A DNA stretch of 46,020 bases from Verrucomicrobiia bacterium (lineage in GTDB: Bacteria > Omnitrophota > Omnitrophia > Omnitrophales > Aquincolibacteriaceae). Under the pieces are notes generated by a model. That model saw only the letters and a program-made list of their open reading frames with translations, was not told where the DNA came from and made no database searches. The position numbers were made by a program, and so were the translations under genes. The stretch is taken from assembly GCA_035495615.1 (NCBI GenBank), contig DATJFP010000002.1:1-46020 (forward strand). Direction: 5' to 3'. Position 1 is the stretch's first letter; each line of letters starts with the position of its first letter. Below are positions 1-46,020 of the stretch, one piece after another.

Positions 1-18
1 GAAATGATTTTTTTCATG

Positions 19-1461
19 TCAGTATCCTGTCTTTACGCGGTAATCCAGTACCGTTTCCCCGTTCTTGGGCACTTTAACGCGGAATTGGATGAGGTTCGCG
101 TTTAGTTTCTCATGCGGCTGGCTTTCTTCGATCACCTGCCAGTTGCCGGACAGGGGTTCGCTGACGAGCACCTCCACGTCTTCAGCCTTCGCGTTCTTGA
201 GCGTCACCTGCCAGGCGGATTCAAACGTGTTGCCCGCCAGCTGCTTGTAATCGGTCTGCTTGCGGCGCGCGGTGATGTCGAAAGCCTGGCCGGCGCGGAG
301 CCGCACGGTCTCTCCTTGAGGCACGGACGGAAGAGCGTCCTCTCCGGCGAAAGTCTGCCGGCCTTCGGCGCCCTGCTGGTAAAGCCGCACCGTGCCCTGC
401 GGCAGCGGCGCGCCCAATCCATTCTCCTGCGTGTTTTTTGTTTTCAGGTAAACGTTCACCGGCAGCTTTCCCGCGCCGTCTTCATCATAGAAAGCCTGGC
501 CGTAGTAATACTGCGGGCTTTCCACCTTGTATTCTTTTTCCAGCGTCACGTTCTTGGGCTGGAAAAACGGGAGCTGCACGCTCGCGTGATTTTCCAGGCT
601 CACGGGCGACGACAAATCATAAGCGTGGTATTCGAACAGGGACTGCTGCTCGAAAGACGGCGGCGCGGGCGCGGCTTCGGCCATCGCCATGCTCGCGCGC
701 CCGGCCTTCATGGCATACGCCTGAGGCTGCTCCTGGTAAGTCCGGTTCACCTGTCCCGCGACGAGCCGCAGCCCCGCGTCCTGAAATGACGCGCCGCTCT
801 CGTTGGAAAGCGTGGCCCAGGCCGTCAGCTCCGCGGGCCCGGATTCTTTCAGGAGCATCACGTAATCGACTTTCCAGCTGATGCCGGAAGTCAGATAAGA
901 AATCTCGAGGTCATGCTTCACGGCGGATTTTGCGCCCGCTTCCCAGGTCAGCGACGGCCGGAGTACGAACCCTTCGGGCAGGCCCGGCAGGATTTTGGCG
1001 CCCGGATATCCGATGTAAACTTCATTCCCGACGAGATACACCGGATCGCCGTCGTTGGAAAGCAGCGTGGCGTCCAGCGTCTCTTTCCGGTCCTGAAACT
1101 GGTTCCAATTCACGACTTTGATCTGCTTTCCCACGAATTTATCCAGAAGGCTGTGCGCATCCGCGGTGTTCTGTTCGAAAACCTGCCGCGCGACGTAAAA
1201 ATCCTGCGGCGCGGTAAGCGATTGGACACGCACGGACTCCGGCATGAGCAGCACGGGAATGTCCGTGAGTTTCAGGCGCGATGTGCCCGCGGGAATGTCC
1301 GCCTGGCGCACTTCGCGCACGAGCGCGAGCCCGTCGTTGAAGACGCTGAGCGCGACGTCGCGGCGGGCATCCAGGACGATTTGCTTTTCCTCGGAGCGCG
1401 CGGCGGAAAGCGGAAGGACGAGCAAAAGGGAAAGAAGGAAAACAGCCCGGGATTTTTTCAT
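19..1461 (-). CDS. DUF4139 domain-containing secreted protein
   Basis: This 480-residue protein starts with a clear signal peptide (MKKSRAVFLLSLLLVLPLSA, then a small-residue cleavage region near residue 22), so it is probably periplasmic or outer-membrane associated. The rest resembles the DUF4139 family: an N-terminal beta-rich part (VFNDGLALVREVR, DIPVLLMPESVRV), a central stretch with VSYLTSG-type residues (ISYLTSGISWKVDYVMLL, about residues 187-205) typical of this family, and a C-terminal beta domain ending in VKVPKNGETVLDYRVKTGY. No enzymatic residues are known for the family and its function is unknown. The gene stands alone at the left edge, 216 bases downstream of a small secreted protein gene on the same strand. 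A GC-rich hairpin (1483-1511) and a TATAAT element on this strand (1527-1532) lie just upstream of the start. I am confident of the family but not of a role. Confidence 0.85.
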   Translation of the reverse strand: MKKSRAVFLLSLLLVLPLSAARSEEKQIVLDARRDVALSVFNDGLALVREVRQADIPAGTSRLKLTDIPVLLMPESVRVQSLTAPQDFYVARQVFEQNTADAHSLLDKFVGKQIKVVNWNQFQDRKETLDATLLSNDGDPVYLVGNEVYIGYPGAKILPGLPEGFVLRPSLTWEAGAKSAVKHDLEISYLTSGISWKVDYVMLLKESGPAELTAWATLSNESGASFQDAGLRLVAGQVNRTYQEQPQAYAMKAGRASMAMAEAAPAPPSFEQQSLFEYHAYDLSSPVSLENHASVQLPFFQPKNVTLEKEYKVESPQYYYGQAFYDEDGAGKLPVNVYLKTKNTQENGLGAPLPQGTVRLYQQGAEGRQTFAGEDALPSVPQGETVRLRAGQAFDITARRKQTDYKQLAGNTFESAWQVTLKNAKAEDVEVLVSEPLSGNWQVIEESQPHEKLNANLIQFRVKVPKNGETVLDYRVKTGY

Positions 1462-1482
1462 CGTCTCTCTTTCGAATCGTGC

Positions 1483-1511
1483 GCGGCGGAGGGATGAGTT
1501 CCCTCCGCCGC
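1483..1511. other. 12-bp perfect inverted repeat, hairpin in 5' leader
   Basis: GCGGCGGAGGGA (1483-1494) and TCCCTCCGCCGC (1500-1511) form a perfect 12-bp stem around the 5-base loop TGAGT. It lies 22 bases upstream of the DUF4139 gene start, in its 5' leader if the TATAAT at 1527-1532 on the minus strand is the -10 element. It has no U-tract on either side, so it is not a standard intrinsic terminator. It could be an mRNA stabiliser or a regulatory leader structure. Confidence 0.6.
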
Positions 1512-1526
1512 TAGGTTTGTTGCGCT

Positions 1527-1532
1527 ATTATA
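1527..1532 (-). promoter_or_regulatory. Candidate -10 element for the DUF4139 gene
   Basis: The minus strand reads TATAAT here, 66 bases upstream of the DUF4139 start. No recognisable TTGACA-like -35 sits 16-18 bases further up. The local ATTATAAT is nearly palindromic, so the plus strand also reads TATAAT at 1529-1534. It is a weak call based on one hexamer. Confidence 0.3.
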
Positions 1533-1638
1533 ATGCCTCTCTGCCACGCCTGCGAGATTAACTTCTTAAGGTTCGGGCTGCAGAGTAGCCCTTCCACGAT
1601 AAGGCCGTGGTTCACCTGCTCGGTTCTCCCGCTTTCCT

Positions 1639-1657
1639 GCGCGGCCGCGGGCCGCGC
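1639..1657. terminator. GC-rich hairpin downstream of the 78-residue gene
   Basis: GCGCGGCC (1639-1646) and GGCCGCGC (1650-1657) form an 8-bp stem with a 3-base loop, 20 bases past the stop codon of the small secreted protein gene on the minus strand. It could end that transcript, but no U-run follows (the minus strand continues AGGAAAGCGGG), so this is a weak terminator call. Confidence 0.35.
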
Positions 1658-1677
1658 GGAAAATTCGGCGCACGATG

Positions 1678-1914
1678 TTACATCGTCGCTTCCTTCGCCG
1701 CAGCGTCAGAAGCCTTATCGGCAACGGCCTGCGCTTCCCCGGTCAAACCTTCCGAAGTCGCATTCAGGTCGCTTTGCACATCCGTTCCGGAATTAACCAG
1801 AGCGGTTTCGCTTTCTTTCACGGGAAGGACCTTGCCATCCGTGAGTTCCGCGGCCGAAGCAGCGGCCTGGAAAGCGAGAAGGCCCAGCACCATCACGATC
1901 ATGAACTTTTTCAT
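1678..1914 (-). CDS. Small secreted hypothetical protein (78 aa)
   Basis: It begins MKKFMIVMVLGLLAFQAAASA, a textbook Sec signal peptide with a likely AxA cleavage near residue 21. That leaves a mature acidic, Ala-rich peptide of about 57 residues with no cysteine and no recognisable domain. The start is well supported: AAGGGGGTGAATGT precedes the ATG on the minus strand. It sits between fadB (133 bases upstream, same strand) and the DUF4139 gene, and a hairpin follows its stop. The C-terminal part (SEGLTGEAQAVADKASDAAA) could form an amphipathic helix. I do not recognise a family. Confidence 0.7.
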   Translation of the reverse strand: MKKFMIVMVLGLLAFQAAASAAELTDGKVLPVKESETALVNSGTDVQSDLNATSEGLTGEAQAVADKASDAAAKEATM

Positions 1915-2047
1915 ACATTCACCCCCTTCCCATTTTTGCAGGGAGACAAAATCTGTTCCCCTTTACAGGGCTTAGGACGGAAGCTGCCGGGAGGATATTC
2001 ATGAAAATTTATAACCTGCTGATAAGAAATGACTTAGGGGATGTGGA

Positions 2048-4159
2048 CTAAAAGAACTTCTTGCCGGACTTGGCCAGGGCGGCCAGATAAGGCGCGGGTT
2101 CGAATCGTTCCCGGCTGACGGAATTCTGGAAACGCTCGAGGTCTTTGACCACGTTCGCGAGGCCGACCGAATCCGCGTACGCCAAAAGGCCGCCGCGGAA
2201 AGGAGGAAAACCCGTGCCCATGATCATACCGATATCGACGGACGCGGGGCCGTCCACGACTTTTTCGTCGAGGCAGCGCGCGGCTTCGTTGATCATGATG
2301 TAAATCATGCGCTTGACCGCGTCCTCTTCGGAAACGCCGGACGTTTTCTGCGCGGCCGGCACTTCGGGATTCACGGATTTCTTTTTCCCGTCATAAACGT
2401 AAAATCCTTTTTGGGATTTTTTCCCGAGCAGGCCTTTGGCCTTCACGTCTTCGAGGATCTTGGCGACTTTCATGCGTTCGCCGAAAGCCTCATGGAGAAC
2501 GTGCGCGACTTTGTAGCCGACGTCGATGCCGACCTGATCCACCAGCTCGATGGGGCCCATGGGCATCCCGAATTTTTCAGCGAGGCGGTCGATCGTTTCG
2601 GCGCTCATGCCTTCCTGAAGAAGGAAAGCGGCCTCGTTCATGTACGGCAGCAGCAGCCGGTTCACCAGAAATCCCGGCGCGTCCTTGACCACGATCACGG
2701 TTTTGCCCAGATTGCGCGCGAACTGCACGGTCTTTTCGATGGCCTCGTCGGAGCTTTGCTGCGCCCGGATCACTTCCACGAGCGGCATGCGGTGCACGGG
2801 ATTGAAAAAGTGAAGCCCGGTTACGCGCTCGGGATTTTTGCAGACCGACGCCATCTGCGTCACCGAAAGCGACGAGGTGTTGGACGCAAGCACCGTGTCC
2901 GGAGCCCCGATCCCGCTCAGCTCCTTGAACACCTTCTGCTTGATGCCCATGTCTTCGACGACGGCCTCGATCAGGATCTCGCAGTTTTTCAGGCCCTTGT
3001 TCGTGGTGCCCACCGAGATCAGGCCCATTTTATTTTCGAGGTCGTGCTTCTTGATCTTCCGGCGCTTGAGCGCGCCCGAATAGATGCTCCGCGCTTCTTT
3101 CAGCGCGCCTGCCAGCGCCTTTTCGTTGAGGTCTTTGACGCGCACGGGGATATCGCGTGTCGTCACCAGCTGCGCGATGCCGCCGCCCATGACGCCCGCG
3201 CCGATCACGCCGCATTTCTTGACCTTCCAGGCCGGAACTTTGGCCGGAGTCCAGCGGATCTTCTTGTATTTCTCGCTGAGAAAAAAGACCTTGATGAGGT
3301 TTTTGGAAACGTCGGTCGTGCCGAGGTTCGCGAAGTGGTCACTTTCCAGCTTGTACGCCTGCGGCGAGTTCATGCCGTAAGTGGCGCGCAAGAGCCGGAT
3401 AATTTCCAGCGGCGCGGGATAAAAGCCTTTGGTCTTCGCGAGCACGTCTTTTTCCGCGCGGCTGAAGACGTAAGCCTTTCCCGGCGGCGTGTCTTCGAAC
3501 AGCTTCGTGACGAGGTCTTTTTTCCGGGGCCTGCGGGGCTTGGCGCCGTCCGCGAGGCTTCTTGCGAATGCGATCGAATCTTCACGAAGGGTTTTTTCCG
3601 GAAAAAGTTTGTCCACCATGCCGTTTTTCAGCGCATCCTGCGCGGAGACGATCTTGCCCGCGAGGATGAGCGGCATGGCTTTCAGCAGCCCGAGAAGCCG
3701 CGGCAGACGGATACTGCCGCCGAAGCCGGGAAGAATGCCCAGGTTCACTTCGGGGAGCCCGATCTTGACGTTGGGAGAAAACGATGCGGTGCGCGCCGTG
3801 CACGAAAGCGCGAGCTCATAACCGCCGCCGAGGCAGGCGCCGTTGATGACGCAGACGACCGGAATTTTCAGGTCTTCGATCTTCTGAAAAACCGCTTTCC
3901 CCTGCTCGGCCTTGGCGACAGCGTCTTCCTTGGTTTTGATGCCGTCGATTTCCTTGATGTCCGCGCCCGCGATGAAAATCCGGCTCTTGGCGCTGACAAT
4001 GACGAGCGCGCGCAGATCCGAGCGGCCCGCGATTTCGCCTGCAATGTCCCGCAGTTCGGTCAGGCCTTCGGTGGTGAGCACGTTGACTTCGGTATCGGGA
4101 ACGTCGATCTCCAGGATGCCGATACCGTTTTCGGCGGTAAGTTTCCAGACCCTGCTCAT
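2048..4159 (-). CDS. fadB: 3-hydroxyacyl-CoA dehydrogenase / enoyl-CoA hydratase (FadB/FadJ type)
   Basis: This 703-residue bifunctional protein carries out the hydration and NAD-dependent 3-hydroxyacyl-CoA oxidation steps of fatty-acid beta-oxidation. The N-terminal crotonase domain (about 1-190) shows the oxyanion-hole motif IAGADIKEI and both expected catalytic glutamates, E115 (GGGYELAL) and E137 (LPEVNLGILPGFGG). The dehydrogenase domain begins near residue 315 with the NAD loop GVIGAGVMGGGIA, followed by ASNTSSLSVT and GLHFFNPVHRMPLVEVI, where H450 is the catalytic histidine. Two C-terminal 3HCDH domains follow. I chose the ATG at 4159, not an in-frame ATG at 4207: 4159 overlaps the thiolase stop codon as ATGA, has GGAGAGG just upstream, and gives the normal N-terminus. 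Coupling to the thiolase gene implies a trifunctional-like alpha/beta pair. fadJ is an equally valid name. Confidence 0.95.
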   Translation of the reverse strand: MSRVWKLTAENGIGILEIDVPDTEVNVLTTEGLTELRDIAGEIAGRSDLRALVIVSAKSRIFIAGADIKEIDGIKTKEDAVAKAEQGKAVFQKIEDLKIPVVCVINGACLGGGYELALSCTARTASFSPNVKIGLPEVNLGILPGFGGSIRLPRLLGLLKAMPLILAGKIVSAQDALKNGMVDKLFPEKTLREDSIAFARSLADGAKPRRPRKKDLVTKLFEDTPPGKAYVFSRAEKDVLAKTKGFYPAPLEIIRLLRATYGMNSPQAYKLESDHFANLGTTDVSKNLIKVFFLSEKYKKIRWTPAKVPAWKVKKCGVIGAGVMGGGIAQLVTTRDIPVRVKDLNEKALAGALKEARSIYSGALKRRKIKKHDLENKMGLISVGTTNKGLKNCEILIEAVVEDMGIKQKVFKELSGIGAPDTVLASNTSSLSVTQMASVCKNPERVTGLHFFNPVHRMPLVEVIRAQQSSDEAIEKTVQFARNLGKTVIVVKDAPGFLVNRLLLPYMNEAAFLLQEGMSAETIDRLAEKFGMPMGPIELVDQVGIDVGYKVAHVLHEAFGERMKVAKILEDVKAKGLLGKKSQKGFYVYDGKKKSVNPEVPAAQKTSGVSEEDAVKRMIYIMINEAARCLDEKVVDGPASVDIGMIMGTGFPPFRGGLLAYADSVGLANVVKDLERFQNSVSRERFEPAPYLAALAKSGKKFF

Positions 4160-5439
4160 GAATTCCTCTCCAGGACGAGGGCGCCGCCCTGGCCTCCGCC
4201 CACGCACAGCGACACGAGCCCGCGGTGCAGGCCGCGGCGCTTCATTTCTTTCAGGCAGGTCATGACAAGGCGCGCGCCGCTGACGCCGACCGGATGGCCG
4301 AGCGCGATGCCGCCGCCGTTGACATTGAGCAGCGCGGGATCGATCTCGCCGAGCGGGCGCGCGTGAAGCCCATTGTCTTCGCAGAATTTTTTGGACGCCG
4401 CGGCTTCCAGGCAGGCCAGCACCTGCACCGCGAACGCCTCGTTGATTTCGAAAAGCTGCATGTCTTTGAGTTTCAGCCCGGCGCGGTGCAGCGCGCGGTC
4501 GATCGCGAACACCGGACCCAGGCCCATTTCGCTGGGCTCGAGGCCCGCATAGTCATAAGCCAGGATCGTGCCGAGGATTTCATAGCCCATAGACTTGGCC
4601 CGCGACTCTTCCATTAATAAGAGGGCGCAGGCGCCGTCGGTGATCTGGGACGAATTGCCGGCGGTCACCGTGCCGCTCAGCCTGTCGAACACGGGCTTCA
4701 ATTTGGCCAGCGCCTCCATCGTCTGTCCCTCACGCGGGCCGTTGTCGTCCTGCGCGAATTTTTCGTACTTGGGAGGGATGAAAACGGTCATCATCTCTTC
4801 GCGCAATTTGTCGCGCGAGGCCAGGGCGTTGAGATGGCTTTTCAGCGCGAACTCGTCCTGCGTCTTCCGGGAAATCGCGAATTTTTTCGCCAGCACTTCC
4901 GCGGTCTGGCCCATGTTCAAGCCGCAGGCCGGGTCCGTGAGCGCAAGCTGCAGCGCGGCGATCGGCTTGAAGTGCACGGGCCGGAATAGCGCCGCAACCT
5001 GAAGTTTCTGGAGAAAGGTCTTGGCGCGGGAAAGTTTCATGAGGAGGCCCTGCGTTTCCTTGCTGAAAACAAGCGGCGCGTTGGACATGGACTCGGCGCC
5101 GCCCGCGATCACGATCTCGTCCACGCCCGCATTGATTTTCTCGGCCGCGCTGGTCACGGCCTCGAAGCCGGACGCGCAATTGCGGTTTACGGTGTAGGCC
5201 TTTTTGTCCTTGGGAATGCCCGCGGCCAGGCTGATGACCCGCGAAACGTTGGCCGCGTCGATGGGCTGACCCACGCATCCCATGATGACTTCGTCGATAA
5301 GGGCGGGGTCGATCTCGGTCCTCTGCAGAAGCTCGGTCACGCAAAGCGCCCCCAGCCTCTGGGCCGGGATAGCATCGAACAAGGTCCAGGCCTTGATAAA
5401 AGGCGTTCTCACTCCGTCAACGATGGCGATCTTTTTCAT
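4156..5439 (-). CDS. fadI: Acetyl-CoA acyltransferase (thiolase II family)
   Basis: This 427-residue thiolase cleaves 3-ketoacyl-CoA with CoA, or condenses acyl-CoAs in reverse. The nucleophilic cysteine is C88 (NRNCASGF). The conserved GGAESMS motif follows, then H382 in NGGGIALGHPVGVSGARLV and the second catalytic cysteine C412 in SLCVGGGQGGA. The start at 5439 is preferred over an ATG six bases earlier, because GAGGA lies six bases upstream of 5439 but abuts the earlier ATG. Its stop overlaps the start of fadB (ATGA), so both are translated together. The length is close to FadI-type thiolases (about 430 aa) and longer than FadA (about 390 aa). Whether it serves degradation or synthesis cannot be read from sequence. 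Confidence 0.93.
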   Translation of the reverse strand: MKKIAIVDGVRTPFIKAWTLFDAIPAQRLGALCVTELLQRTEIDPALIDEVIMGCVGQPIDAANVSRVISLAAGIPKDKKAYTVNRNCASGFEAVTSAAEKINAGVDEIVIAGGAESMSNAPLVFSKETQGLLMKLSRAKTFLQKLQVAALFRPVHFKPIAALQLALTDPACGLNMGQTAEVLAKKFAISRKTQDEFALKSHLNALASRDKLREEMMTVFIPPKYEKFAQDDNGPREGQTMEALAKLKPVFDRLSGTVTAGNSSQITDGACALLLMEESRAKSMGYEILGTILAYDYAGLEPSEMGLGPVFAIDRALHRAGLKLKDMQLFEINEAFAVQVLACLEAAASKKFCEDNGLHARPLGEIDPALLNVNGGGIALGHPVGVSGARLVMTCLKEMKRRGLHRGLVSLCVGGGQGGALVLERNS

Positions 5440-5497
5440 AAGCATTCCTCTTGCGATCCTATCATGAGTATAGTCTATCGGCCGGAGAGCCGCAGGA

Positions 5498-5812
5498 CTA
5501 AATCCGGATGGCGTCCAGGCTCACGACGGGATCCCGGCCGAGTACTTCGGCCCGATGCACGGTCTTTTTCGGCACTTCGAGATAATCGCCGGCTTCCAGC
5601 ACCAAGGTGCCTTCGCGCGTCGTCATGAGGAACCGGCCGGAAACAACGGCATCGATTTTATCGGCGCCATGGATGTGGTCCGGGAAATAAGTGCCGGGGG
5701 GATAAACGTGGCGGGTGACGGAATAGCCGAGACTTTCGATTTTTCTGCGGAGGGCGGCTTCGTTCAGGACACCGTCTTTGGCTTCATCCCATTTCACGCT
5801 GTCGAAGGCCAT
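5498..5812 (-). CDS. Single-domain cupin protein
   Basis: A 104-residue protein with one small cupin barrel. The first cupin motif is visible as YPPGTYFPDHIHGADKIDAVVSGRF (about residues 37-61), with H46 and H48 as candidate metal ligands and D51 near the place normally taken by Glu. The second motif is LEAGDYLEVPKKTVHRAEVL (about 72-91) with H87. A divalent metal is therefore likely, but the substrate is unknown; proteins of this size often act as small metal-dependent enzymes or sensors. GAGG precedes the ATG by six bases. It lies 20 bases downstream of hemW and 58 bases upstream of the thiolase gene, all on the same strand. Confidence 0.8.
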   Translation of the reverse strand: MAFDSVKWDEAKDGVLNEAALRRKIESLGYSVTRHVYPPGTYFPDHIHGADKIDAVVSGRFLMTTREGTLVLEAGDYLEVPKKTVHRAEVLGRDPVVSLDAIRI

Positions 5813-5832
5813 GATCTACCTCGATTCCGCAA

Positions 5833-6990
5833 TTATTGTACGCCCGCTTCCCGCCCGCGGCCAGCAATTCCTTGCGCGGCCAGTTCCGCCAGAACGCCTT
5901 CGGCCAGGAACCGCCCTTTCTGCGCGAGCGTGAAGCGGCCGGCCTTTTCTTCCACGATGCCATGCCCGGCCCAGAAATCGAAAAGCTCCCGCACGCGCAG
6001 CGCCAGGGACGGAAACTCTTCCAGCGAGATCCCTTCTTCGAGGCGCAGTCCCGTAATCAGCCTCTCCATTTCCCTCTCGGCAGGCGTGAGCTTGTCTTCG
6101 GCGTCCAGGCCCGGATTTCCCTGTTCGACCTTGGCAAGATACGAGGCCACGTCCGCCGCCACCCGCGTCCTCGCGCCGCGCAGGAACGAAACCGCGCCCG
6201 GCCCCAATCCCAGATAGTCCTCGCCCTTCCAATAAATAAGATTGTGGCGGCATTCAAAGCCCGGCCGCGCGAAACTCGCGAGCTCGTACTGGCGGTATCC
6301 CGCGCCGCGCAGGATTTTTTCCGCGAGCGCGAACATGGCGTGATGCGCGTCCTCGTCCGGCAAATCCAGCGCCCCGCGTTTTTTCCGCTTGCCGAAGGCC
6401 GTGGCGTCGAGGACTTCGAGATCGTACGCCGTGATTTGCGCGGGCCCGAGGTCCAGCGCCCGGCGCAGCGACTCTTCGAAATGCGCGGGCGTCTGCCCCG
6501 GAAGGCGGAACATGAGGTCCATGCTTACGTTTTCGAATCCGGCTTCCCGCAAAAGGCGCGCGGTCGCGGCAATCTCAGGGACGCCGTGCGAGCGGCCCAT
6601 GGCCCGCAGCAGTTCCGGCTGGAACGCCTGCACGCCAAGGCTCACGCGGTTCACGCCCAGGCGCCGGTAAGCCCGGAGTTTCTCCGGCTGGGCGTCGCCC
6701 GGATTCATTTCCAAAGTAAATTCGAAGTCCGGCGCAAAATCGAACAGGCCGCGCAGATGGGAAACAAGGGCTTCGGTTTCCGCCGCGGAAACCGCGGACG
6801 GCGTGCCGCCTCCGAGATAAAGCGTGTCGAAAAGAAACCGCCCGTATTTTGCGCGGGCCTTTTCTGCTTCGCAGCGCAGAGCAGAAAAAAATCGCTGCCG
6901 CATTTCCGCCGAACGGTCGGTGGTCACGGCGAAATCGCAGTAATGGCATTTTTTTTCGCAGAAAGGGATGTGGACGTAGAGGCCGGTCAT
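5833..6990 (-). CDS. hemW: Radical SAM heme-related protein HemW (HemN-like)
   Basis: A 385-residue radical-SAM protein whose N-terminus MTGLYVHIPFCEKKCHYCDF holds the CxxxCxxC cluster ligands C11, C15 and C18. LYLGGGTPSA and FTLEMNPGD are family signatures. The C-terminal part has RHNLIYWKGEDYLGLGPGAVS, the motif that separates HemW from true coproporphyrinogen dehydrogenase HemN; the usual GAHS is GAVS here. HemW is known as a heme chaperone for respiratory enzymes. I start at 6990, because the in-frame extension up to 7200 lies inside the glycosyltransferase gene and has no family similarity. The start falls 4 bases after that gene's stop, so translation is probably coupled. Confidence 0.92.
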   Translation of the reverse strand: MTGLYVHIPFCEKKCHYCDFAVTTDRSAEMRQRFFSALRCEAEKARAKYGRFLFDTLYLGGGTPSAVSAAETEALVSHLRGLFDFAPDFEFTLEMNPGDAQPEKLRAYRRLGVNRVSLGVQAFQPELLRAMGRSHGVPEIAATARLLREAGFENVSMDLMFRLPGQTPAHFEESLRRALDLGPAQITAYDLEVLDATAFGKRKKRGALDLPDEDAHHAMFALAEKILRGAGYRQYELASFARPGFECRHNLIYWKGEDYLGLGPGAVSFLRGARTRVAADVASYLAKVEQGNPGLDAEDKLTPAEREMERLITGLRLEEGISLEEFPSLALRVRELFDFWAGHGIVEEKAGRFTLAQKGRFLAEGVLAELAAQGIAGRGREAGVQ

Positions 6991-6994
6991 GGCG

Positions 6995-8017
6995 TCACGC
7001 GAAGCAGAAAAAGTTTTCGCCTTCGATGTAGCCGCGGCCGGCAAAAAATTCGCGGATCGTCTGCCGGCGGCCGGGCTGGCCCACGGCGGAAAGCGCGACC
7101 GGCAACAAGGCTCCGGCTTCACCCACGCGGGCTTCTTCCCACACGGGAATGCCCGCGATTTTTTTGCCGATGCGGCGTGGATGGACTTCGATGAAGGCAT
7201 GCACCGTGACGTTTTCTTCCCGCAGCAGCGCGGCCAGCTGCTTGCCCGTGGGGCCCGCGCCCGCGATGATCACGCCGCGCGAACGCACGGCGGACATGCG
7301 TCCGAGAAAATGCGCCTTTGCGCGCATGAATTGAAGCAGCGAATAGCGGCCGTCTGTCCGCGTCAGGCGGTCCGGCCCGTCCGACCAGTCGAGCAGCACG
7401 CGCTCCACTTTCGCCAGCCGCATGCCTTTTTCCAGCATGCGCAGCCAAAGGTCGTAATCTTCGGCCCAGCCCGGATCGCGGTAGCCGCCGCACGCTTCGA
7501 ACGCCTCGCGCTGCATCATGACACTCGGATGCACAAGCGGGCTTTCCACGAAACGCTCGCGCGAGATTTCTTCCGGCGCGGTCAGCGCGTTGATCCAGGA
7601 TTCGTAACGGGAAAATCCTTCGCGCGGTGTCTCGCCATGGCCGCTGCCAAGAATGCGGACCTGCGTGCCGCAGGCGGCCACGTCCTGATTTTTTTCGAGG
7701 AACGCCGCCTGCTCCGAAAGCCGATCGGGATAGGCAAAGTCGTCGGCATCCATGCGCGCAAGAAGCGGCGCTCGCGCGGCTTCGTGGGCGGTTTGGAGCG
7801 CGGAAATCAGTCCGCCCGAGGCCTTGAGCGGCACGACTCTCGGATCGGCGGCGGCAAAAGAGCGGACCAGTTCCGGCGTTTCGTCGGTGGACGCGTCATT
7901 CACGAGAAGGAGCTCGAAATCGCGGAAGGTCTGCGCAAGACAGCTTTCCACGGCGCGCCGCAGCGTGCGGGAACCGTTTCGAACCGGAAGAAGGATGGAA
8001 ATGTGGGGCCGGGACAT
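6995..8017 (-). CDS. Family 2 glycosyltransferase with C-terminal nucleotide-binding-like extension
   Basis: 340 residues. Residues 1-230 form a GT-A domain: HISILLPVRNGSRTLRRAV at the N-terminus, LLVNDASTDETPEL, the metal/UDP-binding DADD at 90-93, and WAEDYDLWLRML near 180-192, typical of GT2 enzymes that build envelope polysaccharides. From about 247 a second unit begins with GVIIAGAGPTGKQLAALL and continues with HPRRIGKKIAGIPVW. This looks like the Rossmann-like N-terminal half of PglD-type sugar acyltransferases, without the left-handed helix. Such a tail may bind a nucleotide sugar or act as a regulatory domain. The ribosome site is weak (GGTAGAA). It lies 26 bases after the MFS gene and 4 bases before hemW. 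Confidence 0.88.
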   Translation of the reverse strand: MSRPHISILLPVRNGSRTLRRAVESCLAQTFRDFELLLVNDASTDETPELVRSFAAADPRVVPLKASGGLISALQTAHEAARAPLLARMDADDFAYPDRLSEQAAFLEKNQDVAACGTQVRILGSGHGETPREGFSRYESWINALTAPEEISRERFVESPLVHPSVMMQREAFEACGGYRDPGWAEDYDLWLRMLEKGMRLAKVERVLLDWSDGPDRLTRTDGRYSLLQFMRAKAHFLGRMSAVRSRGVIIAGAGPTGKQLAALLREENVTVHAFIEVHPRRIGKKIAGIPVWEEARVGEAGALLPVALSAVGQPGRRQTIREFFAGRGYIEGENFFCFA

Positions 8018-8043
8018 GCGCTATTCTACCAGACCGGGCTTGG

Positions 8044-9234
8044 CTATTCTGCCAGGTGTTTTTCCTCGATCCTCGAAAAAAAAGTCAGCGCCAGGATCGA
8101 GCCCCCGAGCGCCGCCACGGCCAGGCTGAGGGATTTGTCCGCCAAAAGCCCGATCAAAGGATTCATGACCACGATGGCCAGCGTCCGGGCCATGGACGCC
8201 ATGGAAATCACGGTAGCCCTTTGCTCCGAGGGAATGACCGCGTGCATGTAGGCATTATATATAGGAACGCGTGTCAGCCCGAAACTGAAGGCAAGCACGA
8301 TCAGGCCCGCGACCAGGTAAAGAGGCTTGGCAGCGGCAAGGCCGAGAAGCGCAAGCCCGGCGGCGGCGGTGGCAAAGACCAGCAAGTTCCGCTTGGAGCC
8401 AAGCAGGCGTTCCAGGTTTGCGGCGCTGGAAAGAAAAAGGATTTGGCCGACGCAGGCCAGCGCATTCACGACACCGAGATAAGCCAGCGGCAAACCTGCC
8501 CTCAAAAGAAGCGGCTGATAAAGCCAGATGATGCCCCACGCCATCGCGTTCGTGAGCGCGAGTTCCGAGGCCAGAAGCCACAGCACCTTGTGCTGAAAAA
8601 AAAGCCGGGTGCCCTCTTTCAAGATGAGGCGGTAAGACGGCGGCTTCCCGCTTCCGGAATCCAGCGAAGGCTCGGTCATGGAAAGCGCCAGGAAAAATCC
8701 CGCGGCCGAAGGCAGGACGTAAAACCGCATGGGCGCGGCAAGACCCCACGCGTGCGCGATGAAGCCGCCCGCGGCGGTCGCCAGGATGATGCCTCCGAGC
8801 TTGAATGACTCCAGGGCCGAAAGCTCGGCCTTCGCGGCGCCGGTTTTCCCGAGCGCGGCCAGGCTGTCGTAAGCCAGCGATTCATCCGCGCCGGAATGCA
8901 GCGTGTAGGCGGCCGCCATCAACATTTCCGCGGCGAGAAAAACCGGAAGAGCGGGGCGGCTCACGTAAAGCAGCGCGGCTGCCGCGCCCAGGAAATAACC
9001 GCAGGCGAGCGACGTCTTGCGCCCGAAGCGGTCCGCCACCACGCCTGTCGGCACTTCGAACGCGAAGCTCCAGAACATGAACCAGGCGTTCAGGAAAAGC
9101 ACCTGGGAGAGTTTCAGCCCGCCCCAGTCCGTGTAAAAAGGCACGAGCACCGCGGAATAAAAATGCATCCAGAAAAGCAGGCGGACGATTTTGAGCTTCC
9201 AGAGATTGGCTTCGATTCCGGACAAAGACTTCAT
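8044..9234 (-). CDS. MFS transporter
   Basis: A 396-residue major facilitator protein with about twelve predicted membrane helices. The loop between helices 2 and 3 carries the family signature in VPTGVVADRFGRKTSL, with the conserved D-R-x-G-R/K-K core. A second half-signature occurs as PIYNAYMHAVIPSEQRATVIS after helix 10. The overall look (short N-terminus, HFYSAVLVPFYTDWGGLKLSQ) is that of drug- or sugar-efflux-like MFS members, but no substrate can be assigned. I start at 9234, where ATG overlaps the antiporter stop (ATGA); the longer frame to 9282 would run into the antiporter gene and adds no helix. It is probably co-translated with the antiporter. Confidence 0.9.
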   Translation of the reverse strand: MKSLSGIEANLWKLKIVRLLFWMHFYSAVLVPFYTDWGGLKLSQVLFLNAWFMFWSFAFEVPTGVVADRFGRKTSLACGYFLGAAAALLYVSRPALPVFLAAEMLMAAAYTLHSGADESLAYDSLAALGKTGAAKAELSALESFKLGGIILATAAGGFIAHAWGLAAPMRFYVLPSAAGFFLALSMTEPSLDSGSGKPPSYRLILKEGTRLFFQHKVLWLLASELALTNAMAWGIIWLYQPLLLRAGLPLAYLGVVNALACVGQILFLSSAANLERLLGSKRNLLVFATAAAGLALLGLAAAKPLYLVAGLIVLAFSFGLTRVPIYNAYMHAVIPSEQRATVISMASMARTLAIVVMNPLIGLLADKSLSLAVAALGGSILALTFFSRIEEKHLAE

Positions 9235-11525
9235 TCGGCCGCGGCAAGGCAGCGCTGGGCCGCTTCGATTTGTTCGGGCCATCCGAAAAGGATGAGAGTG
9301 TCGCCCGCCTCGAGGAGCGTTTCAGGATCGGGATTGTTGATCGAGAGGTTGCCTTTTTTCAGGCCGAGCACCGAAATACCCGTGCGCCGCCGCAGCTTGA
9401 TCTGCCGCAGCGTTTTTCCGGCGCTCGACGCGCCCGCGGGAATTTCAAAGGCCTGGGTGTGCGGCGCCCCGATTTTTTCCGGCGCGCGAGGCGGCGGCTC
9501 TTTGACTTTCGCATGCAGGAACCCGATCGCGGCGCGGACTTGGTCCGGGCTGCCCATGAGTAAAAGGACGTCGCCGGGAAGAAGCCGGGTCTCCGCCGGA
9601 GGATTGGGAATAGATTCGGCGCCGCGGTAAACACAGACCACGCTCGCGCCGGTTTCCGAGCGCAGCCGAAGGTCGCGGATCGTCTGGTTCAACGCGGATT
9701 CACGGTACGGCAGCAGAAAATCTTCGGTGGCCACTTCCCAGGGATATTCTTCGCGGATGAGGCGCGCGAGCTCGTCATGCGCTGCCGTGTCCTGCGGCTC
9801 TTCTTCCTTCCGCCCTGTCTCGGTCCCAAACACGCCCAGCACCACGTGCTCGACGCGGCGATGCGCCCGACGCACCGAGTCTCCGAGAAAAAGAAGCGCG
9901 AGAAGGACGAGCCCGGCCACGGCAATCGTGAGCGGAAAGCTCGGGAGAAAAAAAGAGCCGACCGCGAGGAAGACCAGCCCCGCGGTCAGGATGATGAAGA
10001 AGCGGAAAACATTGTGGAGGACCTGGTGCGCTTCCGGAAACCCTCCGGCTTCGCCGCCCCCGAACGCGGCGGCAACATTAAGGAAAATCCGGTCCACGGC
10101 ATACGCAAAGCCCATGAAAAAAGGCAGGATGGAAACGCCGAGCACGGGCCAGTAAAAATTCCGCGGCATCCAGGCGGCATAATGCATCCTCGTCACGGCA
10201 TACGCCATGCCGAACGCGCCCACGACGTAAAGGCCGATGCGGGGAAGCTCCGCGCCCACGTGACGTTTCACGGCTCCGGTTCTTTCGGAGCCCGTCCCCG
10301 CCCTTTCAAGCCAGGACGTGTAAAACCCAAGAAGATCCCCTAATCCCTTGGGCGCAAGGCGTGACAGGCCGCGTACGGCCGCCTCGTTGTTTTTCATCAG
10401 GAAAGGCGTGGTCAGCGTCGTGATGCCGGAAATCGAAACCGCGATGGGAAAAAGAAACGGGCTCGTCACGCCGCGGTCTTCGCCGAGCCGCGCAATGATG
10501 AACGAAAATTCGCCGATCTGCGCGAGGCCGAGCCCTACTTTAAACGCGGTCGTGACGTTGTAGCCCGCCAGGAACGTGGCCGCCGAACAGCTCATGATTT
10601 TGGCCGCGATCGTCACGAGTGTCAGCGCGAGGATCGGCGCGCGGAATTCCATCATGACTTTGGGGTCGAGCAGCATGCCCACGGAAACGAAAAAGACGGC
10701 CGTGAACATGTCGCGGATCGGCTCCATGAGATGGACGATTTTTTTCACGTGTTCGGTTTCCGCCAGGATGGCCCCGGCGAGAAAGGCGCCAAGCGCGACG
10801 GAAAAGCCGCACTTTGCGGCCGCGAGCGAAACGCCGAAGCAGAAGCCGAGGATGGCCACGATCAGGGTCTCATTGCTTTCGAATCGCTCGATAAAACGCA
10901 GCGCGCGCGGCGCCAGCCAGAATCCGAGGAATAAAACCGCCAGAATGAACGAGGCCACGCGGATCACTTCGATTCCCGCCTGCTTGACTTCGAGCGTGCC
11001 CGTCGCCGCGATGCCGGACAAGAGCGCGATGATGACGATGGCGAGAATGTCTTCGATCACGAGAATGCCCAGGATCACCTGCGCGAATTTCTCTTTGATC
11101 TTTTTCATGTCCATGAGGACTTTGGCGATGATCGTGGTGCTCGAGATCGAAAGGAGCGCGCCGAGGAAAAGGCTGTCCATGAATTTCCAGCCGAGCGCCC
11201 GGCCCGCGGAAAAGCCGATCCAGATCATGAGGATGATCTCGACCGTCGCCGCGACGAAAGCCACCAGTCCGACTTTGGCCAGGCGTCTGATGCTGAATTC
11301 GAGGCCGATCGAGAAAAGCAGGAAGATGACGCCCAGCTCAGAAAGCGTGTTGATACTGCCGATGTCGTGGACGAGGGAATACGGCGGCGTGTGGGGGCCG
11401 ATCAAAAGCCCCGCAAGAATGTATCCCAAGACGACGGGGAGGCGGAGCTGCTGGCACAGGACCATGATCACGGCGCTTGCCGCCATGACCATGGCCATGT
11501 CCTGCAGGAATGAAATCGCGTGCAT
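9231..11525 (-). CDS. CPA2-family cation:proton antiporter with two RCK_C domains
   Basis: 764 residues. The first 390 form a Na+/H+ exchanger domain like KefB/KefC/YbaL: PVVLGYILAGLLIGP, LGVIFLLFSIGLEFS, SISSTTIIAKVLMDM and LGAFLAGAILAETEH. A second hydrophobic block (about 420-545) adds some four further helices. The soluble tail holds two RCK_C (TrkA-C) domains in tandem, about 598-668 and 687-760, each with the xxLxxGDxLxLxGxPxQ pattern (LLPGDVLLLMGSPDQ and LEAGDTLILFGWPEQ). The RCK_N NAD-binding domain of classical Kef proteins is absent, so gating by NADH or glutathione adducts is unlikely; RCK_C units usually bind small ligands or ions. It likely exchanges K+ or Na+ for protons in the inner membrane. 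GGGAAG lies close to the ATG. The lipoprotein gene precedes it by 23 bases. Confidence 0.9.
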   Translation of the reverse strand: MHAISFLQDMAMVMAASAVIMVLCQQLRLPVVLGYILAGLLIGPHTPPYSLVHDIGSINTLSELGVIFLLFSIGLEFSIRRLAKVGLVAFVAATVEIILMIWIGFSAGRALGWKFMDSLFLGALLSISSTTIIAKVLMDMKKIKEKFAQVILGILVIEDILAIVIIALLSGIAATGTLEVKQAGIEVIRVASFILAVLFLGFWLAPRALRFIERFESNETLIVAILGFCFGVSLAAAKCGFSVALGAFLAGAILAETEHVKKIVHLMEPIRDMFTAVFFVSVGMLLDPKVMMEFRAPILALTLVTIAAKIMSCSAATFLAGYNVTTAFKVGLGLAQIGEFSFIIARLGEDRGVTSPFLFPIAVSISGITTLTTPFLMKNNEAAVRGLSRLAPKGLGDLLGFYTSWLERAGTGSERTGAVKRHVGAELPRIGLYVVGAFGMAYAVTRMHYAAWMPRNFYWPVLGVSILPFFMGFAYAVDRIFLNVAAAFGGGEAGGFPEAHQVLHNVFRFFIILTAGLVFLAVGSFFLPSFPLTIAVAGLVLLALLFLGDSVRRAHRRVEHVVLGVFGTETGRKEEEPQDTAAHDELARLIREEYPWEVATEDFLLPYRESALNQTIRDLRLRSETGASVVCVYRGAESIPNPPAETRLLPGDVLLLMGSPDQVRAAIGFLHAKVKEPPPRAPEKIGAPHTQAFEIPAGASSAGKTLRQIKLRRRTGISVLGLKKGNLSINNPDPETLLEAGDTLILFGWPEQIEAAQRCLAAAE

Positions 11526-11548
11526 TTACTTCCCGCGCGTCAGGACGC

Positions 11549-11938
11549 TCAGCCCTTCAGCTCATTGACGAGAAGCGTGTAGATGCGCTGCGCGAGCTTC
11601 ATATCCGGGAAAAGGTTGTAGCCTTTGCGGGCCTGGACGCGCATGCGGACGCTCTTGGGCGTGACCTGGAAGATTTCGATTTTAACTTCGGAACCGCCGA
11701 CCTTGGCTTCGAGATGCCCGGTTTGCTTGTCCTGCAGGAGGATGGCTCCCTGGCCGGTCAGCACTTCCAGCGCGCTGCTCCAAACTGCGTCGGCCGACTT
11801 GTCCGAGAATCCTTCGATCTCGTCGCGGCTGATGGCGTATCCGCCCGCGGCGCCGGCGCCGAGCACGAAAAGCGCGCATCCGTTAAAGAATAAAGGCAGG
11901 ATAAAAAAGACCGCTAATTTCTTCCATGAACTTTTCAT
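11549..11938 (-). CDS. DUF3568-type lipoprotein
   Basis: 129 residues. The N-terminus MKSSWKKLAVFFILPLFFNG is a lipoprotein signal peptide followed by C21, giving a degenerate lipobox F-N-G-C. A Gly/Ala-rich segment (VLGAGAAGGYAISRDEIEG) and then a compact alpha/beta domain (SADAVWSSALEVL ... GHLEAKVGGSEVKIEIF ... TPKSVRMRVQARKG) match the small DUF3568 family, which has no assigned function. The start at 11938 is set by AAAGGAG five bases upstream; an in-frame ATG further up (12046) would put the signal peptide in the interior. A candidate TACAAT -10 element sits 38 bases upstream. It is the first gene of the minus-strand run continuing into the antiporter. Confidence 0.8.
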   Translation of the reverse strand: MKSSWKKLAVFFILPLFFNGCALFVLGAGAAGGYAISRDEIEGFSDKSADAVWSSALEVLTGQGAILLQDKQTGHLEAKVGGSEVKIEIFQVTPKSVRMRVQARKGYNLFPDMKLAQRIYTLLVNELKG

Positions 11939-11975
11939 TGTTGCTCCTTTTTGGATTTTTTCCAGGTAGGCGGCC

Positions 11976-11981
11976 ATTGTA
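11976..11981 (-). promoter_or_regulatory. Candidate -10 element for the lipoprotein-antiporter operon
   Basis: The minus strand reads TACAAT here, preceded by a T-rich spacer. The predicted transcript would begin near 11969, giving a leader of about 30 bases before the ATG at 11938. The -35 position (TGCTGC at 11999-12004) fits poorly, so this is tentative. Confidence 0.35.
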
Positions 11982-12059
11982 CCTGAAAAAAAATCATTGC
12001 AGCACGAAAATTGACTAAAAAAGCCGCTGCCCGAACTTTGCGGCATTTGCCGCCCCCTT

Positions 12060-12077
12060 TGTCAGGGTTCCCTGACA
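12060..12077. promoter_or_regulatory. Perfect 8+8 palindrome, candidate activator site (UAS)
   Basis: TGTCAGGG and CCCTGACA form a perfect inverted repeat around a TT spacer. Its centre lies about 98 bases upstream of the predicted sigma-54 start for the alcohol dehydrogenase gene, inside the -80 to -150 range where enhancer-binding proteins commonly bind. It could instead be an operator for the divergent lipoprotein gene, or a short hairpin; there is no U-tract. The symmetry is seen directly; the role is inferred. Confidence 0.5.
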
Positions 12078-12140
12078 GCCGCACCCTTCAATCCGAAGCG
12101 CGGTTTCATACATCCCCTTACTTTTCATCAAGAATTTCCG

Positions 12141-12156
12141 TGGCATGGATGTTGCA
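12141..12156 (+). promoter_or_regulatory. Candidate sigma-54 (RpoN) promoter of the alcohol dehydrogenase gene
   Basis: TGGCATGGATGTTGCA matches the -24/-12 consensus TGGCACG-N4-TTGCW at every core position except one (T for C in the -24 box). The invariant GG and GC are separated by exactly 10 bases. A T-rich stretch follows, and transcription would begin near 12167, 26 bases before the ATG at 12193. The palindrome at 12060-12077 is placed like an enhancer site. Confidence 0.65.
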
Positions 12157-12192
12157 TTTTTTTAAATACGGCATGGGGAAAGCAGGTAAGCC

Positions 12193-13497
12193 ATGAAAGC
12201 TTTAGTCTGGCACAATATCGGAGACATCCGTCTCGAAAACGTCAGCGAGCCGCGCATCAAAGACCCCACGGACGCGATCGTCCGCATCACGACCAGTGCC
12301 ATTTGCGGCACGGACCTTCACATGATCCGCGGGACCATGTCGGGCATGAAACGCGGGACCATCCTGGGCCATGAAGGCGTAGGCATTGTCGAAGAACTCG
12401 GACAGGACGTCCGGAACCTGAGCGTCGGGGACCGCGTCGTCATTCCTTCCACCCTCGCGTGCGGCGTGTGCTCGTACTGCCGCGCGGGCTATTACGCGCA
12501 ATGCGACGGCGCGAATCCCAACGGGACCATGAAAGGCACGGCCTTTTTCGGCGGCCCGGCAGACAGCGGGCCTTTCCACGGCCTGCAGGCCGAATTCGCG
12601 CGCGTGCCTTATGCCAACGTCGGGCTCGTCAAGCTTCCGGAAGACGTTACCGACGACCAGGCCATCCTGCTCTCGGACATTTTTCCGACCGGTTATTTCG
12701 GCGCGGAGCTGGCGGAGATCGGGCATGGCGACGTCGTCGTCGTTTTCGGCTGCGGACCCGTGGGGCAATTCGCGATCGCCAGCGCGAAACTGCGCGGGGC
12801 GGGACGCATCTTTGCCGTGGACTCGGTGCCGACGCGCCTGGCCGTCGCGCGCATGCAGGGCGCGGAGGTCATCAACTTCAACGAAGAAGATCCGGTGGAA
12901 GCGCTGGCCCGCCTGACGAACGGCATCGGTCCCGACCGCGCGATCGACGCGGTGGGCGTGGACGCGGAAAGGCCGCACGGCGGGCCGGGGTTGAAGACCG
13001 CGAAGAAAAACGCGGACGAATTCGAGCGCGAGCTCCACGAAGTAGCGCCCAAAACCCATCCGGACGGCGAGAACTGGCGGCCCGGAGACGGCCCGTCGCA
13101 GGTGCTGCAATGGGCGGTGCAGAGCCTGGCCAAGGCCGGCACGCTCGCCGTGATCGGCGTTTACCCGCTCACGGTCACGACTTTTCCGATCGGCGCGGCC
13201 ATGAATAAAAATCTCACGATCCAGATGGGCAACTGCCATCACCGCCGCTACATCCCGGATCTCCTGAACCTGGTCCGCAGCGGGCAGATCGATCCCTCGC
13301 GGCTCGTGACGCAGCAGGAACCGTTTTACAATGTGCTGGAAGCGTACGCGGCTTTCGACAGGCGCGATTCCGGATGGCTGAAGGTGGAGCTCAAAACCGG
13401 TTACGACGAGATGACCGAAGATCTTCCGCCGGCGGAAATGGTCAAAAAATCCGGCGAGCTGAAGGTCGAAGCCGCGAGCCAGGTGCGGAGCGCTTAA
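12193..13497 (+). CDS. Zinc-dependent alcohol dehydrogenase (formaldehyde-dehydrogenase-like MDR)
   Basis: A 434-residue medium-chain dehydrogenase. Catalytic zinc ligands are C38 (ICGTDLH) and H60/E61 (GHEGVG). The structural zinc site is intact as C90, C93, C96 and C104. The NAD(P) domain carries GCGPVG at 186-191. The protein is longer than standard ADHs (350-390 aa) because of an insert after VDAVGVDAE (about 255-295) that is rich in charge. This insert is typical of the glutathione-independent formaldehyde dehydrogenase and related threonine/sorbitol-like subgroup. The substrate remains uncertain: formaldehyde, another aldehyde or an alcohol. It stands alone on the plus strand, likely driven by the sigma-54 element at 12141. 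Its TAA shares TTAA with the stop of treY on the other strand. Confidence 0.88.
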   Translation: MKALVWHNIGDIRLENVSEPRIKDPTDAIVRITTSAICGTDLHMIRGTMSGMKRGTILGHEGVGIVEELGQDVRNLSVGDRVVIPSTLACGVCSYCRAGYYAQCDGANPNGTMKGTAFFGGPADSGPFHGLQAEFARVPYANVGLVKLPEDVTDDQAILLSDIFPTGYFGAELAEIGHGDVVVVFGCGPVGQFAIASAKLRGAGRIFAVDSVPTRLAVARMQGAEVINFNEEDPVEALARLTNGIGPDRAIDAVGVDAERPHGGPGLKTAKKNADEFERELHEVAPKTHPDGENWRPGDGPSQVLQWAVQSLAKAGTLAVIGVYPLTVTTFPIGAAMNKNLTIQMGNCHHRRYIPDLLNLVRSGQIDPSRLVTQQEPFYNVLEAYAAFDRRDSGWLKVELKTGYDEMTEDLPPAEMVKKSGELKVEAASQVRSA

Positions 13498-16400
13498 CCC
13501 GCGGGTTCATTCGCGGCCGGGCCGGAGAGAAGCGCGGCCGGAAGCGGGCTGAAAATCTGCGAGAGCTCGATCGCGGGCTTGTCCTGGAACGGGCGCGGGC
13601 TCACGCGCCGGCCTGAGAAGATGTCCGTCAGCGCGCGCAGGGCATTGTCCTGGGGCAGCAGCACAAATGTCCCTTTCCAAAATTCGGCCGGAGGCGCATC
13701 ACTCGCCGTGCCGGAAAAAAATCGACCCGCGGCTGCGACCGCGCGGGCGCCGCCCTGACGCCTCAGAAAAGCGACCGCGTCTTTTTTTCTTTCGCCCGCG
13801 ATCTCGAGCGGCACGTAGTCCCCGCCGCTGAAAAGCCGCGGTTCGCGCCGGCGGAAATGAAGCCCCTGCGAAAGCAGGTACAGCTTGATGCGCCCGTCGT
13901 CCTTCGAGGCCAGGAACTCCTCCAGGATTTTTTCTTTCGTCACGGACGACGCGGTTTTTTCCGCCACGCCCGAGAGAAGCGCGCGGCGCAGATCGTAATC
14001 GACCGGGCGGCGGTTGTCCGGGTCGACCAGCGAATAATCCCAGAGCTCGGTCCCCTGGTAAAAATCCGCGGCTCCGGGGGAACCCAGCTTCAGGACAAGC
14101 GCCGAAAGTGAATTCAGTTTTCCCGCCGCGGAAATCTTCCTCTGAAATTCGAGGAACGTGCCGAGAAATCCCCCGGATTTTTCTCCCGAGAGGATGCCGC
14201 AGAGGAATTTTTTCAGCGCCTCTTCGTATTCGGCTTCCGGTTTCATCCAGCTCGTGTAAAGCCCGGCCTCGCGCGCGGATTTCAAAAAGTATTCTTCCAG
14301 CCGTGTCCGCAGGTTTTCAGGGACTTGATTCGGATTCGGATCCGCTAGATCAGGCCATACTCCGAGCATCGTCTGATAAATAAAGTACTCCGTGTTGCGC
14401 GTGGGCTGGAGCAGGTCGCGGATCAGCGTCTTGTGCTTTTCGTTAACAATCGCCCAGCGCTCGATCTGGGTCTTCCATTCCTGGGGAATTTCGCTGAGGA
14501 CGTTGATGCGCATGCGCACGTCCTCGCTGCGCTTGGTGTCATGAGTCGAGGTCGCGATAAGGCCGTGCGGCCACTGCTCCTGACGCTCGGCATTATGGCG
14601 GTGGAATTCTTCCACGGAAATCCCGAAGCTGTCCGGGCTCCCGCCGACTTCGTTGAGCGAAACGAGCGGATTATAAATGTAGAGCGCGGTGTCCTCCACG
14701 CCCTTGGCCATGACCGGGCCCGTGAGCTGCTGGAAACGGAGCACGAAATCCCGGTAGAGTTTTTCCTCCGGGAGCCCGGGCCCCAGCTCGAGCAGCAGCA
14801 CCTTGGCCAGAAAATCGTAGACCGAGGGATTCATGCCCGGATTCCGGCTCTTCGCCTTTTTGACCGCGATCTCGATGTATTTGCGGTCGCGCTCGGAAAC
14901 CGCGGTGTCTCCGGGCGTGATGTAGGTGCGGTAGACGGGAAAGCACGCGATGGTTTCGCCGATGGCGGCCGTCAGGCTGGCGCGCGTGAAATCCCTGAAG
15001 CACCGGCTTTTTTCGGAAATGGCGTCCAGCCGGTTTCCCAGGCTGCTGACTTCGCTTGCCATGGACACGGTCGCGAAAAATTTCTTCTGGTCGTGCGAGG
15101 CCTCGTTGAAACGGATGGGATGCCCGATGAAGCTCTCGTAAACCTCCTGGACGGCTTTCTGGTTTTCGCGCTGGACGAACAGGCCGTTCAAGTCGTTCAG
15201 AAAGTCATAGCCGACCGTGCCGTGGATGCGCCAGTCCGCGGGTAGTTTTTCCCCGCGCTCCAGGATTTTCTCGACCACAGTGAAAAACGGCGTAAGTCCC
15301 GCGAACTCCTCTTCCCGCGCCACGGCAAGGGCCTCGGCCCGCAGTTCTTCTTCGCTTGCCGCTCCCTGGAGATCGCGCGCGGCCAGCTGCGCGAACGCGT
15401 GCCGCTGCAGCCCCCGGAAATAAGCCACCGGATCGTAAAGCCCGTCCGGATGGTCGATGCGGAACCCCTGCAGTTTTTTCGCCGAGACCCAGCGGAAAAG
15501 CGACGCGTGGTAAGCGTCGAAGACTTCCGGGTCTTCCATGCGGATCGCGGCCAGATCATTGACCGTAAAAAAACGCCGGTAATTGATTTCTTCCGAAGCC
15601 ACGCGCCAGAAGGCGAGGCGGTAATGCTGGCGTCCGATGAGTTCGTCGAGCAGGTCGAAGCTGCGGCGGTCTTCCTTCGAGCCGTTGAAAAGCCCCACGC
15701 GGCTCTCGGCGAATCCGCGCAGCGCATCCGAGCGCCGGAAAAGCGCGCCGAGATTTTCCTTGGCCTTTTCCTTTTCGGCGTCTCTCGCCTTCCGGTCTTC
15801 GGGCGAAGTCTTGTTCCTCAGTTTGTGCAGGGCTTCCAGCACTTCGACGAAACTGGAAAAAACGCCGTCTTCCACGGACGCGCCGGCGTGCAGCTCTTCC
15901 AGGCCGCGCGCCAGCACGAAAGGATACGTCGAAGGGTCCAGCGGAAATTCGTGATCGTAATATTTCAGTAAAAGCCGGCCTCCTTCGAGATGCAGCGCGA
16001 TCTCGCCTTTTTCGAGCACGATGCCGTAATGGTCTTCCAGGATCGGGACCAGCACCTTGCCCGCGAGTTCGGCTTTCGGCGGGTTCCAGTCGATGTCGAA
16101 AAAAGAGGCGTGGGCCGAAGCCTCTCCGTTTTCCAGCACGTCCTGCCACCAGGTGTTGGTGTTGCCGCGGATGCCCATGTGATTGGGCACGATGTCGAGA
16201 ATCTGACCGAGCCCTTTTTCGCAAAGCGCGCCGCAAAACCGCTCGTAATCTTCGGGCGTGCCGATTTCCGGATTGAGGCGCAGCGGATTCGTGATGTCAT
16301 AGCCGTGGAGCGAGCCGGGCGTGGCCTCGAGGTAGGGCGAACAGTACAGCGTGTCGATGCCCAGGTCGCGCAAATACGCGGCCAGCGGCGCGGCCTGGCC

Positions 16401-16517
16401 GAACGTAAAATTTTTGTTGAGCTGCAGGCGGTAGGTGGAGGCCGGGAGATAGGCGGGCTGCCGGGAAGCGCGCGCAAGGCCGCGGATTTCGTCGCGCAAA
16501 ACCGTGAGTCCCGCCAC
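13494..16517 (-). CDS. treY: Maltooligosyltrehalose synthase (GH13)
   Basis: A 1007-residue GH13 enzyme that turns the reducing-end glucose of maltodextrins into an alpha,alpha-1,1-linked trehalose unit. The barrel begins with PASTYRLQLNKNFTFGQA, a TreY hallmark, followed by YCSPYLEATPGSLHGYD and ILDIVPNHMG. The nucleophile Asp lies in LQGFRIDHPDGLYDP (about residue 350). Further TreY features are VGYDFLNDLNGLF, TSTHDTKRSEDVR and the C-terminal LKLGSPGAADFYQGTELWDYSLVDPDNRRPVDY. The length exceeds common 700-950 residue TreYs mainly through the middle insertion. The start is a GTG one base after the glgX stop (TAACGTG) with GGAAG seven bases upstream; the frame stays open further up, but that is inside glgX. 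It is last in its operon and works with the debranching enzyme encoded before it. Confidence 0.94.
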   Translation of the reverse strand: MAGLTVLRDEIRGLARASRQPAYLPASTYRLQLNKNFTFGQAAPLAAYLRDLGIDTLYCSPYLEATPGSLHGYDITNPLRLNPEIGTPEDYERFCGALCEKGLGQILDIVPNHMGIRGNTNTWWQDVLENGEASAHASFFDIDWNPPKAELAGKVLVPILEDHYGIVLEKGEIALHLEGGRLLLKYYDHEFPLDPSTYPFVLARGLEELHAGASVEDGVFSSFVEVLEALHKLRNKTSPEDRKARDAEKEKAKENLGALFRRSDALRGFAESRVGLFNGSKEDRRSFDLLDELIGRQHYRLAFWRVASEEINYRRFFTVNDLAAIRMEDPEVFDAYHASLFRWVSAKKLQGFRIDHPDGLYDPVAYFRGLQRHAFAQLAARDLQGAASEEELRAEALAVAREEEFAGLTPFFTVVEKILERGEKLPADWRIHGTVGYDFLNDLNGLFVQRENQKAVQEVYESFIGHPIRFNEASHDQKKFFATVSMASEVSSLGNRLDAISEKSRCFRDFTRASLTAAIGETIACFPVYRTYITPGDTAVSERDRKYIEIAVKKAKSRNPGMNPSVYDFLAKVLLLELGPGLPEEKLYRDFVLRFQQLTGPVMAKGVEDTALYIYNPLVSLNEVGGSPDSFGISVEEFHRHNAERQEQWPHGLIATSTHDTKRSEDVRMRINVLSEIPQEWKTQIERWAIVNEKHKTLIRDLLQPTRNTEYFIYQTMLGVWPDLADPNPNQVPENLRTRLEEYFLKSAREAGLYTSWMKPEAEYEEALKKFLCGILSGEKSGGFLGTFLEFQRKISAAGKLNSLSALVLKLGSPGAADFYQGTELWDYSLVDPDNRRPVDYDLRRALLSGVAEKTASSVTKEKILEEFLASKDDGRIKLYLLSQGLHFRRREPRLFSGGDYVPLEIAGERKKDAVAFLRRQGGARAVAAAGRFFSGTASDAPPAEFWKGTFVLLPQDNALRALTDIFSGRRVSPRPFQDKPAIELSQIFSPLPAALLSGPAANEPAG

Positions 16518-16518
16518 G

Positions 16519-18672
16519 TTATTTCTTCCGCCGGAAAACAGCCACGGAGCGGCCTCCGAGCTCGTAAGCGCCGGACGAAAAATCACCGCCGTTCCTCGCG
16601 CCGGCCGTATCGTAAAGCAAATCCCACGAAGCACCTTCCTCCTGCGGAAGGTTGACTTCCACGGGCGTATGCGCCGCGTTCATCCAGATGAGAAGCGTGT
16701 CTCCCGTGACGCGGCGGCCGCGCTCATCGAGTTCCGTGAGTGCGGTTCCTTCCAGAAGCACGCCGAGGCAATGCGCCGCAGGCGCCTGCCAGGCCTCGTC
16801 CTCCATGGGTTCGCCCGGCGGCTTCAGCCACACAATGTCTTTGACGCCCGCGCCGCGAATCTCGCGGCCGAGAAAAAACTTTTTGCGCTGCAGGACGGGC
16901 TGGCCGTTGCGGAAGGCGATCAGGCGCCGCGTGAATTCCAGAAATTCGCGTTCTTCGGGCGCAAGGTCCCACGAGACCCAGCTGATTTCGTTGTCCTGGC
17001 AGTACGCGTTGTTGTTGCCCTGCTGCGTGCGGCCCATTTCGTCGCCAGCCAGCAGCATGGGCACGCCCTGAGAAAGAAGAAGCGTGGCGATGAAGTTGCG
17101 GCGCTGCTGCGCGCGCAGTGCCGCGATGGCTTTGTCCTCGGTCGGCCCTTCCGCGCCGCAGTTCCAGCTCAGATTGTTGTTTTCGCCGTCTTTGTTGTCT
17201 TCTTTGTTGGCTTCGTTGTGCTTTCCGTCGTAGCTCACCAGGTCGCGCAGCGTGAAGCCGTCGTGGCAGGTAATGAAATTGATGCTGGCATACGGAAGCC
17301 GGCCGCCCGCCTGGTAAAGGTCGCTGCTTCCCGCAAGGCGTGTCGCAAATTCCGCGACGGTCTGCTCGTCGCCTTTCCAGAAGCGGCGCATGGCGTCGCG
17401 GTATTTGCCGTTCCACTCGGCCCAGCCCGGCGGAAAATTGCCGACCTGATAGCCGCCCTCGCCGACGTCCCACGGTTCGGCGATGAGTTTCACCTGCGAC
17501 AAAACGGGATCCTGGTGCAGGATGTCGAAGAAACCGCTCAACCTGTCGACCGCGTGCAGCTCGCGCGCGAGCGCGCTGGCCAGGTCGAAACGGAATCCAT
17601 CCACATGCATCTCGAGCACCCAGTAGCGCAAGCTGTCCATGATGAGCTGCAGCGTGCGCGGATTCTGGAGATTCAGCGTGTTGCCGCAGCCGGTGAAATC
17701 CTCGTAATAACGGCGCTCGGGCATGAGCCGGTAATACGAAGGATTGTCGATGCCGCGGAAAGAGAGCGTGGGCCCGAGGTGATTGCCTTCGGCCGTGTGG
17801 TTGTAGACAACGTCCAGAATGACTTCCATGCCAGCCGCGTGAAGCGCCTTGACCATGGCCTTGAACTCGCGCACCGTATCCTGCGGGCTTGCCGAGGCCA
17901 CGGACGAATAGCGCGCGTCCGGCGCGAAATAATTGATCGTGTTGTAGCCCCAGTAATTGTTCAGGCCCTTGTCGACGAGGAGCCGGTCGTCCAGGCGGAA
18001 ATGGACGGGCATGAGCTCGACCGCGCTCACGCCGAGCTCTTTCAAATGGCGGATCGCGGGTTCGGAAGCCAGCCCCGCGTAAGTGCCGCGCAGGTTTTCC
18101 GGAATTTCCGGATGGAGCTTGGTGAAACCTTTGACGTGCAATTCGTAAATCAGCGTCTTGTGCCAGGGAACTTTCGGGGCGCGGTCGTTTTCCCAGTCGA
18201 ACGCGTTGTCCACCACGACGCCGAGCAGCACGTAAGGTCCGCTGTCGCGCTCATCGAACGACAAGTCAGCCGCCTCGTCCCCGATTTTGTAGCCGAACAT
18301 CTCGTCTTTCCACAGCATGAACCGCGTGACCGCGCGCGCGTACGGGTCGAGCAGGACTTTGTTGGGGTTGAAGCGGAGCCCGTTTTCAGGTTCGTACGGG
18401 CCGTGCACGCGGTAGCCGTAGATCTGGCCGGGCTTCGCGCCCGGCACGTAGCCGTGCCACACGAAATTCGTCGCTTCCAGGCGGAAGCGGCGCGAAGACT
18501 GCGCGTGATGCTCGGAATCGAAAAAGCAAAGCTCCACGCCCGTGGCATGCTCGGAAAAAAGCGCGAAATTCACGCCCTGGCCGTCCCACGTGGCCCCCAG
18601 AGGATACGGCGAACCCGGCCACACTTCGGCCGCTTCCGCTCTTTTGTTTTCCTGCACGGCTGTTTCCGTCAT
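16519..18672 (-). CDS. glgX: Glycogen debranching enzyme GlgX/TreX (isoamylase type, GH13_11)
   Basis: A 717-residue enzyme that cleaves alpha-1,6 branches of glycogen. It has an N-terminal CBM48-like domain ([20 protein letters not shown]), the GH13 barrel, and a C-terminal beta domain ending [10 protein letters not shown]. Catalytic residues are visible: the nucleophile D in [11 protein letters not shown] (about 361), the acid/base E in [14 protein letters not shown] (about 398), and the stabilising D in [16 protein letters not shown] (about 471), followed by the family's Asn-rich loop. AGGAGG lies four bases before the ATG at 18672. Being directly upstream of treY (1-base gap) it plays the TreX part, feeding linear maltodextrins to trehalose synthesis. 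Confidence 0.95.
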
Positions 18673-18697
18673 AACGCCTCCTGTTGTCACCGCCGTC

Positions 18698-18931
18698 TTA
18701 CAAAGACTGATTCTGATCAATCTCCTTGGGAGCATGGTTTTTTTTCGACGAACCCAAAAGCAGCAGCGTCACTTTTCCCACCATCCATATCGCTGCGATC
18801 AGGATGAGAATGCCGATGATGATTCTCAAGAAAATGCCCATGACGAGCAGCACCGGCAGCAGCAAGACGCCGGCCACGCTCAAAACACCCATCATAATCA
18901 GGACCAGCAAGCCTACCCAGAATTCTCTCAT
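18698..18931 (-). CDS. Small integral membrane protein (77 aa)
   Basis: The protein is nearly all hydrophobic: [20 protein letters not shown] and [20 protein letters not shown] form two or three membrane helices up to residue 60. A short charged tail follows ([13 protein letters not shown]), probably cytoplasmic. GGAGGAGAAGTC precedes the ATG, so the start is sound. It lies 25 bases upstream of glgX and 15 bases after a small periplasmic protein gene, within the polysaccharide/trehalose operon. I do not recognise a family; function unknown. Confidence 0.72.
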
Positions 18932-18946
18932 GACTTCTCCTCCGGC

Positions 18947-19321
18947 CTAAGGGGCCGATGCAAATTTTTCCAGGGCCGCGTCGCGGCGCGCTTTCGAGAG
19001 CGCGCCTTCCAGCTCGGTCAGCGAACGCAGCGCGGCTTCACGCGCCGCGTCCTCTGCCTCGGGCGCCGCGGTTTTCAGCTGATCTACGGCAGCCTTGGCC
19101 GCAATCTGATGTCCCGACAGCTCCGCCGTCACCATGTCGTATTTTTCCTGCAGCATGCCCGCGGCTTTGGCTTCCTGCCGGAACCGGCCAAGATCCGATT
19201 CCAGTTCTTCCTCGCGCACTTCCAGCGCCATCATTTCCCGTTCCGGCACGGCCGCGCGCGCCGCGGCTTGGAACGCGGCCGCCGTCAAAAAAACTCCCAT
19301 CCAGAATCGCGCGTATCTCAT
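18947..19321 (-). CDS. Small secreted coiled-coil protein (124 aa)
   Basis: An N-terminal signal peptide (MRYARFWMGVFLTAAAFQAA, cleavage likely after ARA near residue 23) leads into a charged, almost fully helical mature protein of about 100 residues. Heptad-like stretches occur at EREMMALEVREEELESDLG and LRSLTELEGALSKARRD, so a periplasmic coiled coil is expected. The ribosome site AGGAGGGCTT before the ATG is strong. It starts 8 bases after the FAD oxidoreductase stop and is followed by the small membrane protein gene; the two may act together at the envelope. No family recognised. Confidence 0.7.
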   Translation of the reverse strand: MRYARFWMGVFLTAAAFQAAARAAVPEREMMALEVREEELESDLGRFRQEAKAAGMLQEKYDMVTAELSGHQIAAKAAVDQLKTAAPEAEDAAREAALRSLTELEGALSKARRDAALEKFASAP

Positions 19322-19329
19322 AAGCCCTC

Positions 19330-20769
19330 CTACGATGCCTTTTGCATGGCGGCAGGCCGGCCCAGGTCCGCGCCCTGACGCAGCAGTTCAATCTGCACGT
19401 CTGTCGCCGGGATGTCGCGCGGCACTTTGCCGCGTTCGGCCGCAAGCGCCGCGCAAACGCCGGCGGCCTGGCCCGTCGCCATGGAAACCGGCATCACGCG
19501 GTACGAAGAATGCGCCTCGTGCGTTCCTGAGATACAGCGCCCCGCCACGATGAGCCCTTCCACATTCTGCGGCAAAAGGCAGCGCAGCGGGATGTCGTAG
19601 GCTTCCCCCGGCGGCAGATGCTTGAGCAGCGTGCCTGTCCCCTCGGGATTGTGAATGTCCAGCGGGTACGCGCTGCGGGCGATCACGTCCGTAAACTTTT
19701 TCGCGCTCAGGACGTCGTCGGCATTCAGCTGGTAATCGCCCACGATCCGGCGCGTCTCACGCACGCCTACATTAACGCCGCTTTGCGCCGCGTACGCCTT
19801 CTCGAAACCCGGCACGTACTTCTGCAGGAAAGCCGCGATCTGCCGCATCTGCCGCCGGCTCTGCCATTCCGCGTACGAAAGGTCCCACACATCCGTTCCG
19901 AGGACCCGCGTCACCCGCGTACTGTTCACGCTGAGCTCGCGCTCGTGCGGCGTGCCGAAAAAAAGAATGTCCTCGCGCGGCAGCTCCAGCTCGCCGGCCG
20001 CCGCGGCCTTGCGCACGAGATCCCACAGGCCGTGCACGCCGCGCCACTGGTCCGGATGCTGTTTGACGTAAGCATCGAAGGCGCTGTGCTCGAATTCCAC
20101 CATGCGGAACATGAGCGTCATCGGCTGCACGAGCCGGTCTTCCTGGCGCCCGATCTCGAAAGGCGCGCCGCACCTTGCCGCGATGTCCGCGTCGCCCGTG
20201 CAATCCACGACCACACGCGCCCGCACGACAACAGGGCCGGATTTCGTCTCGAACACGGCGCCGCGCACCTTGCGGCCTTCCATGACCGCGTCGCTCGCAA
20301 AGGCATGGAAAAGAAAATGAACGCCCGCTTCGTCCAGCATGTCGAGCGCGGCCAGCTTGAAAACCTCCGGATCGAACGGCACGGTATAGCCGGTTTTCAG
20401 CGACGGCGGGATCGCGCCTCCGGATTTGACGAGCCGCTCGAGCAGCGCCTTCACCACGCCCGCGATCACGGCCTCGCCGCGCCCGTGGTCGGTCGGAAGC
20501 AGCGTGAGCGCGCCCTCTTTTTCCTTGCGCGGGTGCTGCGTGTGGAACGACATGAGCGGCATGACAAGCGCCGCCGTGGCGTTGCCGCCCAGAAATCCGT
20601 AGCGCTCGACCAGCACGACGTCCGCTCCCGCGGCCGCGGCGCCCACCGCCGCGCCGAGCCCGGCCGGGCCTCCGCCCACGACGAGGACATCCGTTTCCGC
20701 CGTCACTTCCGCTTTTCTCGGGGGAAGTTCCATCACCTGGGGCTGAGGCGGACGTCGCAGCACGGGCAT
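19330..20769 (-). CDS. FAD-dependent oxidoreductase (FAD_oxidored family)
   Basis: 479 residues. The N-terminal dinucleotide fold is clear: TDVLVVGGGPAGLGAAVGAA (about 26-45), then VVLVERYGFLGGNATAAL, the second motif usual in the FAD_oxidored family. VVDCTGDADIAARCGAPFE in the middle marks the end of the FAD domain's second strand, and LIVAGRCISGTHEAHSSYRVMP followed by ATGQAAGVCAALA is the C-terminal FAD contact region. Family members are poorly characterised flavoproteins. The gene overlaps its operon surroundings closely: the GAGGT ribosome site lies inside the end of the pyruvyl transferase gene, 6 bases separate the two, and a secreted coiled-coil protein follows. The substrate is unknown; a role in envelope sugar or isoprenoid metabolism would be a guess. 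Confidence 0.88.
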   Translation of the reverse strand: MPVLRRPPQPQVMELPPRKAEVTAETDVLVVGGGPAGLGAAVGAAAAGADVVLVERYGFLGGNATAALVMPLMSFHTQHPRKEKEGALTLLPTDHGRGEAVIAGVVKALLERLVKSGGAIPPSLKTGYTVPFDPEVFKLAALDMLDEAGVHFLFHAFASDAVMEGRKVRGAVFETKSGPVVVRARVVVDCTGDADIAARCGAPFEIGRQEDRLVQPMTLMFRMVEFEHSAFDAYVKQHPDQWRGVHGLWDLVRKAAAAGELELPREDILFFGTPHERELSVNSTRVTRVLGTDVWDLSYAEWQSRRQMRQIAAFLQKYVPGFEKAYAAQSGVNVGVRETRRIVGDYQLNADDVLSAKKFTDVIARSAYPLDIHNPEGTGTLLKHLPPGEAYDIPLRCLLPQNVEGLIVAGRCISGTHEAHSSYRVMPVSMATGQAAGVCAALAAERGKVPRDIPATDVQIELLRQGADLGRPAAMQKAS

Positions 20770-20775
20770 GTTGTC

Positions 20776-21897
20776 TTACCTCGCCTTGAGAGCCAGGCCG
20801 TTCACGAAATCGCAGAGGATCTGGTTTGTTTTTTTCGCCTTTTCCTGGAGCGGCGGCAATTTTTCCTTCAGCTTTTCGACTGTTTCTTTCCGGTAATCCC
20901 AGGACCTGTCCAGATAGGCGCACAATTTTCCGGTATTCATCTGCGAAAGAGCGGGCATGGTCATGTCGAGATCCGCGAGCAGTCCCTTGACTTTGGAGGC
21001 GTACGGCAGCGGCACGAAGGGCACGTGCTGGATCGCGGAAAAAATCAACAGATGGAGCCTCATGCCCACGACAAAGGACATGCGGCTGACAAGGCCCAGG
21101 ACCTGCGCGGACTTGTACTCGCCTTTCAGCACCATCGCGCGCTGCGCGTTCGCCATTTTCGCGATCACCGCGTGCGAATGCTGGGGGTCGCGGTTGACGC
21201 CCGCTTCCATGGGCACGAAGAGGATCTGCGCGTCGAAGCGCTCAACCATGAAATCCGCGGCATTGGCCAAGATGGTGTGGTAATGGTCAATGTCCAGATC
21301 CGGCGCCGCGGGACCGGGCTCCCTCACCGAAAAGCCGACGAGCGGCAGGTCCGGGTTGATCCCTTCTTTTTGCAGCATTTCCGGCGTAAAAGGCTGCGGC
21401 TTCAAAAGCAGCGCGGGGTCCGCGGTCACTTCGATCACGTGGTTGACGCCGAGATCATGAAGCTGCTTTTTCGCCTCGCTCTCGCGGACCGTGATGACGT
21501 CCACGTTGTCGAGCGTCTGCAAGACCAGCTGTTTGGTCTCCGCGCTTTTCAGCGGCCCCACGCTCACCGCGTAGATCATGACGGGCACTCCCAGCTCTTT
21601 GGCCCAGTTCACGTCGCGCAGGATGCGTTCGGCCATGGTATCGAACAGGATACCGCCGCCGCCCACGATGAAAAGGTCAAGCTTCGAGAGTTCTTTCAGC
21701 ACTTCGTCCTTGTGCATGTCGCGGATCGGCACGGCCCGCACGTTGTGCCGCCGCTCCGTGTCCTCGACGCTGCGGGAAAAGACCACGGCCTCGACGTCGA
21801 GGCTCGCGCGCAGCTGCATCAAAATCGATTCCAGGATCGCTTCGTCGCCCAGATTCATGCCGCCGTACGAACCCGAAATGCCCACCCTGTACTTCAT
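20776..21897 (-). CDS. Polysaccharide pyruvyl transferase family protein (CsaB-like)
   Basis: 373 residues of the polysaccharide pyruvyl transferase family. The N-terminus has the typical RVGISGSYGGMNLGDEAILES, in which a Gly-rich loop precedes N-L-G-D-E. Further family features are LFIVGGGGILFDT, MIYAVSVGPL, VITVRESEAKKQL and, in the C-terminal half, VVGMRLHLLIFSAIQHVPFVPL with the conserved R-x-H. CsaB proteins put ketal pyruvate on cell-wall polysaccharide so that SLH-domain surface proteins can attach; whether this protein does so is inference. GGGGTAAAAC lies before the ATG. It is the first gene of the minus-strand operon leading to glgX and treY. Confidence 0.88.
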   Translation of the reverse strand: MKYRVGISGSYGGMNLGDEAILESILMQLRASLDVEAVVFSRSVEDTERRHNVRAVPIRDMHKDEVLKELSKLDLFIVGGGGILFDTMAERILRDVNWAKELGVPVMIYAVSVGPLKSAETKQLVLQTLDNVDVITVRESEAKKQLHDLGVNHVIEVTADPALLLKPQPFTPEMLQKEGINPDLPLVGFSVREPGPAAPDLDIDHYHTILANAADFMVERFDAQILFVPMEAGVNRDPQHSHAVIAKMANAQRAMVLKGEYKSAQVLGLVSRMSFVVGMRLHLLIFSAIQHVPFVPLPYASKVKGLLADLDMTMPALSQMNTGKLCAYLDRSWDYRKETVEKLKEKLPPLQEKAKKTNQILCDFVNGLALKAR

Positions 21898-22144
21898 GTT
21901 TTACCCCGCTTTTTTATTTTTATCTACGGTAAGCCCGAACCTCGGCGGCGTCAAGCGCCCCAGCCCGAGGCGCGCGAATTTGAGGAAATCCCCGACGGCC
22001 TTTGAAAATTTTCCGGAAGAAAACCGCCTTTGGCCGCTCTCCTCATCCCTCTGCCGAACCGCTTTTCAGGGAGAGCCCGATGCTTTTTTCTTCCGGCAGG
22101 CCGATAATCTGGCGGGATACTCGATTTACCCGGAGGAGGAAAAA

Positions 22145-22846
22145 ATGCAGGCGCTCGCGGAACGTCATCGGGTTCCGGAAATCATGGACGATCTTTATCT
22201 CGACAGGCCCGTGCACACGCAGGCGCTCGTGGGGCTGGCGGCGCTCAACCGCACGAGCTTCGCGGACCTCCTTTTCTGGGAGCCGCTGCGGAAGCACTTC
22301 CGCGGCCCGCACACCGCGCGTATCCTGGACATGGCCTGCGGCGCCGGGGACAACGCGCTGAGCCTGGCCCGCCGCGCCCGTAAAGAAGGCCTGCCTTACG
22401 ATTTCGAAGGATGCGATTTCAATCCGCAGGCCGTGATTTTCGCGCGTCAGCGCGCCTGCCGCGAAGGCGTGGACGCGCGGTACTTCGTGATGGATGTCTT
22501 GAAGGAACCTGTGCCCGGCGGCTACGACGCGCTGCTCAACAGTCTTTTCCTGCACCACCTCGACGAGGAACAGCTGGCCGCTTTTCTCAAAAAACTGCTC
22601 GCCTCTTCCGCGAAGCTGATCGTGCTCACCGACCTGAAGCGTTCCTGGGCCGGGCTGGCCCTGGCCTACGTCGCGACGAGGCTGCTCACGCGCTCCCCGG
22701 TCGTGCATGCGGACGGCCCGCAGTCGGTGCGCGCCGCGCTCACGCCGCCGGAAATCATGAACGTCATCAGAAAAGCCGGACTTCCCCTGCCGCAGCTCGA
22801 GCACGTGTGGCCGGAGCGTTACCGGCTCGTGTGGTGGCGGCCATGA
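22145..22846 (+). CDS. SAM-dependent methyltransferase (class I)
   Basis: 233 residues with a class I methyltransferase fold. Motif I reads RILDMACGAGDNALSLA (about 60-76), motif II is FEGCDFNPQAVIFARQRA, and post-motif SLFLHHLDEEQ resembles UbiE/Methyltransf_11 proteins. The start at 22145 is fixed by GGAGGAGG immediately upstream; the frame is open earlier but without similarity. The stop overlaps the start of the next gene as ATGA. A methyltransferase translationally coupled to a geranylgeranyl-reductase-like flavoprotein is a known pairing in bacterial type III polyketide loci, but no chalcone-synthase-like gene is seen in this window. Confidence 0.88.
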   Translation: MQALAERHRVPEIMDDLYLDRPVHTQALVGLAALNRTSFADLLFWEPLRKHFRGPHTARILDMACGAGDNALSLARRARKEGLPYDFEGCDFNPQAVIFARQRACREGVDARYFVMDVLKEPVPGGYDALLNSLFLHHLDEEQLAAFLKKLLASSAKLIVLTDLKRSWAGLALAYVATRLLTRSPVVHADGPQSVRAALTPPEIMNVIRKAGLPLPQLEHVWPERYRLVWWRP

Positions 22847-24075
22847 AACCTTTCGGACTCGCCTCAGGACTCGTGCAGGGCCGGACGGAAACAAGCCCCG
22901 AAGCGCGGCTCTGGGATTTCCTCGTGATCGGCGCGGGACCCGCGGGCTCGCTCGCGGCGCATGAACTTGCCAAGTACGGCGCGGCCGTGCTTCTCGTGGA
23001 CAAAGCGGCTTTTCCCCGCCACAAACCCTGCGGCGGCTGTTTGAGCTGGCGCGCGCTGCGGGAGCTGGAACTCTCGGGGCTCGGCCATCTGGCGCGTGAG
23101 CTCGGGGCCAAACGCCTGGGCACGCTTTACCTCGGCGCCGAAGGAAGGCGCGCGCGCATCCGCATTCCCGAAAGCGCGGGCCTGTCGCGCGAATCTCTCG
23201 ATGCCGCGCTCATCCACGAAGCCTGCGCGCAGGGCGTGACTTTCCTGCCGGAAACCAAAGGCGTTTTCGAAAAAGCGGAGGACAATGCCGCGGTCGTGCG
23301 CCTGGCCTCCGAAGGCCGCGAATTCACGGCGCGGGCGCGCATGGTGCTGGCGACCGACGGGCTGCTGGGAACCGCGCTGTCCGAATCCGAAAGCTATCCG
23401 AGCAGCGTGGCGCCGGATTCCATGGTGGGCGTTTCCACGGTGCTGGAAGCGGGCGCATCCCCCGCGGAAGAAGGAACGATCTACATGGCCTGCGGCAAGG
23501 AAGGTTATGTGGGTCTGGTGCGGCGGGAAGACGACAAGCTGGAAATCGCGGCGGCCCTGCGCCCGCAGTTTTTACGCGCGGCCGGAACGCCCGGCGCGTG
23601 CGCGGCGCTTTTCGACCAGGCAGGCTTCGACATTCCCGCAGGCCTCAAGAACGCGGACTGGAAAGGCACGGCGCCTCTCACGCGGGAACGCCAAATCCTG
23701 GCCGGACGCCGGCTTTTCATCCTGGGAGATGCGGCGGGCTACGTGGAACCTTTTACGGGCGAAGGCATTTACTGGGCTTTTCTTCAGGCGCGCGCGCTGA
23801 CTTCGCTCCTCCACTCACTGCGCTTCGAATGGTATGACGCGCTGGAAGAGGAATGGCCGCGGCTTTACGCCAAGCTCATGGACAAACGACGGCGCGCCTG
23901 CCGCGCCATGACGCGCCTGCTGCGCTTCGCGGCGTTCCGGCGCGCGGTGCTGCGCGGGCTCGGACTCATGCCATGGCTTGCAGGTCCTGTGGTGAAATCC
24001 ATTCATGGAAGCGGCCCGGAAAAAGAAACTAGCCGGCCTTACGCTGGTAGAGGACTTTCAAAAGCAGCGGCTTGA
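22843..24075 (+). CDS. FAD-dependent oxidoreductase, geranylgeranyl reductase-like
   Basis: 410 residues. FAD-binding motif: DFLVIGAGPAGSLAAHELA (about 25-43), followed by LVDKAAFPRHKPCGGCLSW, the Pro-Cys-Gly-Gly region shared with geranylgeranyl reductases and halogenase-like monooxygenases. The second FAD motif is LFILGDAAGYVEPFTGEGI (about 298-316). It starts at ATG 22843, overlapping the methyltransferase stop. The last 16 residues (about SGPEKETSRPYAGRG and the Ala tail) are encoded opposite the end of the chloride channel gene (24029-24075), so the two genes overlap by 47 bases at their 3' ends. The likely role is saturation or oxidation of an isoprenoid or polyketide chain; the substrate is unknown. 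Confidence 0.87.
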   Translation: MKPFGLASGLVQGRTETSPEARLWDFLVIGAGPAGSLAAHELAKYGAAVLLVDKAAFPRHKPCGGCLSWRALRELELSGLGHLARELGAKRLGTLYLGAEGRRARIRIPESAGLSRESLDAALIHEACAQGVTFLPETKGVFEKAEDNAAVVRLASEGREFTARARMVLATDGLLGTALSESESYPSSVAPDSMVGVSTVLEAGASPAEEGTIYMACGKEGYVGLVRREDDKLEIAAALRPQFLRAAGTPGACAALFDQAGFDIPAGLKNADWKGTAPLTRERQILAGRRLFILGDAAGYVEPFTGEGIYWAFLQARALTSLLHSLRFEWYDALEEEWPRLYAKLMDKRRRACRAMTRLLRFAAFRRAVLRGLGLMPWLAGPVVKSIHGSGPEKETSRPYAGRGLSKAAA

Positions 24076-25804
24076 CGGAGTAGATGGTCTTGCGGCGGCC
24101 GGTTTCTTCCAGCCGGCGGCGCCCCACGGAAAGGACGTCGCTGCGCGTGAGCATCGCGAGGATTTTGCGCGGATCTTTGCGGGAGACAACGGGCAGGCGC
24201 CCGATCTGTTCCTGAGCCATGATGTCCACGGCTTCCCGCACGGAACTATCGTCGTAAATCACAAGAGGCGTCCGCTTCACCAATTCGCGCACCGTCGTCT
24301 GCGGCGGCAATTGCCCCGGCATCAAATCTTTCAGCGTGATCACGCCGATCAAGCTTCCGTCTTTTTCCAGCACCGGAAAGCCCTGGTGCGTGGACCCGCT
24401 GATGCCCGAAACCACCCACTCGCGCGCCTTTTGCGCGGAATCATCGGCCTGCAGCGCGACCAGATGCCGCGAGCAGATTTCCTTCACCGGCACATGGCTC
24501 AGATAATCCGGGACATATTCGTTCGGGACCTTCCGGCCGCGCCGGTAAATTTTTTCGGTCATGATGGTGGTCTTCATGCAGATCGAGGAGATGAGATACG
24601 CCGCGGAGCAGCAGCCCAGAAGCGGCAAAAGCCCGAGGGGCTGGCGCGAGATTTCAAAGGCGAAGACGACGGACGCGAGAAACGCGTGCGAGGCCCCGGT
24701 AAAAACGGCCGCCATGCCGATCAGGGCCGCGAGGCGCGGATCAATGCCGGCCTGAGGCCACAGGTGCGCCGCCACGCCCCCAAGCGCGCCGCCCAGCGCG
24801 CCGCCGATCGTGAAAAGAGGCGCGAGTGTTCCGCCGGATGTGCCGCTGCCGATGGAAACTTCCCAGGAAATCAGTTTCAGGACGCCGAGAGTCAAGAGCG
24901 CATAGAGCCCGAAGTCGCCGTTCACGATGTGATTGATGTTTTCGTAGCCGATGCCGAGCGTGCGCGGGTCGAAGAACCCCACAATCCCGACTCCCAGGCC
25001 GCCGATCATCGGCCACCACATCCAGTGAAGGTGAATTTTTTCAAAGCCGTCTTCGATGAGATAAAGCAGCCGCACGAGGAGAACGGAAATGATCCCGAAG
25101 ATCACGCCCATGCCGACGTAAAGGGCCAGCGCGGCTTCGGTGGGCTGCGTCATCGGGACCACGATGGTCGTAAAGGCCGCGGTTCCTCCGAAAAAGATGC
25201 GCACGGCCATGGCCGCGACGGTCGCCAGCGACACCGGAATGATGGAACTTGCGCGGTACTCGAAAAGAAGAAGCTCGATGGCGAGAAGCACGGCGGCTAC
25301 CGGAGTTCCGAAAACCGCGGTCATGCCCGCGGCCGCTCCGGCTGCCAGCAGGGTCTTGCGTTCGGCCGCCGTAATCTTCATGAACTGCCCGACGATCGAA
25401 CCGAGCGCTCCGCCGGTGGCGATGATCGGGCCTTCAGCGCCGAAAGGGCCGCCCGTGCCGATGGAAACCGCGGCGGACAAAGGCTTGAAGATCGCGACGC
25501 GCGGGGAAATCCGGCTCTCGTTGAAGAGCACCTGTTCCATGGCTTCGGGAATGCCGTGGCCGCGGATCGCGCTGGAACCGTATCGCGCCATGAGGCCCAC
25601 GATGAAACCGCCGATCACGGGAACAATAATGACGAGAAGCCCGAGATGATGATCCGCGGGCGACGCGGGATGAAATGAGGCTCTTCCAAAAAAGGAGAGA
25701 TTCGTCACAAAGTCGATCAGCATGACGAATCCGCGGGCAACAATCCCTACTAGAAAAGCAACAAGGATGGAGCAGAAGGAAATTTTGAGAGTACGAAGGT
25801 TCAC
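24029..25804 (-). CDS. CLC-family chloride channel/transporter with C-terminal CBS pair
   Basis: 591 residues. The CLC membrane domain (about 10-420) shows the anion-selectivity motifs: GHGIPE (82-87), GTGGPFGAEGP (116-126) with the gating glutamate E124, and GSGTSGGTLAPLFTIG further on (a GSGxSGG type). Two CBS domains follow at about 450-575 (VPVKEICSRHLVALQADDSA and QTTVRELVKRTPLVIYDDSS), which in CLC proteins often bind adenine nucleotides. The start codon is GTG at 25804 with no clear ribosome site. A three-codon frame ATGAAAAAGTGA ends across it (GTGA), so re-initiation is possible. It lies 91 bases after the GH133 gene and likely moves Cl- in the inner membrane. Confidence 0.9.
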   Translation of the reverse strand: MNLRTLKISFCSILVAFLVGIVARGFVMLIDFVTNLSFFGRASFHPASPADHHLGLLVIIVPVIGGFIVGLMARYGSSAIRGHGIPEAMEQVLFNESRISPRVAIFKPLSAAVSIGTGGPFGAEGPIIATGGALGSIVGQFMKITAAERKTLLAAGAAAGMTAVFGTPVAAVLLAIELLLFEYRASSIIPVSLATVAAMAVRIFFGGTAAFTTIVVPMTQPTEAALALYVGMGVIFGIISVLLVRLLYLIEDGFEKIHLHWMWWPMIGGLGVGIVGFFDPRTLGIGYENINHIVNGDFGLYALLTLGVLKLISWEVSIGSGTSGGTLAPLFTIGGALGGALGGVAAHLWPQAGIDPRLAALIGMAAVFTGASHAFLASVVFAFEISRQPLGLLPLLGCCSAAYLISSICMKTTIMTEKIYRRGRKVPNEYVPDYLSHVPVKEICSRHLVALQADDSAQKAREWVVSGISGSTHQGFPVLEKDGSLIGVITLKDLMPGQLPPQTTVRELVKRTPLVIYDDSSVREAVDIMAQEQIGRLPVVSRKDPRKILAMLTRSDVLSVGRRRLEETGRRKTIYSVKPLLLKVLYQRKAG

Positions 25805-25895
25805 TTTTTCATGGTAATACCGGCCTGCGGTTTAAACAAGGAAAAAATTCGGCTCACGGCCCTGCCCTAGAGATTCCTCCCGAGAAAAAGCCATG

Positions 25896-27953
25896 CTACA
25901 CCGCCGCTTTCTGGCGGGCTTCGTCGCGCGCCTTGCGGGCCACGCGCTGGGCGTACATGAGGCGCAGTGCTTCGGCGACGCTCCAGGCCTGCGCGATGCA
26001 GCCTCCCGCTTCGAACGGTGCTTCCGCGTCGAAGACTTCGCTGATGGAGCCGATCCCGTCGTCGGCCAGATGCCTTTGCATCGCATCCTGGAAAACCTGG
26101 AACGCCTCCTTATCCCCATGCACCGCGTGCCAGGCACTAAGATAATGGCCGATGAGCCAGGGCCAGACCGAACCCTGATGGTACGCCGCGTCGCGCGCAC
26201 GGCGGTCTCCGCGGTAATGCGGTTGGTATTCCGGATCGCCGGGGGCCAGCGTCCGCAGCCCGAACGGCGTGAACAGTTTGTCGCGCACGCTTTCCAGGAC
26301 CGCCGGGCCGTAGTCTTTTTTCAGCAGCGGGTGGCGGAGCGAGAGCGTGAAAATCTGGTTGGGCCGCAGCTTCGCGTCGTCGCCTTTTTCTCCGTCCACG
26401 AGGTCGTAGAGGTAGCGGCCTTCCGCGTACCAGAAACGCTTGTGGAAAGATTCATGGACGCGCGCGGCGAGATCCGCGAAAAAGCCGCCGCAGGACGGCT
26501 CGCAGACCGCAGACCATTCCTCCATGAGCCGGAGCGCGTTGTACCAAAGCGCCTGGATCTCGACCGGCTTTCCCCGCCGCGGCGTCACGACCCAATCGTC
26601 GACCTTTGCGTCCATCCACGTCAGCGCGTAATGATCGATGGAGCCGCGGATGAGCCCGTCTTCTTTGTCCATGCCGATGCCGTACGCGGTGCCTTGGATG
26701 TGCTTTTCAATGACGGCCCGGAGCACCGGGAAAAGGATTTCCAGCGTCTGCGGGTCGTGCACGTATTGGAGGTAGCGTTCGAGCGCATGGAAATACCAGA
26801 ACGTGGCGTCCACTGTATTGTAGACCGCCTGGTTATCGCCTTCGGGAAAGTGATTGGGCAAAAGCCCGTCGCGGATGTAATTCGCAAAGGTGCGGAGGAT
26901 GGCCTTGGCCTCGTCGAAACGGCCCGTGCAAAGGCACAGCCCTTCGAGGCTGATCATGGTGTCGCGGCCCCAGTCGGTGAACCAATGATAACCGGCAATG
27001 ACGGTGCGCACGTGCTCGCCTGAAGCCTTGATCAGCATGTTCTCGCGGACGCGGTTGCCGGGGAGGATGATGAATTGGTCCGCGGCCAGGACCAGTTCCG
27101 CGGCCATGCCCGACTGCATGGGCTCGGGCGCGGCCTGGAGCAGTTTGCGCAGCCGCGCGAGCTCGCTCTCCTGGATTTTGTCGAAATCCGCTTCGAGGTA
27201 TTCCCAGGGCTCAGTGCTCGCAAAAAAAACAAGATGACGCCCGGGCTCGAGCGTGCCGCGGAAATAGCCGGGGCTGAAAAGAAATTCGCCGTCCGGGAGC
27301 CCGCGCTCTTTTTCCACGCGGTAAAAAAAATGATTTTTTTTCTCCTTCGAGCAGAAGATGGCATCCGGCCCGAGTCCCATCTTCAATTCAAAGCCCGCGT
27401 GCGGCTCGGCGTGGATTTCGTGCCGGCCCTGCTTGATTACGAACGTGAACGGCCACACCGCGGCCTCGGAAAGTTTTTCGTGCGAACGCATGCCGAAATA
27501 CGGACGCAGGTGCAGCCTCACGGGCTCGCCTTCGATCATCCGGTATTCGACGTACACCGTGCTCATGCCGTGCGGCATCAGGAGCCGCTTTTCGAAAAGG
27601 CGTCCTTTCCACTCGAATTGCCAGACCGGCAGCCGCCATTCGAGGCGGAAGCTCTTCAGGCAGGCGGCCGCCTGGCTTTCGGATTGCCCGTCACGATTTT
27701 CCCCGCAGGAAAAAACAACGCGGTCCTTGCCGGCCTCGGCCGATTCCTCGAATTGCGGGACCAGCGACGTGCGGCCTCGGGGTGACGGAAGGTTCGGCAC
27801 CAGAAGGCCGTGATAGCGCCGCGTGGACGCGCCGTGTACCGTGCCGGACGCATAGCCGCCCAGGCCGTTGGTCACGAGCCATTCCCGCTGCAGCAAGGCT
27901 TGCGCGTCCCCGCCGGCCTTCCAGGGAATGTCGATTACTCGGTTTTCAAGCAT
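25896..27953 (-). CDS. Amylo-alpha-1,6-glucosidase, bacterial glycogen debranching enzyme (GH133)
   Basis: 685 residues. The N-terminal domain shows the bacterial/archaeal GDE_N signature, EWLVTNGLGGYASGTVHGAS then RRYHGLLVPN (about 21-52). The C-terminal (alpha/alpha)6 domain carries GYHWFTDWGRDTMISLEGL (about 318-336) and HQGSVWPWLIGHYLSAW (about 591-607), both typical of the GDE_C family. The enzyme removes the alpha-1,6 glucose stubs of glycogen and works by a mechanism different from GlgX, so this genome has two kinds of debrancher. The start at 27953 has AAAGGAG six bases upstream and overlaps the end of treZ by 8 bases. No 4-alpha-glucanotransferase domain is visible. Confidence 0.92.
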   Translation of the reverse strand: MLENRVIDIPWKAGGDAQALLQREWLVTNGLGGYASGTVHGASTRRYHGLLVPNLPSPRGRTSLVPQFEESAEAGKDRVVFSCGENRDGQSESQAAACLKSFRLEWRLPVWQFEWKGRLFEKRLLMPHGMSTVYVEYRMIEGEPVRLHLRPYFGMRSHEKLSEAAVWPFTFVIKQGRHEIHAEPHAGFELKMGLGPDAIFCSKEKKNHFFYRVEKERGLPDGEFLFSPGYFRGTLEPGRHLVFFASTEPWEYLEADFDKIQESELARLRKLLQAAPEPMQSGMAAELVLAADQFIILPGNRVRENMLIKASGEHVRTVIAGYHWFTDWGRDTMISLEGLCLCTGRFDEAKAILRTFANYIRDGLLPNHFPEGDNQAVYNTVDATFWYFHALERYLQYVHDPQTLEILFPVLRAVIEKHIQGTAYGIGMDKEDGLIRGSIDHYALTWMDAKVDDWVVTPRRGKPVEIQALWYNALRLMEEWSAVCEPSCGGFFADLAARVHESFHKRFWYAEGRYLYDLVDGEKGDDAKLRPNQIFTLSLRHPLLKKDYGPAVLESVRDKLFTPFGLRTLAPGDPEYQPHYRGDRRARDAAYHQGSVWPWLIGHYLSAWHAVHGDKEAFQVFQDAMQRHLADDGIGSISEVFDAEAPFEAGGCIAQAWSVAEALRLMYAQRVARKARDEARQKAAV

Positions 27954-29835
27954 GGCGAGCTCCTTTCGCGTTCTTGGTCTCGTGCGCGGTGAAAAAAAGC
28001 GTCGTCTCGCCGGGGATGTTCCAGAAGGAAAAAGGCTGCTTTTTTTTCCGCCGTCCCGTGTAAGAAGGATCGCTGCTGGACAAAACAAGCTTCCACGAAC
28101 GGCCTTGCGGCGAAACCATCAAGGGCTCGGGCATGGGATCGTAACGGAAAGCGGGGCCGAGGTTCACGACGAGCAGGCGGTCGCCGTCTTCCCCGCCATC
28201 GTAGCGCAGCACGAAGCACTGGTCGTTCAGCACGGCGCCGTCCAGCAGGTCCCAGGATTGCCGCGCGATCACCGGATCTTTTTTTCGCAGCGCGAGAAGG
28301 TCTTTATGAAAGCGGTAGGCGGGCGCGTTCTTGCGGCGCTCGGAAAAATCCAGCTTCGCGCGGTAAAACGTTTCCGGAGCGGAACTGTCCGGAATTTTCT
28401 TTTGCGCCTCGGGCTTCTTAAAAGAAGGAAACTGTTCAAAAAATTCCTTGCGGCCCTTGGTGACGAGCGGGGCCAGCTCGTGGTTGTGGTCGGCAAAAAA
28501 AGGAAACGGACTGGTGCTGCCGAATTCCTGCCCCATGAAAAGCAGCGGCGTGGCCGGAGACAGAAGCATCAGCGCCGTCAGCGCGCGATAGCGTTCCGGG
28601 CTTGAAATCACGTTGAGCCGTTCCCCGGAATAATAGTTGGCGATCTGGTCGTGGTTTTGCAGGAAATGCACGAAGGCCGGGGCCTGGAGGCCGCGCGTAG
28701 TCTCGCCGCGTTTCTTCTTTTGCCAGCGGTACCATTGGCCCTGGTACAAATGGCCGTGCCGCACCGCGGCGAGGATGTCCTGCGCCTTGCCGGGATAATC
28801 CGTGAAGTAGGCCTCGTTCATTCCGGTAAGGGCGACCCGTGCCGAATGATGGAAATCGTCGGCCCAGACCGCGTCGAGGCCGTAGCCACCTTCCGCCCGC
28901 GGCCTTATGAGGCGCGTTTGCTGCGGTTCGTTTTCCGCGAGGAGCACGATATTTCTGCCTCCGGCCGCGGCCCGGGTTTTCCGGGAAAGCTCCGCGAGAA
29001 AATATTCGCGGCTTGAATCGACGATGCTTTGCGTGGCGTCCAGACGCAGGCCGTCCATGTGGAATTCCGAAATCCAGTAGCAGGCGTTTTGAATCATGAA
29101 GTCCCTCACGGGACCCGAATCCTGGCCGTCGTAATTCGGCATCGGGCCCCATTCGCTTTTGTGCCGCGGCGAATTGTAATACTTGCTGAAGCAAAAAAGA
29201 TAATTGCCGTCGGGCCCGAAATGGTTATAGACGACATCCAGGATAACGGCCATCCCGATCCGGTGCGCCGCGTTCACGAACCGCTTGAGCGCTTCGGCAT
29301 CCCCATAGACGCGGCTGGGCGCAAAAAAATCCACCCCGTCATAACCCCAGTTCCATTTGCCGGGGAAATCCGCGACCGGCATCATTTCGATCATCGTAAT
29401 GCCCGCGCGCTTCAGCTCCGGCAGCTGGCGCCGCGCCGCGTCCAGCGTTCCTTCGCGCGTGAACGTGCCGACATGCAATTCGTAAATCACCTGGCCTTTC
29501 ACGGCCGCGCCTTTCCATGCGCGGTCGGTCCACCGGAACGCGGCCGGGTCCACGACCTGCGAAGGGCCGTGCGGCCCGCGCGGCTGGAAACGGGACACCG
29601 GATCCGGATATTTTTCTCCGCCGTCCAGACGGTACCAATAAGCCTGCCCCGCTTTCGCGCCGGGAACCTTGCCGGAATGGTAACCCCGGCTTTCGCGGCG
29701 CAGCGGAAAAGCGCGTCCGTTCTGGAAAAGGACTTCGACCTTCCGGGACGACGGCGCCCACACGCGGAAAAAGACGCCTCCTTTTTCAACGCGCGCGCCT
29801 AAAGAAAGCTCCCCATTTTTTGCTGTGCGACTCAT
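27946..29835 (-). CDS. treZ: Maltooligosyltrehalose trehalohydrolase (GH13)
   Basis: 629 residues; releases trehalose from the maltooligosyltrehalose made by TreY. The N-terminal CBM48-like domain reads GVFFRVWAPSSRKVEVLF, then the TreZ signature YPDPVSRFQPRGPHGPSQVV (about 86-105). The barrel has [29 protein letters not shown], the nucleophile D in DGLRLDATQSI (about 265), E in VLLAENEPQQTR (about 298) and D in FLQNHDQIAN (about 393). The start at 29835 follows GGGAG by seven bases. The gene overlaps the GH133 debrancher by 8 bases and lies about 9 kb from its partners glgX-treY, so the pathway is split over two loci. Confidence 0.95.
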   Translation of the reverse strand: MSRTAKNGELSLGARVEKGGVFFRVWAPSSRKVEVLFQNGRAFPLRRESRGYHSGKVPGAKAGQAYWYRLDGGEKYPDPVSRFQPRGPHGPSQVVDPAAFRWTDRAWKGAAVKGQVIYELHVGTFTREGTLDAARRQLPELKRAGITMIEMMPVADFPGKWNWGYDGVDFFAPSRVYGDAEALKRFVNAAHRIGMAVILDVVYNHFGPDGNYLFCFSKYYNSPRHKSEWGPMPNYDGQDSGPVRDFMIQNACYWISEFHMDGLRLDATQSIVDSSREYFLAELSRKTRAAAGGRNIVLLAENEPQQTRLIRPRAEGGYGLDAVWADDFHHSARVALTGMNEAYFTDYPGKAQDILAAVRHGHLYQGQWYRWQKKKRGETTRGLQAPAFVHFLQNHDQIANYYSGERLNVISSPERYRALTALMLLSPATPLLFMGQEFGSTSPFPFFADHNHELAPLVTKGRKEFFEQFPSFKKPEAQKKIPDSSAPETFYRAKLDFSERRKNAPAYRFHKDLLALRKKDPVIARQSWDLLDGAVLNDQCFVLRYDGGEDGDRLLVVNLGPAFRYDPMPEPLMVSPQGRSWKLVLSSSDPSYTGRRKKKQPFSFWNIPGETTLFFTAHETKNAKGARHA

Positions 29836-30122
29836 GCGCGGACTCCCAACGGAAAAAAATCTCCGCGCCGTCGATCGGGCGGATCGGCAAAGCATCCGGC
29901 TTCACCGCCCGCATTCTACCTTCAGCGCTTTAAAAAGGCCGTCATGCTTTCTCTGAAAAAGGGGTGAGGTTTTCGGGGCGGGCCCACGGATTCCCATTAG
30001 GAGCAAATGGCCTTTCCCCCGATACTGCCGCATTTTCAGCCGCTCTAGAATGCCTTCACGTGACGAGATGACATTTCAGGATGGCCGACCCGATACTGGG
30101 GAAGGCGAAGAAGGAGGAAGCT

Positions 30123-31004
30123 ATGATCGAAAAAACCAATTCAGTGACAACTTTTCGTCCCACGATAAGCTGGGGCGCTATTTTCGGCGGCTGGATCTTT
30201 GCCTATGCGTTTGCCATGCTGCTTTATTTACTCGGAGCGGCCGTCGGGGTGACGACTTTATCGGCGATGAACCGCATCGAGGGTGAAGTGACGATCGGGA
30301 CGGGCGTGTGGATGGTCGCGGCCTGGATCATCGCTACGTTTACGGGTTCGGTGATCACGGGGAGGCTGGCGGGCTTCGAAAGACGCTCGAGCGGCGCTTT
30401 TCACGGGCTGATCGTCTGGGCCTTGTCCGGAATCATGACGCTTTTCCTGGGTACCGTTCAGGCCGGGATGGTTGCCGCCGCGGGCGCAGGAGCCACGCAC
30501 GGCATCGTGCAGACGGCGCAGGGCCAGAACCTCGGCGGTCTCGGAGACGCGGCCAAGGCGGCGACGGCACGCGCTGTTTCAGGAGTGACCGGCGGACAGG
30601 TTTCCTCGGACAACATCAACCGCGCCATGAACGACCTGCAGCCTCAGGTCGCGCAGCAGGTCGCCGCGGCCATTGCCAAGGGAGACACCGAGAGCGCCAA
30701 ACGCATGCTCGCGGACAACACCTCGCTCAGCGAGCAGGATATTAATCAGATCGTGGGCGGCGTGCAAGGTAAGACCGAGCAGGCGAAGGACAACGCGGGA
30801 CGTGCCGCTGAAAAAGGCGGCGACGTGGCGAGCGCCGGGCTTTGGGCTTTCCTCATCGCGAGCCTGCTGGGCATGGGCGCGGGAGCGTGGGGCGGCGCCG
30901 TCGGTGCGACGATGGCCGTGAGAGCGTACGTGCGCGAAGGCCAGGAAGTGGAAATTTATTCCCACACGAATTACCAGGAACCGGAAGAACGGAAAGCCGT
31001 TTGA
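30123..31004 (+). CDS. Four-helix membrane protein with W-G-A-I-F-G-G motif
   Basis: 293 residues. Four hydrophobic helices are visible: about 14-42 (SWGAIFGGWIFAYAFAMLLY), 60-82, 92-122 and, after a long soluble stretch, 240-265 (LWAFLIASLLGMGAGAWGG). The opening WGAIFGG is shared with several uncharacterised bacterial inner-membrane proteins loosely annotated as PhnA-like or YrzE-like; I do not assert a family. The loop between helices 3 and 4 (about 125-235) is hydrophilic, rich in Gln, Ala and Asp, and includes NRAMNDLQPQVAQQVAAAI. I choose the ATG at 30123, with AGGAGG five bases upstream, rather than 30081. It stands alone on the plus strand, divergent from treZ. Confidence 0.75.
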   Translation: MIEKTNSVTTFRPTISWGAIFGGWIFAYAFAMLLYLLGAAVGVTTLSAMNRIEGEVTIGTGVWMVAAWIIATFTGSVITGRLAGFERRSSGAFHGLIVWALSGIMTLFLGTVQAGMVAAAGAGATHGIVQTAQGQNLGGLGDAAKAATARAVSGVTGGQVSSDNINRAMNDLQPQVAQQVAAAIAKGDTESAKRMLADNTSLSEQDINQIVGGVQGKTEQAKDNAGRAAEKGGDVASAGLWAFLIASLLGMGAGAWGGAVGATMAVRAYVREGQEVEIYSHTNYQEPEERKAV

Positions 31005-31022
31005 AGTCTTCCCCTCACCCTT

Positions 31023-31048
31023 CCCTCTCCCCGCTCGCGGGGAGAGGG
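31023..31048. terminator. Hairpin repeat between convergent genes, bidirectional terminator candidate
   Basis: CCCTCTCCCC (31023-31032) pairs with GGGGAGAGGG (31039-31048) around a GCTCGC loop, and imperfect symmetry continues on both sides (CCCCTCACCCTT and AGGGAGAGGGG). It fills the 44 bases between the membrane protein and the aldo/keto reductase genes, which converge. The CCCTCTCCCC...GGGGAGAGGG pattern is a widespread intergenic repeat in GC-rich bacteria. No U-tract, so termination is inferred from position. Confidence 0.5.
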
Positions 31049-32047
31049 TTAGGGAGAGGGGCGATTTGTTTCACGCGCGGCCGCCATTTCTTCTGCGCTG
31101 AGCGCCGGGAGATCGAGCGCGGCAAGCGCTTCCTTTAAATGAGCGCGGCGGCTGACGCCCGGGATCACGGTCGAAATTCCCGGCTGGTCCAGCACAAAAC
31201 GGAGCGCGGCCTGCGCCATGCTCCTGCCTTCCTTTGCAAGAAAGCGGAATTTCTCCGCGCGCTTTTTCCGTTCCGCGATGACTTTGGGATGGCGTGTGAC
31301 CTGGTCGGCCTTGGTATCCGACGCCCCGGTCAAAAGGCCGCGGGCAAACGGCAGTCTCGCGATAATGCCCGCGCCGGTTTGCGCGGCATGCGGCAGCAGG
31401 CCGTCCAGCGCCTCCTGATCAATCAGGTTTACCGTGACCTGCACGGGCACCGGCATCCGCTTCAGAAAATCCATCGCATCGCCCTCGGTAATGCAGGAAA
31501 TGCCGTAATGGCGCACCTTCCCTTCCCTCTTCAGCTTTTCGAGCGTCTGCCAGATTTCTTCGATTTCCAGCAGCTTCGGAGACGGGTCATGGAGAAGAAA
31601 CAGATCGACATAGTCCGTTTCCAGGCGGCGAAGCGAGGCCTCCGCGGCGCCGGCCAGATGGCGCGGCGAAAAATTCCGGTATTGGAAAAGATAGCGCGCT
31701 TCGTTGAGCGGGGCGCGGAAAGGACGCAGAAGCGGCGAGAGGAAAGACAGGCGCGGGCCCCACACCTGGCCCACGGTTCCGAGCCGCGTGTAAACGTAGC
31801 CCGCCTTGGTCGTGATGACGGCTTTGTCCCGGCGGCCTTTCAGGGCCTTCCCGATCAGCCGCTCGCTGTGACCGAGCGCATAAGAGTCGGCCGTGTCGAA
31901 GAAATTGATGCCGGCATCGAGGGCGGCCGAAAGCACGGCCAGCGCTTCCTTGTCGTCCTTATAATGGAAGCTGCCCCCCAGCGACTGGCAGCCCAGTCCC
32001 AGTTCGGTGACTTTGAGGTCGGTTTTTCCTAAAATTCTTGTTCTCAT
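31049..32047 (-). CDS. Aldo/keto reductase
   Basis: 332 residues, NADPH-dependent (beta/alpha)8 barrel. The catalytic set is in place: D51 and Y56 in NFFDTADSYALGHSE, K81 in VITTKAG and a histidine in DLFLLHDPS (near 155). GISCITEGDAMDFLKR and TVIPGVSRRAHLKEAL are the usual cofactor-side segments. It resembles the YajO/YghZ/Tas-like group. The loop after K81 (about 83-125) is expanded and rich in Arg, Leu and Phe. The start follows a weak site (GGACAAAT). The physiological substrate is unknown. It diverges from aspartase across a 148-base gap with two inverted repeats. Confidence 0.9.
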   Translation of the reverse strand: MRTRILGKTDLKVTELGLGCQSLGGSFHYKDDKEALAVLSAALDAGINFFDTADSYALGHSERLIGKALKGRRDKAVITTKAGYVYTRLGTVGQVWGPRLSFLSPLLRPFRAPLNEARYLFQYRNFSPRHLAGAAEASLRRLETDYVDLFLLHDPSPKLLEIEEIWQTLEKLKREGKVRHYGISCITEGDAMDFLKRMPVPVQVTVNLIDQEALDGLLPHAAQTGAGIIARLPFARGLLTGASDTKADQVTRHPKVIAERKKRAEKFRFLAKEGRSMAQAALRFVLDQPGISTVIPGVSRRAHLKEALAALDLPALSAEEMAAARETNRPSP

Positions 32048-32102
32048 ATTTGTCCAGCAAAGGTTAACTAGCCTTCAATCAGCCTCATGCATTCAAACCC
32101 AT

Positions 32103-32128
32103 GGGGACAGGTCTAAAGACCTGTCCCC
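32103..32128. repeat. Perfect 12+12 palindrome (GGGGACAGGTCT type)
   Basis: GGGGACAGGTCT and AGACCTGTCCCC are separated by only two bases. A few flanking bases (CATG on both sides at 32089-32092 and 32131-32134, imperfect spacing) may extend the symmetry. GGGGACAGGTCT is a motif I recognise at the ends of REP-associated transposase (RAYT, Y1_Tnp) elements in many environmental bacteria; here only the palindrome is present, with no transposase. Likely a relic or MITE-like element. Confidence 0.6.
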
Positions 32129-32150
32129 GTCCATGCAGCGGGAAAGGAAC

Positions 32151-32191
32151 AAAGGATTATAGCCGCTCCTTTCCTTTTGCTATAATCCTTT
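32151..32191. promoter_or_regulatory. 13-bp inverted repeat with divergent TATAAT boxes
   Basis: AAAGGATTATAGC (32151-32163) and GCTATAATCCTTT (32179-32191) are a perfect inverted repeat with a 15-base loop. The right arm holds TATAAT at 32181-32186 on the plus strand and the left arm holds the same box on the minus strand. The right arm ends 4 bases before the aspartase ATG. Either it is a hairpin at the very start of the transcript or a pair of face-to-face -10 elements; no good -35 is seen. Confidence 0.5.
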
Positions 32192-32195
32192 TGCC

Positions 32196-33584
32196 ATGAA
32201 AACACGCGTCGAAGAAGATTCTCTCGGCAGGAAAAGCGTGCCCGCCTCCGTTTATTACGGCGCGGAAACCGCGCGCGCGCTTGAAAACTTTCCCGTGACG
32301 GGACTGCGCTTCCACCCGGATTTCATCTGGGCGCTGGCCATGATCAAAAAGGCCTCGGCCCGCGCCAATCTCGCGCTGCGGCGCCTCGATGCCCGGCGCG
32401 CCCGCGCCATTGTCCGCGCCTGCGACGAAATCCTGGCCGGCAGGCTCGCGGATCAGTTCCCCACCGACGTGCTGCAGTCCGGGGCCGGCGTTTCCGCGCA
32501 TATGAATTTCAACGAAGTCGCGGCCAACCGCACCCTTGAAATCCTCGGCCGCAAAAAAGGCGATTACGCTTTTCTGAACCCGCACGATCACGTGAATATG
32601 GGCCAGTCCACCAATGACGTGGTGCCGACCGCGATGCGGCTTGCCGCTTACAAGCTCGCGCGTTCTTTCGGCGAGTCGTCGCGCGTTCTCGAAACGTCTC
32701 TGAAGCGCAAAGCCGCGGCTTTCCAAAAAATCGTGAAGGCCGGAAGAACGCACCTGCAGGACGCGGCGCCCGTCACGCTCGGACAGGAATTCGGAGGCTG
32801 GGCACGCCAGTTTGAAAAAGCCCGCGGCCGCGTGGAAACACTGGCGGAAAACCTCCTGGAGCTCGGCCTCGGCGGCTCGGCCGTGGGCACAGGGCTCAAC
32901 ACCACGCTCGCCTACCGCCGCAAAGTCATCGGCTTCCTGAAATCCCAGACCGGTTTCCGCTTGCGCAGCGCCGCCGACCTTTTCGAAGTCATGCAGTCCG
33001 ACGCGGACCTCGCCGCGGTTTCCGGAACGCTGCGGGATTATTCGCTTTCCCTGCTCCAGGTTTCCAATGACCTGCGTCTTCTGAGCTCCGGCCCTTTGAC
33101 GGGCCTCGCGGAAATCCGGCTGCCGCCGCGCCAGCCCGGCTCGTCCATCATGCCGGGAAAAATCAATCCGGTGATGCCGGAAGCCGCGGCGCAATGCGCG
33201 TTCCAGGTCATCGGCAACGACGCGGCGGTCGCCATGGCCGCGGGCGCGGGCCAGCTCGAATTGAACGTCATGCGTCCGGTGATCGCGCACAACCTGCTGC
33301 AGTCGCTTGAAATCCTGAAGAACATCACGCGCCTTTTGAAAATCCATTGCATCGACGGCATCACCGCGGACGCGGCGCGCTGCGAGCATTACGCGGAAAC
33401 AAGTTTCGGCATTGCCGCGGCGCTCAATCCCGTCATCGGATATTCGCAGGCCGCGGCGTGCGTGAAAGAAGCGCTGAAGACCGGCGAAACGCTGCGGGAA
33501 GTCGTGCTGCGGAAAAAACTCATGAAGCCTGCGGAACTCGAAAAAGTTTTATCGCCCGCCCATCTCACGCGGCCAAAAGCCTGA
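32196..33584 (+). CDS. aspA: Aspartate ammonia-lyase (aspartase/fumarase family)
   Basis: 462 residues. Converts L-aspartate to fumarate and ammonia. The N-terminus RVEEDSLGRKSVPASVYYGA and GAGVSAHMNFNEVAANRTLE, HVNMGQSTNDVVPTA and GRTHLQDAAPVTLGQEF are shared by the superfamily. The catalytic loop is GSSIMPGKINPVMPE (315-329). The next segment, FQVIGNDAAVAMAAGAGQLE, and the C-terminus GETLREVVLRKKLMKPAELE fit aspartases better than class II fumarases, so I prefer aspartase; fumarase remains possible. No Shine-Dalgarno is visible. TATAAT ends only 9 bases before the ATG, which suggests a leaderless or nearly leaderless message. Confidence 0.88.
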   Translation: MKTRVEEDSLGRKSVPASVYYGAETARALENFPVTGLRFHPDFIWALAMIKKASARANLALRRLDARRARAIVRACDEILAGRLADQFPTDVLQSGAGVSAHMNFNEVAANRTLEILGRKKGDYAFLNPHDHVNMGQSTNDVVPTAMRLAAYKLARSFGESSRVLETSLKRKAAAFQKIVKAGRTHLQDAAPVTLGQEFGGWARQFEKARGRVETLAENLLELGLGGSAVGTGLNTTLAYRRKVIGFLKSQTGFRLRSAADLFEVMQSDADLAAVSGTLRDYSLSLLQVSNDLRLLSSGPLTGLAEIRLPPRQPGSSIMPGKINPVMPEAAAQCAFQVIGNDAAVAMAAGAGQLELNVMRPVIAHNLLQSLEILKNITRLLKIHCIDGITADAARCEHYAETSFGIAAALNPVIGYSQAAACVKEALKTGETLREVVLRKKLMKPAELEKVLSPAHLTRPKA

Positions 33585-33651
33585 CCTCGCCCCAAGCCCA
33601 TTCCAAGGCTAACCCATTTGCTTTAAAAGAGTTACGGGACAACAAGAAAGC

Positions 33652-36600
33652 TTAAGCCGCGGCCTTGAGCTGCGCGGCGGTCTCGGCCTCGAGGGCAAGA
33701 CGGCTGGCCATGTACTCGAAAGCGTTGAGCGCGCCTTCGTTTTCGATGCGGATCACTCCGTTTTCGAGGCGCTGCAGGCCATGGACGGTTTTGTTCGAAA
33801 GCGCAGTCACGCCGGCAAGAAGCAGCTGCGCGGGAGTGGCGGAAGCCGCCTTCGCGATCGGCTTTTCGTCGCCGAAGCGCGCGGCATCGAGCGATTCGCG
33901 GGCCTGCGACCGGCGCAGCATGTCTTCGGGATTGGGCGCGATCACCAGATCCGCCGGGCCTTCCACGCGCAATTTGGAATCGCGTTCGGGCGCGGTAAGA
34001 ACCGCAAGGCTGCCGGAAGAAATGAGTTTGCGCGCCAGATTTCCCGAAACGCCGTTCAGCAGGCGGATCAGTTCTTTCTTGTCGTCGCGCGAATTCACGA
34101 CGAGCCGCACGCGCACGTTCCGGTTCACGATGGCCGTATTGATGGCCGCATCGATGAGTCCCTGATAAAGCGCGGACCTGTCGGCATGCTCGCGCCACGC
34201 ATCGCCCACTTGATACTCGAGCATCGCGCTTTGCTGGATCGAACGCAGAGCGGCAAGATAAGTTTCCGCGGCCGCGGTGTCTTCCTGGCTGAACTGCGGC
34301 GTTTCGGGAGCGGCATACCCCTGCGGCACGCCCAGGAGTCCCGACGCAGTCTGCAGGATCAGCGCGAGGCGTTCTCCGAAACGCGTGACGTCCGCGTCCA
34401 GGCGCGCCGTGCGGAACGCGCCGAACCTTCCAAACAAGTTTCCAAAAACGCCCAGCGGCGCGCCTCTTTCGGATTCTTTGAGCCCGAGCAGGTTGTCCGT
34501 CAGGACCGCGGCGTTCTGCACCGCTTCCTGTTCGGCTTCATCGATGCCGCGCATCACGCCTTTCCTCACCGCATCGGCCACAGCGGGCGCCGTCTGTCCC
34601 CCGGCCCTCAGCGCCTCCAAGTCCCGGGCGGCCTTCCCCGCATCAATCGCGGCGGCTCCGGTCAACGCCTGGGTCAGGCTTCGGAGTTCCGATTTCCCCA
34701 GCCAGAGTTCGTCCGCGGGCGCTTCCTTCGGCGGCTCCTGCGCCGCGGTTCCGTCGAAGCGTTGGACATTTTCCATCGTCGTTTTTTCGAAACCGGCGAT
34801 AAGTCCGAGGATTTCCTTTTTGTCTCCGCTGCGGATGCCAATGGCCTCGAGATCATTCAGCGCGCCCTCCGTGATCGCCGCACCCCCGCGGCGAAGCAGT
34901 GAAAGGGCCAAAAGCTGATAAGCGCTTCCGAGTTTCCCGGTGACGGTGGGATCGCTGACGAATTCCGAATATTCCTTTTCCCTGCCCAAGGCCCGCCACA
35001 GCGATTTTGCCCAGGCTTTCCCCATCTCGCTGGCCATGACCGGATAAATATCATTGAAGTTGTTGTCGAGGGTGGTCCCCGGCGAAAAGAAGCGCTTGAG
35101 TTCCGGAATAAAAGCGCCTATGCGCTTATTGAAATCTTTCAGCTGATCCGCGGGCAGCGCGTCGGCAAGGCGGGCGAAGACCGCGGCGGCATCTCTCCAA
35201 ACGAGAATTCCTGCCGGCGTGTTGGGAGCCGTTGCGGCTAGAAGCCTTTGGAGAATGCCGTCCAGCTTCACGAAATCCTCCGCCTTGAAATCGGCTTTGT
35301 AGCTGCGGTCGTCATGCACGCGCAGGACGGCGCTGATCACGGTAAGATACGTCGAAATTTTTTCCGGACTGAGCGCCCCGCCTTCCGTCGGCTCCAAACG
35401 GCCGACGAGGAGCCTGTAAACCGCCCCGAGATCTTCGACCCGGATGAGCGTCGACGCGAAATCGAGGGCCGAAATCCCGCTCAAACTCTGGGCGTCGGCC
35501 GGCATGTTGTCCAGATACGTCAGGATTTTTCCGCCCGCGCCGCGCATCATGTCCCGGTAACCTTCCCTTGTTTCTTCGTCCTGCGCGTAAGAATACCAGG
35601 ACGCGGCAAGCTTCAAGGCGATCTGGGCCGCGCGCGCTCTCTCGGGCGCGGCTCCGGCAAGATCCGGAAGCGCGTCCAGCCACGCGGACACGAAGGCAAG
35701 ACGCGTCTGCGGCGACAAAGATTTCGCGTAGCCGCGCCAGGTGTCGAAAATGTTATCGAGGGTCCCTGTGGCGTTCCGGGTATCTTTCAGCTGCCACTGG
35801 GTCTTGAGCGCGCCCGCGGCCGCCACGAGCGCGGGTTCCAGAGGTTTTACCAAGTGAGCGGGCCCGCCCAGCAAGGCCAGGCGCTGCGGGCGCAGGACGT
35901 TCAAGAGTTCCTCGAGCTTGATGCGCTGGAAAAGATCGTCGTCTTCGATCGACGCGGGATTTTCGAAAATCGCCTTGAGCCGTTCCGCGAGCCGGCCGAG
36001 CTCCTCGGGCGTCTGCTGGTCCAGAGTTTCGTAAAGCTGTTTGGCGGTCTCTCTCATGGCGCGGTGATTGGGGCGGCCTTTGAGCGCCAGGAATTGATTG
36101 AGCAGCGTGGTCGCAGCCGGCGTGTCGGTGCGCAATTCAGGCCGGCTGGCACCCCCAACTTCCGCTGTCAGCCAAAGATCGTCCGGCGGAGGTTCCTTTG
36201 AGGACTCAGCCGCGGCCGATGGGCCAAACCGTTTCAAATGCTCGAACGTGGCTTTTTTAAATTCGTCGACGAGACCGGCCATTTGCTTTTTATCCAGATC
36301 TTTCCGGGCGGCGAGGGAGGCCAGCTGGCTCAGCATGCCCGTCGTGACCTCACGCCCGCCGGGACCGCGCAGCCAGATGACCAGCGACGCATAGGCGCCT
36401 CCGAAGACTGAAATCAAAGAAGCTCCTTTACCATACCCCGCCGGCTTGGGCTCCTTTTCATTCCCCAGAATCCGCCACAGCGATTTCGCCCATGCTTCTC
36501 CAAGCGCGGTCGCCATCAGGTGGAAGGTAGAGTCATCACTCGAAGGCAGAGACTCGGGAGACGTATAATGACGCTGCAGCTCGGGAATCGCAGCCGCCAT

Positions 36601-39600
36601 GCGCCGGTTCAGCGCTTCCATCCTGCTCGACGGCAGCAGGTCGACCAGAACGGATTGAACGGCGGCGCTCTCTCTCCAAAGGATCAGTCCTTCCGGCGTG
36701 CCGGGAGAGACCACTTGCAATTTCTCGAGAATGCCGTCGAGGCGCGTGAAGTCTTCCTGCGTAAAATCGTCTTTGATGCCGCGTTCCGCGTGCGCCTCGA
36801 TCACCTCGTAGAGAACAGAAAGATAGATCACGCTTTTCATGGCGTCGGGAGTTTTACCCGCGGCCGCTTCGAGGCGCCCGACGAGGACCCGGTAAAATGC
36901 CCCGAGGTCCGGCATATGGCTGAACAGCTCCGGGGCCGCCAGGCCCGCGACAGCCGCATAGCCTTCCTTCGCGGCCGGCAGAAGCTCCAGATACCCAAGA
37001 AGTCTTTCCGAATCCTTGCGGATCATTTCCTGGAGGGGCACGGACGCCGCTTCGTAATCTTCGTACGGCTGCCATTCGTCGATCATGCCGAAGAAGCTCG
37101 CGAAGTTTTTGAGGCCTTCGGCCGACCCGGAAAACTCCGTGAACGCGTCGGCCCATTGGGCAGCGATGGCAAGGCGTGTTTGGGTGGAGAAAGTTTTTTT
37201 GTACCGGCGCCAGTCATTAAAAAGCCCTTTCAAAGCCAGCTCGATATTCTGGCGGTCTTCGAGCAGCGACTGCGATTTAATGACGCCCGCGGCCGCGACG
37301 AAAGCCGGATGCAGCGCCGCCGGGAGTTTGAATCCCGTCGATGCACGCGGCTGCATGGCTTTCAAAAGCGCTTCAAGCTTGCGGTTCTGATAAAACGGCG
37401 TGTCTGCGATTGACGCGGGATTTTCGAAAATCTTTTTGAGCCGGCCCCCAAGCTCTTCGAGTTCTTTCGGCTCTTGCTTATCCAGGCTGTCGAAAAGTTC
37501 CTTCAAGGCGCGCTCGCCGATTTGTCCTTTGACCAGGAACATGTCCAGCAAGAGGTTCGCGGGCATCGGCTCGGCGCGGAGTTCCGGCCGTTTCGTCTGC
37601 GTCCGCATCCACAGCTCGTCGTGCGCCGGAGGCTCCGCCGCGCTTTCTCCCGGCCGCTGCCGGGCCTGCTCATCTTCGGAAGCCGCCAGATAGCGTTCGA
37701 TCTTCGGGAACCGTTCGCCCTGAGGAGCCTGCAGTGCCTGCAAGATTTCCCGCCAGATTTCCTTCCGCCGCACGGGTTTTCCGAAGAACGCGTTTTGAAT
37801 CGCTTGGATCACCGGCCGCTCCTCCAGCACAGGCAGATCGGGCTTGCCGGTGCTCAGAAAGAAAACCAGAGTTCCCAGGACGTGGATAAAAGTGGTTTCA
37901 TTCTGGCCGCTGAAGGCCTGGAGCGCGGCATCGTCTTCCACAAGCGGCGACAAAACATCTAAAACCTTGGCGGCTTGGCCGGCAGGAAAATCTTTCGTCC
38001 GCAATACATTCCCAAGGCCGAATAGAACATTACCCATTTCTGAAGAAAGATAGTTCCGCGACGCATCCGGCGCGGCGGTCAGGGACGATGCAAGCGGAGC
38101 GATCCGTCCGGCAAGCGACAAAGCAAAGCGCGCCCGGACTTCCAAAGGGATTTCCTCAAGAGGCCACGATTGCGTGGAACTGCCAACGCCGGAATAATCT
38201 CCGGCGGATCGGCTTTCATCGAGAAACAAATCCACGGCACTCCCCAAAACCGCGGATTGGACATTGCGCCCGATGACGGTGAAAGCAAGGGTCATTTCGT
38301 TCCAAAGCGGATTGAGCCTTCCTTTCTCCGAGATTTTATCGAAAGCTTCCCGGAACACTTCCACCATGCCTGGGCCGAATTTCAGCCCTCTGGGCAGGGC
38401 CTCTTCCAAAGCATAGAGCGCCAGGGCCCATTGCCTTAAAGCTTTAAAACCTTGCGGCGTTGAAGGATCGATTTCGCGGAGTATTTGACGCGCTCCCGAG
38501 ATCAGTTCCTCGGATCCCAGGTTTCTGACAGGGACCCCCAACCTTTTGCCTAAAGCCTTGGTGCTCTCCCGGAATGCCGCCTCTGACGCTGGGGGCTCCT
38601 GCGCTATGAAGCTGGAAACAAGCTTCACAAATTCATCGTAGGCCGGCCGCTTTTGTTTGTTGAGGGGGGCCTGCTGCTCGTTGTACGTGCGCAATTCTCC
38701 GCGCAGCCACACTCCGTCGTCCGGCGCCTGATTTTCCGGCGCGGCCGATTCTTCCGCGGGCTTCTGCCGGGCCTGCTCATCTTCGAAGCCCGCCAGATAA
38801 CTTTCCAGTTTTCCGAGCCGCACATCCGGAGCGGCCTGCAGCGCTTGCGCGATCCCGCCCCAAATTTTCGCGCGCTGCGCGGACTCGCCGGAGAAGGCGC
38901 TGCGCAGCGCTCCCATCAATTGCAGATTCACGGACGGTTTCCCGTTCGCATTTCCCGTAGAGAGAATCAAAACAAGCGAATACAGGACATCGATAAGCTT
39001 ATTGTTGGGGTTGGCGCGAACCGTCTGGAAAAGAGCCTCTTCTCCGGCAAGAGGATTCAAAGAGTCCAAGATGCCGGCGGCCTGCCCGGCGGGAAATCCT
39101 TCGGCACCGGCGACGCGCCAAAGGCCGTCTAAAATATCGACGAGCTCTTCGTTAAGTTCCTTCTGCGTCACCTTGTCCGCGGGCGCGGCCAGAGCGCGCG
39201 CAACCGGCACCGCCCGCTGCGCCAGCGCCAGCCCGAGACGCGAAAGATCGGCCGGAAGCATTTTGTGGCGCGGCAGGGACTGCATGGCAAGCCCCGCATA
39301 GGCATAATTTCCGCCGGCCCTGCTTTCTTCAAGCAAAAGGTCCACGGTGCCCGCGATAATCGACAAATCGAACTTGCTGGCGATCACGGAATACGCGGCC
39401 ATAATGCTGGCCCAAAGCGGGTTCTTCGATCCTTTTTCTTTTTCCGGGATTTTGCTTAACGCTTCCCGGAACAGATCGAGAATCTCAACGCCGAAGATCT
39501 GGCCGCTGGGCATCGAACGTTCCAGGACCTGGAACGTGAGGACCCATTGGCGGAAAGCGCTGCGGCCTTCCGGCGTGGCCGTATCAACGCGTTCGAAGGC

Positions 39601-42600
39601 TTGCCGCAGCCCCGCCACAATCGAGCTAGGTTTCAATTTACGGACCGGTCCTTCGAGCTTGTTCCTAAAAGCGTCCGAGGCGAAATAAGAGCCCACTTCT
39701 CCCGGCGGAGCTTCCTGAGTCATGAATTCGGCGACAAGCTTTACAAATTCATCGTAAGCCGCCCGCTCGCCTTCCTCCGGCTGCACACGGAGCTCGCCTT
39801 TGAGCCAAAGCGTCTCATCCGGCTCAGCGGCGGCGGGAGTTTCCCCGGCAGGAGCGGTTTGACGGGTTTCGACATCGGCCAGGATGTCCAGGTATCCATT
39901 CAGAAGACCGCTCATCTTATCGGGATCGGTGACTTCTTTGAGTCTTGTAAGCAGCTCGTTCCACCGCCCGGCCCGGATAAACAACGGCTTCTCGCCGTAA
40001 CCCCGGAAGAAACTTGCGCTTTGCCTGCCGAAGAAACCCTCGAAAACATTTTTCGCCGCGTCACGATTTTCTCCGTCGATGCCGAGATCCTGGAGAAGCA
40101 ATTCCGACAGGACTTGCGCCGGCACTTCCGAAACGGTCGGCTGCGCCGCCTTCAGCGCCCGGAGATAATTGTCCCGGAAAGCCGCGCCCGGTTCCCCCTG
40201 CGGCAAACCGCGGATAGACAGCATAAATTGGCCATACGCGGCGAGCTCTTCCACATCGAAAGTTTTCGCGCTCGAAAGATAATCCCTCACCCAGGCCGCG
40301 GCGCGACGCTTAAGCTCGGCCGCGTTTTCCGGCTGCAAGGTGGTTAGGTGGCTAAAGGCTTTCATCAGGAAGGCCCGCGCATTCTGGGCCCCCGGCGTTT
40401 CGCCTTTCGCGTTTTCCAGAAGCTGCAGGACGCGCGGCGCCAGGACGCGGACGGCCGCGTCGTCTTTCGCGTTGATCACGGCGCGGTAAAGAAGGTCCGA
40501 CAGAGCGCTCTGTTCCAGGCCTCTTTCCGTCAAGGAAGCCGCGGCCTTCTCCAGCGCCTTGAGCCACGTTTCGGCAAAGGCCGGATAGAGAGAGAAATCC
40601 TTCTGCCCGCCCGGCTTTTCGTATTCCACCATCAATTCCAGAAGAAACGCGCGGTAAAAATCGCTTTTCCCCGCGCTGTTGGGATCGGAGTGATCGAGCG
40701 CGGCCAGAACGCCGGCAACCTGCGCGGCTTTGTCCACGGCTTGTGCCCGAGGAATCCGTCCGGCAAAAGCCACGGGAATGTCCGTCCAATGCTCGACCTG
40801 CCGGGAAGGCCCCGCGTACAGGACATTCACGGCTTCGTCCCACATGGCATCAAGCATCGACGCAGGCGCCGAACTAATCGTTCCATCCAGCCCCCACAAA
40901 ACCGGCACGGTCGAATTTTTATCCAAATTTTCGCGAGCCCGGGCCACGACTCTCTTGAAATCTTCGATCGACCGCAGTTCGGAAGGTTTTGCCCCGGCTT
41001 CCACCGCCGTCCAGAGATCGTCCGCGGGCGCGGGTTTTTCGGCTTTGCCCGGCTGCAGGCGTTCGGCGTCGTGCCTCAATCCCCTCGCGTATTCCCCGAG
41101 TCTCTGGATTCGCAGCGCTCTATCGTCCTGAGTTTGCTCCATGAAAGCGACGGCCTGCCGCATCACCGGCGCAATGCGTTCCCGCGCCGGACGCGCCAGA
41201 TTCGTCTTCAAGGCAGCTTCATAAATCAGGGCAAGATTATGGTTCACGTCGTCGCTCGTATCGCGCGGAGTTTCGAGGCCTTGCACGCGATAGTGGAGGA
41301 CGGCGAGAAAACGCCCGAAGGCGTTGTCGAAATTCGTATCGCTCTTCCATACCTTCTCGCCCTTTTCGTAGGCGTCATAAGCGGCGTCCTGGATAAGGCC
41401 CAGATCTTCCGGCCCTGCCCGTCTGGCCATTTCTCCAAACTCGTCGATGACATACGCCCAATTCTCGACCCGCGCTCCTTTAGCGGCCATCTCATTGGCG
41501 AGACCCTGCAAAAGGCGCACGAGTTCCGGAAACTCCGACAAGGAAATCCGGGGAATGAGATAAGCCAAGCCCGAGACCAGGCTTTTGGCGCCCGCCAGCT
41601 TTCCCGCATTCGCCGCTTGTATCGCGGCATAACCTTCCGTCCAGCGGCGCACGGCATTTTTGAGACCGTCCTCGTCCAGGCTTTGGAAAATGCGGCCCAT
41701 CGCAACCATGATCAGATCGCGGACCTGCTCGGACAGCCAATCGTTTCCTTTGACCGCCTGCCAGGAAGCCATCAGCGTTTCCGTCGTGGCCGCGCGTTCT
41801 TCACCGCCCTCGTCATCCGGCAGCCCGACCAGGGCGTAGGCAAGTCCGTACCAGTAAGCGTTGAGCTGGTCTTCCGACGTCCAGGGGCGGCCGAACCGTT
41901 CGCGGATTCCCGCCATCGCGGCCGGGACATGTTCCGGCAGGATCTGGTGAAAAACGGCTTCCGTCTCCTGGCTGAAGTTGCTGGCGATCGTCGATACGGG
42001 TTCTCCGGGCTCGAGGTCTCTGACCATGTCTTGGAACATTTTGTCGAGCTCCGCCAAAGCATCGTCGGCGGTCCGGGTCCGCATCTCCGAATGCTGCGGC
42101 TCGGCATCCGCCGCCCACAGCCAAAGCGTTTCGTCAACCGTGCCTTCTCCGGGTCCGGGCTTGGTCTCGGCCGCCGGCTGCCCGCGCGTGACGGAATCGT
42201 TTTGTCCTCCCACGAATTCCGCGACTTTTCCGCGGAAAATTTCCGGCGTCGCCGAGCTTTCCGCAAAGGCCAGAAACTGGGCAAAACGCGCGGGCATTTC
42301 CGCCGTGTTGGTCTTCGCGCCTTCCAAAGCCGGGAAAAGAGCTTCGGCCAGCATGAGCTCCACGAAACGATTCGCCATGCTTTTCTCGATTTTGCCCTTT
42401 TGCATGAGAATGCCGGCAAGGACGTGGACCATGTAACGCCGCGCTTTGTTCTCCTGCTTTCCGGTGGGCGAACCTTCCATCTTCCGCCAGGCTTCGAAAA
42501 TGGCGTCGACGTACGGCTGCAGATCCGACAGTTCGGCGATGGAGAGGGCGCGGCCCAGCACGAAAACCAAAGCGCTGCGGGCCTTGTGGGCTGGCGCCGC

Positions 42601-45600
42601 AATCCCGTCAATGGACGTCAGAAGATCTTTCAGGACCGGGGCCAAGCCGGCCATCGCTTCGCGGAAACGGACTTCCGCGTCTCCGTCGATCGGCGGATCC
42701 GTCATAAGATTTTTGAGAACCTCATGCGCCGCTTCGTAAAATCCGAAATGCGCTTCGGTCTCTCCGCGCATCCGGAAAAGCACGCGCCCCAGGGCCGCGG
42801 CATAGTCCGCATAGGCGTCCTTCCCGAGCGCCTTCACGCTTTCCGACAGCGCGAATGCGAGCCCGCGGCCCGCCTCAGCCGCCTCCACCGATCCACCGTC
42901 GAGCTCTTCCAGTTTTTTCAAAATACTTGCCGACAAATCCACGCTTGCGAACGGAAGGCTCGACAGCGATTGATACAGGGCATCGCCCAGGGCGGCCAGT
43001 GCTTTCAACCCTTCGGGTGTTTTGGCATCGGTTCTTCCAAGGGCCTCGGCAAAAATACGCCCGGGCTCGCCCTTCACTTCGTCGCTGGGCCCGAAGGCAT
43101 GCGCTCCGGCTTCGAGCGCTTCCGCAATGCCTTCCACAACGACAAGGTCGGCAGGCGCTTCCGCGAGCAGCGCGAGAAGCCGTTGATATGCGTCCCGCTT
43201 TCCTTCGCCGCTCAGGCTCCGGCCCAAAATCAGCGGCAGGGCCTGGGCCGTTTCGCGCCGGAACGCGGCTTCGGCGGGAGAAGCTCCTTTGTAAGTCTCG
43301 AGGTCCTCCACCAGCACCCGGCTCGTTACATTGTAAATTTCGGGAATGAGTTTCGTCGTCTTTCCGGACTCTTTCAGCACGCGCAGAAGGCCGGACCGCG
43401 CCCGGAAAGAAAGCTCGCTGCGGTCCTGCATGCGTTTTAACTGCGCCGTGGCCGCCGCGATCGCCTGGCGCAGCGTAGTCTGCGCCTGCAGATCCTTTTC
43501 CCGGACGGCCGTGCCCGTCTGTCCGGGGTGCTCCTTGAGAGCCTCGACAGCCTCTTCGGCCCGGAGGGACAATTCAAACGCGATTGCGAGACGCGTGCGG
43601 TGCGATTCCTTGTCCTCTTTCGTAACCGCTTCCAGCGCGAGCACGAGCTGCGAAGCATCCATGCGCGAGTAGGGCGTGGCCTTGACGTCTTCGTCCTCAT
43701 CTCCAAAAATTGCGGCCCTGAGCTCGTTTCTTCTCCGAGTCCAAATACCGTCATCGGGCACGGCATCTTCGGAGACACCTCCGGATTTGCCGGACAGCCG
43801 GGCCATGTCGTCCTGCAGCTTTTTCAGATAGTCGCCCAACTTCCGTCCGCGCGACTCCGCATCCGCCGCGGGCCCCATTTCATGCAGCAAATCTTCCCAT
43901 TTTCCGGCATAAGCAAACAGGCCGACAGCCTTGTCCGTGTCCGGCGGCGCGGCGACTTTCGAAAAGAGGGAGCGCGCGGAAGGCAAAATCTCGTCTTCCT
44001 GCACTTCATCCAGGCCGAGATCGGCGGCAAGCATGCGCGCCAGCGTTTCCGGGATGCCGCTTTTCAAGGCCTCGGCATTTTTCCGCGACGCGTCGAGCAT
44101 GAAACCGCGCGCGAGAAGCCGCTCGTCTTTGCCCATGGAGGCGTAAGCATACCCCAGGATATCGACGATCATGACCATGTCCGGAGAAGCGAGCTGCTTG
44201 TCCAGGTCCGTCATGATCTGCCGCATCTGCGCCAGGGCCCAATTTCCGGCGCGGCGCAGCACCTCCGGGTCCCTGTCCGTAAGCGTAAGCGCATAAGAGA
44301 GTCCGTTCGCGATTTCCGCACGGGCGATTTCGGCCTTGGACCGGTCCGCGGACATTTTTTCGAGGAGGCTGATCATGCGCGCCGTAAGCCCCGGAATGGA
44401 CGGATGATTTCCCGCATAACGCAATCCCAGGTTCACAAACCCCGCAAGAAGGCCGAGCTTCTCCTCTTCCTTCCAGTCGCCTTTTGCCGCGGCCTGTTCC
44501 ACGGCCGTAAGCGCTGTGTCGGAGGCGAGGAGGGCCAGGTCATGATCCCCAAGGTTCATCACCAGGCCATTCACATATTCCACGGTCAGCTCCGATTGCC
44601 CGGCATAGCCGGCAGCCTTCGCATCGAGGGCTTGCAGGGCGCCGATTTTCCGCCTTGCCAAACTCTGCGCATTCAGATCGTGCGCGCGGCTTGCGAGCTG
44701 CCGCACGACGCTGAGCAGCGTAGGATGCAAGGACGCGTCAAGCGCCGGAGGATTTAGCAGGAGGTCATCCAGGAACGCTTCATACTTTTCGCCGGGCAGC
44801 TGCGGCACCAGGTTGAGCAGTTCCCGCAGCAGCGCGTTTTGCTGCTCGACCTTTCCGGCCCCCGCTTCGCGCAGGCTCCGGACGATTTCCGCAGCGCGCA
44901 TTTCGGCGTGCAGCCAGACGCCGTCATCAGGCGCCGGCTTTTCTTCGGCCTTGCCGGTCTGGCGGTTGAGTTCGTCGCGCAGCGTCCCGGGAAGTTCCGC
45001 AAGCCTTTGACCGCGCACCTGGGCGGTGCTGGCTCCCTTAAAAATCGCGATAAGGTTCGGCATGAAGTTATCCATCGCGAAAGGCGTTTTCTTGCCGTCA
45101 TCCGAAGTCACGGCGAAAATCAAAGCCAGCTGCTCAAGAATTTTATCTCCTTCACCGCCCTCGCGCAGATTCTGCTCGTCCACGAAAGCCTGCATGTAGG
45201 CGGTCGCAAGCCCGACGCGCATGAGCTGGGCATCCTTGGTCGTCCCCCGGACACTTTCAAGCAGGTCTTTGAGCTCCGCCATCATCGCGATCCGGTCCTC
45301 GCGTCTGAATGCCGGCCGCGCCACGATCTTTCCCAGCCCTTGAGCGGCCTGACGCAGGGTGAGCTCGTCATAGCCGGTCCCCTTTACCGCCTGCAGGAAT
45401 TCGACATGGGCATCGGCGAGCTTTTTGAGATCGGCGCCCGACATCCGGATCGACATGTCGGCCGTGAACGCGATCAATTCTTTCGTGCGGTTCATGTTCG
45501 CCGGCGCGAGTTTGATTTGTTCCAGAAGAAAATCCAGGGCCCCGCTCAGATCGGATTCCGGCAGGCTCCGCTTTCCAAGCTCGACAAGCGCACGCAGCCA

Positions 45601-46020
45601 ACGCTGCCGGGTGTAGGGCGCGGAGTCGCCTTCGATTTTGCCAAACGCCTTGCGAATGACCGCGAGGAGCCCGGGATATTCCAGGTTCGAGCCGTCCACG
45701 ACGCTGCCGTGATAAAGCAGGTTTGCTTTCGCCATGGCGTCGAGCACATTCCCCCAGCGGCCGATGTCCCTGGCGCCCTCACGGAAAGAATCGCGGCCGG
45801 AGATGGAATCGAGAATGGCCTCGTAATCTTTGACGAACGCCGCGCCGAACTTTACAGGATCGGGATCCTCGCTTTCATAAGCCGCTTGATACAAGGCTTC
45901 CGCGAGTAAATATTCCACGTCCTCAGTCACCGGCACGCCCTGCCGGCCCTGCATGTACATCTCCATCATTTGCCGCGGCGTTTTGCCGGCAAAAGGATTG
46001 TTCTCTTCGGTCCTCAGTTC
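33652..46020 (-). CDS. Giant ELR-module protein, partial at N-terminus (at least 4122 aa)
   Basis: The frame is open from the right window edge to TAA at 33652, 4122 residues (numbered here from the edge), and the true start lies outside. I read no cysteine in the whole length, no signal or membrane segment, and almost pure alpha-helix composition rich in Ala, Leu, Glu, Arg. Ten short linkers divide it: a Pro/Ala/Glu-rich stretch, an acidic-x-Trp core (PDDGVW, PDDGIW, VDETLW, PADDLW, PDETLW, PPDDLW, PADELW), then E-L-R or E-M-R. These ELR tripeptides start at residues 1, 373, 766, 1312, 1681, 2076, 2442, 2813, 3295 and 3778. The modules between are 345-546 residues long, and neighbours 6/7 and 8/9 are clear duplicates. 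No known domain recognised. Similar giant genes are known in Omnitrophota. Exported scaffold or polyprotein is inference. Confidence 0.9.
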   Translation of the reverse strand, partial: ELRTEENNPFAGKTPRQMMEMYMQGRQGVPVTEDVEYLLAEALYQAAYESEDPDPVKFGAAFVKDYEAILDSISGRDSFREGARDIGRWGNVLDAMAKANLLYHGSVVDGSNLEYPGLLAVIRKAFGKIEGDSAPYTRQRWLRALVELGKRSLPESDLSGALDFLLEQIKLAPANMNRTKELIAFTADMSIRMSGADLKKLADAHVEFLQAVKGTGYDELTLRQAAQGLGKIVARPAFRREDRIAMMAELKDLLESVRGTTKDAQLMRVGLATAYMQAFVDEQNLREGGEGDKILEQLALIFAVTSDDGKKTPFAMDNFMPNLIAIFKGASTAQVRGQRLAELPGTLRDELNRQTGKAEEKPAPDDGVWLHAEMRAAEIVRSLREAGAGKVEQQNALLRELLNLVPQLPGEKYEAFLDDLLLNPPALDASLHPTLLSVVRQLASRAHDLNAQSLARRKIGALQALDAKAAGYAGQSELTVEYVNGLVMNLGDHDLALLASDTALTAVEQAAAKGDWKEEEKLGLLAGFVNLGLRYAGNHPSIPGLTARMISLLEKMSADRSKAEIARAEIANGLSYALTLTDRDPEVLRRAGNWALAQMRQIMTDLDKQLASPDMVMIVDILGYAYASMGKDERLLARGFMLDASRKNAEALKSGIPETLARMLAADLGLDEVQEDEILPSARSLFSKVAAPPDTDKAVGLFAYAGKWEDLLHEMGPAADAESRGRKLGDYLKKLQDDMARLSGKSGGVSEDAVPDDGIWTRRRNELRAAIFGDEDEDVKATPYSRMDASQLVLALEAVTKEDKESHRTRLAIAFELSLRAEEAVEALKEHPGQTGTAVREKDLQAQTTLRQAIAAATAQLKRMQDRSELSFRARSGLLRVLKESGKTTKLIPEIYNVTSRVLVEDLETYKGASPAEAAFRRETAQALPLILGRSLSGEGKRDAYQRLLALLAEAPADLVVVEGIAEALEAGAHAFGPSDEVKGEPGRIFAEALGRTDAKTPEGLKALAALGDALYQSLSSLPFASVDLSASILKKLEELDGGSVEAAEAGRGLAFALSESVKALGKDAYADYAAALGRVLFRMRGETEAHFGFYEAAHEVLKNLMTDPPIDGDAEVRFREAMAGLAPVLKDLLTSIDGIAAPAHKARSALVFVLGRALSIAELSDLQPYVDAIFEAWRKMEGSPTGKQENKARRYMVHVLAGILMQKGKIEKSMANRFVELMLAEALFPALEGAKTNTAEMPARFAQFLAFAESSATPEIFRGKVAEFVGGQNDSVTRGQPAAETKPGPGEGTVDETLWLWAADAEPQHSEMRTRTADDALAELDKMFQDMVRDLEPGEPVSTIASNFSQETEAVFHQILPEHVPAAMAGIRERFGRPWTSEDQLNAYWYGLAYALVGLPDDEGGEERAATTETLMASWQAVKGNDWLSEQVRDLIMVAMGRIFQSLDEDGLKNAVRRWTEGYAAIQAANAGKLAGAKSLVSGLAYLIPRISLSEFPELVRLLQGLANEMAAKGARVENWAYVIDEFGEMARRAGPEDLGLIQDAAYDAYEKGEKVWKSDTNFDNAFGRFLAVLHYRVQGLETPRDTSDDVNHNLALIYEAALKTNLARPARERIAPVMRQAVAFMEQTQDDRALRIQRLGEYARGLRHDAERLQPGKAEKPAPADDLWTAVEAGAKPSELRSIEDFKRVVARARENLDKNSTVPVLWGLDGTISSAPASMLDAMWDEAVNVLYAGPSRQVEHWTDIPVAFAGRIPRAQAVDKAAQVAGVLAALDHSDPNSAGKSDFYRAFLLELMVEYEKPGGQKDFSLYPAFAETWLKALEKAAASLTERGLEQSALSDLLYRAVINAKDDAAVRVLAPRVLQLLENAKGETPGAQNARAFLMKAFSHLTTLQPENAAELKRRAAAWVRDYLSSAKTFDVEELAAYGQFMLSIRGLPQGEPGAAFRDNYLRALKAAQPTVSEVPAQVLSELLLQDLGIDGENRDAAKNVFEGFFGRQSASFFRGYGEKPLFIRAGRWNELLTRLKEVTDPDKMSGLLNGYLDILADVETRQTAPAGETPAAAEPDETLWLKGELRVQPEEGERAAYDEFVKLVAEFMTQEAPPGEVGSYFASDAFRNKLEGPVRKLKPSSIVAGLRQAFERVDTATPEGRSAFRQWVLTFQVLERSMPSGQIFGVEILDLFREALSKIPEKEKGSKNPLWASIMAAYSVIASKFDLSIIAGTVDLLLEESRAGGNYAYAGLAMQSLPRHKMLPADLSRLGLALAQRAVPVARALAAPADKVTQKELNEELVDILDGLWRVAGAEGFPAGQAAGILDSLNPLAGEEALFQTVRANPNNKLIDVLYSLVLILSTGNANGKPSVNLQLMGALRSAFSGESAQRAKIWGGIAQALQAAPDVRLGKLESYLAGFEDEQARQKPAEESAAPENQAPDDGVWLRGELRTYNEQQAPLNKQKRPAYDEFVKLVSSFIAQEPPASEAAFRESTKALGKRLGVPVRNLGSEELISGARQILREIDPSTPQGFKALRQWALALYALEEALPRGLKFGPGMVEVFREAFDKISEKGRLNPLWNEMTLAFTVIGRNVQSAVLGSAVDLFLDESRSAGDYSGVGSSTQSWPLEEIPLEVRARFALSLAGRIAPLASSLTAAPDASRNYLSSEMGNVLFGLGNVLRTKDFPAGQAAKVLDVLSPLVEDDAALQAFSGQNETTFIHVLGTLVFFLSTGKPDLPVLEERPVIQAIQNAFFGKPVRRKEIWREILQALQAPQGERFPKIERYLAASEDEQARQRPGESAAEPPAHDELWMRTQTKRPELRAEPMPANLLLDMFLVKGQIGERALKELFDSLDKQEPKELEELGGRLKKIFENPASIADTPFYQNRKLEALLKAMQPRASTGFKLPAALHPAFVAAAGVIKSQSLLEDRQNIELALKGLFNDWRRYKKTFSTQTRLAIAAQWADAFTEFSGSAEGLKNFASFFGMIDEWQPYEDYEAASVPLQEMIRKDSERLLGYLELLPAAKEGYAAVAGLAAPELFSHMPDLGAFYRVLVGRLEAAAGKTPDAMKSVIYLSVLYEVIEAHAERGIKDDFTQEDFTRLDGILEKLQVVSPGTPEGLILWRESAAVQSVLVDLLPSSRMEALNRRMAAAIPELQRHYTSPESLPSSDDSTFHLMATALGEAWAKSLWRILGNEKEPKPAGYGKGASLISVFGGAYASLVIWLRGPGGREVTTGMLSQLASLAARKDLDKKQMAGLVDEFKKATFEHLKRFGPSAAAESSKEPPPDDLWLTAEVGGASRPELRTDTPAATTLLNQFLALKGRPNHRAMRETAKQLYETLDQQTPEELGRLAERLKAIFENPASIEDDDLFQRIKLEELLNVLRPQRLALLGGPAHLVKPLEPALVAAAGALKTQWQLKDTRNATGTLDNIFDTWRGYAKSLSPQTRLAFVSAWLDALPDLAGAAPERARAAQIALKLAASWYSYAQDEETREGYRDMMRGAGGKILTYLDNMPADAQSLSGISALDFASTLIRVEDLGAVYRLLVGRLEPTEGGALSPEKISTYLTVISAVLRVHDDRSYKADFKAEDFVKLDGILQRLLAATAPNTPAGILVWRDAAAVFARLADALPADQLKDFNKRIGAFIPELKRFFSPGTTLDNNFNDIYPVMASEMGKAWAKSLWRALGREKEYSEFVSDPTVTGKLGSAYQLLALSLLRRGGAAITEGALNDLEAIGIRSGDKKEILGLIAGFEKTTMENVQRFDGTAAQEPPKEAPADELWLGKSELRSLTQALTGAAAIDAGKAARDLEALRAGGQTAPAVADAVRKGVMRGIDEAEQEAVQNAAVLTDNLLGLKESERGAPLGVFGNLFGRFGAFRTARLDADVTRFGERLALILQTASGLLGVPQGYAAPETPQFSQEDTAAAETYLAALRSIQQSAMLEYQVGDAWREHADRSALYQGLIDAAINTAIVNRNVRVRLVVNSRDDKKELIRLLNGVSGNLARKLISSGSLAVLTAPERDSKLRVEGPADLVIAPNPEDMLRRSQARESLDAARFGDEKPIAKAASATPAQLLLAGVTALSNKTVHGLQRLENGVIRIENEGALNAFEYMASRLALEAETAAQLKAAA
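33655..34689 (-). other. Distinct C-terminal module of the giant protein
   Basis: Residues 3778-4122 follow the last ELR and do not resemble the other modules. After a helical part (ALTGAAAIDAGKAARDLEAL) comes a segment with alternating strands and helices: RNVRVRLVVNSRDDKKELIR, LISSGSLAVLTAPERDSKL and GPADLVIAPNPEDML. This looks like a small alpha/beta fold rather than a solenoid repeat. It ends in a helical Ala-rich tail. The constant C-terminal place suggests a terminal domain used for targeting, anchoring or enzyme activity; none of these can be shown from sequence. Confidence 0.6.
34690..37584 (-). repeat. Tandem duplicated modules 8 and 9 of the giant protein
   Basis: Module 8 (37584-36139, residues 2813-3294, 482 aa) and module 9 (36138-34690, residues 3295-3777, 483 aa) are almost equal in length and align throughout: IFENPASIADTPFYQ against IFENPASIEDDDLFQ, STQTRLAIAAQWADA against SPQTRLAFVSAWLDA, LGAFYRVLVGRLEAAAG against LGAVYRLLVGRLEPTEG, DFTRLDGILEKL against DFVKLDGILQRL, and GEAWAKSLWRILGNEKE against GKAWAKSLWRALGREKE. 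The last stretch is the best conserved. Confidence 0.85.
37585..39795 (-). repeat. Tandem duplicated modules 6 and 7 of the giant protein
   Basis: Module 6 (39795-38698, residues 2076-2441) and module 7 (38697-37585, residues 2442-2812) align along their whole length: AYDEFVKLVAEFM against AYDEFVKLVSSFI, TPEGRSAFRQWVL against TPQGFKALRQWAL, LFREALSKIPEK against VFREAFDKISEK, VDLLLEESRAGGNY against VDLFLDESRSAGDY, FPAGQAAGILDSLNPL against FPAGQAAKVLDVLSPL, and LESYLAGFEDEQARQ against IERYLAASEDEQARQ. Identity is moderate, so the duplication is old. Confidence 0.85.

What the first reader, a model, noticed from the sequence alone, without database searches (positions are those of the whole stretch)
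33652..46020. Giant modular protein of unknown function, open at the window edge
A single uninterrupted frame of at least 4122 codons has no domain I recognise, yet is clearly built from ten modules with conserved separators. It occupies over a quarter of the window. The edge itself falls exactly on another ELR separator (codons GAA CTG AGG at 46020-46012), so more modules probably lie upstream. This is the best candidate for an undescribed system.
Basis: partly seen in the sequence, partly recalled or inferred. Interest (0 to 1): 0.9.

Follow-up and report, generated by a model that had tools for sequence, protein, structure and literature searches.

The report
Tail of a giant modular bacterial protein
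The window holds the last 4,122 amino acids of an enormous, probably exported protein of an uncultured Omnitrophota bacterium; it is built from helical modules joined at a short conserved motif, and it belongs to a large family of giant proteins in this lineage that may be made as one chain and then cut into pieces.

Summary
Window 33652-46020 (-) is one open frame of 4,122 codons in ten segments, and all ten E[LM]R tripeptides lie at the separators. The window is a whole contig, so the frame runs off an assembly end. None of the segments has a Pfam or NCBIfam match above cut-off. The module tested folds as an irregular alpha-solenoid. The last ~345 residues are a different alpha/beta domain (CTD).

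Relatives show that ELR is a local form of R-[SA]-E-x-R. In 52 giant frames of this order it occurs 371 times, against 20 expected. It avoids recognised domains (1 of 148 inside, 16 expected). It is absent from 7 giants outside the order. These giants are nearly cysteine-free (0.05%), end in -[SA]A (35 of 40), and where intact begin with a hydrophobic segment and an undescribed 'QDAH' domain. This genome has 28 QDAH frames, one of 23,964 aa.

The frame is most likely the tail of a protein of at least 14 kaa that also carries a midasin-like block (six AAA + MIDAS). That link is inferred, not shown by contig overlap.

I favour an exported precursor cut at RSExR, but no protease was found and no cleavage is shown. 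Giant Omnitrophota ORFs are known; this architecture was not described in the papers I could read.

The parts
33652..46020 (-). Open frame, 4,122 codons plus stop, no cysteine; 5' end cut by the contig end
44905..46020 (-). Alpha-solenoid module, aa 1-372; begins with ELR at the contig edge
   Evidence: module family:
43726..44904 (-). Alpha-solenoid module, aa 373-765
42088..43725 (-). Divergent segment, aa 766-1311; only its end matches the module profile (42121-42525)
40981..42087 (-). Alpha-solenoid module, aa 1312-1680
39796..40980 (-). Alpha-solenoid module, aa 1681-2075
38698..39795 (-). Alpha-solenoid module, aa 2076-2441; the one folded (pLDDT 82, separator below 50)
37585..38697 (-). 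Alpha-solenoid module, aa 2442-2812; duplicate of the previous one (40% identity)
36139..37584 (-). Second module type, aa 2813-3294
34690..36138 (-). Second module type, aa 3295-3777; duplicate of the previous one (40% identity)
33655..34689 (-). C-terminal domain (CTD), aa 3778-4122, ends in -AAA
46012..46020 (-). Separator ELR (RSExR-type motif), aa 1
44896..44904 (-). Separator EMR, aa 373
43717..43725 (-). Separator ELR, aa 766
42079..42087 (-). Separator EMR, aa 1312
40972..40980 (-). Separator ELR, aa 1681
39787..39795 (-). Separator ELR, aa 2076
38689..38697 (-). Separator ELR, aa 2442
37576..37584 (-). Separator ELR, aa 2813
36130..36138 (-). Separator ELR, aa 3295
34681..34689 (-). 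Separator ELR, aa 3778

Best explanation
The frame is the C-terminal tail of one of many giant, cysteine-poor, probably exported multi-domain proteins of this Omnitrophota order. The full protein most likely reads: hydrophobic export segment and QDAH domain, several modules, a ~3.9-kaa midasin-like block (six AAA ATPase modules plus MIDAS), a long run of alpha-solenoid modules, and the CTD. The R-[SA]-E-x-R motif (written as ELR here) sits in the flexible joints between units. The most likely mechanism is that the chain is made and exported as one precursor, with the conserved C-terminus (CTD, -[SA]A) recognised as a sorting or maturation tag, and then cut at the RSExR joints to release separate units. 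Shown: frame, modules, motif, its position at domain boundaries, QDAH and CTD distribution, cysteine loss. Inferred: one gene across contigs C44-C33-C103-C2, export, cutting, and the role of the CTD.
For: Motif: RSE.R is the most enriched 4-of-5 pattern in the giants (99 against 2.5); R[SA]E.R 371 against 19.6+-4.0 in shuffles over 52 frames, 286,425 aa; 1 of 148 inside recognised domains against 16 expected; flanks carry almost no information, so the core alone is kept; codons vary freely, so it is kept as protein. The separator is low-confidence, i.e. flexible, in the module model. The ~3.9-kaa midasin-like block has no motif inside, only at its edges, in four genera. Shared head and tail: QDAH with a hydrophobic segment before it (38 of 40), CTD, 35 of 40 frames end in [SA]A against 2 of 64 control ORFs. 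Cysteine 0.05% against about 1.2% in control ORFs. One gene: C44-C33 exact 141-bp overlap; C44 start matches residues 605-771 of a QDAH giant; the modules and the midasin-like block share frames in G004, G012 and G031.
Against: No cleavage is shown and no protease found; C11 is absent from 77 genomes and C25 from all 47 of the order. C103 and C2 have no overlap partner in the held genome, so the window frame is not physically joined to the QDAH or midasin-like parts. The hydrophobic segment could be an anchor rather than a cleaved signal. Kinases, methyltransferases and AAA motors need ATP or SAM, which is odd outside a cell unless they are delivered into another cell.
Confidence: 0.42

Rival explanations
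1. The giant stays whole. It is a megadalton scaffold or mechanoenzyme (AAA ring plus a long alpha-solenoid arm, as in midasin), and RSExR is a flexible linker or a docking site for a partner, not a cut site.
For: Midasin-like block in the inferred same gene; alpha-solenoid arm; the literature proposes that a giant forms an extracellular coat (PMC10066038); no protease known.
Against: The same joint occurs between unrelated enzymes in giants with no AAA block, so it is not specific to a scaffold. A docking site does not explain the cysteine loss.
Confidence: 0.33
2. RSExR is a relic of module shuffling, a favoured fusion junction with no present function.
For: Modules are duplicated and shuffled; near-identical linker cassettes sit in tandem in C14 aa 8948-8990.
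Against: Codons at the motif vary freely while the residues stay; the same core is kept across genera with no conserved flanks.
Confidence: 0.12
3. Each contig (C44-C33, C103, C2) belongs to a different giant gene, so the window tail has nothing to do with the midasin-like block.
For: C103 and C2 lack overlap partners; the genome has 28 QDAH frames, and one guess of linkage (C14 to C2) already proved wrong.
Against: This module type in this genome is strong only on C103, C2, C33, and weaker on C44 and C14, and in other genera it sits in the same frames as the block.
Confidence: 0.25
4. NRPS/PKS, adhesin repeats, a pseudogene or an assembly artefact.
For: Great length and repetition.
Against: No such domains. 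Uninterrupted frame with coding signals. Related C-terminal pieces in other genera.
Confidence: 0.02

Closest known systems
Giant ORFs of Omnitrophota (Seymour et al. 2023, PMC10066038; V. archaeovorus 39,678 aa)
   Same: Phylum, giant size, few annotated domains, suspected role in contact with other cells
   Different: No conserved head, tail or joint motif is described there; the window frame has no predicted membrane helix, whereas 42 are reported for V. archaeovorus
Gigantic Omnitrophota proteins listed in the lipocone study (PMC12419801)
   Same: Mixtures of methylases, peptidases and signalling enzymes with membrane segments in one chain
   Different: That text names the domains only; no RSExR joint, QDAH or CTD in the passages read
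Midasin / Rea1 / Mdn1 (eukaryotic ribosome maturation motor)
   Same: For C44, not for the window frame: six Walker A motifs and a MIDAS motif, E 8.5e-96 to midasin chains
   Different: Bacterial, embedded in a larger QDAH-type giant and bounded by RSExR; link to the window inferred
HEAT/TOG-type alpha-solenoids
   Same: All-helical irregular solenoid
   Different: No Pfam HEAT match; best PDB match only E 0.017, TM 0.37-0.42
MARTX-type multi-effector toxins and viral polyproteins (analogy, own knowledge)
   Same: Would work alike: one long chain, several units, release by cutting between units
   Different: No embedded cysteine protease domain and no known protease found; not a member

Membership tests
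Giant Omnitrophota ORF (longer than 20 kb, PMC10066038) | Single ORF longer than 20 kb | tested here: inconclusive
   The window piece alone is 12.4 kb and cut; sister giants in the same genome are 33 kb (C14+C31) and 72 kb (C88)
Giant Omnitrophota ORF (longer than 20 kb, PMC10066038) | Encoded by an Omnitrophota genome | tested here: met
   61 of 62 named QDAH loci are Omnitrophota, including contigs whose lengths match G041, G014 and G031
QDAH-type giant family (defined here) | N-terminal hydrophobic segment plus QDAH domain | not testable with these tools
   The 5' part of the gene lies beyond the contig end; inferred from C44
QDAH-type giant family (defined here) | RSExR-type joints, almost no cysteine, C-terminus -[SA]A | tested here: met
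   Ten E[LM]R separators, 0 cysteine, ends KAAA
QDAH-type giant family (defined here) | CTD shared with other giants of the order | tested here: met
NRPS/PKS | Condensation, adenylation, carrier or ketosynthase domains | tested here: not met
Adhesin repeats | Ig-like, cadherin or other annotated adhesin domains | tested here: not met
HEAT-repeat proteins | HEAT profile match or significant structural match | tested here: inconclusive
   No Pfam match; Foldseek E 0.017 at best
Midasin | Six AAA modules in one chain plus C-terminal MIDAS | tested here: inconclusive
   Met in C44; none in the window frame; linkage inferred
MARTX-type autoprocessing toxin | Embedded cysteine protease domain | tested here: not met
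   No such Pfam hit in C2, C14, C64 or C44

The most novel reading that the evidence does not exclude
An order of Omnitrophota devotes a large part of its genome (about 13% here) to dozens of almost cysteine-free giant exported precursors that an unknown lineage-specific protease cuts at RSExR, releasing batteries of effectors, one of them a midasin-type mechanoenzyme with an alpha-solenoid arm: a bacterial polyprotein system.
Probability: 0.3. Interest if true: 0.92.

Novelty: new variant of a known kind. Interest (0 to 1): 0.74.

Why it matters
Giant Omnitrophota ORFs are described in the literature as poorly conserved and of obscure function. The conserved head (QDAH), tail (CTD, -[SA]A) and joint (RSExR) found here give handles that make the question testable: whether bacteria make exported polyproteins, which protease cuts them, and what is delivered to whom. 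A midasin-like machine in bacteria would also bear on the origin of a protein known from eukaryotes.

Tried and rejected
1) That contig C14 (10,559 aa) runs into the window frame: rejected. C14 joins C31 through an exact 141-bp overlap and ends there at about 11,020 aa. 2) ELR as a DNA-level recombination site: disfavoured, because codons vary freely. 3) A C11 or C25 Arg-specific protease as the cutter: absent from all 47 genomes of the order. 4) Joint fold of two modules: the alignment of module pairs failed, so a single module was folded. 5) The G014 3,234-aa frame as a CTD member: the alignment did not support it and it was dropped from the profile. 6) A named-genome scan with the window protein found nothing; one with the QDAH profile gave 62 loci. 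7) PDB profile searches with the module, CTD and QDAH gave only designed helical proteins, weak chance matches, or none. 8) Control ORFs first showed 10 motif hits, but 9 were in pieces of giants cut by gaps or contig ends.

Full report
Observation. The frame at 33652-46020 (-) is real: 4,122 codons, no stop, stop codon at 33652-33654. All ten E[LM]R tripeptides in it are separators, nine of them preceded by an acidic-x-Trp stretch, far beyond shuffles. The window is the whole contig C2 of a 3.16-Mb, 106-contig genome, so the open end is an assembly end. Coding signals are normal and duplicated modules show purifying selection (pN/pS 0.64-0.72). There is no cysteine.

What the segments are. 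Neither Pfam nor NCBIfam recognises any above cut-off. All-against-all comparison shows one degenerate ~370-aa module family, a second pair of ~482-aa modules, a divergent 546-aa segment and a distinct last segment. A module folds as 16 helices in an irregular alpha-solenoid (pLDDT 82) whose separator has low confidence; PDB matches are weak and HEAT/TOG-like. The last segment (CTD) has a confident alpha/beta core and a C-terminal helix, with no significant PDB match.

Relatives. The same modules occur on contigs C103 and C33, which are open end to end, and on C44. The CTD occurs at or near the ends of mostly giant frames (up to 13,125 aa) in 14 of 47 genomes of the order; with the first profile it was found only in this order among 384 genomes of the phylum. 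Giants with an intact start begin with a hydrophobic segment and a domain I call QDAH, after its [IV]QDAH stretch; it has no Pfam or PDB match. QDAH is found in 169 of 384 phylum genomes and in all 47 of the order, and 28 times in this genome, once in a contiguous 23,964-aa frame. QDAH frames sum to about 11% of this genome, 13% with the pieces that lack a head (arithmetic). Of 62 named QDAH loci, 61 are titled Omnitrophota.

The motif. In relatives the separator reads RSE[VLMAI]R or RAE.R. Without prior choice of motif, RSE.R is the most enriched 4-of-5 pattern (99 against 2.5). Over 52 in-order giant frames, 286,425 aa, R[SA]E.R occurs 371 times against 19.6 in shuffles. Ordinary ORFs on the same contigs hold one outside pieces of giants. 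It lies between domains (1 of 148 inside against 16 expected), with median spacing 319 aa. Seven QDAH giants outside the order and one inside (G030) have none. Cysteine follows the same split: 0.05% in the motif-bearing giants, 0.5% in giants outside the order, 1.0% in G030, 1.2% in control ORFs. Of 40 frames treated as ending at a stop, 35 end in [SA]A against 2 of 64 controls; of the five exceptions, three (G004:C61, G031:C6, G033:C28) look like interrupted frames and two end in MA.

Which gene. C44 and C33 share an exact 141-bp end overlap. C103 and C2 have no overlap partner. The start of C44 matches residues 605-771 of a QDAH giant of G004. C44 holds six Walker A motifs and a MIDAS motif and matches midasin chains at E 8.5e-96. 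That ~3.9-kaa block is 45-53% identical in G031, G012 and G004, in G004 interrupted by one in-frame stop. In all four the motif stands at the start of the block and again after its end, and none lies within. In G004, G012 and G031 the same frames also carry the modules. I therefore infer that the window frame is the tail of a midasin-like giant of at least 14.4 kaa. My earlier idea that C14 was its head was tested and is wrong.

Mechanism. Giants with unrelated cargo (APH, ABC1 and protein kinases, M48 peptidase, methyltransferases, AAA helicase, HATPase, Nudix, metallophosphatase, alpha/beta hydrolase) share head, joint, C-terminal residues and cysteine loss, and some share the CTD. The simplest reading is a common export and maturation path with cutting at the joint. 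Cysteine loss is familiar in proteins that cross the periplasm unfolded (own knowledge). Cutting is not shown, no protease was found, and ATP- and SAM-dependent cargo implies either delivery into another cell or an anchored rather than secreted protein. An intact scaffold remains a serious rival.

Known or new. Giant Omnitrophota ORFs are known and thought to act in contact with other cells (PMC10066038, PMC12057145, PMC12419801). In the passages I read, the motif, QDAH, CTD, -[SA]A ending and a midasin-like block are not described. One search for RSELR with Omnitrophota found no paper, but preprints are not held, including West-Roberts et al. 2023, cited in PMC12057145. PMC7203096 mentions midasin and Omnitrophota beyond the part held, so earlier notice of a bacterial midasin cannot be excluded.

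Noticed in passing
G000:C44 aa 1634-5580 (L222): Midasin-like block in a bacterial genome: six Walker A motifs plus a MIDAS motif (DESGSM), E 8.5e-96 to midasin chains; 45-53% identical blocks in G004, G012 and G031.
   Followed up: partly
G000:C88:18416-90307 (-) (L225-L228): Contiguous 23,964-aa open frame with QDAH head, 23 membrane-like segments and no cysteine, ending in -SA.
   Followed up: partly
G041:C53:17354-99640 (-): Three giant frames in a row (13,125, 4,771 and 9,339 aa), each with QDAH head and CTD tail.
   Followed up: partly
G000:C14 frame aa 8948-8990 (L021): Near-identical tandem linker cassettes (ASSAEGVLGAGLKGARPELR), with a related one near aa 4319-4345.
   Followed up: no
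G030:C71:9642-33632 (+): A QDAH giant inside the order with no RSExR motif and normal cysteine (82 residues); cysteine loss and the motif seem to go together.
   Followed up: no
G004:C61:32133-32135: One in-frame stop interrupts the G004 counterpart in the midasin-like block; real or sequencing error not decided.
   Followed up: no
window 13494-32047: Ordinary genes beside the giant: glycogen debranching enzyme, alpha-amylases, aldo/keto reductase; the 410-aa ORF next to it (32157-33389) has no Pfam match.
   Followed up: no
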